From NCBI RefSeq assembly GCF_029633865.1, contig NC_079213.1, positions 109,974,582 to 110,038,581 of the forward strand: a stretch of DNA of 64,000 nucleotides, in the 5' to 3' direction. Both the position numbers and the translations under genes were made by a program. The notes under the pieces were generated by a model. It was not told where the DNA came from. It did not search any database and worked only from the letters and a program-made list of their open reading frames with translations. This document shows positions 1 through 64,000 of the stretch, piece after piece; position 1 is the stretch's first letter; every line of letters begins with the position of its first letter. The stretch comes from Lampris incognitus. Lineage: Eukaryota; Chordata; Actinopteri; Lampriformes; Lampridae.

Positions 1-196
1 TAATCATGAGTGTGAGGCAAAACCTACATTTTTAAAATCGGGTTAGCTTGTAGACTGAAAATAGGCCAAAGACTAACTGACAATTAACTACTCTGTAATG
101 CGTAGACTGAGACTGCTTGAGCTATCAATGCATGGGCTGCTTCATAAACCAAACTCCCATTCCGTTCTAACACCACTGTCATTTGTTTTTCTACAG

Positions 197-358
197 ATAA
201 GTGTCCCAAACCTGAAATTGAAAATGGATTTGCTGTTAGAGCATCCACTGGGATATACTACTACGCCTGCAATGAGAATTATCGGCCTTTAATCGATGGC
301 TGGTGGCATGATGTCAGCTGTAACGGTGACGAAGTGGGGGGACGGATACGATGTATTG
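197..358 (+). CDS. CCP exon, gene 1
   Basis: Acceptor ctacag at 191-196, donor gtaagg at 359. Reads in phase 1 as KCPKPEIENGF, then YYYACNENY, then VSCNGD and ends RIRCIG. The four cysteines fit one CCP module. The 162-nt length is short for the family, with a compressed first half. Confidence 0.85.
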
Positions 359-3300
359 GTAAGGGATATTAAATATTTGAATTGATATAAATATCTGTAC
401 TCATATTTGTATTTGTATAACCAGATAGAGATGTAACCAGAGATTGTCATTAACAAGCCATGGCTTTTAGTGACCTAAAGGATTTTCTTGAGGCTGATTT
501 TAAGCCATAATTATCCCCGCGAGACTTAATTGTAAAAGTAAACACCATACCAGTGCCGTAATTTATTAACTTGTTGTGTGAACTACAAATACATACATAG
601 AAAAGTATGTGTAATGTGCACCATACTAAATACATTCTATTTCTTATGGATTTGCTGACAAGGAGATAGATGGAGAGTGTGTGTGAGAAAGAGAGAGAGA
701 GCGAGAGCGAGAGCGAGAGAGAGAGAGAGAGAGAGATAGATTGATAGATAGGTAGATGAAACTTGTAGCCACACTCTTGTTACCACACCCTGTACATTAA
801 AGTACAGGGTGCAAAAAAAGCTGTTTTTATTAGTTTGATTCATTGGATTTTTTTTTCTACTGCCCTTTTATGTCCATCTCTTTATTCTGACTTGTGTCTT
901 GCTAATACTGCTTCATATGTCTGTATCTTCTGTTTGTTTTGGGTTTTTTTTTTCTATTTTTGTTATGCGCATGCCCCACTTGGTCATTTATGAAAAGTTT
1001 TGCAGATTTTTTTTTTAATGTTTTTGGTAGCTTGTTGTTGTTGTTTTTTTTTTTTTTACATTGTGTAACAGTCTAATCATTTATTACATCTACCCTAGGT
1101 GAGAAGAAATGTGGCCAGCTTCCTGTGATTCCCCATGCTACCCTAGAAGATACTGCTAATGATGATTATAAAGAAGAGCAACACATCAAAATTATGTGTG
1201 ATAGAGATTACAAACTTAACACTCCTCACATAACTTGTCAGGCAGGAAAATGGAACATGGGCCAGTTACTTCCTGATGAGATCTGTACACGTGAGGCATC
1301 CCCTATATGTCATTCTTAATTCTTGATACCTTAAAGCATGTGGCAACAGCGCTTGATATTATATACCTTTTGTGTCTCTTGCAGCAAATCACACGCCCTG
1401 TGGGCCCCCACCAAAGGTTGACAATGCAGTTATTACAACTGCATATCAGACGGAATACTTGTCTAGAACTATAGTCACCTACCAATGTCGAGATGATTAC
1501 GTTATGGGGCCCAAGGACTCGTTGACATGCAAAAATGGAGATTGGGGAGAAAATGTCATCCATTGTGACAGTAAGTATGCTGTCTCCTAATGCAGAGATC
1601 TTCAACAGCAGGTCCGCGACCCATAGGGGTTCCTCAGTGTTACTGCAGGGGGTCCGCCGAATTATTTGATCCCAAACTTTTTTCTTCCAAAAATATGTCC
1701 GAAAATACACATGAACATAAATACAACCTATACTAAGCAAAGGTAAATCTTCCTATTCATTAAAAAATTACAACATTGAAGATACCCATGAATCCTCGTG
1801 CATGCCATATTTGCCAAATAGGTACGTATTTTTAGCCTAAGTATACGGCCATTCTTACGTTAATGTGATCGATAATGGATTGTAACTTCTCGACCACAAA
1901 CCACTGGTGAAAGTTCAGAGGATGAGGCTGACGCACCTGCTAACGGCCATGCTACAACTGCTGCCAAGAGCAAACGAGAGAAGACCCGAAAATATTCAGA
2001 GAATTATCTCGTTTGGATTTACCTTTAAAGAGACTGAGGGCATTGAATTACCAGTGTGTGTCATCTGCTCTGCCGTGCTGTCAAACGAAAGGATGAAGCC
2101 ATCAAAGCTGCAGCGTCACTTGGAGTCAACCCATTCTCACCTGAAAGAAAAACCAGTGAAATATTTTCAGGCCCATCTCAAATCTCTCAAAGGCCAACAG
2201 ACATTGATGAGAAAATCAGCTTAAGTTGGTCAGCTAGCTTCTAAAGCCTCCTATCAAGTTGCTCTTTGGATCACTCAGAACACTTATACAATTGCAGAGG
2301 ATTTAATATTGCCCGCAGCCAGTGATATGTGCGAAACAATGTTTGGGAATTATGAGCACATTAATAAACTGAAAAGCATTCCGATGACATGACATCTGAT
2401 GTGAGGGTGCAATTAGTAGAAAAACTGAGGTTGGCAGAAATATATGAATCTGTCAATAATTATTATTTTAATGGCTTAGCATTGTATACACAATTACAAA
2501 ATACTTTTAAACATGGCATGATAGGCTGCTACACATTATTGTTGGCACAGTTTAATAAGAAACACTATCTACTCATATATTTTCATAATGTGTGTGTGTG
2601 TGTGTTAGCGTAGATAGCGGGACCAAAACTAAAGCACTTATGATCCTAATTCTTTTGGAGGTGGTAGGTATTGTCTCAGAGAGTAAGGGGAAAATCTCAG
2701 AAAATTAAAATTATTCATAATTATGCATTTTTCTAAAAATGGCTAAAAAACAACTTTTCTCGGCATTTCAGATGATTCTGAGCATCTTTGATTTTTTCAC
2801 CTATATAAAAAAAAATTTCTGGGACTTAGAAATGTTTTGGCATTATGCAAAATATGTGCATTTTTGCAAAAATTCACTTATGATCCTAATTTTTTTTTTG
2901 GAGGTAGTAGGTATTGTTCCAGAGAGGACCAGAAAAATAGCAGAAAATTAAAATAATTATGCAAAATATGCATTTTCTAAAAATGGCTAAAAAAACACTT
3001 TTCTCGGCATTTCAGGTGATTCTGAGCATTTGGGGGGAAGGAGTTGGAGTGGGGGGGGGGTTTAGGGGCAGGGGGAAGACGGTTAGCTGGCAGGATGAAG
3101 AGGAGGGAGATTTAGACGGGTGGCTAACCAAACCGCTACATTGTAGCGGGGTTCTTCCTAGTTTTATACGATATTGTAGCGAATTCGGGGAGCAACCACA
3201 GGAACTGCCGCGGCCGAGACGTGAGCCCGTATCGCCCGCCCCGCAGGAGACATCGCTAACCGCTCGACTAAAGGGTCAGACCCGTCGGCTAGCGGCAAAC

Positions 3301-6112
3301 GTGTCTACTTATCCATGCACCTTACACTATGTAATGGGGGAGGGGAGGGGGGGGGTCCCTCCGCCGTGTCTCCTGGCCAGAAAACCACTGAAGACCTCTG
3401 TCCTAATGCATTTCACACCAAGTACTGTGACACCTACGTCTTAAAAATTGAGAATTTTTTCTGTTTGCAGGCAAGGTGTCGGCATCCTTTGTAATACGTT
3501 AGACCAATTTTATGTCCTAGACCTAGACCCTTAGTCAGGAAAAGTTGATCAAAAAGATTTTTAGCAAGGAATCTACTGGTAATTTAATGCACGGAAATCT
3601 AATTGGAGTAGAACGGACATTCCCATTGAAATCAACATAGCAGGACGATCAGAGCAGCGGCCATTTTCATTTGGATCGCTGCCATTGCAAACAACCGTGA
3701 CCGCTGTAGCAGGCTAATGCGGGACTTCGACTATGACGTCGTGGCAATTCATACCCGAGCGTTCACCCATTACGTCCTTGCGACGTGCGCCTCCCCGAAA
3801 TCCTAGACGCACGTCGAGGCGACGTAGCCCAAGCGCAGCGGCGTTGGTCGTGATTGGTCCACTAACCACATCCGCTGGAGGCCGCCTTTCCGGTTTCTGC
3901 TCGAGCAACGCCGCCATTTTTAAACGTCTTCGAGTCCGCTGGTTGGTCTTGTAGCACATTGTGTTGAGTTGTGTTCAGCGTAGAGTTTTATCTTCTGCAC
4001 TTGTAGCACATTCTTTCATTCGGCTATCAAGTCGATAGCATCCAGGGTGTGGAATGAACAACTCGGAAGAGCGTCTGGCGGAGGAAGTTCGCAAGCACGC
4101 GAACCTGTGCGAGGTGTCCGCGAGAAATGATAAGGACCGTCAGATGTCCACCAACTCGTGGGGGCGGATCTCTCGGGGGGGAACACAGCGCCCTCTGCCG
4201 GTGTGGCGCTGAATTGCATCTCGACACGCAGAACCATCACGGTCTCATGACGGCGTCCAAGCAACGGCGTGGTTCTCACGTGGCCATTACGTGATTTCCA
4301 CGGACGACCATAAAACAAGCTCTACTTCCATATTTTGCGGCGAGTCGCGGCCTCGCTGAAGTGAGGTTTTGCGGTAATGACCAAAATGGGCAGTGGATTA
4401 GTACTGTAACGTGCATGGATAAGAAGACACGCTGGCCGCTGGCTGGCGGGTTTGACCCTTTAGTCTAGCGGTTAGCGATGCCTCCTGCGGTGCGGGCGAC
4501 ACGGGTTCGCGTCCCGGCCGCGGCACTTCCTGTGGTTGCGTTGTCCCCCGAATTCGCTACAGTACGAACATACGGCCCTGCTGACGTGTGTTGTCGCCAT
4601 GACAACTAACAACAATCGCTATCTTCTTTTTAACTACTCAAATGACCACGGCAAACAGTTCAACGTCCGTTCTACTCCAATTCAGTTTCTGTGGTTTAAT
4701 GCTAACAATTACTTTTCAGATTCATAAATCTCTAACAGAGTGGCGAGGATACCATCTTGAGGATATAAGTGGTCACATTAAACACACTTTGTTGGGTATT
4801 TTGCAGAATGCTGTCAAGACCCCAACGACGAAGCGCTGCCAACAACAGCGGATGTGGAGGAGGAGGGGTCTGTCACAACAGGGACAAATCCGGATTTAGT
4901 ACATGATGTGTCAACGACATCTAACAAGGAGGTTGAGGTAAGGATTAGATTATCTGGATGCAGCTAGTCCCCAATGCAACAGCCAAGCTACCATGCATCA
5001 TCTACTTCAGTGGTTCTCAACCTTTTTGGGGTCCTGGACCCCCCCTGCGTATTTTTGATCTACCCTGAGGACCCCTCCACCTGATCTTGGGGGGGGGGTT
5101 GCAATTTGATAGAAACAGTAGAAACTGCATTTTAAATTGCATTATAGCATTTATTCACTCTTTGGGGCAAAAATAAGAGCTTTCAGTTGTAACTTAGATA
5201 TAGTTAACAAAACAGAATTCTTATGCAGTAACTTTCAGATATATGTAACAAAACAGAATTCTTATGCAGTAACTTTCAGATATATGTAACAACAGAATGT
5301 TTATGCAGTAACTTTTGACAATGCAAACGGGAGCGAGATCTCTTATTAAAATACAATAAATTACACTTGTGAAACAGATGTAATTAGAGAAAAAAAGTCC
5401 TGTTACCCTTTATAGTTTAGGTAGATAGAGGTCTCAGTCACATTTGAGTAAAATAATCCTATTTCTATAAATGTCATAGGATCTTTTTTTAAAGATATTT
5501 TATTTTCACGGACCCCTTGCAATTACACCACGGACCACTAGGGGTCCGCGGACCCCCGGTTGAGAAACACTGATCTACTTAACGGGTAGATTGTGCTGAG
5601 GCATTCACATGCACCTAAATACTCCTAACACTATGATCTAATAAATGTTATCAAACGTGTCCAGTATTTCAATGCATGTTAATGCATATCTCTCTCTCTC
5701 CATCACAAGGCATTTATTCATTGTAATATGTATTCAGATTTTTAGATGTTTGGAATTTTGCATGACATAAAAAGGAATCAAAACAAATATAGTTTAATAC
5801 TACAACTCCAAGAACTGAGGAGGCTGCAGATGAAAGCCCTTTCTGTTATAGCATTTAGTTGGATATTATAACATGAATGGTAAACACAGGACTTTTTAGT
5901 TTTGTTTTGTTTTTTAACCGCTAGATTAACAATAATATAAGCACACTTTTTGTGTATGGCACCACTCCCACCAACCGCGGAAGGTTAATTAAGAATCCAT
6001 AGTTTCCTTGGTGACAGGTAGAGCTGTACAATGAGAAATAATATTGAGAAAGAGAAATTCTCCTCCAAATAAAATTGACTTTACTCCACAGCACTCAACC
6101 AGTGGACCATGA
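197..6112 (+). CDS. Factor H-like gene 1 (5' part outside window)
   Basis: Three consecutive CCP (sushi) exons, each starting and ending in phase 1, are followed by a probable acidic tail exon. Each CCP module has the expected four cysteines, the late Trp or Gly-Trp region and GT-AG borders. Such proteins are secreted or surface regulators that bind C3b or C3d; this is family knowledge and is not shown here for this gene. The signal exon and earlier CCPs lie before the window. Unlike genes 2 and 3 downstream, no CCP20-type last module is present, so the C-terminal end differs. Introns hold a fossil hAT (1593-2475), two tRNA-LTR elements and a hAT MITE. The exact CFH-family member is not determined. 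Confidence 0.75.
689..735 (+). repeat. (GA)n microsatellite
   Basis: Almost pure GA/GAGC run inside intron sequence. A short hairpin with 10-bp arms (786-795 and 802-811) follows it. The rest of 359-1098 is T-rich intron with nothing else recognisable. Confidence 0.9.
1099..1290 (+). CDS. CCP exon, gene 1
   Basis: Acceptor ccctag before 1099, donor gtgagg at 1291; 192 nt, phase 1 at both ends. Reads EKKCGQLPVIPHATLED, then IKIMCDRDY, ITCQAGKWN and ends PDEICT, a full four-cysteine CCP. Confidence 0.88.
1385..1570 (+). CDS. CCP exon, gene 1
   Basis: Acceptor cttgcag ends at 1384, donor gtaagt at 1571; 186 nt, phase 1. Reads HTPCGPPPKVDNAV, then VTYQCRDDY, LTCKNGDWG and ends VIHCD. This is a canonical CCP of the CFH type. 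Confidence 0.9.
1593..2475 (+). mobile_element. Fossil hAT transposon, ZBED5/Buster-like
   Basis: The left end at 1593 (cagagatcttcaac, then ggtccgcg) looks like a hAT terminus. The frame at 1907-2224 contains a BED zinc finger pattern (LPVCVICSAVLSNE, then LQRHLESTH) and the segment resembling ZBED5-type proteins. After a stop, the next stretch reads KASYQVALWI and LILPAASDMCETM, typical of the following domain. The catalytic core and right end are gone. It sits only 23 bp after a splice donor of gene 1. This is a decayed copy. Confidence 0.75.
2632..3033 (+). repeat. Two-copy direct repeat, about 155 bp units
   Basis: The block beginning cacttatgatcctaatt and ending with tctcggcatttcag.tgattctgagcat occurs at about 2635-2790 and again at 2875-3030, spaced about 240 bp. 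The copies differ at several sites. Origin unknown; intronic. Confidence 0.75.
3175..3326 (-). mobile_element. Solo LTR of tRNA-bearing miniature LTR element, subfamily II
   Basis: Read on the minus strand it starts TGTAAGGTGCAT and ends CGCTACA, about 152 bp. Inside is the shared tRNA-like stretch: A-box-like TAGTCGAGCGG, then the B-box-region block and a GC-rich tail. It aligns over its whole length with the solo LTR at 4405-4561. I see no clear target duplication. A fossil. Confidence 0.75.
3460..4053. other. CpG-rich stretch with promoter-like motifs, no gene seen
   Basis: From about 3640 the sequence becomes CpG-rich. It holds two GCCATTTT-type YY1-like motifs (near 3660 and 3912) and CRE-like tgacgtcg at 3734. 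It lies just upstream of a short MADF-like coding stretch (4054). It could be a decayed promoter or 5' end of a mobile element. No intact gene is supported here. Confidence 0.4.
4054..4212 (+). pseudogene. MADF-domain-like coding fragment
   Basis: From ATG at 4054 the frame reads MNNSEERLAEEVRKHANLC, then EVSARNDKDRQMSTNSWGRIS, and ends at a stop near 4210. The pattern (R/E-rich helix, HxxLxxV, YKD-like NDKD, W-x-x-I) resembles the start of MADF domains, as found in Adf-1-like proteins and in the second protein of PIF/Harbinger transposons. Only about half a domain is present before the frame degenerates to a G-rich run. Likely a relic; family call tentative. Confidence 0.45.
4405..4561 (+). 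mobile_element. Solo LTR of tRNA-bearing miniature LTR element, subfamily II, with 4-bp target duplication
   Basis: Starts TGTAACGTGCATGG and ends AATTCGCTACA (157 bp), flanked by gtac on both sides (4401-4404 and 4562-4565). The middle holds a tRNA-like stretch: A-box-like segment TAGTCTAGCGG and B-box-like GGTTCGCGTCC about 45 bp later. TG...CA ends with a 4-bp duplication are the mark of LTR-element integration followed by LTR-LTR recombination. A fossil. Confidence 0.85.
4807..4937 (+). CDS. Probable acidic tail exon, gene 1
   Basis: Acceptor ttttgcag before 4807, donor gtaagg at 4938. Only one frame is open, and it is the phase-1 frame required by the preceding CCP exon. It reads CCQDPNDEALPTTADVEEEG, then SVTTGTNPDLVHD and ends SNKEVE. 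There is no CCP pattern. It is acidic and Thr/Ser-rich, as in a stalk or C-terminal tail. It ends in phase 0. The adjoining fit of phase and splice sites supports it, but no homolog is recognised. Confidence 0.5.
5008..5572 (+). mobile_element. hAT MITE family A, copy 1
   Basis: Terminal inverted repeats CAGTGGTTCTCAACC and GGTTGAGAAACACTG, extended by the inner ggtccgcggaccccc box. Perfect 8-bp target duplication atctactt (5000-5007, 5573-5580). Non-coding. The centre holds about three tandem copies of an approximately 40-bp unit (taactttcagatatatgtaa). Mobilised by a hAT transposase in trans, by family knowledge. Confidence 0.93.
5581..6091. other. Intron, nothing recognised
   Basis: AT-rich sequence between MITE copy 1 and the proposed last exon of gene 1. 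No gene or known repeat seen. Confidence 0.5.
6092..6112 (+). CDS. Possible last coding exon, gene 1
   Basis: A good acceptor (actttactccacag) lies at 6078-6091. In the phase 0 left by the previous exon it reads HSTSGP and a stop (TGA 6110-6112). Poly(A) signals AATAAA follow at 6142 and 6157. An alternative acceptor at about 6018 would give VELYNEK and a stop. The choice is uncertain. Confidence 0.35.
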   Translation, partial: HSTSGP

Positions 6113-6141
6113 TGGTGTTGCTGAAGTCCGTTGCAAGTACC

Positions 6142-6147
6142 AATAAA
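6142..6147 (+). terminator. Poly(A) signal, gene 1
   Basis: AATAAA 30 bp after the proposed stop; a second lies at 6157-6162. Confidence 0.4.
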
Positions 6148-6162
6148 GATGGAAAAAATAAA

Positions 6163-6868
6163 TCATCAAACTCCTTTTTGTGGTCTTTCTCCAATGGTTG
6201 CCGCGTGATCACTTAACTATGGGGAATAGCACAGATGTATAATCATGATTCCTGAGTAGAACTTAACTATCAAATCTGGCTGTGTGAGCGTTTGAACTGA
6301 CATTATGTAAGAGGGCCTAGCTTGTTATCGTGATCTTGTCAAGAAGTGTCCAGATTAATGTTACTAGTATGAAGGAGTATTTATGTTTGTAAATATCTCT
6401 TGGTTACTGTGTATGTCTTTGCAAAGAAATAGTACAATATGGCCCAGGAGATATGAAACATGAACAAATGTGACACAAAGTCAATGAAATAAAAGGATGC
6501 AGTTTAGACTGTTCCTGTCTCTGTGAATGTACCCAGCAAGTAAGCAAATAAGCAATCGAATACATTCTGTGGTACAGCATTTTAATCCCTGTGTGTGTGT
6601 GTGTGGGGGGGGGGGTTATGTGCTTGCGTGGGTTGAGGGCAAGGGTTATCTGAATATTTGCCTTACTGATTCACAGTCAACGTTCAGATTGAGTAGTCTA
6701 ATTACGCATACATTTCCCAACATTGATGCATGCACGCAAAGTATGGACTTGCCTCTCGAGCTTGAAGTATTTTAAAGCGTAACTAAACACCAGGCCATTT
6801 TAGCGAGTTCGCTGATATCTACCGGTTAAAAACCACGTAAAGGTTAGAGATTGTGTAAATTTGGCTTT
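6163..6868. other. Intergenic, microsatellite only
   Basis: Contains a (GT)n-(G)n run near 6591-6615. No gene or element ends recognised. Confidence 0.5.
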
Positions 6869-6871
6869 CCG

Positions 6872-7085
6872 TCCATCCATTATCCAAACCGCTTATCCTG
6901 CTCTCAGGCATGCTGGAGCCTCTCCCAGCAGCCATTGGGCGGCAGGCGGGGAGACACCCTGGACAGGCTGCCAGACCATCACACACACACACACACATTT
7001 AGTACGGCCGATTCACCTGACCTACATGTCTTTGGATTGTGGGAGGAAACCGCAGCACCCGGAGGGAACTCACGCAGGCGTGAGG
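6872..7085 (+). repeat. Dispersed fish repeat (CCATCCATTATCC type)
   Basis: Starts tccatccattatccaaaccg and contains a CA run (6980-6996), then the stretch catgtctttggattgtggga and the cacccggagggaac segment. The same repeat recurs at 62662-63005. Such sequences are widespread in fish and look like a LINE-tail or SINE-type repeat. I do not assign a clade. Confidence 0.6.
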
Positions 7086-7507
7086 AATTTTGGCTTTGAA
7101 TATCAAAAATAAAAAATATGAAATACGACATCAAAGTTGAAAGTCCCATTAACAGCCACAAAAGTCTTGAGTGAAAATGAATGTTCATAACTATTAGACA
7201 ACCTAGTTCAAGAATTGCTCAGTTTGCTGTTTAGAGCATTTCTCAAGACTTGTGTAGGAATGGCAGATCACGTTTCGACTGAAATCTCCCTCCGCACGGG
7301 GCCCGAGGTGCAAAGCTTTTCACCCGAGAAACAGCGCGGTCGGCGTGCATGGAAGCAACCTCTTTCTAGTCTGGACCTCGATCCAGACCAGGCCCCCGTG
7401 GGTTCCCCCTTCTCCAGAGGCGCTACTCACGACACCCGTCATCGTGCGCTCCGAGGGCTGACGGAGCAGTGGCATCAGCAGCAAGGGGGGGGGGGGGTTC
7501 CCTCTTA

Positions 7508-7700
7508 CCAGCGGTGGGTAGAGTACACAAAAATGGTACTCAAGCCAAAGCATAATTACATTTACTCAAGTAAGAGTACTTCTAAAAATAACTACTTGAG
7601 TAAGAGTAAAAAAAAATAGTACCACGTTAAAAACTACTCGAGCAGTGAGTAACTTCATCAGATGCGATTTGTGACGTCGTTTAAATTCAAACGGAGCCTC
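7508..7700 (+). repeat. Fragment of a non-autonomous DNA element
   Basis: Starts cagcggtgggtagagta and has the repeated phrase acttgagtaagagta. The start resembles the cagg/tgttgggagta ends of the element at 54821-55476. No right end is clear. Confidence 0.4.
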
Positions 7701-7859
7701 AACGGGTACCCACGTAGTTTATTGTAAACGTTATTTGTCATATCCACAACCAGACAGATGACAAACTACGTGCTCTTAAGCACCGCTTAATGTCTTGACA
7801 AGAAAAAAAAAAAATTGTGTCACTGAATCCTCAAAGAAGAGGCTTGGATGCAATGCGCA

Positions 7860-7884
7860 TGTGTGTGTGTGTGTGTGTGTGTGT
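7860..7884 (+). repeat. (GT)n microsatellite
   Basis: Uninterrupted GT run. Confidence 0.95.
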
Positions 7885-8005
7885 AACAGCAGGTTACACA
7901 CAATCACACGAACAGCAGGGGAGGCTTGGTCAGTCTGTGTTTTTGTGTATATTTGTCCATTTGTCACTGTGTTGTCTGTGTGTGTCTACGTAACATTGAG
8001 CGTGT

Positions 8006-8569
8006 GTAGAACCTGATAATGTAATAAATCCCTGATAATGTAATAACCCTGATAATGTAATAAAAAATGCACTTGAGGCCATTGAAAATGCGATAAAACC
8101 TGATAATGTAATAACTTCCTGATAATGTAATAAAGTGCACTTCCCGATAATGTAATAAACCTTTTACCGATAATGTAATAAGGTATTGCATTAACAGGAG
8201 GTTATTACATGATCAGGTTAGCCTTCGTTTTGCAGGTCCTGATAATGTAATAATTCCCCCAATATTGTAATAATTTAACAGCAGACCACCTATTAATGGG
8301 TTCAAGCGGCGATACTGTGTTGGCAACTCTAGCTCCAGAGCTCTAGCGCCACCAACAGGTCAAAGTTGGACGTGCAGGAATGTTTATTAACTTTTGACCT
8401 GTTTATCCGTTTTTCCCAACCACTGTATCACTGATATGCACTTTACTACATTATCAGGAAGTTATTACATTATCAGGTTTTATTGCATTTTCAATGGACT
8501 CGAGCAGATTCTTATTACGTTACCGGGGTTATTACATTATTGGGAATTTATTACATTATCAGGCTCTAC
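8006..8569 (+). mobile_element. Foldback element with repeated 16-bp motif
   Basis: Long inverted arms of about 140 bp (8006-8150 and 8425-8569), starting GTAGAACCTGATAATG and ending in its near reverse complement. The motif CCTGATAATGTAATAA or its complement occurs about 15 times, in plus orientation on the left and minus on the right. No coding capacity. No clear target duplication. Repeated subterminal motifs are typical of transposase binding arrays. Superfamily not recognised. Confidence 0.7.
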
Positions 8570-9062
8570 AATCCCTTTCCCGCCTTCTGCGTTTTAATCA
8601 CTTTGTCTCTTACTTCAGTATTGTGCTCCTTTATCTTCATTTTCTGATGGGAGTTCATACCCAGCTACTGAACTTTACACAGAGTGCTTTTTATACCCAT
8701 AAACAAGACCGTTACGTTAATATCTTACATGTGCACAATAATTATGTCCAATTGTGGTTACCTGAGCTTGTTTTAGGGATCATTTGTGTAAACTTGGAAG
8801 CTTTCAGAGCACAAGGTGTTGCCTACTTATACAAGCACTATATTTTAGTTTTTAATCTATTAGTCAGCGAAGTCGGCGAAACATAACTTATTTTGGCTTT
8901 GGGAACATGCTGTTAAGAGCTTACAGGTTTGTGACCACACACAAATGTGTGGTCAAATTTTGTGTTTAAAAATGAGTGATGTGTTTTTTTGTTTGTGTGC
9001 ACCGGATTCGTAAACGGGAGCGCTAGTTGGTAAAGTTGGGCCAGCCAGGCCTCCGTTCTTGA
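8570..9062. other. Intergenic, nothing recognised
   Basis: AT-rich, no gene, no element ends found. Confidence 0.5.
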
Positions 9063-9132
9063 GACAGAGAACAGCCTGATTGATGCGAACACTAACGTCT
9101 TCTGTCTCTCCTCTTTTATCTGTTTAAAACAG
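9063..9132 (+). repeat. 70-bp duplicated segment, copy 1
   Basis: Starts gacagagaacagcctgattg and ends tctgtttaaaacag. A second copy with a few differences lies at 12321-12390. Both end in what would read as a splice acceptor, but no coding exon follows either one. Confidence 0.8.
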
Positions 9133-9147
9133 GTTAGTAGTGCATAT

Positions 9148-9778
9148 CAGTGGTTCTCAACCTTTTTGGGGTCCTGGACCCCCCCTGCGTATTTTTGATC
9201 TACCCTGAGGACCCCTCCACCTGATCTTGGGGGAGGGGGGTTGCAATTTGATAGAAACAGTAGAAACTGCATTTTAAATTGCATTATAGCATTTATTCAC
9301 TCTTTGGGGCAAAAATAAGAGCTTTCAGTTGTAACTTAGATATAGTTAACACAACAGAATTCTTATGCAGTAACTTTCAGATATATGTAACAAAACAGAA
9401 TATGTATTCAGTAACTTTCAGATATATGTAACAAAACAGAATATGTATTCAGTAACTTTCAGATATATGTAACAAAACAGAATATGTATTCAGTAACTTT
9501 CAGATATATGTAACAACAGAGTTTTTATGCAGTAACTTTTAACAGTGCAAACGGGAGCGAGATCTCTTATTAAAATACAATAAATGACACTTGTGAAACA
9601 GATGTAATTAGAGAAAAAAGTCCTGTCACCCTTTATAGTTTAGGTAGATAAAGGTCTCAGTCACATTTGAGTAAAATAATCCTATTTCTATAAATGTCAT
9701 AGGATCTTTTTTTTAAAGATATTTTATTTTCACGGACCCCTTGCAATTACACCCCGGACCCCCAGTTGAGAAACACTG
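9148..9778 (+). mobile_element. hAT MITE family A, copy 2
   Basis: Same ends as copy 1. Target duplication gtgcatat / gtgtatat (one mismatch). The central approximately 40-bp unit is present about five times, making this copy 631 bp. Confidence 0.92.
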
Positions 9779-9786
9779 GTGTATAT

Positions 9787-10332
9787 TACCCTCATCCAGT
9801 GCACTGAATTTAGATTTAACATGTTTAACTGTATTAATCTCGAATTTGATGTCTTATTGAGTTGAAAAAAATACGTGTTTACTGATGCAGCGAACATACC
9901 GATGCTTCCCTCCGTCCAATATGGATGTAAGCTAGCCGGAAAGACGGTAGGCCGGCGAGTAAATGGCGTTGGTGCCATCCGTATTTCCTTTCGTTGTTTT
10001 TATGGCTCCTTAACACCTTTTGAGAAAACAGTGGAGAATAAGTTATGTTACATACACCTGGAAAACGTAATGTATAAATGTTAAAAAAAAAAGCTGTTTG
10101 AATGTTTATTAGCTTACATGTCACCAGATTCAGTCCAATAACCTTTATTTACACTTGACTGATTCACAGTAGCCACGTTCAGGAGGGTGACTTGTGGTGG
10201 TACTGTGTCTGAACAGAGAATGTGAATTTAAAGTATTTGCCGTGATTACGTACCTGCAATTCTTCTATTACTGTTTTGACTTTGTTTTAAATCAGTAGGC
10301 TGGTTCCATTATAATTATAAACGTTTGTTTAT
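9787..10332. other. Intergenic, nothing recognised
   Basis: Short CpG-containing patch near 9920-9980. No supported gene. Confidence 0.5.
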
Positions 10333-10340
10333 ATTTATTT

Positions 10341-10801
10341 GGTAACACTTTAGTATGGGGAACATAAAAAAACTTAATTACTAGTGAATTAGTAATGATC
10401 AAAATGTCACTTTAGTATGGGGAACATATTCTAAGTAACAAAAACCTAATTTAGAGTAATTTAAAACTATGAACACTTGTAGTTTTGTGTTTTGTTATGT
10501 AAGAACAGAGCATATTCATTAAGTGTTAGTAAGGGAGAATAACTCTTCTTGTGGTACTACCACCTTATAAAGTCCATACTAAGCAAAGCATATTGAGATG
10601 GTACTACTAATAAGCAATACTTCTGAGGTTATAGAGGGAAAACTCATAGTTAATGGCTTACTGGTTGTATAATAAGGCCATGCAGAATAAGGCATTAATG
10701 AGTATGTAATAATGACCAATTAAGAGCCAATATGTTGCTAATTTGCATGCTAATAAGCACCTACTTAATGGTGACTACGTTCCCCATACTAAAGTGTTAC
10801 C
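10341..10801 (+). mobile_element. hAT-like MITE with GGTAACACTTTAGTATGGGG ends
   Basis: Inverted ends GGTAACACTTTAGTATGGGG and its complement at the right, with a perfect 8-bp target duplication atttattt (10333-10340 and 10802-10809). A second partial copy of the terminal motif lies inside at about 10407. Non-coding. Confidence 0.9.
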
Positions 10802-10906
10802 ATTTATTTAATGTTGATCACTTCAAAGACTACACAAGTAGTGACTGAAGGTGGTTTATTTAATTCAACAAATTTACATCAAAACTTGATGGATTGGTTA
10901 CACTTA

Positions 10907-12124
10907 CACTCACTGGCCACTTTATTAGGTACACCTTGCTAGTACCGGGTTGGACCCCCTTTTGCCTTCAGAACTGCCTTAATCCTTCGTGGCATAGATT
11001 CAACAAGGTACTGGAAACATTCCTCAGAGAGTTTGGTCCATATTGACATGATAGCATCACGCAGTTGCTGCAGATTTGTCGGCTGCACATCCATGATGCG
11101 AATCTCCCAGTCCACCACATCCCAAAGGTGCTCTATTGGATTGAGATCTGGTGACTGTGGAGGCCATTTGAGTACAGTGAACTCATTGTCATGTTCAAGA
11201 AACCAGTCTGAGATGATTCGAGCTTTATGACATGGCACGTTATCCTGCTGGAAGTAGCCATCAGAAGATGGGAACACTGTGGTCATAAAGGGATGGACAT
11301 GGTCAGCAACAATACTCAGGTAGGCTGTGGCGTTGACACGATGCTCAATTGGTACTAAGGGGCCCAAAGTGTGCCAAGAAAATATCCCCCACACCATTAC
11401 ACCACCAACAACAACCTGAACCGTTGATACAAGGTAGGATGGATCCATGCTTTCATGTTGTTGACGCCAAATTCTGACCCTACCATCCGAATGTCGCAGC
11501 AGAAATCGAGACTCATCAGACCAGGCAACGTTTTTCCAATCTTCTATTGTCCAATTTTGGTGAGCCTGTGCGAATTGTAGCCTCAGTTTCCTGTTCTTAG
11601 CTGACAGGCGTGGCACCCGGTGTGGTCTTCTGCTGCTGTAGCCCATCTGCCTCAAGGTTCGACGTGTTGTGCGTTCAGAGATGCTCTTCTGCATACCTCG
11701 GTTGTAATGAGTGGTTATTTGAGTTACTGTTGCCTTTCTGTCAGCTCGAACCAGTCTGGCCATTCTCCTCTGACCTCTGGCATCAACAAGGCATTTTCGC
11801 CCACAGAACTGCCACTCACTGGATATTTTCTCTTTTTCGGACCATTCTCTGTAAACCCTAGAGATGGTTGTGCGTGAAAATCCCAGTAGATCAGGTTTCT
11901 GAAATACTCAGACCAGCCCGTCTGGCACCAACAACCATGCCACGTTCAAAGTCACTTAAATCACCTTTCTTCCCCATTCTGATGCTCGGTTTGAACTGCA
12001 GCAGATCGTCTTGACCATGTCTACATGCCTAAATGCATTGAGTTGCTGCCATGTGATTGGCTGATTAGAAATTTGCGTTAACAAGCAGTTGGACAGGTGT
12101 GCCTAATAAAGTGGCCGGTGAGTG
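10907..12124 (-). mobile_element. Tc1/mariner transposon, broken
   Basis: Inverted ends CACTCACTGGCCACTTTATT and its complement, with TA duplications at 10905-10906 and 12125-12126. Length 1218 bp. The minus strand encodes a Tc1 transposase: an uninterrupted C-terminal 274 residues (11763-10939) preceded by a helix-turn-helix part (about 11985-11764) cut by an in-frame TGA near 11891. Confidence 0.95.
10939..11985 (-). pseudogene. Tc1 transposase, N-terminal part disrupted
   Basis: The DD34E catalytic residues are present: WSDESRF, then QQDNVPCH, and [12 protein letters not shown]. The N-terminal helix-turn-helix reads LSDFERGMVVGARRAGLS before a stop, with HNHL/REWSEKEK in another frame. 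This single shift in the DNA-binding domain would prevent a full-length enzyme. Transposase performs cut-and-paste at TA sites. Confidence 0.9.
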
Positions 12125-12320
12125 TATATTAGTGATTCATTTTCATAGATGACAAAGGATTTCTAATTCAGATGTCTGAAACTGGAGAATTCATAATCTA
12201 GTAAGTGAATATGGAATTCATGAGATGTTATGAGACCTGTGTTTTTGTTAGATTATTTTGATAAAAAAAAAGAAAGAAAGAAACCAAATGATCAGATGGT
12301 AAACAAAAATGTTTAATAAA

Positions 12321-12390
12321 GACAGAGAACAGCCTGATTGATGTGAACACTAACGTCTCCTGTCTCTCTACTTTTATCTGTTTAAAACAG
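12321..12390 (+). repeat. 70-bp duplicated segment, copy 2
   Basis: Near-identical to 9063-9132. It ends tttaaaacag; the following sequence has no open CCP frame. Confidence 0.8.
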
Positions 12391-12793
12391 AGATTATATT
12401 CTGTCTCCACGGGTACCAGCCGGTACCTGTAACAGGTTCACAAAAATGATACTGTTCAGGAACAGATGTGTGAGTATCTTTTACAATCCAGAAATTAGTG
12501 ATGACTGTCAAGGGGTTGATTACCTTTGCAAGGCACTGTACATAGAAGGCTATTGTGGATTTCGGTTTCCAGTGGCTTTAAAAACATGGCAGGCTGATCT
12601 TGGTACTGTGATGTTAGCATAGCAGGATAAACACAGCTGTAGCTAATAACATTAAATCTGGAGTAGGCAAGATTATTTCATTATAATTTCGGTTGAAATA
12701 ACTAATTTTGACCATTGCATCACACTAACAATGTTTAATTGAAGGGTTACTTTAAAGATGTGTGTCTTCGAGTGTCCTGTTCTTTGTACTGCA

Positions 12794-13058
12794 TGTAGCA
12801 AATTCAGGGGGCAGTCGGAATCCAACGCAGCCGGGACGCTAACCCTGGTAGCCCGCACCATGGGCAACTGCGCCAACCAGTCTACTAAAGGGTCCGACCT
12901 GTTAGCCAAGGGCTAGCGAGTCTAGTCATTCGTGGTCGTTACACTACCCCCCTCCATTGGGAAGTGCGTCCCCGCGCTTCAGCATATCAGCGCCCTCACG
13001 CCTCTGGGTGCATGCGCTTTTGATGACCTCACGGTCTCGCCATCCCACTTCTGACACT
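12794..13058 (-). mobile_element. tRNA-bearing miniature LTR element, LTR plus internal part
   Basis: On the minus strand: primer-site-like TGTCAGAAGTGGGAT (13058-13044), an internal part of about 100 bp, a purine run GGAGGGGGG, then an LTR from TGTAACGACC (12943) to TTTGCTACA (12794), 150 bp. The second LTR is missing; an RTE LINE tail abuts at about 13061. This copy is more diverged than the other subfamily II copies. A fossil. Confidence 0.8.
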
Positions 13059-13060
13059 TC

Positions 13061-13440
13061 TATTACTACTTTCGGCTGCTCCCGTTAGGGGTCGCCACAG
13101 CGGATCATATCTGTTTCCATTTCTTCCTGTCCCTCTGCATCTTCCTCTGTCACACCAGCTACCTGCACGTCCTTTCTCACCACATCCATAAACCTCTTTG
13201 GCCTTCCTCTTCTCCTCTCCCCTGGCAGCTCCATATTCAGCATCCTTCTCCCAATATACCCAGTGTCTCTCCACATATGTCCAAGCCACCTCAATCTTGC
13301 CTCTCTTGCTTTGTCTCTAAACCGCCCAAACTGAGCTGTCCCTCTAATATACTCATTCCGGATCCTGCCCTTCTTCGTCAATCCCAATTAACATCTTAGC
13401 ATCTTCAACTCTGGCACCTCCAGCTCCATCTCCTGTCAAC
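13061..13440 (-). mobile_element. RTE-type LINE 3' end fragment
   Basis: The minus-strand frame (13387-13085) reads RNEYIRGTAQFGRF, ARLRWLGHMWRD, YIGRRMLNMELPGE and RRGRPKRFMDVV. This is the C-terminal part of the same LINE family as 45572-47850. The 3' end is marked by gtcgccacagcgg and an agtagtaata-like tail next to the miniature LTR element. 5'-truncated, as expected of a LINE. Confidence 0.85.
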
Positions 13441-14935
13441 CTTTTCCCTCAACCTTGACTTTCTATTACTTACTGAGACCTGGCTTAAACCTGGGGAGTG
13501 CGCCATTCTAGTGGAGCTCTCTGCCCACCCAGCTATAATTTTCTGAATGCACCCAGGTTAACAGGTCATGGTGGGGAGAAAGTAGCTGCACTTAAGAACC
13601 ATCACACTTGTATTCCTTTTATTTTTGGTTCTTTTACTAATTTTGAAATCTTAACTTTTAAAATTGTTTGTAACAACCCAATTTGTTGTACAATCATTTA
13701 TCGACCCGCCCAATTCATCTACAGGTTTTCTCAATGAATTCTCAGGTATTATCGTCTCTCGTTCTTAAATTTGATAGGGCCATTATAGTTGGTGATTTTA
13801 ACATCCATATATATAGATAATCCTTTAAACTCATTTTTCATGGATTTTTTTTAAACATTTCTAAATCTTTTACCTTGTGCAGCATGTCACTGGCCCCACA
13901 CATAACCGTGGCCACACCCTTGATTTAGTTTTCACTCTGAACATGTCTCTTAATTCCCTGAATAAGACTGATATTGATTTCGTCTCTGACCATAAATGCA
14001 TTACCTTTGACGCTTCTTTACCACCTACTACAATACCCCATAAACATATAATTAACTCTCGCGTCTTTAATAAGCAGTCAGCAGCCATATTTTCTAGTTA
14101 CTTTTCCAATCTGGCCAGCTGCCCTCCTCACTTCGTCAACATTAATGACCAAGGTAGTGGGTTTAATTTGTGTACATCTGCGCGTGATTTTTCGGCTCCA
14201 TATACTTCCAGGGCTGTCCCAGTTATTAACACAACCCCTCGGATCAATGAAAACATCCGTCAAAAAAGAAGGGAATATAAAAAGGCCGAACACAGATGGA
14301 AAAAAATCTTTAAGTTCTACAACTTCATGTGAAGGAAATATCAAAATTGAATCAAACTATTAAAGATTCGAGAGCTGCTTACTTCTCTGACTTGATTGAG
14401 GGTAATAAACATAACCCTAGGTTTCTGTTTAGTACTATCAATCAGCTTGTGTATCCCTCTCTTCCTACCATTTCTGCCTGTTCTGCTAATGACTGAAAAT
14501 TTCTTGTCTTTCTTTGTTGACAATATCAATGGTCTAAAGCAGGGGTGTCTAACTCCAGGCCTTGAGGGCCGCAGTGTCTGCAGGTATTTGTTGCAACCGT
14601 GCACTACACCACCTGATTTAACTAATTAGTTCACCTCCTGGATCAAGGAGGGAAAGGAACTAGTTTAATCAGGTGGTGTAGTGCATGGTTGCAACAAATA
14701 CCTGCAGACACTGTGGCCCTCGAGGCCTGGAGTTTGACACCCCTGGTCTAAGGTACAATTTTAGCCCCACCCCTCCCAGCCGTTCGATTTTAATATCGGA
14801 ATTTGCTTCCATTTCTGTACAGTCCCTTGTTACTACTGTAGCCCTTATGCATCCCTCCTCCAGTCCCTGTGATATAGTTCTGACAATTTAAAAAAAATCC
14901 ATCCTCCTGGCTTGGGTCCCAGCCTGCTCTCTATC
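13441..14935 (+). mobile_element. L2-type LINE fragment, interrupted by a MITE
   Basis: Broken frames read endonuclease pieces (TETWLKPGE-like, VGDFNIH, GPTHNRGHTLDLVF, SDHKCITFD), then the linker to RT (RKAEHRWKK-like KAEHRWKK, DSRAAYFSDLIEGN, FLFSTINQLV). This order is typical of L2/CR1-group LINEs. Both the beginning and the RT core are absent. A palindromic hAT MITE (14540-14745) interrupts it. Confidence 0.75.
14540..14745 (+). mobile_element. Palindromic hAT MITE
   Basis: Ends CAGGGGTGTCTAACTCCAGG and its complement; the arms extend nearly to the centre. Target duplication gtctaaag / gtctaagg. It is inserted in the L2 fragment, so it is younger than it. Confidence 0.92.
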
Positions 14936-15248
14936 ATCAACTGTTCATTCACATATGGGTATGTACCATGGCTGTATTATAGTAGAACTGGATACCGGAT
15001 CTAAAAGTGGTGCCAGTTCATTCCTATGAAAATTGCTCGCCTGGCGCATATGCCAAAAACGTTACTGGCTTCCGGGTACATGGGGCCTACTGAATATGCG
15101 CAGTAGTTTTACTCCAATCGTGCCTCTAGCTATGAGAATGGCTCGTACACAGCTGAGCCGTCATGCAGAAAAAAACGATTTTTCTGGGCTTTTTCTGGGC
15201 ATTGGAAAATTTTTGAAAAGAATAAATCCCCATGGCTTAAAAATGTAC
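14936..15248. other. Intergenic, nothing recognised
   Basis: No gene or element ends seen. Confidence 0.45.
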
Positions 15249-15405
15249 TGTAACACGCATGCATAAATAGACTCACCAGCCCTTGGCTAACGGGTCAGAC
15301 CCTTTAGTCGACTGGTTAACGTTGTCGCCTGTGGTGCGGGAGATCCGGGTTCGCGTCACGGCTGCGGCAGTTCCCGGACTTGCCCCCCTGAATTTGGCCG
15401 TCCAA
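15249..15405 (+). mobile_element. Solo LTR-like copy of tRNA-bearing miniature LTR element, subfamily II
   Basis: Starts TGTAACACGCATGCATAA and contains the shared tRNA-like core with GGTTCGCGTCA as B-box region. It is diverged from other copies, especially towards the right end. A fossil, probably older than the copy at 4405. Confidence 0.7.
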
Positions 15406-15665
15406 GACGGCAACATGAGCGCATGCGTTTTCGAGAGCTGATCACTAATATTTTCTAAAACAAGCGGAACACACAACCTTCTAATAGACTATTGTATTAC
15501 AGTGCTACAAGAGCTGTTTTTTTATGGTTTATGTTGATGTGCTAGTCACCTTCATCGTTACTCTAGTCGTTTTAAACCGTTAAACTTATCCGAGGTAAAA
15601 GCTAAGTTAGTTGAGTTTGTTAGCCATGGGAAACAGCATGGCCAAGTCAGTGAAGAAGTCCCTTC

Positions 15666-16442
15666 GTGACTTCGGAACACGACTACTGCATGGAAGTTCG
15701 ACCTGTAACATTAGCTATTGTGGATGAAGATTTTCCTCCCTTGCCTATGATACCATCCAAACCCCCGGCTGCTAAGAAAAGCAAGACCCCACGAGGTCCA
15801 GATGTAGATAGTAGTACAGACATTGAGCAGAAAATCTCAGTGATGTTTAACACCAGAATTGATGCTCTGGAAAAGCATGTGCAGAGATTAATCTCTGACA
15901 ACACAATGAACATCGAAGGTCTAAAAAAAACTGTTGACTTTGCCTGTGCTGAGATTCGAGATGTGAAAGGGAAAATGATAAACGTCGAGGATCGAGTCTG
16001 CATGGCAGAGAAGAAAGCAAGCCTGATGGAATGTTTAGCTGATCTCGAGAGCTACTACCGACGGTGGAACCTGCGACTCTACAGTGTAGCAGAATCTAAG
16101 GACCAGAACATCTGCAGAGAGGTGATACAGATCTGTAAGTCTATCCTACCTGAGCACAAGGCCAAGTTTTATGATGTAGTTGATACAGTGCATCGACTCA
16201 GACAACCGAGAAAAGGAGATTCCAGACCTCAAGGGATTATTCTCCAGTTCACCTCATGTGTTTCCCGGGATGCAGTTCGGAAAGCGGCAAAAAAATCCCC
16301 CTTCCTTCGAGAGAACAACCTGCGCTTTGCTGAGGACTTGTCCCAGTCCGTCAGAGAGAAAAGGATGCAGCTCTGGCCTTTGTTGGCTAAGGCTCGCGAA
16401 CAAGGGAAGACGGCATATTTCGTTGGTGGTCGCCTTTGCTAA
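15666..16442 (+). CDS. LINE ORF1-like protein (L1-type RNA-binding protein)
   Basis: 258 residues without interruption. It has an N-terminal coiled-coil-like region (residues about 50-125), then the conserved block ESYYRRWNLRLYSVAE, VVDTVHRL and RPQGIILQFTS, then LRFAEDLSQSVREKR. This is the RRM plus C-terminal domain arrangement of L1 ORF1 proteins. Such proteins coat LINE RNA. The C-terminal end looks a little short. Element DNA, not a host gene. Confidence 0.75.
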   Translation: MTSEHDYCMEVRPVTLAIVDEDFPPLPMIPSKPPAAKKSKTPRGPDVDSSTDIEQKISVMFNTRIDALEKHVQRLISDNTMNIEGLKKTVDFACAEIRDVKGKMINVEDRVCMAEKKASLMECLADLESYYRRWNLRLYSVAESKDQNICREVIQICKSILPEHKAKFYDVVDTVHRLRQPRKGDSRPQGIILQFTSCVSRDAVRKAAKKSPFLRENNLRFAEDLSQSVREKRMQLWPLLAKAREQGKTAYFVGGRLC

Positions 16443-16839
16443 TGGTACTGAACTGTTTCCTGCCACTTGAGTTTGAGGTTTGATAGTTATCCAAGACTAT
16501 GTAGGGTCAAAACCTGATATTGTTGTTTTGATACAGCCTAATAACGTTAATTCCGATTTTCTAAATAACAGTAACTAGACTCTTTTCGTTCAGATTTAAT
16601 GGGTCTTCTTGCACACTACTTTTCCACTGAATGTCCAATAACTGTTGTAGCCTTCTAGTAGGCTATTTGGTTTCAACAGATAGCATTGTTGCTTCATAAT
16701 TTTTCTAGTGTTCCACTTTAGATACTTTTTTTTAGGACTTAAGATGGTGCGGCTCTTGACAGTCGGGTTAAATTTCCTAGCAAATTATATTCTATCCTTA
16801 CTTCCTATTTTGATCCCTTTTGTTGTTAATATGTCCTTA

Positions 16840-17240
16840 TTATCTATTATTACTCTCAATGCCAGGGGGTTATGGAATATTATAAAACGTAAAGCTGTTT
16901 TTTTTGTTTGCTAAGCAGCAAAAACAGATTTTTGTTTCATTCAAGAGTCTCACTCGATTACCAGTGACGCTAGATTTTGGAGATCTCAATGGGGCAACGA
17001 TCTATGGTTGGCAAGCGGTTCTGAATACTCTGCAGGGGTTGCTACTCTAAAACACACATTCTCTGGTTCTATCCTTCTTTCTGTTTGTGACAGAGCAGGT
17101 CATTTCATGTTTCAAGTTATCGACACTGACCACTTTACTTTTATAATTGTTCATATTTATGGCTACCACTCTAATGCTGAAAATGACCGGCTGCTTGATA
17201 TGTTGGAGAATAAGATTCAACACATGCTTAATAACTTTAG
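16840..17240 (+). pseudogene. LINE endonuclease fragment
   Basis: Starts SIITLNARGLWNIIKRKAVF, a classic endonuclease N-terminus. A frameshift near 16912 separates it from the next frame, which reads VATLKHTFSGSILLS and TFIIVHIYGYHSNAEND. The coding pattern is lost after about 17240. Confidence 0.75.
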
Positions 17241-17524
17241 ACATAAAAAAAACTCTGTTGCATCTGTCGCAAACGTAACAGAGCTAACTGCTAAGCTAGG
17301 CAAAATTCAAAGCGAGTAACATACTAGGAACGAGAGTCTGCCTACTAAACACAAGAGTCGTTTGAGAAAGAAAACTCGAGAATCTAGTGATAAGTGAACT
17401 AAGCACAGAAAATAGCTAAATCAGTAGAACAAATGAAGAAGTCAGGGCAGAATAGAGTGAAGGACCAGCATAACCAATAACCACCCGTCCACGACGAGGT
17501 CACCAATTATGAACAGCTTGGAAA

Positions 17525-17948
17525 ACGGTCTAGTCCGTTGCCTACCAACACAGGGATCGCCGGTTCGAATCCCCATGTTACCTCAGGCTTGCTCAGGCAT
17601 CCCTACAGACACAATTGGCCGATTCTGCGGGTAGGAAGCTGGATGTGGGTGTGTCCTGATCACTGCACGAGCGCCTCCTCTGATTGGTCGGAGCGCCTGT
17701 TCGGGGGGGAGGGGGATATGGGGAGAATAGAGTGGTCCTCACAAGTGCTACTTCCCCCTGGCGAAACTCCTCACTGTCAGGTGAAAAGAAGCGGCTGGCG
17801 ACCCCACGTGTATCGGAGGAGGCATGTGGTAGTCTGCAGCCCTTCCCAGATCGGCAGAGGGGGTGGAGCAGCAACCGGGATGGCTCGGTAGAGTGGGGTA
17901 ATTGGCCAACTATAATTGAGGAGAAAAAAAAAAAAAAAGGGAGGGGGG
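17525..17948 (+). mobile_element. tRNA-derived SINE, copy 1
   Basis: Contains B-box ggttcgaatccc near 17561, then the body ending in tggggtaattggcca and a poly-A/G tail. The same SINE occurs at 48361, 51621, 53597 and (minus) 61350-61789. About 400 bp. Transcribed by Pol III and moved by a partner LINE, by family knowledge. Confidence 0.88.
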
Positions 17949-18300
17949 GTAAAAAAAAAAAGAACATAGAGAAGAGATGGTACGAGAATAAACAGCAGTT
18001 ATCGATCTCACGATGCTGACTCTCATGAAGGCGGAAGCAGGAAACAGCTGGCAGTGACGAGTTTTCACAGCCATTTCACATTTTGGATTACGCGGCAAAG
18101 GATTAAAAAAAAAAGATTACACAGCAAAGGTGAGGATCAAGACTGTTGATGTTGTAAATCATTGTTATACTGCTTAATTTTTCGTTGAACACAAAAAGTA
18201 GAGATAAGTAGCAGCTAGTGTAAAATAACGTGATGCCGTGGGTTGGTTTTGCTCCGATCCTCCCCAATTTTTTGAGTCACCAGCCGTTACTGATAACATC
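17949..18300. other. Intergenic, nothing recognised
   Basis: Purine-rich start, then unremarkable sequence. Confidence 0.45.
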
Positions 18301-18556
18301 GTAGCCACTACTCCTACTTTCGGCTGCGACCGTTAGGGGTCGCCACAGCGGATCATCCGTTTCCATCCTGCCCCCCCCCCCCCTCCCGGTCACACCAGCC
18401 ACTTGCATGTCCTCTCTCACCACATCCATAAACCTCCTCTTTGGCCTTCCTCTTTTCCTCTTCCCTGGCAGCTCCATATTCAGCATCCTTCTCCCAAAAT
18501 ACCCAGAATCTCTCCTCCACACATGTCCAAGCCATGTCAATCTTGCCTCTCTTGGT
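18301..18556 (-). mobile_element. RTE-type LINE 3' end fragment
   Basis: The minus strand reads WLGHVWRRD, YFGRRMLNMELPGK and GRPKRRFMDVVREDM, then the gtcgccacagcgg 3' segment. Same family as 45572-47850. Confidence 0.85.
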
Positions 18557-18899
18557 ACGGTAAAATTATAGCAAATATATTTAATATCACAAAATATTTA
18601 AACAATCTAGTCAAGAATATTGTTAAATAACTTTCCTTTTCTATTTTACTTCTTAAGCAATTATGAATGTGCTGTCTTCTTCTGTAATTTATATCCAAAT
18701 GTACACTAAATTGTTAATAACGAGATGACAACACATAGATGCACATAGATAAAAAAGTAGGGCTTTTATACACAAAAGCTCTACCTAGGAAATATGAAAA
18801 CCCCAACAACCTTTCCTGAATAAGTCAGATGAGACAGGTAGCAGATATCTTTAGTTGTATTTAGAACTCATTTACATTTATGATAGATACCATAAGTGA

Positions 18900-19128
18900 A
18901 ACATAACCACTAATATAGATTGCCAGGAAAAGCAGATGATGAAATGCTGTAATGAGTCATGTTTTGCAACTTTTGAGAAATCCTACTGAGCAGCACATTT
19001 TTACCTTGAGTGCGGTCTTCGGCCCAGGGCATGGGGCAAACAAACACACTAAGTCTGCATGGTGAACACCTCATATTAAAGGAATGAGCCACAGTCAGAC
19101 TGTTGTTGCCATACACCTGCTCACTAAC
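18900..19128 (+). promoter_or_regulatory. Upstream region shared by factor H-like genes 2 and 3
   Basis: About 220 bp aligns, with gaps, to 34940-35169 upstream of gene 3. Shared blocks include gcagatg.tgaaatg at the left and the last 50 bp before the ATG (agccacagtcagactg). It presumably holds the promoter and 5' UTR. No unambiguous TATA box. Confidence 0.5.
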
Positions 19129-19198
19129 ATGCAATTGTATTTTGCTCTTCTTGTTTTCACCCTCTGGGTGAATATCGATGTTTCTTTATCACAGGATG
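19129..19198 (+). CDS. Signal-peptide exon, gene 2
   Basis: MQLYFALLVFTLWVNIDVSL then SQDG: a hydrophobic signal peptide, 70 nt ending in phase 1 exactly as in gene 3. The two bases after it are gg where gene 3 has gt. In the same frame an alternative donor lies after 19231. Confidence 0.8.
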
Positions 19199-19424
19199 GG
19201 AAGAAGACTTTTTTTTACCATCTCAGTGGAGGTGAATCAATTGGTTTGGTGCAGGTTGGTGTAGTAGTTTACCTTGTTTGGTCAAAAATGTCAAAGTCTT
19301 TAAGACACAAACTACAGTATTTTTGAGAGAAAAAGGTGAGGTTTACCAGGCAGCTTCTTCCACAAAGCCATTGATAAGCATGTGATGTTTCCTTTTTTCA
19401 TATTTTCATCCTTTAGCATGTTAG

Positions 19425-19678
19425 TGTTAACATGTTGTTATCTCTATGCATCCCTATTTAGTTAATGTAATGGAGGACAGCTCCCCTTCTGGTCAGGTTA
19501 TGCATGTGCAGTGTATTGCCCCTTCTAGGCGGGAGTCTCTTGTCATGCGCAGGTGTGGTGGTGCTGATGCGGAGAGCAAGTTGCTGGTCACTTGGTATCG
19601 TGAAGAAATGGAGTGAATAAAGTCGGTTTCACTGAAGATAAACGTCGTGTTTATTCAGAACAAGTTTAGTAGTCAACA
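19425..19678 (+). repeat. Copia 5' LTR
   Basis: 254 bp, TG...CA. Contains gaataaagtcgg, a probable poly(A) signal region. Confidence 0.95.
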
Positions 19679-19705
19679 TTGGTAGCAGAGGATGGTTAGC
19701 AGAAA

Positions 19706-22700
19706 ATGGCTTCTGCTAGTAGCTACAAAGTTCCACCGAAGTTCGATGAGTCCCGACCGTACGAGAGTTGGAAAAATGAAGTTGCTATGTGGAAGCTAGT
19801 TACTGAGCTGGATAAGAAGAAACAGGCCCTTGCTGTCGTCCTGGGGCTTGAAGGAAGGGCAAGGGATATCGCCATGGAAATACCCGCTGCAGACTTGAAT
19901 ACAGATGGGGGTATGGACGTTTTAATTGCAAAACTAGATGGAATGTTTCTCAAAGAAGAGAGGGACCGCGCTTACGATGCTTATTCGTATTTTGACTGTA
20001 TCAAGAAGGACAATTCTGTGTCCATGGCGGACTATGTGATTGACTTTGAGCAGCGATACAATAGAATGAAAAAGTATGATATGACTCTTCCCGATGCCGT
20101 ATTAGCTTTTAAACTTTTGGATACGGCTTGTCTAGACGAGAAAAATAGGCAAATGGCGCTGACAGCATGTACGGATCTAACGTTTGCGGCAATGAAGTCC
20201 GCGCTCAAGAGGATTTTTGGAGGGAAAATACAAGTCGACGCAACTAATGGCATACAAGTAAAAGATGAAGTGTTCTACACAGAGCAGCGCTCGCGAGGAA
20301 GATTTAAACGAACAAGTAACGTTGTGCAGCAAGCTGGACAAGAGTCACAGACAACACAGGTTGGACAACAAAAGCCACCGTTACAAGGTACTAACCCACT
20401 GGATAGGTTCGGTAGGCGATCAAAATGTGCTGTATGTCAGAGCACGTTCCATTGGGCCAAGGACTGTCCTCACAAGAATAGCGAGCAAGTAAAGCTAACT
20501 GAAGAGCCAGCAAAAGTAGAGGACACATTGTTTACCAAAGCCTCGCTGTCTGAATCAGCATCAGAGATCTTTCTGACTGAGTCGTTAGGGACAGCTATCA
20601 TTGATACTGCATGTACCCGCACAATATGCGGAGAAAAGTGGTTGGAAAATTTTGTCGCAGACCTCAGTCAAAGCCAAGTGAACCAGATAGCGCAAAGTGG
20701 AATTCCAAGCAGCAGACCATTTCGCTTTGGAGATGGGAATATAGTACATTCCTCCAAAATACTGAAACTGCCTGCAAAAATAGGACAGACAAAATGTCAA
20801 GTGGAAACTGAAGTAGTTAAAGCTGATATCCCACTGCTTCTGAGTAAGACTTCACTGAAAAGGGCAGGGACCATTTTGGATATGGAGAATGATAGTGCTG
20901 TGATGTTTAATCAAAATATCCCTCTTGAATTAACCAGCTCGGGACACTATTGTATAGATATCAGAGACAAGAGCACAGAAACAAAGCCAATAGAAACTGA
21001 AGCACTGACGGCTCCAGAGAACAGCCTGAATGAAGATGAGGTCCTCACAGTCACAGAAAATATGACCGCAAATGAGAAACACAAAGTTCTTCTGAAATTG
21101 CATAAACAGTTCGGTCACGCCTCCGCCGAGAGGCTACAGCGGCTCATCCATAGCTCTGGAAATAAAGACACAGAGTGTGACACGATTTTGCAGCACATAG
21201 TACAGGACTGTGACATTTGCCAGAGATACAGCAAGACGAAGCCAAAGCCTGCTGTGGGCTTGCCTCTTGCTTCAACGTTTAATGAAACGGTGGCAGTAGA
21301 TTTGCATGAGTTGGAACCAGGGGTATGGTACCTCCACATCATTGATCAATTCACAAGGTTCAGCGCAGGAAGCATTGTAAAAACCAAGAAGATCTCAGAG
21401 ATCGTCAAGTCATTTCTTCATACATGGATAGGAATCCACAGCGCCCCCCAGAGGCTCTACAGCGATAACGGAAGAGAATTCAATAATGCAGAGTTCCGTG
21501 ATATGGCTGAGAACTTTAACATTGAGACGAAAACAACAGCGGGATACAGTCCCTGGAGCAACGGACTACTGGAGAGGCATAATCAGACCCCCACCGACAT
21601 CATTCTGAAGGTCAGGCGAGAAAGTGGCTGTGACTGGGAAACGGCCCTGGACTGGGCTCTTATGGCTAAGAACAGTATGCATAATGTGCACGGCTACAGT
21701 CCACGTCAACTTGTGTATGGTTTGAATCCTAACCTTCCTTCTGTACTGGTTGATAAACCACCCGCACTAGAGGGTACTACTATGAGTGCTAGAGTAGGAG
21801 AGCACATTTCGGCCCTACATGCTGCTAGAAAAGCATTCACTGAAGCAGAGTGCTCAGAAAGGATAAGACGAGCACTACGTAAACAGCTCAGAGCTACAGA
21901 TGAAAAATATGACATGGGTGACAAGGTGTATTACAAACGAGCTGAATGTAATGAGTGGAAAGGACCAGGAATTGTTATTGGTCAGGATGGAGCTGTTGTT
22001 TTTGTAAGGCATGGTGGAATCTTAGTGCGAGTACATCACTCTAGACTTTCCAAGGTGAACACAAGGGTTAACGAAGAACAAATGGTACAAAATGAAAATG
22101 ATGCTGAAACAGTAAATGATGAACAAGACACAGAAACAGGAAATGATGAACAAGGTATAAACAATGTAGCTGATGATTTAGCCAGTGAACAAAATAGAGA
22201 GAATGAGTTACCTGAAAGTAATGTTGCACAAACTGAAATGGCCCATAAGCCTAATGCACATGATAATCCTGTCCCCTCTGCAGGTATAAGTTTAAAAACA
22301 GGACAGACTGTAACATATATGAACAGAGGTGACAATACTCTACTTAGAGCAAGAGTCTTGGGGAGAGCAGGCAAAGCTACAGGGAAATATAAAACATGGT
22401 ATAACATGCAACATCTAGAGAATAATGGAAGTGATGGGCAAAAGGTATCAGTTGATATCTCAGAAGTTGATAATCTCCACATAGAAACAGACAGAGAAGC
22501 TGATGTACTTATAACGAAAGACATCTCATTTGATGCAGCTAAACAGGAAGAAATAAAGAACTGGCACAATAATAATGTCTTCGAGGTAGCTAAAGATGCA
22601 GGTCAGAAATGTATCTCTACTAGATGGGTTTGTAGTCTTAAAGAAACACCTAAGGGTATTGTGTCTAAAGCACGACTGGTTGCCAGAGGTTTTGAAGAGA

Positions 22701-24007
22701 TAAATATTCAAGAGCTACAAAAGGATTCCCCTACATGTGCGACTGATTCACTTAGACTTATGTTATCAGTGATATGTCAAAACCAGTGGGAAGTGCATTC
22801 TATGGACATCAAATCGGCATTTTTACAGGGTATGGAGCTATCCAGGGACATTTATATCCGCCCCCCTACAGAAGCAGGCTGTGAACATGTTGTATGGAAA
22901 CTTAAGAAATGTGTTTATGGACTTGCAGACGCATCACTATATTGGTACAACAAAGTGAAGGAAATCATGCAGACTACTGGTGGTAGAGTGTCTCAGGTGG
23001 ATCCAGCAATATTTTATTGGTTGGATGAGCAATGTAAGGTCACTGGGGTGCTTGCATGTCATGTAGATGATTTTCTCTGGGCAGGCACATCAAACTTTTC
23101 ATCAAACGTAATCCCGCAACTGAAATCTGTGTTTAAGGTTGGTCGTGAGGAGCATGAAAAGTTTTCTTATGTAGGAATGGATTTTGTAACGGTAAACGGT
23201 GAGGTACAGGTACACCAACAAAGTTACATTGACAATCTGCAGCCTATACCCATTCAAGCAGGTCGGGCCACACAGAGAAGTGAGCCCCTTAATGACACTG
23301 AAAGAGAGCAGCTACGGTCAAAAATAGGACAAATCCTATGGGTTGCTAAACAAACAAGACCTGATGTTATGTTTGACTCATGTTGTTTGGCTTCTGATAT
23401 AAAAGGGGCAACAGTACAATCTATTCATGAGGCTAATAAGGTTATCCGTAAGCTTAAATCTGAAAAGGTAACACTCAGATTCCAACATCTGGGAAACACT
23501 GATGCTTTGAACTTGATAGTATTCAGTGATGCTTCGCTTGGGAACCTCCCTGATGGAGGTACACAGGGAGGTACTTTGATAACACTTATGGGAGAAAGAG
23601 GGAAGTTTTCCCCACTCAGCTGGCACTCTAAGAAAATCAGACGTGTGGTCCGCAGTACACTCGCAGGGGAAACTCTTGCTATGTCAGATGGAGTAGACAA
23701 TGCAATGTTTCTGGCCACACTATTTTCTGAACTAACTACTGGCAATGCTGAACTGAATGCTCCCTCCGTGCTCTGTGTGACTGATAACCACTCTCTGTAT
23801 GATGCTCTCAAGTCTACAAAGCAAGTCACAGAGAAAAGACTTAGGCTGGAAATCAGTAGCATTAAAGAACTCATACAAAGCAAGAAGATCAAGGAGGTGC
23901 GTTGGTCAGACACGAAAACTCAACTCGCTGACTGTCTCACAAAGAAAGGAGCATCGGCTCTTGTGCTCTTAAAGGCACTCTGTGAAGGACAATGGGACCT
24001 GGGTTAA
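19706..24007 (+). CDS. Copia gag-pol polyprotein frame
   Basis: One frame of 1433 codons in Copia order: Gag with zinc knuckle CAVCQSTFHWAKDC, an aspartic protease region (IIDTACTRT), integrase (HKQFGHAS, CDICQ, VDLHELE, then YSDNGREF), reverse transcriptase (MDIKSAFLQG, CHVDDF) and RNase H (FSDASLGN, LAGETLA). Integrase before reverse transcriptase defines Copia. Element gene, not a host gene. Confidence 0.95.
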   Translation: MASASSYKVPPKFDESRPYESWKNEVAMWKLVTELDKKKQALAVVLGLEGRARDIAMEIPAADLNTDGGMDVLIAKLDGMFLKEERDRAYDAYSYFDCIKKDNSVSMADYVIDFEQRYNRMKKYDMTLPDAVLAFKLLDTACLDEKNRQMALTACTDLTFAAMKSALKRIFGGKIQVDATNGIQVKDEVFYTEQRSRGRFKRTSNVVQQAGQESQTTQVGQQKPPLQGTNPLDRFGRRSKCAVCQSTFHWAKDCPHKNSEQVKLTEEPAKVEDTLFTKASLSESASEIFLTESLGTAIIDTACTRTICGEKWLENFVADLSQSQVNQIAQSGIPSSRPFRFGDGNIVHSSKILKLPAKIGQTKCQVETEVVKADIPLLLSKTSLKRAGTILDMENDSAVMFNQNIPLELTSSGHYCIDIRDKSTETKPIETEALTAPENSLNEDEVLTVTENMTANEKHKVLLKLHKQFGHASAERLQRLIHSSGNKDTECDTILQHIVQDCDICQRYSKTKPKPAVGLPLASTFNETVAVDLHELEPGVWYLHIIDQFTRFSAGSIVKTKKISEIVKSFLHTWIGIHSAPQRLYSDNGREFNNAEFRDMAENFNIETKTTAGYSPWSNGLLERHNQTPTDIILKVRRESGCDWETALDWALMAKNSMHNVHGYSPRQLVYGLNPNLPSVLVDKPPALEGTTMSARVGEHISALHAARKAFTEAECSERIRRALRKQLRATDEKYDMGDKVYYKRAECNEWKGPGIVIGQDGAVVFVRHGGILVRVHHSRLSKVNTRVNEEQMVQNENDAETVNDEQDTETGNDEQGINNVADDLASEQNRENELPESNVAQTEMAHKPNAHDNPVPSAGISLKTGQTVTYMNRGDNTLLRARVLGRAGKATGKYKTWYNMQHLENNGSDGQKVSVDISEVDNLHIETDREADVLITKDISFDAAKQEEIKNWHNNNVFEVAKDAGQKCISTRWVCSLKETPKGIVSKARLVARGFEEINIQELQKDSPTCATDSLRLMLSVICQNQWEVHSMDIKSAFLQGMELSRDIYIRPPTEAGCEHVVWKLKKCVYGLADASLYWYNKVKEIMQTTGGRVSQVDPAIFYWLDEQCKVTGVLACHVDDFLWAGTSNFSSNVIPQLKSVFKVGREEHEKFSYVGMDFVTVNGEVQVHQQSYIDNLQPIPIQAGRATQRSEPLNDTEREQLRSKIGQILWVAKQTRPDVMFDSCCLASDIKGATVQSIHEANKVIRKLKSEKVTLRFQHLGNTDALNLIVFSDASLGNLPDGGTQGGTLITLMGERGKFSPLSWHSKKIRRVVRSTLAGETLAMSDGVDNAMFLATLFSELTTGNAELNAPSVLCVTDNHSLYDALKSTKQVTEKRLRLEISSIKELIQSKKIKEVRWSDTKTQLADCLTKKGASALVLLKALCEGQWDLG

Positions 24008-24150
24008 AAGGGTGTTGGATGGACAATTGATTTTGTTCTCAAACGCTTCCATGACATGTTGATTTCTCTGGAAATGTATGTTCCATAATTCACGCTGTGA
24101 ATTTCATTTTTTTGTTTTCTGTTTATTTCTTTAAAAAAAGAGAATGACAT

Positions 24151-24404
24151 TGTTAACATGTTGTTATCTCTATGCATCCCTATTTAGTTAATGTAATGGA
24201 GGACAGCTCCCCTTCTGGTCAGGTTATGCATGTGCAGTGTATTGCCCCTTCTAGGCGGGAGTCTCTTGTCATGCGCAGTTGTGGTGGTGCTGATGCGGAG
24301 AGCAAGTTGCTGGTCGCTTGGTATCGTGAAGAAATGGAGTGAATAAAGTCGGTTTCACTGAAGATAAACGCCGTGTTTATTCAGAACAAGTTTAGTAGTC
24401 AACA
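24151..24404 (+). repeat. Copia 3' LTR
   Basis: Near-identical to the 5' LTR, followed by the target duplication gttag (24405-24409). Confidence 0.95.
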
Positions 24405-24409
24405 GTTAG

Positions 24410-24585
24410 CATGTATAAATCTTACAGAATTCCCCATGACCATGTTTCTAAAGAGTCCAGAAATAAGGCTAACATTTACTCAAAAGGAGACCAGACATAT
24501 ACTTCCAGTGTAAAACAGGTTCCGGTCCATAAGTGTCCAAAACAGCTGTGTTTGGAAATTCACATTGGGAAATGACATTGTGAAT
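24410..24585 (+). pseudogene. Relic of CCP1 exon, gene 2
   Basis: Aligns with the CCP1 exon of gene 3 (35866-36045): gttag|catgt at the acceptor, then shared stretches agtcc.gaaa and agtgt.aaac.gg. In the phase required it runs to a TAA within about 95 bp. A shift of one base partway gives a longer CCP-like reading (KESRNKANIYSKGDQTY), and the cysteine spacing is lost. The copy is no longer a usable CCP. Confidence 0.65.
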
Positions 24586-24696
24586 TATACAGTTTTTGTT
24601 TGTGAATGATGTTTTTGCAGCAAGCTTTGAGAACCCCAGAGACGGCATCAACCCTTTAAAAATCACCTTCTTTTTCTCTTTGTTCTGTCTGTTTAG

Positions 24697-24876
24697 AGCC
24701 GATAAATTGTGGCGCACCACCACACCTTGAAAATGGAGACATTCTCGGCTCTCTGAAAAAACAATACAACCACGGTGAGAGGGTCGAATACGCTTGTAAG
24801 AGATTCTATACCATCAGTGGTCTGACTTACAAATCCTGTATGAATGGCCAATGGACTGGAGAATCTAAATGTCTCA
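24697..24876 (+). CDS. CCP19-like exon, gene 2
   Basis: 180 nt, phase 1. Reads INCGAPPHLENGDILGSL, then VEYACKRFY, YKSCMNGQWTGES and ends KCLS. All four cysteines and the Trp are present. The donor is gtatct, weaker than the gtaagt of the gene 3 copies. Confidence 0.85.
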
Positions 24877-25387
24877 GTATCTATTTTTATGTATTTTTCT
24901 ATTTACACTGTAAATATATTTGTGTGGTGATTTCCAAGTATCGAAGTTCACCTTGATTTTTATCACCCACAAGTTTTGCAATGGTTGCCTGTGATAAGTT
25001 GACTGTTTTAAATCCACACTCTCACTTTAAAAGAAACTCTTCTCATGTTTAAATTGCAAAAACAACTGTTATGATTTAGTGGAATTTCATAACTCTCAAT
25101 AATGTTATAGTTCCCACATCACAGTGGCTGAAACTGAACAACAGAGGGCCTTCTAGTTATACTTCATATTATGTCTGCCAAAAAAATAAAATAAAGTGCA
25201 TAATGCTCTATAAAAAAAACCCAGTATGTTGACACATTTTGCCTTTGCAGGAGTGAAAACCCTAAATAAATGAACAGATCCATATTCCAGTTTGCTGACT
25301 TATGCCAATACTGTTTACTCTTCCCTCACCGTGTGTTTTACAGTCAGACCTTCCCTTAACAGTGTCTTTATTACTTGTCTTTTGCAG

Positions 25388-25581
25388 AACCCTGCACCAT
25401 GGAAATGGTCATGATGACGACAAATAACATTGCATTCAAATATGTCAACACAGACAAACTGTATTTATCGCACAATGATGCAACTGAATTTGCCTGCACT
25501 GCTGCAACTAGACCAGATGGTACGCTGGCCATGCGTCAGGCGTGTGTCGATGGTGTGATTCTCTTACCTCGTTGCCAGTAA
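25388..25581 (+). CDS. CCP20-like last exon, gene 2
   Basis: Acceptor cttttgcag. Reads KPCTMEMVMMTTNNIAFKY, then KLYLSHNDATEFACTAA, AMRQACVDG and ends LLPRCQ with TAA. This is the pattern of the CFH terminal module, which in mammals binds C3d and sialic acid or glycan surfaces. Confidence 0.88.
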
Positions 25582-25748
25582 AAGCTTTGGATAACCAGAG
25601 GAGATGACTGTGGGCTGGATGGAAAAACCTGCAAATGGATAACTAGATTTACATTTAATGTGGTTTACTAAGATTTAGGGTGGCTACTCTAATACTGTTA
25701 TTCACTGATCTTCTGTCTTCACCTCAGGGGTGTCATCGCCTCAGCTTA

Positions 25749-25754
25749 AATAAA
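25749..25754 (+). terminator. Poly(A) signal, gene 2
   Basis: AATAAA about 170 bp after the stop codon. Confidence 0.7.
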
Positions 25755-25934
25755 TCATGGAAGAGCACCAACGCATTGATATTTATTGGTTTGGAAGATA
25801 ATTCAACAGTTTCACTTCTAGGACAAAATATATTTACTCAGCATGTTTGACAATGAAATAAGCAGTTTTCATCTATCAAGAATCTATTTTTGCACAAACA
25901 CATAGGTTCAACATTGAGATTATGTCACATCTTA

Positions 25935-26280
25935 GCAATAATAATAATCATTATATTTATGTAGCACTTTATCTTGACACTCAAAGCACTTCACACTGAA
26001 GGGGGGAACTCACTTCAACCACCACCAATGTGTAGCACCCACCTGGGTGATGTACGGCAGCCATTTTGCGCCAGAACGCTCACCACACATCAGCTTGAGG
26101 TGGAGAGGGAGGATTCATTGACCAAATTACACAGGGGGATGATTAGGAAGACAGATGGAGAGAGCCAGGTTGGGAATTTTGCCAGGACACTGGGGGACCC
26201 CCTACTCTTTGCAATAAGTGCCATGGGAGCTTTAATGACCACAGTGAGTCAGGACCTTGGTTTAACATCTCAGACAATGG
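25935..26280 (+). repeat. Unclassified dispersed repeat
   Basis: Starts with an AAT run, then gtagcactttatcttgacac and the phrase ccaatgtgtagcacccacct. It has the look of a common fish repeat often found in introns. No ends or target duplication defined. Confidence 0.45.
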
Positions 26281-26285
26281 ACGGA

Positions 26286-26286
26286 G

Positions 26287-26332
<46 letters not shown>

Positions 26333-26334
26333 AG
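26286..26334 (+). repeat. (TA)n(GT)n microsatellite
   Basis: Compound dinucleotide run. Confidence 0.95.
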
Positions 26335-27213
26335 CACCTCCAGTGCAAACTAGGGGTAGCAGTAAAGGCGCTAACATCTAACTAGGTTCGGTGAGGGGTT
26401 TGCCTTGACTAACCCACGAGAGGAGTTGATGTGTAGTTGAACAGCTGACAATTGTATTACCTCACAGCAGCAAAATATACACAACGCTAACTTTTGCATA
26501 AAAGAATTGAAATAAAACAAAATAGAGCTCTTTAAAGTAAATAAAATAATAAACAAAAGAAAACCTCATTCAAATCACAACCCTCAATGAGTGTTAGCAG
26601 TTGGAGATGAAAGAAACATTCAGGTCCTTGTCCTTGAGTCTATGTGTTGGTCCAAGAGTTCAGTTCCTGATCTTGAGCGTACTGGATATACTTCAACAAT
26701 GACTATTTCTACCCCGCTAAAGGAAATAGGCTAGTGTGTATGGGTTCTTATCTGGTGTCTGGATGAATGATTCAGGCTTGTCATACGTTTCCTGGGACAG
26801 CTCCTACGGCAGGCTACCGCTCCATGGTCGTCCACAGTCTCACTGGGCTGGGCTCGCCATCACAATCTTCCAAACTCTACCTGGTAGTTAAAAAAAAACA
26901 AAAAAACAATCTACACAAATAGTGCAGAACAGTAAGTATTCCATTCTATATCTGTTTCTAACATGAGATCTCATTAACTTCTTTTCATTCAGAACACCTT
27001 ACAATATGCTTTCCATTAACATGTATAGGAATTGCAATATCATTACTTAATCACTACACATATATAATTCTGTCACATAAAATCAGTGCAATCACAGCGT
27101 AGTCTCAATACAAACCATTTAAGTGTGCTAACCACTTAAACCGAATGGCTTTAACATCAACAGGATAAGTGTATTAGCATCTGTTAAGCTACACAACTCC
27201 CCAACACTTCACT
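26335..27213. other. Intergenic, no gene supported
   Basis: Unique-looking sequence. It continues beyond the MITE to about 28430. No open frame with a recognisable product. Confidence 0.45.
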
Positions 27214-27221
27214 GACTAAGC

Positions 27222-27867
27222 CAGTGGTTCTCAACCTTTTTGGGGTCCTGGACCCCCCTGCGTATTTTTGATCTACCCTGAGGACCCCTCCACCTGATCT
27301 TGGGGGAGGGGGGTTGCAATTTGTAGAAACAGTAGAAACTGCAGTTTAAATTGCATTATAGCATTTATTCACTCTTTGGGGCAAAAATAAGAGCTTTCAG
27401 TTGTAACTTAGATTTAGTTAGCAAAACAGAATTCTTATGCAGTAACTTTCAGATATATGTAACAAAACAGAATATGTATTCAGTAACTTTCAGATATATG
27501 TAACAAAACAGAATATGTATTCAGTAACTTTCAGATATATGTAACAAAACAGAATATGTATTCAGTAACTTTCAGATATATGTAACAACAGAGTTTTTAT
27601 GCAGTAACTTTTAACAATGCAAACGGTAGCGAGATCTCTTATTAAAATACAATAAATTACGCTTGTGAAACAGGTGTAATTAGAAAAAAAGTCCTGTTAC
27701 CCTTTATAGTTTAGGTAGATAAAGGTCTCAGTCACATTTGAGTAAAATAATCCTATTTCTATAAATGTCACAGGATCTTTTTTTTAAAGATATTTTATTT
27801 TCGAGGACCCCTTGCAATTACACCACGGACCACTAGGGGTCCGCGGACCCCCGGTTGAGAAACACTG
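27222..27867 (+). mobile_element. hAT MITE family A, copy 3
   Basis: Same ends as copy 1. Perfect 8-bp target duplication gactaagc (27214-27221 and 27868-27875). About five central units. Confidence 0.94.
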
Positions 27868-27875
27868 GACTAAGC

Positions 27876-28454
27876 TAGCGCTTGGCACTAGCTAACTATC
27901 GGCGTGAGCTATCTTCTGGAACATTCAACATGACGCAATGACCCAGTATGCACCAAAGAAGAGTTCTAAACATTGACATTCTCATAACTATGATACAATA
28001 CGTACCAAAGTACAGCCTATTCAAACATTAGACATTCTTATAAGTCCGACTGGTTTTATCTGATCCAGCGTTTTCTTTCCCCTTCGGCGGTTAGCAATAA
28101 GCTAGCACAAAAACGTGCTTTACTCACCGGAGTTCCAAATACTTAAAACTCCACAGACCTTCGTCTCGTAAGCTCGCAGACGAGATTCTGATTATACATA
28201 ACACTTTTCCCAATCCAAAAATGTCAATACTCTTAACTTTCTGAGGCTATGTACAATGACATTCAATCGTCGGTTCGAGAGCACACAGGAACATCACAAA
28301 AAGAAGAGGGAAAAAAGGCGGCGACTGCGTGTAGCAGTCTCTACCCTAGCGAGTTGCATAGTGCGCCCCTTAAGGAGCGGCGTGTCACTACACCTCCAAA
28401 TCAATTACTATTAGTAACCCTATATGTCACATGGGTTACATATATATATATATA
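27876..28454. other. Intergenic, nothing recognised
   Basis: Mildly CpG-containing; ends in a (TA)n run in which the Tc1 element inserted. Confidence 0.45.
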
Positions 28455-28456
28455 TA

Positions 28457-30036
28457 CACTGCTCAAAAAAATAAAGGGAACACATAAGCAATGCAATGTA
28501 GCTCCAAGTCAATCACACTTTTGAGATATCAACCTGTCCAGTTAGGAAGCAACACTGATTTGTGAATCAATTTCACCTGTTGGTAAATTGTCTAATTTCC
28601 ACCAGGTGGAAATTAGACAATTTGCAAGACAACCCCTATAAAAGGAATGGATTTGCAGGTGGTGGCCACAGACCATTTGCCTGTCCTCATCTTTTCTGGC
28701 CGATCTTTGGTTAGTTTTTCATTTTGCTAGTGCCCTCACCACTAGAGGTGGCATGAGGCGGTATCTGCAACCTACAGAAGTTGCTCAGGTAGTGCAGCTC
28801 ATCCAGGATGGCACATCAATGCGTGCTGTGGCAAGAAGATTTGATGTGTCTCCCAGCACAGTGTCCAGAGCATGGAGGAGGTACCAGGAGACAGGCCAGT
28901 ACACCAGGAGACGTGGAGGGGGCCGCAGGAGGACAACAACCCCGCAGCAGGACCGCTATCTGGTCCTTTGTGCAAGGAGGAACAGGAGGAGCACTGCCGG
29001 AGCCCTACAAAACGACCTTCAACAGGCCACTAATGTGCAGGTTTCTGCTCAAACAGTGAGAAACAGAATGCATGAGGATGGTATGAGGGCCCGACGTCCA
29101 CAATTGGGGCCTGTGCTCACAGCCCAACACCGTGCAGCCCGATTGACCTTTGCCAGAGAACATCTTGGTTGGCAGATTCGCCATTGGCGCCCTGTGCTCT
29201 TCACAGATGAGAGCAGGTTCACACTGAACACATGTGACAGACGTGAGAGAGTCTGGAGACGCTGTGGAGAACGTTCTGCTGCCTGCAACATCCTCCAGCA
29301 TGACCGGTTTGGCGGTGGGTCAGTGATGGTCTGGGGAGGCATATCCTTGGAGGGCCGCACAGACCTCTATGTGCTAGCCAGAGGTACCATGACTGCCATT
29401 AGGTACCGGGATGAGATCCTCAGACCCATTGTCAGACCATATGCTGGTGCAGTGGGCCCTGGGTTCCTGCTCATGCATGACAATGCTCGTCCTCATGTGG
29501 CCAGAGTGTGTCAGCAGTTCCTGTATGTCGAGGGCATTGATGCTATGGACTGGCCTGCACGTTCCCCAGACCTGAATCCAATCGAGCACCTCTGGGACAT
29601 CATGTCTCGTACCATCCGCCAACGCGATGTCGCACCACAGACTGTCCAGGAGTTGACCGATGCCCCGATCCAGGTCTGGGAGGAGATCCCTCAGGAGACC
29701 ATCCGTCGTCTCATCAGGAGCATGCCCAGATGTTGTAGGGAGTGCATACAGGCACGTGGAGGCCACACACACTACTGAGCCTCATTTTGAATCGTCTTGA
29801 AGAATTTCCACAGAAGTTGGATCAGCCTATGTTCTCATTTTCCACTTTGATTTTGAGTATGATTCTGAATCCAGACCTTAATGGGCTAATGATTTTGATT
29901 TCCATTGATCATTCTTATGTTATTTTGCTCTAAACACATTCCTCTGTCTAATAAATAAAGATTTTCAGCTGAAATATTTCATTCATCGAGGTCTATATTG
30001 TGTTTTTAGGTGTTCCCTTTATTTTTTTGAGCAGTG
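28457..30036 (+). mobile_element. Tc1/mariner transposon, apparently complete
   Basis: Perfect 27-bp inverted ends starting CACTGCTCAAAAAAATAAAG, with TA on each side (28455-28456, 30037-30038), inside a TA microsatellite. 1580 bp. A single uninterrupted transposase frame lies within. All parts needed for mobility are visible, so this copy is young or was recently active. Confidence 0.97.
28753..29778 (+). CDS. Tc1-family DD34E transposase, intact
   Basis: 341 residues. The N-terminal paired-like DNA-binding region has two helix-turn-helix parts (residues about 5-60, with [19 protein letters not shown]; and about 61-115) separated by a basic GRPR-like hook (RRRGGGRRR). The catalytic triad is D152 (LFTDESRF), D243 (LMHDNARPH) and E278 ([12 protein letters not shown]), with the 34-residue spacing of Tc1. 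The enzyme would bind its own ends and insert at TA. The first Met gives a normal family length. No internal stop or shift. Confidence 0.96.
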
Positions 30037-30049
30037 TATATATAACTCA

Positions 30050-30479
30050 CTCAAATGCTCATAGACAGACAGATTCATTCATACATGCATACATATAAAG
30101 ATGTCGACATCATGAGACGCACTATAACTCAATATTTACTGCTCAGATTATTCTAGATCAGTTCATGTCCTTATGGTAATAAAAATATAATACAGTTAAA
30201 GGAAGGAAAAATCAGGTAAAGGATAAATCAAAGTAAGAAATGTTTTGCAAAAGGCAAAACCACAAAGGAAAGTCTTATTTGTGACTATTGTTCAAATATT
30301 CATCATTAGCCAATTTCAATTGATACAGTGAGTTACAGAAACAGGAAAAAATGTAGCACAGGTGACAATCTTATCAAAGACAGAATTAACATTATGTGAA
30401 AATGATGATGATGTCTAGCATCATATGTAAATCATGTGTAAACATTTTTTTACTTTAAATCTGTTGCGACGATAAGGCA
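30050..30479. other. Intergenic, nothing recognised
   Basis: AT-rich, no gene or element seen. Confidence 0.5.
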
Positions 30480-30925
30480 AGGTCTGTTCGGAGTTTTATG
30501 ACACCAGCTCCACCACACACAGCTGGTGACACACCCCAAGCCATACCCTCAGCACGGCAGGACACCCCGGGTCCTCAGGCAGCCCATACACAGGCCCCAG
30601 ACATTCCTGGGCCCAAGCTGCCTCAGCCTCATGCCTCCTCGCAACCTGTTTGGACACATTCACACCCTGGCCACCTAGAGGACATTGTGTCAACTTTTCA
30701 TGTTTGAAACCCTGCAGGGGGGAGATGTTGTATCTGCACACTGGGTCATCAGTGCTGCATTTGGGTTAGCGCTGTTCTATTGTGCTGCATTCGTTAAGTG
30801 ATGCCTTTATGGTTGTTCTTGAATTGATTGGTTGAGTCTGCTGTAAGGGTTTTTTGAAATGCAGAGTAAACGAACATTGCATTGACGCTGATACTGTGTC
30901 ATGGCGTGATCCTTCAAACATAACA
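30480..30925 (+). mobile_element. 3' remnant of an LTR retrotransposon
   Basis: A Pro-rich coding-like stretch (30500-30700) is followed by a purine run ggggggaga and an LTR-like unit from TGTTGTATCTGC (30726) to AACATAACA (30925), 200 bp. The polypurine tract followed by TG...CA suggests the end of an LTR element. Superfamily not determined. A fossil; only the tail is present. Confidence 0.45.
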
Positions 30926-30999
30926 GTGGTACTGTGCTGTAATGATAGATCAAGTTATCCCTATATACCTTTAAAGCTAGAGTGGTTAACATTATGAAA

Positions 31000-31070
31000 G
31001 AAGGTCAAACGACGCCACCAGTGGCCCTGGGGTGTAAATTCAGAAAAGCCAGCTCTAGTTCTGTACTCCA
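31000..31070 (+). repeat. Short dispersed repeat, inverted partner at 33405-33475
   Basis: The stretch caaacgacgccaccagtgg through ttcagaaaagccag is matched in reverse complement at 33405-33475 (ctggcttttctgaatttaca). Probably two copies of one MITE-like repeat. Confidence 0.55.
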
Positions 31071-31371
31071 CCTTTCACATTCTAAGGAGATACTTGAAAC
31101 ACATATTTACTTGACACTCATCCAAAAGCACACCAGCAAGAAATATGGAGTCATTGTCTTCAAGCCGATTTCTTGCGCTTAACAGCGTTAAAATCAAAAC
31201 GATACAGGCTGAATAGCTAAGGTGCCAGTTCAATCATTTTTGTGTGTTTTTTTTTCAACTTCATTAACAGTCAAACTCGTAAACAACAATAACATGTGAA
31301 CAAGTTTAAAGAACAGAAAGAGTAAACAAAGTACCAGGGAATTCAGTCATGACAAAAAATAAGAACTAAAG

Positions 31372-31506
31372 TGTAAACTACTAATAACACACGTTAGCCC
31401 CTAGCTAACAGGTCTGACCCTTTAGCCGAGCGGTTAGTGATGTCGCCTTGAGGTGCAGTACACCCCGTATCGAATCCCGCACCGGGCAACAAAATAACCG
31501 GTTACA
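31372..31506 (+). mobile_element. Solo LTR of tRNA-bearing miniature LTR element, subfamily I, 4-bp duplication
   Basis: TGTAAACTACTAATAA...ACCGGTTACA, 135 bp, flanked by aaag (31368-31371 and 31507-31510). Inside: A-box TAGCCGAGCGG, which fits the TRGYNNARNGG consensus, and B-box-like TATCGAATCCC about 45 bp later. A fossil solo LTR. Confidence 0.87.
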
Positions 31507-31510
31507 AAAG

Positions 31511-31941
31511 TTAAAAAAAAAACGTTCGATAAAGGGATTGCGCAAGAGTTCTTTTCTCTACCTTCACCCCTTCTGTCCTTTTCCATCTATGATTAATCAA
31601 TGTTTCGCTGGCGGCCTTGGCTTTGTTTGAACTGGCAGTGGGCGTCATTGCCCATAACAACAGTACACTGGCAGCGGAATCTCTTTTCTGTTTAACTGAA
31701 TCATTTCTCACGCACAAACAACATGGCTTTATCCTCTTCGCATTACACCAATAGGATCAGGTGAATATTAAAAAAAAAGAAAGAGAGACAAATCAAAACA
31801 TACAAGCGGTTGAAATAAAAAGGAAAAAAATGGATAACTTCCGGATTGCCCCGCAGCAGTCGGTCAGTTTACCGGAGGATGGCAGTAGCGATGCGCCCCT
31901 AGTCTGTCGGAAATCTCTACTTTTTTTAAGCGAACGACCAG
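31511..31941. other. Intergenic, nothing recognised
   Basis: No gene or known repeat. Confidence 0.45.
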
Positions 31942-32213
31942 TGTAAACTACTAATAAGACCCACTGGCCGATCGACCGTAGGATCCGACCCTTTAGCCGA
32001 GCGGTTAGCGATGTCGCCTTGTGGTGCAGTACACCCCGCATCGAATCCCGCACCGGGCAAGAAAACAATCGGTGGCAGCGGTGGGATCCGGAAGTGTGCA
32101 GATCCTCAGAAGTCTCTTCGGAGCGCGGGGGGAAAAAAGCGCGAGGGCGCGTTTCCGGGAGAGGGTGACGACTGGAAACTACTAATAAAGACCCACTGGT
32201 CGATCGACTAGAG

Positions 32214-32781
32214 CAGTGGGTCTCAACCTTTTTGGGGTCCTGGACCCCCTGCGTATTTTTGATCTACCCTGAGGACCCCTCCACCTGATCTTGGGGGAGG
32301 GGGGGTTGCAATTTGATAGAAACAGTAGAAACTGCATTTTAAATTGCATTATAGCATTTATTCACTCTTTGGGGCAAAAATAAGAGCTTTCAGTTGTAAC
32401 TTAGATATAGTTAACAAAACAGAATATGTATTCAGTAACTTTCAGATATATGTAACAACACAGAATATGTATTCAGTAACTTTCAGATATATGTAACAAC
32501 AGAATTTTTATGCAGTAACTTTTAACAATGCAAACGGGAGCGAGATCTCTTATTAAAATACAATAAATTACACTTGTGAAACAGATGTAATTAGAGAAAA
32601 AAGTCCTGTTACCCTTTATAGTTTAGGTTGATAAAGGTCTCAGTCACATTTGAGAAAAAAACAATCCTATTTCTATAAATGTCATAGGATCTTTTTTTTA
32701 AAGCTATTTTATTTTCACGGACCCCTTGCAATTACACCACTGACCAATAGGGGTCCGCGGACCCCCGGTTGAGAAACACTG
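32214..32781 (+). mobile_element. hAT MITE family A, copy 4, inside an LTR
   Basis: CAGTGGGTCTCAACC...GGTTGAGAAACACTG; target duplication gactagag / gactagac. Three central units. Inserted in the second LTR of the miniature-element array. Confidence 0.93.
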
Positions 32782-33004
32782 GACTAGACGGTCTGACCCT
32801 TTAATCGAGCGGTTAGTGATGTCGCCTTGTGGTGCAGTACACTTCGTATCGAATCCCGCTCCGGGCGAGAAAATAGCTCGGTTACATTGGTGGCAGCGGT
32901 GGGATCCGGAAGCGTGCAGATCCTCATAAGTCTCTTCGGAGCGCGGGAATAAGAGGGTGACGACTGTAAACTACTAATAAGACCCACTGGCCGATCGACT
33001 AGAG

Positions 33005-33248
33005 CAGTGTTGCCCAACCCAGTCCTCAAGGAACCCCTATCCTGCAGATTTTCAGTGTAACCCTGCATAGGTAGCCCCGCTTGTACTTACTCGACCAATC
33101 ATCTCACAGCACTTAATTATGCAAGGTGTACAACGTCTGACATAATTCAATGCTGATTGGTTGAATAACTACAAACAGGTACCTATTCAGGGTTGCAAAG
33201 AAAATCTGCAGGATAGGGGGTCCTTGAGGACTGGGTTGGGAAACACTG
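33005..33248 (+). mobile_element. hAT MITE family B, inside an LTR
   Basis: Long inverted ends CAGTGTTGCCCAACCCAGTC and its complement; 244 bp; perfect target duplication gactagag (32997-33004 and 33249-33256). It sits at the same LTR position as copy 4 of family A. A second family B copy is at 40218-40457. Confidence 0.95.
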
Positions 33249-33404
33249 GACTAGAGGGTCTGACCCTTTAGTCGAGCCGTTAGTGATGTCGCCTTGTGGT
33301 GCAGTACACGCCGTATCGAATCCCGCACCGGGCGAGAAAATAGCGCGGTTGCACCGCCATCAAATAGTTACATAAAACAACACAAAGTATCGACAGACCA
33401 AACG

Positions 33405-33475
33405 CAGTACAGGGCTGGCTTTTCTGAATTTACACTTCAGAGCCGCTGATGGCGTCATTTGACATTCTTTGCGAC
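33405..33475 (-). repeat. Short dispersed repeat, partner of 31000-31070
   Basis: Reverse-complement match; see the copy at 31000. Confidence 0.55.
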
Positions 33476-33960
33476 TCTGTTTTAAATGTATAAAGGGGTG
33501 TCTTGTTCTGTCATTACGGCACAGTACCACATCCAATTGGCTGAATCTGTAGAATGTCATATGACGGCGACGTTTTCACAACGAAATGTGATCCGGCGAC
33601 TCGGGAAGGGGAAGCAGGGCTTGACTCAGGCTGTGTTCAGCCGGGGAGGGGCTCGGGAGGAGCCCCCCGGGAGGACCCCCCCCCCGAGGCCCCACCCCCT
33701 CCGCCCAGGTCAGGCTGTTCTCATTCCCTGGTCGTAGTAAAATGTGCAAAAAGTAGTTGTAGTGTACGGAGATGCACACAAAAGCAAATGCTTTTATTTG
33801 CAGTAATATGTATTTCATGTTTGACCGCTGACCCTCGAGGTCTATTGGCTGTGTATGTTGTACAAATGTACCTTGGAAGAAGACGGAGCAAGGGGGTCCC
33901 GCGTGTGGTTCCGTGCCTGCTTAACGCAGTCGTTTTGTGACGTCACCACGGCTAGCAAAT
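33476..33960. other. Intergenic, nothing recognised
   Basis: C-rich patch at 33675-33710; no supported gene. Confidence 0.45.
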
Positions 33961-33994
33961 AAAAGAGGAAGACCAAGATGCACCTTGGTCGTTG

Positions 33995-34432
33995 TTATCC
34001 TGTAGATACGCGACAGCGGTGCACTAAAATTCGTGGCCGAAAGGGTGAGATCGCGGATACAAGCGGCTGAACTGAGTTTCCTCCGTAGGGAGTCTGGGCT
34101 CAGGCTTTGAGATGGGGTGAGGAGCCCGGAGTAGAGCCGCTGCTCCTTCACATCGAAAGGAGCCAGCTGAGGTGGTTCGGGCATCTGATTAGGACGCCCC
34201 CTGGGCGCCTTCCTTTGGAGGTTTACTGGGCACTGCCAACTGGGAGGAGACCCCGGGGTAGACTCAGAACTCGCTAGAGAGATTGCATGTCCAATCTGGC
34301 CTGGGAACACCTTGGGATCCCCCAGGAGTTGCTGGAGGGCGTTGCCCTACTTAGCTAGCTGCCAAAGCGACCCGACCCGGAGAAGTGGCTGATGATGAAT
34401 GAGTGAATGAATGAATGAATGAATGAATGAAT
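33995..34432 (+). mobile_element. Rex1-like LINE 3' fragment with (GAAT)n tail
   Basis: Frames read SQLRWFGHLIRTPPGRLP, LEVYWALPTGRRPRGR and LAWEHLGIPQE, the conserved C-terminal end of a fish non-LTR reverse transcriptase, with breaks. A tail of GAAT repeats (34405-34432) ends it. The Rex1 assignment is from memory of the family. Confidence 0.65.
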
Positions 34433-34939
34433 GTCCACGTGATCTGGAAGAAGGCCGGTAGAAAAGAACAGGCCAAAAAAACAAAGGCATCTCACAATTT
34501 TAGAGCCGTTATTGTAAAACTGATGTGTTTTTGCACTGTGGACCAGCTATTACACATTTTGATGTGAGACTGTGTTGAATCTGTAGGTGAACAGACACTG
34601 TAGAAGAGATCATCAGACTTCACATTTTACTTTCTTTTCATCCCCTGGTTTCTCTGGTTTCTCAGTGTTTTGGGGATTGAAAATGTCTTTGCTATCAAAT
34701 TCTGTTCAGGCAAATGTGTGTAATTTCTTAGATTTATTAGAAAACGAGTTCCCTTATTGCTTTTCATGAATAAGTTACAAAACACAGTAAAAACAGATAC
34801 AAAGCTATGTTTAGAAATAATTTCACTGCACATTGATAATATTAATTATCATTATTATAATGAATTACATTTTTATATCATACATTATTATATACATAAT
34901 CATACATTATTAGGTATGATTCATGGAATATAATCACCA
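34433..34939. other. Upstream intergenic, nothing recognised
   Basis: AT-rich sequence before the gene 3 upstream region. Confidence 0.45.
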
Positions 34940-35169
34940 ATATTTACTTGCAGGAAAGCAGATGCTGAAATGTTGTTTTGTGTTGCGTTGTCTGCGTAAC
35001 TGTGCAATCTCATTGGACAGTACTTTTTTTTTTCTTTTTGCTTTTTGACCTCCACTTTGCCCTTATGACCGGGGCAAGGAGCCAATGCACAGTAAAAGTG
35101 AACACAGCTCAAGCCAGAACAACAACAAGCCACAGCCAGACTGCTGTCGCCATACACCGGATCACTGAC
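34940..35169 (+). promoter_or_regulatory. Upstream region of gene 3, shared with gene 2
   Basis: Aligns with 18900-19128. It presumably holds the promoter and 5' leader. The position of transcription start cannot be fixed from sequence alone. Confidence 0.5.
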
Positions 35170-35239
35170 ATGCAACTGTCATTCGCTCTTCTCGTTTGCA
35201 CCCTCTGGGTGCATATGGACGTTTCTTTATCACAGGATG
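35170..35239 (+). CDS. Exon 1, gene 3: signal peptide
   Basis: MQLSFALLVCTLWVHMDVSL then SQDG. The hydrophobic core FALLVCTLW marks a signal peptide. Donor gtaaga. An upstream in-frame Met (near 35070) is unlikely because it would bury the signal. Confidence 0.92.
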
Positions 35240-38200
35240 GTAAGAACACTCTTTTAAATACCTTCTTGGTGGAGGTGAATCAATTAGCTGTGTGTAGGTA
35301 GGTGTAGTACCCTACTTAGTTTAGGGGGAGAATGGCTGCAGAGAAGAACTACTGACTGATAAAATGTGCTCTCGTGGTCCCCCCCCCCCCCAAGACTTGT
35401 GGCAGTTCCATCACAAGCTTTGTATCACAAACTGCTCATAAGGGGCATTTATTTTATTGTTTGGTTGTTTGCCAACTTCTCTCACAACCTCGAATCACTT
35501 TGTCAGTTTGCCCTGTGGCCTCTTCACAAGTTGTTTTTTTGGCTCTCAAAAGGGTGAATGCGTTGGGATTTTTTTTTTTGATTGGTTAAACAATAGAAAT
35601 ATGAGAATTACGAGTTCACTTATATTTGTAATAATATTGCCTTCATGACAGTGTTGTTTGTTGTTGTTGTTGTTGTTGTTGTTGCTGCTGCTCTTGTACT
35701 AGTTTTAGGGTTAATGAAAGATTTGGAGAAAACCACCAAAATGTAATTCTGTTATCCTTGAAGGGAAAAGCAGCAAAAGCGCCAGGAAATGCTCTTCCAC
35801 AACGCCACTAACAAGCGTCTGATCTTTTCTTTTTTGTACCTTTTTTTACTCCGCTGCCCTGTTAGCATGTGACACTCTTCCAGACGTCCCACATGCCTTC
35901 GTTAGTGACCAGTCCGGAAAAGCTCATTACTCTGAGGGACAGCTGATATATTTCGAGTGTGAAACTGGCTACGTCTCAAGTCTGGCCATCTCGTATTTGT
36001 GTTCGAGCCAGCGCTGGGTGAACGTCCGTAGTGGGAAATGCACATGTGAGTTAAACGGCTTCTTCTCAACTTGACCACTGAATGAATGCTGCTGTGTGTT
36101 GTCCCCATCAACATTTGGTAAGCAACAGATCACCTACAGCAGGATTGCAGCCCTCGAGCTACAACGGTGTCACCTGCAATTCGTTATACTGCCCCTTTAT
36201 ACTAGACATTTAAAGTGGCTAGTATAAAGTGACCAGACACTTTAAGTATCCAACATCTAAAATGTCGGCTCATTCACGCAAACGCAACTGTTGAGGCCGA
36301 GAGGGGGCCGTGAGTAACTTACAGCTGCCTGAGAACTGACTCCTATGTGAATAATGACAGCAAATGAAAATAGATCAGAAAGGCAAATTCAAATACAAAC
36401 ATATATAGTAGACACTCAGTACAGTTTGCATTTTCAACCACCCTTTGTAGATATTGGTTTGCCATGCTTAATTTGTTGGGGACTGTGGAAGCCTTTCGGG
36501 GGCCAGGACATCTGACAACACAGAAACACTCAGCCGGCCCAGCTCCTGTTTTTCTTTTCTTTATGAATGCCGAAATCTGACCAATGGGGGGGGGTGGGGG
36601 TGGGGGTGGGGGGGGTACCTACCATTGAGCAACTCCTGCCGCGGAGTCATACTACACCTCGGGGAAGGTCGCCCCTTTATCCAGATTAGTGTTTAACTAT
36701 TGTTGTTATTGTAGATCCTGATTGTATCAGTGAGCGTACTGTGACTCCGAGACACGCGGAACAAAGACTAATTATCGCCGCGTGTTGTGTCACATGAGCT
36801 GCTGCTGGGTGTCACAATGGTACTCACACGAGAGCTGGGTGGAAGTTGCAGCAATATCAGATTTCTTGCCATCCAACTCTTAGACCTCCCAGCTAACGAA
36901 AATCCACTTACTTCTTCGAAATACCCCAAAGAGAAACAAGGTCAAATGTCAGCATCTACAGAAATAAATCACATTGTTTAAATCTATATAACTTTATTTC
37001 TCACTGTTGTATTAATTCAATTGATTCCCAGTAAAGCCATGTGAACTTCCCGATGACATCCGCGATGGCAGTTACCGAATAGTCGAGGGTGAAGACTTTG
37101 TTTTTGGAGCAACGATCGAATACATGTGTGACGAAGGGTATGTAGATCTAAGACTCGGATCCTAGAGCCTGGCAGTCGTGACACTGAGACTGGTACGGTG
37201 GGGGGGGGGGGTACTCGTGATCCGGTCGGAGTTGTTGAAACTGAGACTTATCTACAGCAAAGCAAATTGAAACGGACAGCAAACCACAAAGGCATGAGGC
37301 CAGAATCTGATTTGAAAAAATCTGATTCCAGAGGGGTTTTTTTTTCCTTTTCCTTTCCTTTTGTTTTCTTTTTTCTTTTTTGATGTTGTTGTGCAGACTA
37401 CAGAAAAGCAAGATATGTAAAAAAATTTAAAAAAAACTGATTTGGGCTGCAAACATAGCCTATCCCTGCGCTCACACCAAAAGCATCATGGGCAGCAAAA
37501 CCAGCTGCAGTCGTTCATTTTCAGTGAGAGCTGGCGATGAGGAGCAGCAACGAGATGCCAGTGCCCAGAGCGTAGAGTTAAAGTTGATCTGAATTTAACT
37601 TTATGCAAATTAGAAATGTTGCGCCGAAGCAGCAACCAAGTGCAAACAGGGATATAGAAATCCCATGGTGACGTCTCCACTACAAGCTTGATATCTGCTT
37701 GCACTCCGAATGATACGGCATTGAGCGCCGGTCAAGATTTCAACCTGTGACGTAGCCAAAGTCTGGAAATGCAAAGATGAAAACTATAAGAAACTTGTGC
37801 ATCAATTCTTTTTCGCCAAACAATGCCACTCGTGGTCTTATGGAGAGTGGCTAGCAAGCTAAAGCTAACTGATGGGCTGTTTCCAAGGAAACTCCATGTC
37901 TAGATGAGATGCGTTTAATTCTAAGGCATGTCTGTAGTTTCATGAATTCATGACATTGTTGCAGGTATCAGATGACTACCAAAACTAATACCAGAAAATG
38001 CATGCTGAATGGCTGGAGCAATCACGTACCCATTTGTGAGCGTAAGTATAAGTATGCAAAGCACTTTTTTGTTCAAATGTTGCTCAGATGATGCCCAGCT
38101 TTTCGGGTTTTTGTCTAAGCACAATCAACCGACTGCATGGCATAGCGATGGCATTCAGCATGATCCCCGTACATACCCGTTTCTGCAGCTGTGTGACAGT

Positions 38201-41200
38201 CCTTCCCTATGTGTCTCTCATCTCAGCTGTGAGCTGCAAAAGGCCGACAGAGGATGGCCTTCTGAAAATAGGAAATCTGCCAGAAAATGATGGGCCGATA
38301 CATTCCCAGCGTTTTATAACAGTCAGCTGTGCTGATCCAAGGAAGCGTCTAAACGGCAGTTCAACGCTGATATGTGGGAACGACGGGACGTGGAGTGACC
38401 CACTGCCTTCCTGTGAAGGTAGTTACACAAAGAGCAGAGTATTAGCATGCATAACCGTCATGTAGTGCACATGTCTTGATGTAGGCTCAATAATCCAGGT
38501 GAGAAAATCAGAGAAGTTTGTGTCGGCTCATCCGGGTTCCTCCATGCCAAGGATGATGAACGTATCCAGATGAACTGACCCAGTCTTCCTTGACATACAG
38601 TGCACACTTGAATCCGGTACAACCTGCAACGCCTCGTGGCAGAATTTTAACACGGAAAACTGTGCTAGAGCTACCGAGCTGTTCCCGAAAAGAACAGAAG
38701 AAGCAACGCTCTCTCCCCATTGAACTTGTAGTGCCTCTATTTGTATTTCCATATGAAAGACAGTTGCTTTCTTGAGGTAAAGACAGCCCACTGTGCAATT
38801 CTATGTCTTGCTTATCACATAGATTTTATTTTATTTTATTTTTTTTAATCTATTATTTGCAAAGCTCCGGGGATAGATGGAAGCCTCATCGCTACCACCA
38901 GCAAGTTTGGGGGCTTGCACTCCGTACATAACTAATTCTCATTCTTATTTTGACGAATATCATAACCTTAAGACGTATTGAGTTGAAATATGTCAGCGGC
39001 TGCTTTGGTCAAATACACCAGTACGAGCCGAGCCACTGCTGTTACCCCCCCCCCCACCCTGGGGGGTGGGGGGGGTAATAGCAGTGGCTCGGCCTGCATT
39101 CGCCTTGTCACGGAAGTGGCGAGGCGTCTCCTTCGAGACCGCCGGCCGGAGAGATGCGGTTGGCGAACACATGCAGTACGAGGGCGGGTGTTTGAACTAA
39201 AACAGGGATCGATTGGGAGAAAACGGGAAGAGTCAGAAATAATTTCTTTTTTTAAAAAAGGTCTGATTTGGACTCTAGAGCGGCCATAGAGTCCAAATCA
39301 AGGACCGGGTATAAGCCATCTGGAGGTTGGGTTTTTTTTTTTTAAACCGTATTCAAACATGCTCGATTTAGTACGAAACAAAACATATCTATAAACTACT
39401 GGCCAACCACGCGTCTCTCAAATCTGAATCTGTCCTTTTAAAGTTGTTCTGCACTTTCACCGGGGCCTACCTTCCCAATAACACGATCTACCCTTCATCC
39501 TAAGGAGCAAAGATCATCTGAGCCAAACTTCGTGTTTGTTTTAAGTTTATTTTAAACCTTAATCCACACAGGGAAGGTTTGCTGAGGCCGTCCAAAGGAG
39601 TTGAATCAAGTGCAACTGGACCGGTCCAGTTGCACTTGATTCAACTCCTTTGGATAACCATGACCTGGATGAATGAGAACATTCGCAGACATGTTTGCGG
39701 AGGCCATTCACTCTTTTTCAGCAGCGCGTTGCTTCACATATAAAGTTACACATATTTTGTGCTGGTCGGTTTAATATCAGTTGCAGGCAAATCAGACTCT
39801 ATGGCCACCAGTGAAAGATAACTCCGCCGCTCCTGTCCCATTGTTGTCCTCGGTTTATTTTTGATCCTTGCCATCCGCGAGAAGCACCGCTCTCCCTCAC
39901 AGTTTGTGACGAGAAGGGCGAGGAAAAGGTGGAGGCAACAAATACATTGGGGAAAGGTTGACGGAAGACCATTATCCATCGGAATTTGAAGCCGCTTGTA
40001 AGGAGGCCCGCCCCGCTCCGTTTTGATGAAGTAAAAGAACTGCGTAAGCTCCTCCGGGAAACGTTCAAATCAGCAGGCTATGCAGACACAAGGGCCCCGG
40101 CCCTTTCGGTGACACAATCAGGCGACAGATCAAACAAAACTCCGAATTGATCAGTGACATGTTTGCATGCCTCTGCTCTCTGTCGAGGACATGAGGCGAG
40201 TTTGTCAATAATTACACCGGTGTTTCTCAACCCAGTCCTCAAGGAACCCCTATCCTGCAGATTTTCTTTGCAATCCTGAATAGGTACCTGTTTGTAGTTA
40301 TTCAACCAATCAGCAATGAATGTCTGAGTTTGCACACCTTGCATAATTAAGTGCTATGGGATGACTGGGGAGTAAGTACAAGCAGGGCTACCTATGCAGG
40401 GTTACAATGAAAACCTGCAGGATAGGGGTTCCTTGAGGACTGGGTTGAGAAACACTGAATTACACTGAATGTCTCAACTTGAAACCGGTGGCTTCCATCC
40501 AGTAGGTCTGCAGCGTCATTCTCAGATGTGTCGTCTGCGAAACTTTTGTGTTCTCTTGTGCGCTGTCAGTTTTGAACGATTGACAAATATCTGGTATATC
40601 CAAAACAGCCTTTAGAAAATCGCCATATTTGTCCCGAAGAGAGAGCACAAACTCACTGAGAGACTTCAGTAGCCGAACAGCTGTTAAAAGATCAATGTCA
40701 CTCCTTTTGCAGCATAGCGCTTGTTGTTTGGAAACGACAGAGGGTTGTGTCCCACAAATGCACCATAAAAGCGGTCTCAAGTGGGTTTAACTTCGAGCAC
40801 GGTGCCTCTGCTTCATGCCGCGTTTCTCTCTTCTCTCTGTCATCAGCAGCAAGCATCCCCAAAGCTTCTCTGATTTTTGAGTAATCTTGTCTTAATGCTC
40901 TGGTTGAATCCATGCGACAACTCCAGCGAGTGCTGGACAGCGACTTCAGTGTGGTACTCACTGTGACGTCAGAGTTTCTGAACGCTTTTGCCCACCGGTG
41001 AGTTGATGCAGCACAAAATGTGTAAAGTGACGGAAGCAAGTCAAAAAACTGTCCACCGTGTGGGCAGCTGTGTTCGACTGTGTTCACCCCCACTAAATTA
41101 AGTGAATGTGCCGCACACGGGATGTAGTGCATAACAGGATTCTCTATTTGAAGTTGAGCTTGCAGGCCATTATATCTGCCAGACATGTTGCTGGCGTCAT

Positions 41201-44200
41201 CATAAGACTGCCCACGACCATTTAACAGATCCAATCCTAGATCTTTTACCATAGCCTTGACACACCCTGCCAGGCTCTTGCCTGTGTGCTTCTCTATCGG
41301 CTGAAAACCCAAAAAGCGCTCAACCACCCTACCCTTCCTATTTACGAGTCGAAAAATGAAGGTCAGTTGATCTGGTGTCGAGTCAGCGATAACAGAGAAA
41401 TATTTGGCATCTTTAATTTCTTTTGCTATCGTCTCTTTTACTTGCTGTCGCATTATTTCAATGAGTTCATTGCATATAGTGTAGGACAAATAGGATATGC
41501 TACTGCCTCTCCCTTTTTGTCCATGTGTCTGGATCTGCTCTTCCAGGAAAGGATCGTATTGGGAAATTAACTCCAATATACCAAGAAAGTTTCCATTATA
41601 TGCTGATCCCAGCAACTCGTCGTCGCCCCTAAAAGCCTAATTTGTCTCACTTTTAGAATTTTCAAGCACTTAAGACCAAATTCTCACTTTGAGCGGCTTT
41701 ATACATATGGGCCCTGAGCTCTCAGAATTATAAGGTTACCTTTGCATCTCAAATCCCATTTCCAAATCTTCCAGGATCAACAGAAACTCTAGCTAGGGCC
41801 CCACATCAATAGAGCCTGTAGCTTGAGGCCTTGCATCAATAGAGCCTGTACCTTGGGGCCCTGCATCAACAGACACTATAGCTTAGGGCCCTACATCAAT
41901 AGAGACTGTAGCTTGGGGCCCTGCATCAATATAGAATGTAGCTTGGGCCCTGCATCAATATAGAATGTAGCTTGGGCCCTGCATCAACAAAGCCCGTAGC
42001 TTGGGGCCCTGCATCAACAGAGCCCGTAGCTTAGGGCCCTACATCAATAGAGACTGTAGCTTGCGTACCTACAGCAATATAGACCGTAGCTTGGGGCCCT
42101 GCATCAATATAGAATACAGCTTGGGCCCTGCATCAATAGAGCCTGTAGCTTGGGGCCCTGCATCAATATAGAATGCAGCTTGGGCCCTGCATCAATAGAG
42201 CCTGTAGCTTGGGGCCCTGCATCAATATAGAATGTAGCTTGGGCCCTGCATCAACAGAGCCTGTAGCTTGGGGCCCTGCATCAACAGAAACTATAGCTTA
42301 GGGCCCTACATCAATAGAGACTGTAGCTTGCGGACCTACAGCAATATAGACTGTAGCTTGGACCCCGTATCAATAGTGACTGTAGCTAGAGGCCCCGCAT
42401 CAATAGAGACTGTAGCTTGGACCCTTCATCAATATTGACTGTAGCTTCGACCCCGCATCAAAAGAGACTTTGTAGCTTGGGGCCCTGCATCAGTAGAGAC
42501 TGTAGCTTGGACCCTGCATCAATATTGACTGTAGCTTCGACCCCGCATCAATAGAGACTTTGTACCTTGGACCCCGCATCAACAGAAACTGTAGCTTGGA
42601 GCCCCGCATCAACAGAAACTGTAGCTTGGAGTCCCGCATCAATAGAGACTTTGTAGCTTGGGGCCCTGCATCAGTAGAGACTTTGTAGCTTGGGGCCCTG
42701 CATCAGTAGAGACTGTAGCTTGGGCCCTGTGATTGTGTATCCCTACTATACACAAACACAATACCCCTGACCTTTTGGGACCCCTTGTGGTCTGGGGCCT
42801 GGGGCACTGGCCCGGCATGCCTGGTCCGAAATCCAGCCTTGCCTCTGCAAAAGTCCATTTTTAAGCAGAACTTACGATTTCATGAACGCCGCCAATGAAA
42901 CAATTTTAGCCTCTCAGTTAAATCCTCCAGATCGCTTGCATAAATGGTCTGATGTCACACCGGCTCAGCACAGAGCGAGGATTGCAGAGCACTACGTCAC
43001 ATCACGTTCTGCCATCTTGTCTGAAACCCTTGTCTGAATTTGGACGTTCGTTTCTGCTTTTGTTTTTCTTTTTTCCCCCTCTGCGTTGAAGAGCGACACT
43101 GGCGGAGTTTCTCATCATTGAGCCTATGTGGTGGCACACATCGCCGTTCTAGCAGACCGCATGGCGCCACCTCGTGGCAGTAAAACAACAGTACAGAAAT
43201 ACTCAACTTTTTCAGAATTGGTCAAACATGCCTGAAACTTCTCTTACACGCACTCAATGTAACAAGCTACCAACCCATACATGTATCTTCATTCCATTTT
43301 TGATTCCTGTAAGTCTAATTATGACCAAATTATCATTTGAAACATGGACAATATACAGCTTTTATACAATAATATACAATCATACAGTGACAGGTTTTAT
43401 AAAGCACAACTATTTCTAAAATCTCATGCTCAAATATTCTAGATAACATAGAATTCATGACTTTGCAGAAGAATTCCTACAGTCTTCAAATCTCTGTTCT
43501 TTAAGTGTTTAGGTGTGTGTGTGGGGGGGGGGGGTATAAGCCATCTGGAGATTTTTTTTAACCGTATTCAAACATGCTCGATTTAGTACGAAACAAAAAA
43601 TATCTATAAACTACTGGCCAACCACTCGTCTCCCAAATCTGTGTCTGTCCTTTTAAAGTTGTTCTGCACTTTCATCTGGGCCTTCCTTCCCAATAGCATG
43701 ATCTACCCTTCATCCTAATGAGCAAAGATCATCTTAGCCAAACTTCGTGTTTGTTTTAAGTTTATTTTTAACCTTAATCCACACAGAGAAGGTTTGCTGA
43801 GGCCGTTCACTCTTTTTCGGCAGTGCGTTGCCTCACACTTATCTCTGTGTCAGTGTGGATGGGCATGTCCCAGAGGATGGTGACGTCATTGTTCTCAGTG
43901 ACTTTTATTAATAATTATTATTAGTTATAATTATTATATTGTTAACATAATGATGATAATAATAATAATTATTATTATTATTGTGGTTATTGTTGTTGTT
44001 TGCCCTCTGGATCTTTTACTTTTTTAGTTACACGGTAAACTTGAGTGTAAATATCGCTGACACTGTAACAACATAAACCATTAAGTTCCATAAACTGCAA
44101 TACTTTATTGTGTTAATATATCAAACAAACTTGTATCCATACGTGAAACAGGCAAGTGTTCATCATCAAAACAAGAACACACCAGGAGAATAATCAACAT

Positions 44201-47200
44201 GTCCCCAAGCAGACAACTAAGAAAAGGCTGCTTTCAGTGCCAGAACTGACTATTTCTTCAAGTAACACGTGGGGTGGAATGCTTAGAAAACTCACAGTGG
44301 ACTGCTTGATTTCCCAAAATGTGACAATAAATCCATCTCTTTGAAATTCCTGTCTCAGTCATTTTGGGAGGAGGCTGATCTGTGACCACCCTGTCATGAC
44401 CAGCAGAGCCTTTCCTTCTCCCTGTTTGTGCTGTGATTTAACAACTTTCAAGACACGCAGCGGTTGCGCAATGATCTGCATTCATTGTGGAGCAATTTGT
44501 GCTTCAATATTCTAACACAATGTGTCACGTGTGACTGCCGGGCTGTGCAATGTTGTGTAACTGCCAAGGAAACTTCAGTGGTATTGTTTTTCGAGGCTGC
44601 GCCCTAAAGACCTGTCACCTAAATGTATATGAGCTATCACTAAGAAGCCTTTAAATTAACCTTTTTGCTTTTCCCTGTGTTTTTTAAGAACCCAAATATT
44701 GTGGACAGCCACCAAGAATTGCTAATGGACACAGTGAAGGCTTTTTCAGACATCAGTATGACGATGGCATGAGGGTGGAGTACGTTTGTTCGAGGGGCTA
44801 CGCCCTTGATGGTGAGGCTTACAAATCCTGCAACGCTGGCCAATGGACCGGAGAAGTCATTTGCCGCAGTAAGTAGTAGTTTTGCTTGCGTGTTTCCTGA
44901 TACTGAAAATGTGTGCAATGATTGCCAGTGATCGAAGTTCATCTCACTTTACTACAGGCAGTTGTGTTGCCTCACGCCTCAATAACACACTACATACACG
45001 TGTAAGCGGTTATTTTCTTGCCCGGTGCGGGATTCGATACGGGGTGTACTGCACCACAAGGCGACGTCACTAACCGCTCGGCTAAAGGGTCAGACCCGTT
45101 AGCTAGAGGCTAACGTGTCTTATTAGTAGTTTACAGTCGTCACCCTCTCCCGGAAGCGCGCCCTCGCGCTTTGTTCTTCCCGCGCTCCAAAGAGACTTCT
45201 GAGGATCTGCACACTTCCGGATCCCACCGCTGCCACCAATGTAACCGGTTATTTTCTTGCCCGGTGCGGGATTCGATACGGGGTGTACTGCACCACAAGG
45301 CGACGTCACTAATCGCTCGGCTAAAGGGTCAGACCCGATAGCTAGGGGCTAACGTGTCTTATTAGTAGTTTACAGTGGTGCGCCGATAATATTGTGCCTT
45401 TACTTTACTGAATTTGTTGAAATTGCACGAGTGACTGGTGAGTACTACACCAACTATGGAAACTTGTTGCGTTTGTTTGCACGTGCGCGCGCGTGTGTGT
45501 GTCTGGCCGTGGCTAATCTCGCAATCTACTGGACCTTTCATCCTAAAAATTTGGTTGCAGTTATGCCTGTATGATGGAAATGGGTGCGGTGAATACATAT
45601 TTCAAGAAGAGGGAGGAACACAGGGTGACATAAGAGTGGAGGAAAGTGCACACAGGTGGACCATATCTTATGTAGAAGGCGCGATCTGGAAGGGATTGGG
45701 GACTACAAGGTGGGGACGGGAGAACACAGCTAGGCAGCATCGGGATTGTGGTCTTTAGGATGACTTTGGAGACCAAGAAGAAGATGAGAGAAAGACAGAG
45801 CCGAGAATCAAATGGTGGAAGTTGAAGAAGGAAAACTGTTGTGTGGAGTTCAGAGAGAAGTTAAGACAGGCACTGGGTGGTAGTGCAGAGTTGCTGGATG
45901 GCTGGGCAACCACTGCAGAAATAGTGAGGGAGACGGCTAGGAAGGTACTTGGTGTGTCATCAGGACAGAGGAAGGAAGACAAGGAGACTTGGTGGTGGAA
46001 TGAGGAAGTACAGCAAAGTACACAGAGGAAGAGGTTGTCAAAGAAGAAGTGGAATAGTCAGAGAGATGAAAAAAGTGGACAGGAGTACAAGCAGATGCAG
46101 CGTAAAGCGAAGAGCGAGATGGCGAAGGCAAAGGAAAAGGCGTATTGTGAGTTGTATGAGAGGTTAAGGGAGGAGAAAGGGACTCATACCGATTGGCTAA
46201 GCAGAGGGACTGAGCTGGGAAGGATGCGCAGCAAGTTAGGGCGATCGAGGATGGAGATGGAAATGTGCTGACAAGCGAGGGGTGTGTTGAGAAGGTGGAA
46301 GGAGTACTTTGAGGGGCTAATGAATGAAGAAAATGAGAGAGAGAAGGTTGGATGTGGAGATAGTGAATCAGGAAGTGCAGTGGATTAGCAAGGAGGAAGT
46401 GAGGGCAGCTATGAAGAGTGGAAAGGCAGTTGGTCCAGATGACATACCTGTGGAGGCATGGAGATGTTTAGGAGAGATGGCAATTGAGTTTGTAACTAGA
46501 TTGTTTAACACCATCTTGGAAAGTGAGAGGATGCCTGAGGAGTGGAGAAGGAGCATACTGGTACCCATTTTCAAAATTAAGGGCGATGTGCAGAGCTGTA
46601 GCAACTACAGAGGTATAAAGTTGATCAGACACAGCATGAAGATTTGGGAAAGAGTAACAGAAGCTAGGTTAAGAGGAGAGGTGACGATTAGCGATCAGCA
46701 GTATGGTTTCATGCTAGGAAAGAGCACCACAGATGTGATGTTTGCTTTGAGAATGTTGATGGAGAAGTGTAGAGAGGTCAGAAGGAGGTACATTGTGTCT
46801 TTGTGGATTTAGAGAAAGCATACGACAGGGTGCCGAGAGAGGAGGTGTGGTATTGTATGAGGGAGTCGGGAGTTGCAGAGATGTAGGAGTGGTGCAGAAT
46901 ATGTAGTATGAGGGAAGTGTGACAGTGGTGAGGTGTGCGGTTGGAATGACAGATGGGTTCAAGGTGGAGGTGGGATTACATCAAGGATCGTATCCGAGCC
47001 CTTTCTTGTTTGCAATGGTGATGGACAGGTTGACGGAGCAGTTGAGCAGGCAGGAGTCTCAGTGGACTATGATGTTTGCAGATGACATTGTGATCTGTAA
47101 CGAGAATAGGGAGCAGGTTGAGGAGAGCCTGGAGAGGTGGAGGTATGCACTGGAGAGAAGGGGGATGAAAGTCAGTAGGAGCAAGACGGAATACATATGC

Positions 47201-50200
47201 ATGAATGAGAGGGAGGAGAGTGCAATGGTGAGGATGCAAGGAGTAGAGGTGACGAAGGCATATGAGTTTAAATACTTGGGGTCAGCTGTCCCAAAATAAC
47301 GGGGAGTGCAGAAGAGAGGTGAAGAAGAGAGTGCAGGCAGGGTGGAGTGGGTGGAGAAGAGTGTCAGGAGTGATTTGCGACAGAAGGGTACCAGCAAGAG
47401 TTAAAGGGAAGGTTTACAAGATGGTTGTGAGACCAGCTATGCTGTATGGTTTGGAGGCAGTGGCACTGACGAAAAGACAGGAGGCGGAGCTGGAGGTGGC
47501 AGACTTGAAGATGCTGATTGGGAGTGATGAAGAAGGACAGGATTAGGAACGAGAATATTAGAGGGACAGCTCATGTTGGGCGGTTTGGTGACAAAGCAAG
47601 AGAGGCAAGATTGAGATGGTCTGGACATGTGTGGAGGGGAGATGCTGGGTATATTGGGAGAAGGATGCTGAATATGGAGCTGCCAGGGACGAAGAAAAGC
47701 GGAAGGCCAAAGAGGAGGTTTATGGATGTGGTCAGAGAGGACATGCATATGGGTGGTGTGACAGAAGAAAATGCAGAGGACAGGAAGAGATGGAAACGGA
47801 TGATCCGCTGTGGCGACCCCTAATGGGAGCAGCCGAAATTAGTAGTAGTACGCTCGTATGATCAAGAACCTGTTGTGGTTGGGGTGATGAAAATCCTTCG
47901 GAAAACGTTTGTTCTTGCTGTTGCCGCTCCCTCGCTTCATTCACTCCCTAGTTTGCTCGACCAACACTAGTCTGTCACTGCACGCATGTGCACGGTTGAC
48001 TTAGGCAGCAACAGTGTCCTTTATGTATTCAGGTATGAACAGCGGCGTCGTAGTGGGGGGGGGGCCTACCAGGGCCCAGAAGAGGAGGGGGCACTCTGGA
48101 AGCCTGGAATTAAAAGTTTGTTTTGGTTTGCAAGTTGTTATCTCTAACTAATTAGTGTCATAACTTCAGTTAGAATTGGCTCAATACAAGAAAATAGTGG
48201 AGGCTCTCTGAGGCCCCTCTCACCCCTTACAAAAGATCTAATCAATGACTTTGCAAACAACAAGTCCCGTCAGTGGACACTTACTGTGGAATAAACCATC
48301 ATGGGTGTCAGCATCAGTACCCTAAGATGCATCAAAGTTTGAAGTGATACTATAATTTTTTTTTACCAACACGGGGATCGCCGGTTCGAATCCCTGTGTT
48401 ACCTCCGGCGTCCCTACGGACACAACTTGCCGTGTCTGCGGGTGGGAAGCCGGCTGTGGGTACGTGTCTTGGTCGCTATACTAGTCGGTCTGGTCGGTTG
48501 GGGTGCCTGTTCAATGGGGAGGAGGAACTGGGGGGGGGGTGGCGTGATCCTCCCACGTGTACACCCCCCTGCCGGGTCTCCTCACTGGCAGGTAAAAAGA
48601 AGCAGCTGGCGATGTATCAGAGGAGGCATGTGGTAGTCTGCAGCCCTCCCCGGACCGGCAGAGGGGGTGGAGCAGCGAGAGTGGGGTAACTGGCCGGGTA
48701 CAACTGGGGAGAAAAACTCCGCCATAAACATACAATTTCAAGAGCAGCATTAGTCACAGTCACAGTTGGAAATCATTTCAGTAGCTGCAACAAAACATTC
48801 CCCATGGGTGGGCTGGGACTGCCAGTCATTTGCCTTCATTCATTCATTCATTCATTCATAAACACATCTGAAGTCTTTTAATAAGGGAGCCTTCTTCTGG
48901 TAGGCGAAAAAAGAGGTGGTTTGTCGCCAAGTCCGAGCACCGGAGGAGGAGAGGTACGCTTGGCGAAGATCTGCACACTACTAAGGGCCCTGAGGGGCGC
49001 CTGCTGGATGCTGCTTGCCAGTACTGCACCCCTGTAATGTCCACAAATACACGGGGCGACTGTGTGAACGAATAACTGGGGCTTTATTTGACCACTCTCG
49101 TTCTGCCGTTCACACATCCATGCTGTGTGTCCTGCACACATGCTTGTTCCTCCTTCCTACCTCTGTACTTGCCCCATAACCCCCTTGCTTCTCTTAAAGA
49201 GGTATTCCCTATTAAAGTCTGAACGTCACATCCCTCCAATATTCCCAAAACAAAACGACAAAACATACTTGGCAAAAGGGGACGGTATCAAAATAAACAA
49301 AGGTTTTCTTTGACTACAAGCAGTGTTTCTCTTCTTCTTTTAGTATGCAACAGCAGAAACAACTCAATTCAATTCAATTTATTCTCATTAAAAACAATGT
49401 GCAGGCACATGTTAAAAATGAAATGAGGGCTGTGGCTTCACCAAACGGTGCGAGACAGACAAACACAGCAAACACAATATAAGATATACGCACGTGAAGA
49501 CCAAAAGCTACAAATAAGTTAAAAGAGAGCTGGAGTACAAAATATTTAAAAATATCTACAGACATTCAGTGGGTAGGCCAGGTTCAGGTGGGCAACAGCT
49601 TGTGGAAAGAAGCTGTTTTTGAGCCCGGTAGTGCGGGCTCTGAGGCTCCTGTAGCGCCTCCCAGAGTGCAGGGGGGAGAACAAACGGTTTGCTGTGACTA
49701 CAAACAGTGTTTTGTTTTGTTTTTGTTTGGGGTTTTTTTTTTAGCTTAGTATAAAGTCTTTAATGTACTCTGGCCGCTTCTGAACTGCCCTCTGTGAGTA
49801 GCAAAGCTGCACCCCCAATGGCTGCAACTAAACATTTCTGGTAGCTGTTGATCAGTCCTGCACATCAGCTTGGAGGAATTTTAGCCCATTCCTTCCTACA
49901 GAACAGCTTCAACTCTGGGATGTTGGTGGGTTTCCTCACATGAACTGCTCGCTTCAGGTCCTTCCACAACATTTCGATTGGATTAAGGTCAGGACTTTGA
50001 CTTGGCCAATCCAAAGCATTAACTTGTTCTTCTTTAGCCGTTCTTTGGTAGAACGACTTGTGTGCTTAGGGTCGTTGTCTTGCTGCATGACCCACGTTCT
50101 CTTGAGATTCAGTTCACGGACAGATGTCCTGACATTTTCCTTAAGAATTTGCTGGTATAATTCAGAATTCATTGTTCCATCAGTGATGGCAAGCCGTCCT

Positions 50201-53200
50201 GGCCTAGATGCAGCAAAACAGGCCCAAACCATGATACCACCACCACCATGTTTCACAGATGGTATAAGGTTCTTATGCTGGAATGCAGTGTTTTCCTTTC
50301 TCCAAACACAACGCTTCTCATTTCAACCATAAAGTTCTACTTTGGTCTCATCCGTCCACAAAACATTTTTCCAATAGCCTTCTGGCTTGTCCACGTGATC
50401 TTTAGCAAACTGCGGATGGGCAGCAATCTTCTTTTTGGAGAGCAGTGGCTTTCTCCTTGCAACTCTGCCATGCACACCATTGTTGTTCAGTGTTCTCCTG
50501 ATGGTGGACTCGTGAACATTAACATTAGCCAGTGTGAGAGAGGCCTTTAGTTGCTGAGAAGTTACCCTGGGTTCCTCTGTGACCTGGCCGACCATTACAC
50601 GCCTTGCTCTTGGAGTGATCTTTGATGGTCGACCACTCCTGGGGAGGGTAACAATGGTCTTGAATTTCCTCCATTTGCGCACAGTCTGTCTGACTGTGGA
50701 TTGGTGGAGTCCAAACTCTTTAGAGATGGTTTTGTGACCTTTTCCAGCCTGATGAGCATCAACAACGCTTTTTGTGAGTTCCTCAGAAATCTCCTTTGTT
50801 CTTGCCATGATGCACTTCCACAAACATGTGTTGTGAAGATCAGACTTTGATAGATCCCTGTTCTTTAAATAAAACAGGGTGCCCACTCACACCCGATTGT
50901 CATCCCATTGATTGAAAACACCTGACTCTAACCAAGTCCAGTTGCACTTGATTCAACTCCTTTGGATAACCATGACCTGGATGAATGAGAACATTCACAG
51001 ACACCTGACTCTAACTTCACCTTCAAATTAACTGCTAATCCTAGAGGTTCCCATACCTTTGACTCTCACAGATATGTAATATTGGATCATTTTCCTCAAT
51101 AAATAAATGATCAAGTATAATATTTTTGTCTCGTTTGTTTAATTGGGTTCTCTTTATCTACTTGTAGGACTTGTGTGAAAATCTGATAATGTTTTAGATC
51201 AAATTTATGCAGAAATATAGAAAATTCTAAAGGGTTCACAAACTTTCAAGTGCCACCGTACATTATAAAAAGGTGCTTTGAGTGGTCGGTAGACTAGAAA
51301 AGCGCTATGTAAAATGCAGTCCATTTACCATTTTACCATTTTGAGCTAAACGCGTGTTTATTTGAAAGATGTCATGGAATGGGAGAGCAGAGTAGAAATG
51401 CACTACAAAATGAATAATAGTTGTAGTTAGTGTGAATGTTAACTTTTGTACCATTATTGAATGATGATTTTTTTTGAGACCCCATTCTGAAATAATTGTA
51501 TATATCACTCAGGAATGTGGATGTTTTGTTTCTGTATTAAGCTAATTAAATAGAAATGTTGGTATAATAAACTTTGATTACCGGTATATATTTTATTATT
51601 GTCATTAAATTAGTAGTATAGGGGCATCCGGGTGGTGTGGTGGTCTATTCCTTTGCCTTCCAACATGGGGATCACCGGTTCAAATCCCCGTGTTACCTCC
51701 GGCTTGGTCGGGCGTCCCTACAGACACAATTGGCCGTGTCTGTGGGTGGGAAGCCGAATGTGGGTATGTGTCCTGGTCGCTGCACTAGCGCCTCCTCTGG
51801 TTGGTCAGGGCACCTGTTCAGGGCAGAGGGGGAACTGGGGAGAATAGCGTGATCCTCCCACGTGCTACGTCCCCCTAGCGAAACTCCTCACCGTCAGGGG
51901 AAAAGAAGCGACTGGCGACTCCACGTGTATTGAAGGAGGCATGTGGTAGTCTGCAGCCCTCCCCGGCTCGGTAGAGGGGGTGGAGCAGTGACCGGGAAGA
52001 GTTGGGTAATTGGCCAAGTACAATTGGGGAGGAAGGGGGGGTCAGTAGTGGAAGTGCATGGTCACAATCTGGCCCTCTGGTAGTGAGGATAAAAAAAAAT
52101 TTGTGGCCCTCTCTATCATCAAAGTTGCCCATCCCTGATCCAGAATGATACTGTGCACTCTGGTTACCTTTCGCTGCTTACTGAAAGTTCAACACCTTGA
52201 TGCTGGCTTGCCAGGTGTCTTGCCTGTAAACCTGAACATTCCTGCTCGACTTCTTTCTTCCTTTGGAAGGCAACTGTCTTATGTCCACTCTAAAAGCAAC
52301 ATATTCTAGGTGCACTCTTTTTTCTCACCAGTTCCAAAAAGGGGAAACAAACTTCTGTCCTCCATCAGAGCTACAGATTTGGATACTTCCTTCAATAAGG
52401 GCCAAGAAACTTCACTTTCCCCCAGCCTACCTTAACCCTCATATGGTCTCTAAGCATGACTCAAACTGATTTTTGGCATTGCCAAATTTACTTGTAATTT
52501 GCATTGCCTACTATTACTGGCATTTACTTTTACTACCGTGCCTTTCTAATACCCGCTCTTGAATTGACACGCACTCTTGGCTATGTTGTGTCCGATACTG
52601 AAACGTGGCTTTGTCCAGCTACTTTGTAAACTGAATTTCCTATCACTCACTATTGTTGATCAAAGGTGGACCTACGTTAATTGCACTTGACATGAAATGC
52701 CCTGTTGGCTGTAATGTGATTACTATTTATCGTTCTATGATGGTGAATAATTAGTGCTCCATTTAACTCTCCGCGACGCCAGTGCATGACCCACAATGTT
52801 GATTCTTATAAGTCTCTTAGGATAAAAAGCATTTGCTAAATGAGAAAATGTGAGTAAATGTAAGATAAATTCTTGTTCTCCTCATTCCATATTTCTTTTA
52901 GAACCCAGAGGTTGTGGACAACCACCACTCCTTGACGGTGGAGACATTGTTGGCACTCTGGAATACCAATATGATAATGGTGTAAAGGTCTATTACGATT
53001 GCAAGAGATACTATACAAGGAGTGGTGCGACATTCAAATCCTGTGAAAACAGCCAATGGGTTGGAGAAATTAGATGCCTCAGTAAGTATCAATTCTTCCT
53101 GTGTGTTTACTGTTTACACTGCAAATACGTGCAATGATTTCCAGCGATGAAAGTTCATCTTCATTTTAATTACCCACAGGGTTTGCAATCGTTGCAGGCG

Positions 53201-54558
53201 CCAGTTCAGTAGATTTAAGCCTACACCATCTTGATTTAAGGGAAATCACCTTCTTTTTTTTCAGATTAGGCACATAACGGCTATGATTTAGCTACAACTA
53301 TATAACCACCAGTTAACGTTGCTGTTCCTACATCAGTGTGGTCAACACAGGGCCATATAGTTAATTAGGCTTTATGATGCCTGACAAAGAAATGTGGTGC
53401 AAATACAAAATATCAAACGTTAAAAAAAAAATCCTAAATGAATGAACAAATCCATACTCGGTTTAGCTAATTCATGCCAATGCAGTATCGTTTCAATGAC
53501 AGCTAAAGGGAAAATGACCAAATGTATGAAAAGTATCTATTAAACATGCATTCGCTTCTACCTGAATGGGATATCGATGTCACAAATACAGTGCATGGCG
53601 TCCGGGTGGGGTAGCAGTCCATTCCGTTGCCTACCAATACGGGGGGATCGCCAGTTCGAATCCCATGTTGCCTCCGGCTTGGTCGGGCGTCCCTACAGAC
53701 ACAGCTGGCCGTGTCTACGGGTGGGAAGCCGGATGCGGGTGTGTGTCCCGGTCGCCGCACTAGTGCCTCCTCTGGTCGGTCGGGATGCCTGTTTGGGGAG
53801 GAGGGGGAACTGGGGGGGGGGGGATAGCCTGATCCTCCCACGCGCTACGTCCCCCCCTGGTGAAACTCCTCACCGTCAGGCGTAAAGAAGCGGCTGGCGA
53901 CTCCACATGTACGGGAGGGGGCATGTGGTAGTCTGCAGCCCTCCCCGGATCGGCAGAGGGGGTGGAGCAGCGAAGAGTGGGGCGATTGGCCAGATACAAC
54001 TGGGGAGGGGGGGAGGGGGTCCAAAAAATAAATAAAAAATACAGTACATAAAGGAAACTTGCAACGTCATAGCAGCAAAGATTTGACATTTGAGGTACTG
54101 GGAGGACACAAAGGCCTTTCAGTAGATACACAAAGAACAGCTTCGGTATAATTAGTGCACAGTGCTATTGAGGGAGAGAGTTTTGCAAGGTTGTGCTCTG
54201 CCGCTCCCCTTGTTCAAAAGCAAACGTCACACCATAATGTTTCTGCAGCGGGATGCTGAAAATCCAAGCTCTCGTGTCCAAAATCCTACGACTGTCTCGT
54301 ATAAGCGGCGTGTTTCACAGTCAGGCCTTCCTGTAACAGTGTCTTTATTGTTCGTTGCCTTTTGCAGAACCCTGCACGGTGGGAAACGAAAGAATGGCAG
54401 AAAACAATATTGCATTCAGATATGTGGGGGACAAGAAGCTGTATTCAAGGCACGATCAGCAAATTGAATTTGCCTGCACTAGAGGAGTTCCAGATGGCTT
54501 GCGGAGTATGCGTCAAACCTGTCGTGATGGAGAGATGTTGTTACCCCGCTGCGTGTAA
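35170..54558 (+). CDS. Factor H-like gene 3, complete, six CCP modules ('mini factor H')
   Basis: Eight coding exons with lengths 70, 180, 106, 77, 192, 180, 180 and 191 nt add to 1176 nt, exactly 391 codons plus stop. All introns are GT-AG, and most are in phase 1. The product is a secreted protein: signal peptide (about 22 residues), CCP1, CCP2 (split after CDEG, as in mammalian CFH), CCP3, two CCP19-like modules and a CCP20-like module. In CFH, CCP1-4 bind C3b and help factor I, and CCP19-20 hold the protein on C3d and host surfaces. Here both ends are kept and the CFH middle is absent. The function is inferred from layout. Neighbours are gene 2 (upstream duplicate) and ASPM (convergent). 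The main doubt is whether it is a true CFH ortholog or a fish CFH-like paralog. Confidence 0.9.
35866..36045 (+). CDS. Exon 2, gene 3: CCP1
   Basis: Acceptor cctgttag. Reads CDTLPDVPHAFVSDQSG, then IYFECETGYVSS, YLCSSQRWVN and ends GKCT. Donor gtgagt. Confidence 0.92.
36715..36890 (+). pseudogene. Possible decayed CCP exon in gene 3 intron
   Basis: After an acceptor-like ttattgtag the phase-1 frame reads PDCISERTVTPRHAEQRLII, AACCVT and stops. One base later in frame, the next stretch reads GCHNGTHTRAGWKLQQYQ and ISCHP. The C...C...C-x-NG...W...C order resembles a CCP. There is no GT donor at the expected end, and one frameshift is needed. Suggestive only. Confidence 0.35.
37032..37137 (+). 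CDS. Exon 3, gene 3: first half of CCP2
   Basis: Reads KPCELPDDIRDGSYRIVEG, then FGATIEYMCDEG. Donor gtatgt in phase 2. Human CFH CCP2 is also split after CNEG. Confidence 0.9.
37965..38041 (+). CDS. Exon 4, gene 3: second half of CCP2
   Basis: Acceptor attgttgcag. Reads YQMTTKTNTRKCMLNGW, then SNHVPICE. It matches the CFH pattern YQLL...CDTDGWTNDIPICE. Donor gtaagt. Confidence 0.92.
38227..38418 (+). CDS. Exon 5, gene 3: CCP3
   Basis: Reads VSCKRPTEDGLLKIGNL, then FITVSCADPRKR, LICGNDGTWSDP and ends PSCE. Four cysteines and Trp are present. Donor gtagtt is weaker than the others. Confidence 0.88.
38470..38800 (-). mobile_element. Possible Penelope-like element tail
   Basis: On the minus strand the end reads ACCTGGATTATTGAG then AGACATG. 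This resembles the accatgacctggatgaatga block at 39654 and 50969, which I read as a Penelope-type end. Weak, by resemblance only. Confidence 0.25.
39027..39093 (+). repeat. Hairpin 1: long inverted repeat
   Basis: Arms gccgagccactgctgttacc and its near complement ggtaatagcagtggctcggc (one internal difference) meet through a C-run and a G-run. The 67 bp would fold into one stem. No element ends recognised. Confidence 0.9.
39265..39299 (+). repeat. Hairpin 2
   Basis: Arms gatttggactcta (39265-39277) and tagagtccaaatc (39287-39299), 13 bp perfect, 9-nt loop. Confidence 0.92.
39308..39735 (+). repeat. Direct repeat 1 flanking a hAT element
   Basis: From gtataagccatctggag to gcgttgcttcaca it matches 43531-43840, about 300 bp with scattered differences. 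This copy carries an extra 115-bp insertion containing hairpin 3. Confidence 0.88.
39592..39653 (+). repeat. Hairpin 3: perfect 62-bp palindrome
   Basis: Left arm 39592-39622 and right arm 39623-39653 are exact reverse complements, 31 bp each, with no spacer. The centre is ggacc|ggtcc. The right arm and its extension to about 39695 recur at 50935-51001. The sister direct repeat (43531-43840) lacks it, so it is an insertion. Confidence 0.97.
40218..40457 (+). mobile_element. hAT MITE family B, second copy
   Basis: CGGTGTTTCTCAACCCAGTC...GGGTTGAGAAACACTG; perfect 8-bp target duplication aattacac (40210-40217 and 40458-40465). Inserted in the ZMYM1-like hAT. Confidence 0.95.
40698..41615 (-). 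pseudogene. hAT transposase core (ZMYM1-like)
   Basis: 305 residues are open, including the FSVIADSTPD catalytic start, the DDASNMSG region and the CAAHSLNL motif of the RNase H-like core. The N-terminal zinc finger and the C-terminal dimerisation half are not joined to it. It resembles proteins annotated as zinc finger MYM-type 1-like in fish, most of which are transposon-derived. Confidence 0.8.
41790..42730 (+). repeat. Minisatellite, about 30-bp unit
   Basis: About 30 tandem copies of units like catcaatagagactgtagct followed by tggggccctg, from 27 to 32 bp, with subtypes (AGAATG, AGCCTG, AGACTG) arranged in higher-order blocks. It lies in the leader region of the hAT element. Confidence 0.95.
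42845..43530. other. Intronic, nothing recognised
   Basis: CpG-containing patch around 42950-43020 with a gccatctt motif; no gene supported. Confidence 0.4.
43531..43840 (+). repeat. Direct repeat 2 flanking a hAT element
   Basis: Second copy of the block at 39308-39735, without the palindromic insertion. The 4.2-kb spacing encloses the whole hAT element. Confidence 0.88.
43841..44688. other. Intron, simple ATT repeats
   Basis: ATT/AAT run at 43905-43985; otherwise nothing recognised. Confidence 0.5.
44689..44868 (+). CDS. Exon 6, gene 3: first CCP19-like module
   Basis: Acceptor gttttttaag. Reads PKYCGQPPRIANGHSEGFF, then RVEYVCSRGYALDG, YKSCNAGQWTGEV and ends ICRS. Donor gtaagt. It is closest to the exons at 52902 and 24697. 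Confidence 0.92.
45001..45374 (-). mobile_element. Whole tRNA-bearing miniature LTR element, subfamily I
   Basis: LTR 45001-45135, internal part 45136-45239 (104 bp), LTR 45240-45374. On the minus strand each LTR runs from TGTAAACTACTAATAA to the GGTTACA-like end and carries the A-box TAGCCGAGCGG and B-box-like ATCGAATCCC. Next to the 5' LTR the primer site TGGTGGCAGCGGTGGGAT matches the 3' end, with CCA, of tRNA-Leu of the AAG/TAG type. A purine stretch GGGAGAGGG precedes the 3' LTR. No coding capacity. It looks whole as a non-autonomous element. No clear target duplication. Confidence 0.9.
45376..45571. other. Intron, nothing recognised
   Basis: Short stretch between the miniature LTR element and the LINE; a GCGC run near 45485. 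Confidence 0.5.
45572..47850 (+). mobile_element. RTE-type LINE, 5'-truncated, broken
   Basis: Starts inside the endonuclease (MEMGAVNTYFKKREEHR-like), followed by the RT fingers and palm (KSGKAVGPDDIPVEAW, RSILVPIFKIKGD, NYRGIKL), the FADDIVIC catalytic box near 47075, the thumb and the C-terminal region. It ends gtggcgacccctaatgggag and an agtagtagta tail at 47850. Several frameshifts and stops break the frame (for example near 45760, 46270, 46810 and 47300). It belongs to a family also seen at 13061 and 18301. RTE-clade naming is tentative. Confidence 0.88.
46324..47299 (+). pseudogene. LINE reverse transcriptase, broken
   Basis: The first open block (46324-46812) covers RT motifs 0-3. 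The second (46919-47299) covers RVEVGLHQGS-like VEVGLHQGSYPSPFLF, FADDIVICNE and the KTEYICMNE region. The two are not in one frame. LINE RT copies RNA at the target site. Confidence 0.88.
47851..48360. other. Intron, nothing recognised
   Basis: Contains a G run with ggggcctaccagggcccaga; no gene. Confidence 0.45.
48361..48715 (+). mobile_element. tRNA-derived SINE, copy 2
   Basis: ggttcgaatccctgtgttac B-box region, then the shared body to ggggtaactggccgggta. Confidence 0.88.
48836..48858 (+). repeat. (CATT)n microsatellite
   Basis: Tetranucleotide run. Confidence 0.9.
48860..49797. other. Intron, repeat-like but unclassified
   Basis: An (AATTC)n-like start at 49363 and a segment ending cgcctcccagagtgcagg look like a dispersed repeat. 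Nothing coding. Confidence 0.4.
49954..50811 (-). pseudogene. Tc1 transposase, frame broken
   Basis: Starts MARTKEISEELTKSVVDAHQ, then the helix-turn-helix (TISKEFGLHQSTVRQTV), GRPSKITPRARR, WTDETKVELYG (first Asp), a stop at the phenylalanine-rich stretch, then GGGGIMVWACFAAS and QQDNDPKHTS (second Asp). The Glu region (DLNPIE) is frameshifted. No working enzyme. Confidence 0.92.
50933..51001 (+). repeat. 69-bp insertion with 14-bp target duplication
   Basis: Flanked by cacctgactctaac (50919-50932 and 51002-51015). The inserted sequence caagtccagttgcacttgat...acattcacaga matches the right arm of hairpin 3 and its extension at 39625-39695. I read it as the end of a Penelope-like element, from memory of fish repeats. 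Confidence 0.8.
51261..51620. other. Intron, nothing recognised
   Basis: AT-rich; begins with a common fish phrase (gaaaagcgctatgtaaaatg). Confidence 0.45.
51621..52042 (+). mobile_element. tRNA-derived SINE, copy 3
   Basis: Starts ggggcatccgggtggtgtgg; B-box ggttcaaatccc at about 51677; ends gggtaattggccaagtacaa. Confidence 0.9.
52440..52865 (+). mobile_element. L2-type LINE relic with 3' tail
   Basis: The middle reads VSDTETWLCP, an endonuclease phrase. The end, cttaggataaaaagcatttg then ctaaatgagaaaatgtg, is the typical L2-family tail. Heavily decayed. It ends 37 bp before a CCP exon. Confidence 0.6.
52902..53081 (+). CDS. Exon 7, gene 3: second CCP19-like module
   Basis: Reads PRGCGQPPLLDGGDIVGTL, then VKVYYDCKRYYT, FKSCENSQWVGE and ends IRCLS. 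Acceptor tttcttttag, donor gtaagt. Confidence 0.93.
53082..53596. other. Intron, nothing recognised
   Basis: It shares scattered similarity with the matching intron of gene 2 (24877-25387), as expected of duplicates. Confidence 0.5.
53597..54020 (+). mobile_element. tRNA-derived SINE, copy 4
   Basis: Starts gcgtccgggtggggtagcag; B-box region agttcgaatccc; ends gcgattggccagatacaact and a G-rich tail. Confidence 0.9.
54368..54558 (+). CDS. Exon 8, gene 3: CCP20-like terminal module
   Basis: Reads PCTVGNERMAENNIAFRYV, then KLYSRHDQQIEFACTRG, SMRQTCRDGEM and ends LLPRCV with TAA (54556-54558). CFH CCP20 has the same NNIALRW...KLYSRTGESVEFVCK pattern, including the KLYSR stretch. Confidence 0.94.
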
Positions 54559-54705
54559 AAGCTTTGGCTCCCCAGAGGAGCTGCCGGCGAGCTGGGTGGA
54601 CAAACCTGTAAATGGAAAACCAGAGTGAAGATGTAGGCGGATTATCAAATACCGTTGTGCCCTGATCCCGCCTTCAACTTGGGTGCTTTCGTCGGTTTCA
54701 GTCTG

Positions 54706-54711
54706 AATAAA
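54706..54711 (+). terminator. Poly(A) signal, gene 3
   Basis: AATAAA about 150 bp after the stop. Confidence 0.8.
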
Positions 54712-54820
54712 ACATCGGAGTTACTGTTTTCCACTCAGCCTGGTTTTCTGTCTCCAAAAATAGAGAAGAGTATCAAAATGCTAGATCCTTCACACTGATA
54801 TTTAGCACGTCACGTTTTCC

Positions 54821-55476
54821 CAGGTGTTGGGGAGTATACTGATATTTAGCATGGAACAACGTTACTTATTTACAATACAAAACACGAGTAACTGCACACA
54901 ATTTAAATGTACGGTATTCAGAATACAGTTACATTCTTGAAACTAATGGATTACTTAATTTTTTTTTTGTTCTTTGGTGCCCTCCTTATTTTAAGAGGAT
55001 TGTGACACAAAATGCAGTGAAAGCGACGCCTAAACGTTAGTCCAACAGTAAAGTCAGTAAAACAGGATGCTGTGTTTTCACCTTTGTCTAAGGTTTTCCA
55101 TTCTAACAGCTATGGAGATAAAGAAAAGGACATGGGAAAGTTCTCTTCTTTCTTTTTTAACCAGATAAAAATCACAGATGTTTTGTGTTTCCATACTCTT
55201 CTAGCCTTTGTTAATATATATCTAAGGTGACTCAAATGCATTCAGCCAGCTGATGCAGTAGAAGGAACAGAATAGTCTACTCAAGTAAGTAGTATTGTGT
55301 GAACGCTACATATACCGTGACACAAAATGTAAGAAAATATTAAAGTAATCCAAAGTAATCAGGATACGTTACTCACAATTGGGTAATCTAACGGAACACG
55401 TTACAGATTACATTTCATGACGTGTACTCTGTAATCTGTAGCGGAATACGTTTTAAGCGTAACCCTCCCAGCACTG
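54821..55476 (+). mobile_element. Non-autonomous DNA element, hAT-like ends
   Basis: Ends CAGGTGTTGGGGAG and CTCCCAGCACTG are inverted repeats. The interior holds the repeated gttac/gtaac phrases common in this fish element type (acggtattcagaatacagtt). No matching target duplication found. Confidence 0.55.
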
Positions 55477-55676
55477 CAAGAGGATGTTCATATCTATTGG
55501 TTTGCATGACAGTTTTACAATTTCACACCTTCGACAAGATATTTAATTCAAAAACTTGACTGCAGACTCGGGGTCCGTAAGAGACAAAGACAAATAGGTA
55601 AAAGACAAACCCCGGACAATACACAGAGGAAACACAATAAAATAACATCAATGGAACAAGTCAGTGTGTTATAAGA

Positions 55677-56103
55677 AGGCAGCTATACATACCAGTGGTA
55701 TGTATTAGTTAAACTCTTGATGATTACATTATCAGAGTCATTGAGCCGGCAAATAAATGTATACATGACCTTTCTTAGAAGAGCCTGAAAGGTACCGACT
55801 CCTGCAGCCACAAACACTTCACCTGCACTACACCATCTAGGTCTTGTTAGTAGTATTCTCATAGCATCATTATAAGCTACTCTAAGCCTCTGTAAGCTTG
55901 CTTTTTATAGTTTGACCACAGGGGGCAGTATAGAGTGTTGTACAATATGCTCTGAACAGAGACATCTTCACACTAACTGAACACACACCAAACTTGCGTG
56001 GCAGAGTGTTTGCTTGTGCATACATCATGCGGCATCGCCTGTAAATATCATCGTCGTCTGTCATTTGTTCGGTAATATAGTGCCCAAGATATTTCACCTT
56101 ATT
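55677..56103 (-). mobile_element. LINE reverse transcriptase C-terminal fragment
   Basis: The minus strand reads KYLGHYITEQMTDDDDIYRR, then YAQANTLPRKFGVCS, KMSLFRAYCTTLYTA, and further PRWCSAG and GVGTFQALLRK. This is the C-terminal region of a non-LTR reverse transcriptase common in fish. Broken; clade not assigned. A Tc1 element is inserted at its edge. Confidence 0.7.
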
Positions 56104-57362
56104 ACATGTTAATGAACATGAACATCTTAATGTTCAAACTGATAAACTTTTGTGTTTTTTTTGCAAATATTCACTCATTTTGAATTTGATGCCTGCAACC
56201 CGTTCCAAAGAAGCTGGGGCAGGGGCATGTTCACCCCTGTGTTACACCACCTCTCCTTTTAACAACACTCGATAAGCATTTGGGAACTGAGGACCCTACT
56301 TGTTGAAGCTTTGTAGCTGGAATTCTTTCCTGTTCTTGCTTGATGTACGACTTCAGTCGCTCAGCAGTCCGGGGTCTCCGTTGTCGTACGTTGCGCTTCA
56401 TAATGCGCCACACATTTTCAATGGGAGACGGGTCTGGACTGCAGACAGGTCTGGACTGCAGGCAGGCCAGTCCAGTACCCGCACTCTTTTACTACGAAGC
56501 CCCGCTGGTGTAACACGTGCAGAATGTGGCTTGGCATCGTCTTGCTGACAAAAGCAGGGACGTCCCTGAAAAAGACGTCGCTTGGATGGCAGCACATGTT
56601 GCTCCAAAAGCATTAATGGAGCCTTCACAGATGTGCAGGTTACCCATGATGCCATGGGCACTAACACACCCCCATGCCATCACAGATGCTGGCTTTTGAA
56701 CTTTGGGCTGAGAACAATCTGGATGGCCCTTTTCCTCTTTAGCCCGGAGGACACCACGTCCATGATTTCCAAAAACAATGTGAAATGTGGACTCGTCAGA
56801 CCACAGCACACTTTTCCACTTTGCGTCAGTCCATCTCAGATGAGCTTGGGCCCAGAGAAGCCGGTGGTGTTTCTGGGTGTTGTTGATATCTGGCTTTGGC
56901 TTTGCATGGTAGAGTTTTAACTTGCACTTGTAGATGTAGCGACGAACTGTGTTAACTGACGATGGTTTTCCCAAGTGCTCTTGAGCCCACGTGGTACTAT
57001 CCTTTACAGAATGATGTCGGTTTTTAATGCAGTGCCGTCTGAGGGGTCGAAGGTCACGGGCGTTCAGTGTTGGTTTTCGGCCTTGCCGCTTACGTGCAGA
57101 GATTTCTCCAGATTCTCTGAATTCCCAGTCTTTTGTTGCCCCTGTCCCGGCTTCTTTGGAACGTGTTGCAGGCATCAAATTCAAAATGAGTGAATATTTA
57201 CAAAAAAACATTAAAGTTTATCAGTTTGAACATTAAATATCTTGTCTTTGTAGTGTATTCAGTTGAATAGGTGGAAAAGGATTTGCAAATCATTGTATTC
57301 TGTTTTTATTTACGTTTTACACAACGTCCCAACTTCATTGGAATTGGGGTTTGCATATATAT
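56104..57362 (-). mobile_element. Tc1/mariner transposon, broken
   Basis: Subterminal inverted repeats of about 80 bp (56125-56210 versus 57160-57235, e.g. ttcaaactgataaactttt). The right end is near 57362 in a TA-rich stretch. The left terminal piece is short or absent. Minus-strand transposase pieces: 57150-56560 and 56660-56231. Confidence 0.88.
56231..57175 (-). pseudogene. Tc1-like transposase, frame broken
   Basis: Starts with the N-terminal helix-turn-helix remnant (ISARKRQGRKPTLNARDLRP), then VRRYIYKCKLKLYHAKPKP, WSDESTFHIVFGNHG (first Asp), SVMAWGCVSAHG, QQDDAKPHSARVT (second Asp), and DWPACSPDLSAVQT in place of SPDLNPIE. A frameshift lies near 56590. The Glu region is altered. Confidence 0.85.
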
Positions 57363-57777
57363 ACTGTTTTTAAAAATGGCTGACATTTAAATAACAAGAA
57401 CGTCATTCAGTTAAAGAATGACGTGTGAAATGAGCGCCAGGTCCTGAAGTGTGTGTGTGTGTGTGTGTGTGTGTTTGAGCGAGGACTTAGTTTCAGTCAG
57501 TGCCATTCAGCAACCTCTCCTTTATACCAGCTCTTTGAAGTATTAAACGTGCCACTTTGAACGGGTGAAGGGACCCTAATAGTTAGAAGTCCTCCTTCAG
57601 CCAGAAGACCCCAGGTCACCACAGGCCCTGCGTTAAGACTCCGCACCCAAGTCAGTGGTGCTTATCTACAGTCAACACTGCTACACATGGGCTAGTTTTT
57701 CAAAGGTGATTGCCATCCATCCATCCGTTATCCAAACCACAGGAAGGAGAAAGTCGTAACACCAGCTTCCTTCAAAC
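57363..57777. other. Intergenic, microsatellite only
   Basis: (GT)n at 57450-57474; a short ccatccatccgttatccaaa phrase at 57716. No gene. Confidence 0.5.
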
Positions 57778-57778
57778 T

Positions 57779-58035
57779 CACCCTTTAGTCGAGCGGTTAG
57801 CGATGTCTCCTGCGGTGCGGGCGACACGGGTTCGCTTCCCGGCCGCGGCAGTTCCTGTGGTTGCCCCCTCGCCCCCGAATTTGCTACATTGGTGTCAGAA
57901 GTGGGATGAGGAGAAGACCGTAAGGCCATCGGAAGCGCATGCGCCCTGAGGCTTGAAGCTGATATGCTTAAGCCCCGAGGGAGGGGGGTAGTGTAACGTG
58001 CACGGATAAGAAGACACGCTGGCCGCTGGCTGGAT
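57779..58035 (+). mobile_element. Subfamily II miniature LTR element, partial, with primer site
   Basis: Right part of an LTR (57779-57888, with A-box TAGTCGAGCGG and GGTTCGCTTCC), then the internal part 57889-57991 beginning TTGGTGTCAGAAGTGGGAT. This matches the 3' end of tRNA-Leu(CAA). A purine tract gagggaggggggtag follows, then the first 44 bp of the next LTR (from 57992). It is joined directly to a subfamily I element. A fossil. Confidence 0.85.
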
Positions 58036-58410
58036 TGTAAACTACTAATAAGACACGTTAGCCCCCTAGCTAGCAGGTCTGACCCTTTAGCCGAGCGGTT
58101 AGTGACGTCGCCTGTGGTGCAGTACACCCCGTATCGAATCTCGCACCGGGCAAGAAAATAACCGCTTACATTGGTTCGCAGCGGTGGGATCCGGAAGTGC
58201 GCAGATCCTCAGAAGTCGCTTCGGAGCGCGGGAATCACAAAGTGCGAAGGCGCGCTTCCGGGGAGGGTGACGACTGTAAACTACTAATAACACACGTTAG
58301 CCCCCTAGCTTGCGGGTCTGACCCTTTAGCCGAGCTGTTAGTGACGTCGCCTTGTGGTGCAGTACACCCCGTATCGAATCCCGCACCGGGCAAGAAAATA
58401 ACCGCTTACA
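58036..58410 (+). mobile_element. Whole tRNA-bearing miniature LTR element, subfamily I
   Basis: LTR 58036-58170, internal part 58171-58274, LTR 58275-58410. Same parts as 45001-45374, with the leucine tRNA primer-site region after the first LTR. It is flanked on both sides by inverted fragments of the start of a subfamily II LTR. A fossil that looks structurally whole. Confidence 0.88.
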
Positions 58411-58450
58411 TTCCAGCGGCCAGCGTGTCTACTTATCCACGCGCGTTACA
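58411..58450 (-). mobile_element. Fragment of subfamily II LTR, inverted
   Basis: The minus strand reads TGTAACGCGCGTGGATAAGT...GGCCGCTGG, the first 40 bp of a subfamily II LTR, opposite in orientation to the one at 57992-58035. Confidence 0.85.
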
Positions 58451-58859
58451 CTACTTCACCAGCAGGTGTCACTAAAGACTCAGCATTAACGCATGCCTGT
58501 AAAAGATCCCTTATCGCGTGACGTCAAAGCTGCGTTGTAGACAAGGTGCGCGCGCAGAACGCGTCCGAGAAACAACGTGCGTGTACCCACGAAACTCACA
58601 GATGAACGCGGTATAACCCTTCAAGTTAAGCGGAGAGAAGTTGGAAACTTGAGAAAACGTAAATCTCAGAATATGTCGAAGGTCTAAGCAAGGAAGACAG
58701 AAAGCGCCATGGGTCGAAACTTACGCCAAGCGCTGGAGAACAACGTCCCGATCCCGAAGCTCAGCGGACAAGTGACGTCACGAAGCTGCCAAACGTCGGC
58801 TGGAGGGGTGTGACCGAATACCTCACAGAGAGTTAATTAAGACATACAAGTCTTTAGAG
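58451..58859. other. CpG-rich stretch, no gene seen
   Basis: Many CG and GCGC steps between 58500 and 58800; no supported frame. Confidence 0.45.
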
Positions 58860-59541
58860 CAGGGGTGGGCAATTTTATCCAGAAAGTGCCAGTGTGGGTG
58901 GGTGAAGGTTTTTGTTCCAACCAAGTGTAAACTACTAATAAGCAGGGGTTAAAGTGGGATTTGGTAAGTGGGGGATCACTGTATTAGAGAGGTGGGCAAA
59001 AGTGCGGGAAAGATAGGTAGCTAGCTAACGTTAGGCTAGCTGACCACTGGTCCAGTAGTCCCGACGTTAGCGTTGTTAGCTAATGATAGCTACCGGTAGC
59101 TAACGTTTGCTAGCTAGTTAGTTATTTGAATGAAAATATTGCATGGCCAGAACTAAGGTTGGACAAACATAACTAGCTAGCTACCGATAGTTAGCTTGCC
59201 TAGCAGCATTCAAACAACTAGCCAGCAACGTCAGCAACTAGCTAGCAACGTTACCGGATGGAAGATAGCTAGTTAGTGTAAACTACTAATAAGACAGGTT
59301 AGCCCCCTAGCTAGCGGGTCTGACCCTTTAGCCGAGCGGTTAGTGATGTCGCCTTGTGGTGCAGTACACCTCGTATCGAATCCCGCACCGGGCAAGAAAA
59401 TAACCGGTTACACAAGCAATTTACACACCTGTGTCTCCTAATCAAGTTCCTCAGCAAATGTTCTACTGGTTGATTAGTGGGACCAGGTGTGTAACTGCTT
59501 GATTGGAACAATAACCTTCACACACACTGGCCCTTTGTCGA
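58860..59541 (+). mobile_element. MITE-like repeat split by a miniature LTR element
   Basis: The left part (58860-58925) starts caggggtgggcaattttatc; the right part (59413-59541) holds inverted segments (ttgattgg.ac, gtgtgtaa/ttacacac) and ends near cacactggccc. The right end is eroded. The inserted element is at 58926-59412. Confidence 0.55.
58926..59412 (+). mobile_element. Chimeric subfamily I miniature LTR element carrying foreign DNA
   Basis: Begins with the first 17 bp of the LTR (TGTAAACTACTAATAAG) and ends with a whole LTR (59277-59412). Between them lies about 330 bp unrelated to other copies and rich in gctagctaacgtta-type motifs. caag flanks the whole unit (58922-58925 and 59413-59416). 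A fossil with an unusual interior. Confidence 0.8.
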
Positions 59542-60119
59542 TAAGCAATCATCAGCTGTCAATTTGATTGCTTATGGCATGAAACAGGCTAACTAAATAC
59601 TTGCTTGAAGTGGGTGAATATTTATGCAATCAATTATTTTGTGTTTAATAATTGTAACAAATTAACACTAGTTGGTAGAAACATGTTTTCACTGTGACTT
59701 GAACATCTTTCTGTTGATCTGTGTCGAAAAAGAAATCAAATCAATCAGAATCAGCTTTACCGGCAACGTGTGCCTGTCTACACAAGGATTTCAATGTTTT
59801 AAAATGAAACAAACACTTCCCAAGGGAATACTTCTTATACAACTATGGAGGCAAGTGTTAGTCAAAATTAATGCGTAGTAAACAAATCTGGGACCACACC
59901 TAGTTAAAAACAGCCATTATTATTAAAATGAAATGGACATGATGAAAACACCAAGTCTTTTTATCTACAGTTTACCATAAGTTCCTAAAAGCCACCACTG
60001 AATTTCACATGTGGGATGGTATCCCAGGCTAACGCAAGGAGTGAATTAAAGGTTCATTTCATAGTCGCGTGTAAAATATTTCCCAAATAAGACATTTTAA
60101 AAAAAGCATTGAAGAAACT
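59542..60119. other. Intergenic between convergent genes
   Basis: AT-rich; nothing recognised. Confidence 0.5.
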
Positions 60120-60125
60120 TTTATT
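60120..60125 (-). terminator. Poly(A) signal, ASPM
   Basis: AATAAA on the minus strand, about 95 bp after the stop codon. Confidence 0.75.
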
Positions 60126-60219
60126 TACAAAATAAAAGTGCGACATGGAATTCCACAAGAAAAACACAAAAAAACTCAACGCCAATAATTTCCATGTAAA
60201 AACAAGACAACAGAATTCT

Positions 60220-60322
60220 TTATAGCGTAATTGAAAATGTCTCTGCAACCATCTGAATGGCTATGAGTGGATCTACAATATCTTTGAGCTTATCCTTTCT
60301 GAGAACCCAGTCAGGCGCAAAT
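60220..60322 (-). CDS. aspm: ASPM last exon
   Basis: Reads [20 protein letters not shown], then [14 protein letters not shown] and TAA. Acceptor tttttcttccag. Confidence 0.95.
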
Positions 60323-63300
60323 CTGGAAGAAAAACAAAAACAAAATCAGTTTTCAGCACAAAAATTGAAGGATTTTTTTTTTCTTCCTACACTTATCGAC
60401 AGGCATCTCTCCCTCACATACTTTTTTAGCACAGGCCGAGATTTACGAGGCGTTGCTTGAACCAGGAAGCTCCCGTTGATCGATGTGTCCATCTTCTGTT
60501 TTATAATGGTCCTCTCTGCATCCATCTTGTGTTTGTGGGCAGTGAGCTTGTAAATACTACGGATCCTATCCAAGACTTTGGGGATCTTTCTAATCTCCTA
60601 TTAAAAACAGAAACACTGTTAATACAATAATAATAATAGAACAAATCTTATACAGCACCTCTCTAGGTACTCAAATCACTTTACAAAGCAAAACAAAATA
60701 CCACACTTTAATGAAACAAAAATGCACAAGAAATTGTCAAAACACCAAATAAAAACCTTGGAAGCAATGGCAGGAGAGTAGATTAACTGGGATGGGCAAG
60801 TCTAAAGAGGTGGGTTTTGAGGGCCTTGATATCAGATTTTGGGGCTTCTTTAACACGGTTTGGGAAAGCGTTCCCTATTAAAACTCCAGAGGTTCTCGGT
60901 GTACGGTGTTATTCAGTTCGAGCACAGCGTGGCATACATCAAGTCGCCCCGTCTAGTTGAAATTTATGATTCTACTCCAGTAGAAGGTGTTTTTGTTTTT
61001 TTATTTGTGCCGACTACAAACCAGGGTGCGATGCTGGTCCTGGAGTAGAAGAATGAGGAGGAAGCAGGACTTGCTGAAGATGTTGCCTCCTTTGTCTGCC
61101 ACCTTGTCTCCAGCCTTCTCTCGGTATCTCACCAACAGGTCCACCAACGTCTCCACCGAGTTCTCCACCGCATACACGGCCTCGATGGTCTTATGATACT
61201 GAGAAAGGGATGGATTGGGAGAAGGAGTAGGGGGTAACAACAAACCGTGAAATGGAGAAATTAAAAGGGTATAGAACCATTTTAGAATAAGTATATGCAG
61301 TGATGGCTAGCTCTAATTTTGGTTGGCATTCCCAATTTTATCCTTCACAACCCCCCCTCCCCCTTTTTCTCTCCAGTTGTAAGTGGCCAATTACCCCACT
61401 CTTCTGAGCCATCCCAGTTGCTGCTCCACCCCCTCTGCTGATCCAGGGAGGACTGCAGACTACCACATGCCTCCTCCGATACTTGTGGAGTCGCCAGCCG
61501 CTTCTTTTCACCTGACAGTGAGGACTTTCACCAGGGGGGACGCAGCATGCGGGAGGATCGCGCTATTCCCCCCAGTTCCCCCTCTCCTCCCAACAGGCGC
61601 CCTGACCGCCCAGAAGAGGTGCTAGTGCAGCGACCAGGGCACAGATCCACATCCGGCTTCCCACCCACAGACATGGCCAATTGTGTCTGTAGGGACGCCT
61701 GACCAAGCCGGAGGTAATGCAGGGATTCGAACCGAGGATCCCCATGTTGGTAGGCAACAGCATGGACCGCTACGCCACCCAGACACCCCTATCTTTTACA
61801 CAGCATGGTTCACTGGTGGACTACGGGTTATGTTGTGTGTTCTACGGGCGCAACTTGTGACTACTACCCAAGATACTCAAAGGTATATCAATGAAGAAGA
61901 AGATCTACCATTTGTAAAGAATAATATCATACCACTTGCCCAAAACAGGCTATTAGTCGCCATTCTAGGCTTAGCAGACCTGAAATAATGCCTGAACTTT
62001 AGTCCATCAATTTAGAGGAACTAAAAAGCAGCAGACAGGGGGTACCGAAACTATAAAAGACGCGCTCATCTGACTTTGACGTTTTGTTCTTCATCTTTGC
62101 TGTCTGAGCATTTTAGGATGATACATTACTTTGCTGTCAAGCTGCTTCCTCATCAGAGACTATACTAAAACTACACGAATGAAGGACGATCCATGTTATT
62201 CTATTGACGACATATTGGATGTTATGTCTAGTCTGATACATGAGACAGCTGACCTACAGACGAATAGACTTACACACTTTCTGCAAAGCATTTATTAGAA
62301 GCTGGCTTGAGCCCCCCTTTGCTGCATGACTGCTCACCTCAAATCGCCCATCAACCTCTGCCATCTTTCAAACCCTAAAATTGCCAAAAGTACTAATAAT
62401 AAAAACAGTTTTGACTTTTTTTTGTAATCCAGTAATTAAAATCTTTGAGGAATAACCTTGAAGAAACTCAATCATTCCCATCTTCAAAGATATTTTCATA
62501 TATGGCTCTTTATAAAGGGGTAGTAAACCTTCATTACAGTTTGGAGCTCAAAACATTTTGGTATGGGCCTAGGATGGTAGAACTGATTGCCCTCATGGTG
62601 AATTCTATTAAAAAAAAAAATCACACAGCTGTTTTAAGAGAGAAAAACTATGCTTTTACTTCCATCCATCCATTATTCAAGCCGCTTATCCTAATTAGGG
62701 TCGTGAGGATGCTGGAGCCCATCCCAGCAGTCATTGGGTGGCAGGCGGGAAGACACCCTGGACGGGCTGGTAGGCCATCACAGGGCCCACACACACACAC
62801 ACACATTCACACCTAGGGACGAGTTAGTATGGCCGATTCACCTGACCCATATGTCTTTGGACTGTGGGAGGAAACCCACGCAGACACGGGGAGAACATGC
62901 AAACTCCATACAGAGGACGACCCCCAAGGTTGGACAACCCCGGGCTTCGAACCCAAGACCTTCTTGCTTTGAGGTGACCGTGCTAACCACTGCACCACCG
63001 TGCCTCACGCTTTTACTTACTTCCAAGAAAAAGAGCAAAACAGATTATGATGCCCCCCCCACAATTTGCCTATGCCATATGCAGGCAAAGATAGATACCC
63101 CCTCCCAAATACTGCATGGCCAACACAAGTGGGGTCCAGCATATTAGACCGATAAAATGTGAGGTGAAAGGAATGGCGACACCCCGGCATCAGCAAAGTA
63201 AACTCTGGGTAGACTTGTGAGAAGCTGGGGTGAGATGTTCTACTACAACACTACCACCTTCAGTCTAACCCACACCAACATCACTGTCCTACACCCCTTT

Positions 63301-63808
63301 TTAAAACCCTTTTCAAAATGTGAATGGACAGAGACAGGCTAAACATGAGTGATAACTTACTTGTTTTAGCCCGAGAGTAAGGGTAGACAGCTTATATTGT
63401 CTCCCTCATAGTGGCCTTATGATGTGGTCTCTTTTGTTGTCATTGAATTTATAAACAGGGAAACCAGTTTTACCACCTTACAGTTTGGAAACACTAAAAA
63501 AAAAAACAGCCTTGCTATCCACCAGTCGGCTTAAAAAGATGAAACTTATTCTTCTGCCATCTCGCCGAAGTCACTGTTGTTCTTTCTTTGTAGGGCATTG
63601 CTATATGTGGGGCTGAGACGAATACAAAAAGGGAACTTTTTTGATCCTGATACCTTAGAGAGGTTGAGGAGGATCTGAATGGAGAAGGTAATGATGTCCA
63701 TGCAGGGCACACTCCTGTTGCAGCTGCGGATGAGGGTGAATAAGACCAAGGTGGCGCCACTTTCTACCAGCCGCTCACAGCACTCTGGAGATAGCCTGGT
63801 AGCAATCT
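60220..63808 (-). CDS. aspm: ASPM, last four exons (5' part outside window)
   Basis: Four minus-strand exons in order 63808-63654, 61198-61022, 60597-60422 and 60322-60220 encode the C-terminal helical repeat region of ASPM. ASPM is the spindle-pole protein that organises microtubule minus ends and supports neural progenitor division; loss causes primary microcephaly in humans. The reading [76 protein letters not shown] and [20 protein letters not shown] closely follows the known human C-terminus ([27 protein letters not shown]). Calponin and IQ regions are outside the window. Introns contain a SINE and other repeats. Confidence 0.95.
60422..60597 (-). CDS. aspm: ASPM penultimate exon
   Basis: Reads [20 protein letters not shown], then [16 protein letters not shown] and [11 protein letters not shown]. 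Donor gtatgt, acceptor ttttaatag. Confidence 0.95.
60640..60920 (+). repeat. Unclassified dispersed repeat in ASPM intron
   Basis: Starts with an AAT run and tacagcacctctctaggtac, then tcactttacaaagc. This resembles common fish intronic repeats. Confidence 0.4.
61022..61198 (-). CDS. aspm: ASPM exon, third from end
   Basis: Reads [38 protein letters not shown] and [19 protein letters not shown]. Acceptor ccctttctcag, donor gtttgt. Confidence 0.94.
61350..61789 (-). mobile_element. tRNA-derived SINE, copy 5
   Basis: Minus-strand copy with head near 61789 and tail at about 61350; the body matches the copies at 51621 and 53597. In an ASPM intron. Confidence 0.88.
61800..62660. other. ASPM intron, nothing recognised
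   Basis: A TATA-like ctataaaaga at 62053 is isolated. No supported gene. Confidence 0.45.
62662..63005 (+). repeat. Dispersed fish repeat (CCATCCATTAT type), second copy
   Basis: Starts tccatccatccattattcaa; CA run 62789-62805; ends gctaaccactgcaccaccgt. A longer version of 6872-7085. Confidence 0.65.
63006..63653. other. ASPM intron, nothing recognised
   Basis: No gene or repeat recognised. Confidence 0.45.
63654..63808 (-). CDS. aspm: ASPM exon, fourth from end
   Basis: Reads [52 protein letters not shown]. Acceptor cgtgctcacag, donor gtatca. Confidence 0.94.
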
Positions 63809-64000
63809 CTGTGAGCACGAACATACATAGTGAATGAAAGTACACATGTTTTTTTGGGGATAAAGATTTTTAAGACGTCCAAATAGATGGTTCATGGCAG
63901 CAATAAAACAGGAGCTAAATTAAAATAAAACATGGATTTATTGTAATTTGGCAGTCTCTATAAAAACAGGGGGCAAGATTGATATCAGGAATGACTGAAG

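Follow-up and report, generated by a model that had tools for sequence, protein, structure and literature searches.

Two probable Helenus-type TRIM families with leucine tRNA primer sites and head-to-head copies in a fish genome

BLAST of the window (the whole 64-kb stretch of DNA that was analysed) revealed miniature LTR retrotransposons of two related families, A and B. Both are very likely Helenus-type TRIMs, i.e., non-autonomous elements whose LTRs contain degenerate A- and B-boxes of the tRNA type. Family A has LTRs of 135 bp and an internal part of 104 bp, and family B has LTRs of 157 bp and an internal part of 103 bp. The first-pass annotation had listed ten places as one group of about ten copies; repeats are present at all ten by BLAST of the window, but they split into the two families. 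One LTR of each family was compared with 10 block-shuffled windows, with 0 matches at E ≤ 1e-3. The features are as follows.

45001..45374, minus strand: family A copy with two LTRs (sequence, BLAST)
45222..45238, minus strand: primer site of the 45001 element (from the tRNA end as we take it to be, and the tRNA-Leu(AAG) gene at locus L016)
45136..45151, minus strand: purine-rich tract GGGAGAGGGTGACGAC, adjoining the 3' LTR
45312..45323, minus strand: A-box-like motif TAGCCGAGCGAT in the sense 5' LTR of the 45001 element
45269..45279, minus strand: B-box-like motif GTATCGAATCC in the same LTR
31372..31506, plus strand: family A solo LTR, duplication AAAG
31942..33353, plus strand: family A array, LTR-internal-LTR-internal-LTR
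58036..58410, plus strand: family A copy with two LTRs, between inverted B LTR starts
58926..59412, plus strand: family A solo LTR interrupted at 58943-59276 by an insert of 334 bp, outer duplication CAAG
4405..4561, plus strand: family B solo LTR, duplication GTAC
3175..3326, minus strand: family B solo LTR, ATAG/ATAT with one mismatch
12794..13057, minus strand: family B 3' LTR (12794-12943) and internal part, imperfect primer site
15249..15374, plus strand: family B LTR, first 126 positions matched
57777..58033, plus strand: family B copy with truncated 5' LTR, internal part 57889-57991 and positions 1-42 of the 3' LTR

The structural reading proposed earlier, a TRIM layout with tRNA-like boxes in the LTR, a purine tract and an analogy to plant Cassandra, is supported, and several details were revised. 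The unit at 45001-45374 is an element as annotated, but its sense strand is the minus strand, with the primer site near 45238. In sense order it consists of an LTR (45240-45374), the internal part (45136-45239) and a second LTR (45001-45135), 374 bp in total; the LTRs are identical at 131 of 135 positions, and the A-box-like motif of the other LTR is TAGCCGAGCGGT. The copy assigned to 58926 is indeed an A LTR, of which just the first 17 bp stand there and the remainder lies beyond the insert at 59277-59412. Position 57779 had been taken for an LTR start and proved to lie inside the 5'-truncated B LTR, in a copy with the primer site TGGTGTCAGAAGTGGG. All quoted box blocks were found, with differing counts: TAGCCGAGCGG five times, ATCGAATCCC eight times and GGTTCGCGTCC once (4504). 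Some copies are crossed by chance open reading frames.

Copies were sought with family A in the whole genome (1,481,484,146 bases, 537 contigs), which gave at least 43 matches; because 40 of 2366 candidates were scored, close copies are over-represented in this set, which gives no copy count. The 40 loci examined were the 45001 copy of the window (L002) and 39 others, of which 36 had two LTRs and four had three. An exact 4-bp duplication flanked 24 of these 40 close copies (21/36 with two LTRs, 3/4 with three), one mismatch was present in 8 and a larger difference in 8, including L056, which runs on into a further internal part. When left and right ends of different A copies were paired as a control, agreement was 32/1560 (2.1%). 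The two LTRs of a copy differed at a median of 3.0% of positions (0.7-5.9) in the two-LTR A copies. In family B, exact duplications were found in 9 of 23 loci (8/15 scored one-LTR and 1/8 two-LTR loci), a count given without a cross-pair control; most of these have the form NTAN, which raises chance agreement for B, while on the other hand the B boundaries are wrong in some loci (L140, L141, L145, L150). Within the window, exact duplications flank the copies at 31372, 4405 and 58926-59412, and none was seen at 45001, 58036 or the array, i.e., in 0 of 3 multi-LTR A copies. The impression from these three copies that multi-LTR elements lack duplications was rejected on the 40 genome copies. The genome copies found with the 45001 unit do have paired LTRs, a primer site and duplications of 4 bp, and the contrary outcome envisaged in the first-pass annotation, copies lacking all three, was not observed.

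A leucine tRNA primer site (PBS) following the LTR, as annotated, was found in both families. The references were a 16-nt end which we take to be that of tRNA-Leu(AAG/TAG) for A and, for B, a presumed tRNA-Leu(CAA) end. Against the former, two of the four internal parts of A in the window had 0 mismatches and the others 1 and 3; the 16-nt match was perfect in 28 of the 36 two-LTR genome copies. In B, the site at 57889 had 0 mismatches to the presumed Leu(CAA) end and the site at 12794 had 2. A tRNA family search of the same genome gave at least 57 matches (63 of 158,055 candidates scored). The 22-nt Leu(AAG) end occurs at seven genome loci, and a tRNA gene, Leu(AAG), was called at L016 only. 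Among eight loci read with the B-type end, ARAGORN called one Leu(CAG) gene, in L091 and the neighbouring L090, as well as tRNA-Val in L085 and tRNA-Thr in L087, each on the minus strand of its locus; no tRNA was called by ARAGORN in the remaining four. The putative primer of A matches Leu(AAG), and that of B matches the end common to Leu(CAG) and Leu(CAA).

The first-pass annotation knew of no such fish family. Helenus/TRIMp3 with fish families was, however, published in 2024; according to the portion of the paper available to us, Kojima defined Helenus by the tRNA-like sequence in TRIM LTRs and listed fish hosts (PMC10886601), so families A and B belong to a known kind. Helenus is also mentioned in a 2026 meeting report, in the portion available (PMC12859917). 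A hit to a named TRIM had been set down beforehand as counting against a new family; such a name exists for the kind, the comparison made here being with the published description in the available part of PMC10886601. The same part gives a length of 311-1263 bp, 4-bp duplications in animals, His, Leu or Lys primers in vertebrates and tandem arrays for zebrafish LTR-11_DR. The elements described here have two LTRs, or three in a few copies, a length of 374 bp, a PBS complementary to a host tRNA, a purine tract and the 4-bp duplications counted above. They resemble the fish families of Helenus such as LTR-11_DR in an LTR with A- and B-box-like motifs, TRIM size, a primer site for a tRNA 3' end, 4-bp duplications, tandem arrays and a proposed gypsy partner; this likeness is one of description, not of sequence. 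Cassandra of plants is a comparable TRIM whose LTR contains a promoter of the small-RNA type, and it forms tandem arrays (PMC7215508, portion available), but it carries 5S rRNA instead of a tRNA and has plant hosts; cmscan gave no match to 5S rRNA in the LTR. Pol III transcription has been reported for Cassandra (cited in the available part of PMC10886601), whereas A and B are known here as sequences.

It is highly improbable that a tRNA-derived SINE was misread as an LTR element. SINEs of this type share the spacing of A-box and B-box, and the many genome candidates would suit them, but they are not known to carry LTRs, a PBS or duplications of a fixed 4 bp; TG..CA LTR pairs, the PBS, the purine tract, 4-bp duplications and solo LTRs all speak for the TRIM reading.

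The LTRs of the two families align over their tRNA-like middle and differ on the 3' side. In a comparison of 7 A and 4 B copies (the truncated copy at 57777 excluded), identity in the tRNA-like stretch was 1182/1708 cells, against 907/1288 in the part upstream of it and 231/654 in the part downstream. The best conserved between-family block compared was GGGTCTGACCCTTTAG, upstream of and overlapping the A-box (410/448 cells). The boxes had been described as about 45 bp apart, which holds for A (44) and for B at 4405 (43); the best pair of the scan at 3175 was spaced by 73. Spacing in three SINE-like controls from the window was 44 in two and 65 in one, with a poor A-box. Among the A genome copies, the exact A-box string occurs in 63 of 72 LTRs and the exact B-block in 62 of 72. 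The A/B-box score was above shuffles at 31372 (2/400), 4405 (2/400) and 59277 (13/400) and not above them at 45001a (55/400) and 3175 (108/400).

Judged from the letters, the tRNA resemblance of the LTR is at motif level only. The Rfam tRNA covariance search with an A and a B LTR gave no match at E ≤ 10, a weak negative since the SINE-head control was missed as well. ARAGORN called 0 tRNAs in the window. Alignment of the LTR to SINE heads or to a tRNA-Thr from a viral contig was mostly at shuffle level (18 comparisons, best 10/500), folding of three LTRs was no better than that of shuffles, with no cloverleaf, and the LTR stretch had 0 matches in the viral contigs searched. TTTT is absent from 36 of 36 A elements; its absence was rejected as evidence for Pol III, composition alone giving 0.58-0.60 per element.

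The motifs, together with the proposal made for Helenus, suggest that A and B are transcribed by Pol III, which we consider fairly likely; for Helenus itself such transcription is proposed, not demonstrated, in the available part of PMC10886601. Less probably, and in our estimate rather unlikely, they are ordinary TRIMs transcribed by Pol II, with inherited or accidental A/B-box resemblance that is not used. Such elements would explain the failure of the covariance, alignment and folding tests and the low identity of the B-box block between families (167/308). They would not explain why the box order and the 43-44 bp spacing were kept in two otherwise diverging families, why the boxes are conserved across Helenus (PMC10886601, portion available), or why the boxes of A copies vary less than the stretch between them, though not less than the downstream part (non-CpG variation: A-box 0.009, B-box 0.012, between boxes 0.033, downstream 0.010). 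Under Pol III transcription, the RNA would begin immediately 5' of the A-box of the 5' LTR and extend through the element. Synthesis of cDNA would be primed by tRNA-Leu, and a Ty3/gypsy element that shares the leucine primer site would supply reverse transcriptase and integrase.

A candidate for such a partner was found among twelve loci that have the leucine PBS and the following sequence in common. Eight of them were translated: L126, L131 and L136 have a frame of 239 amino acids without a stop between the PBS and the end of the sequence retrieved, and the other five have shorter pieces of it. The frame was called gag-like from its position; one copy scanned against Pfam had no match at E ≤ 0.1. 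At the L126 site, which has the PBS TGGTGGCAGCGGTGGGATT, RVT_1 and RNase H domains lie 2.0-3.8 kb downstream, RNase H being split over two frames. From this distance, the gag-like frame and the RT/RNase H domains would belong to one element, which we take to be of the Ty3/gypsy type from its domain order. A Ty3/gypsy-like family with the identical leucine PBS fits the published view of gypsy elements as movers of animal Helenus (PMC10886601, portion available); the likeness observed between A and this element is in the PBS.

In addition, 24 genome sites were found where the complement of the leucine primer, terminal TGG included, extends over 25 nt or more, with 0 in the reversed-pattern control. 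Fourteen of the 24 were read (L020, L086, L087, L098, L116, L117 and L154-L161). An A or B LTR ends within 25 nt upstream in eight of these (L020, L086, L117, L154, L155, L156, L158, L161), and L157 and L087 have just partial or inverted LTR matches. No A or B LTR lies upstream of the extended complement in L098, L116, L159 and L160, so other elements may share the primer. Beyond TGG, the BLAST alignment to the tRNA extended over 44 nt in L098, 40 in L117, 45 in both L154 and L157, and 62 in L156. In L156, the 62-nt stretch aligning to the tRNA-Leu(CAG) complement comes after a B LTR and is itself followed by LTR sequence.

All 57 genome sites with TGGTGGCAGCGGTGGGATT were read and classed by eye: 20 ordinary A-type sites, 11 with an LTR, the PBS and an inverted LTR (head-to-head copies), 6 with a longer primer complement, 14 of the gag-type LTR element or its relatives, and 6 others. 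An inverted LTR is also located near the ordinary sites L092, L108 and L122, and L117 and L134 of the longer-complement class are head-to-head too. L019, L025, L026, L028, L104, L114, L152 and L153, and L161 for B, are joined at the B-box; by eye, the junction was placed there in L106 and L112 also, and it is elsewhere in L105, L132 and L133. L152 and L153 came from a B-box-junction pattern (7 matches, 5 among the 57; control 0). Because a T following GGGAT was a requirement of the first pattern and the B-box junction itself was built into the second, these counts do not prove a preference for the B-box.

Both outer ends were readable in 12 head-to-head copies and are U3 termini on both sides. 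The flanking duplication was exact in eight (L019 CAAC, L026 GTAG, L028 CTGT, L104 TTAG with a mutated end, L114 CAAG, L132 TTTC, L133 GTAG, L152 TGTG), had one mismatch in three (L117, L134, L161) and was absent in L025. The ends were picked by eye from motif candidates; the BLAST limits of the LTR agree in 7 of the 8 exact cases, and the end of L028 was set by the motif.

The A LTR and tRNA-Leu(AAG) have TCGAATCCC in common. We tentatively propose, with slightly less than even confidence, that the tRNA-like block of the LTR mimics the T-arm of the primer tRNA and that aberrant strand transfer yields palindromic inserts with intact 4-bp duplications. Plus-strand strong-stop DNA ending in the copied T-arm would pair with the B-box of a sense LTR and be extended by copying that LTR in reverse, giving a cDNA with U3 at both ends, which integrase would accept and insert as a palindrome. 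Rearrangement of integrated elements, as opposed to events during reverse transcription, appears improbable as the origin of the head-to-head copies. Such an origin would accommodate L025, the existence of nested copies, and LTR arms that differ by approximately 6-11% in the seven loci measured (L026 92/100, L133 117/129), above the median of ordinary LTR pairs examined, save for the outer arms of L019 (134/135). Against it stand the exact outer duplications in 8 of 12 readable copies, both ends of which are U3 termini, and the extra primer-tRNA letters at some junctions.

Neither primer read-through nor head-to-head copies are mentioned in the available part of PMC10886601. Three possible additions to what is published on Helenus are the sites where the tRNA-Leu primer complement exceeds 18 nt, the head-to-head copies, which are rare, and the presence in one genome of a Ty3/gypsy-like family whose leucine primer site is that of A. 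The present data add a Helenus-rich genome with two families tied to leucine tRNAs, partly via retained primer sequence. If integrase accepts two-U3 cDNAs, as the strand-transfer proposal requires, Helenus loci would record aberrant strand transfer as palindromic inserts. Counting head-to-head inserts would then show how often, in nature, reverse transcription has gone wrong and integrase has worked on a pair of U3 ends, and such genomes would allow a test of a role of the tRNA-like LTR block beyond transcription.

The 334-bp insert in the LTR at 58926-59412 is flanked by a 17-bp duplication, and the inverted arm of a surrounding repeat spans the joined flanks at 81%. A repeat with the fixed end CAGGGGTTAAAG lies directly after the first 17 bp of the A LTR in 58926-59293 and in L043, i.e., at that point in 2 of 8 loci read, and a target preference for this point is possible. 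The insert (58943-59276) was considered as the interior of a partner element, a reading that was rejected because the stretch is the terminal part of another repeat, whose insertion point is common to the window copy and L043.

Further repeats were observed in the window. At 57988-58454, a complete A element is enclosed by the opening 42 bp of B LTRs in inverted orientation, the two being 90% complementary. In the array at 31942-33353, two adjacent LTRs contain different hAT-like inserts at the identical LTR position, with 8-bp duplications GACTAGAG/GACTAGAG and GACTAGAG/GACTAGAC; we presume the hAT-like nature of the window inserts from their ends and the 8-bp duplications. Tandem repeats of 41 bp lie within four copies of one hAT-like element (5189, 9331, 27422, 32396). 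The internal part at 45136-45239 folds into a long hairpin with the arms CCGGAAGTG.../...CGCTTCCGG, of a stability not above that of shuffles. The window also contains a minisatellite of about 950 bp with a 30-bp unit (41776-42729), four stretches with Tc1-type transposase domains, and a Copia-type element (19415-24404) with a single stop-free frame of 1435 codons and 264-bp repeats that are 97% identical.
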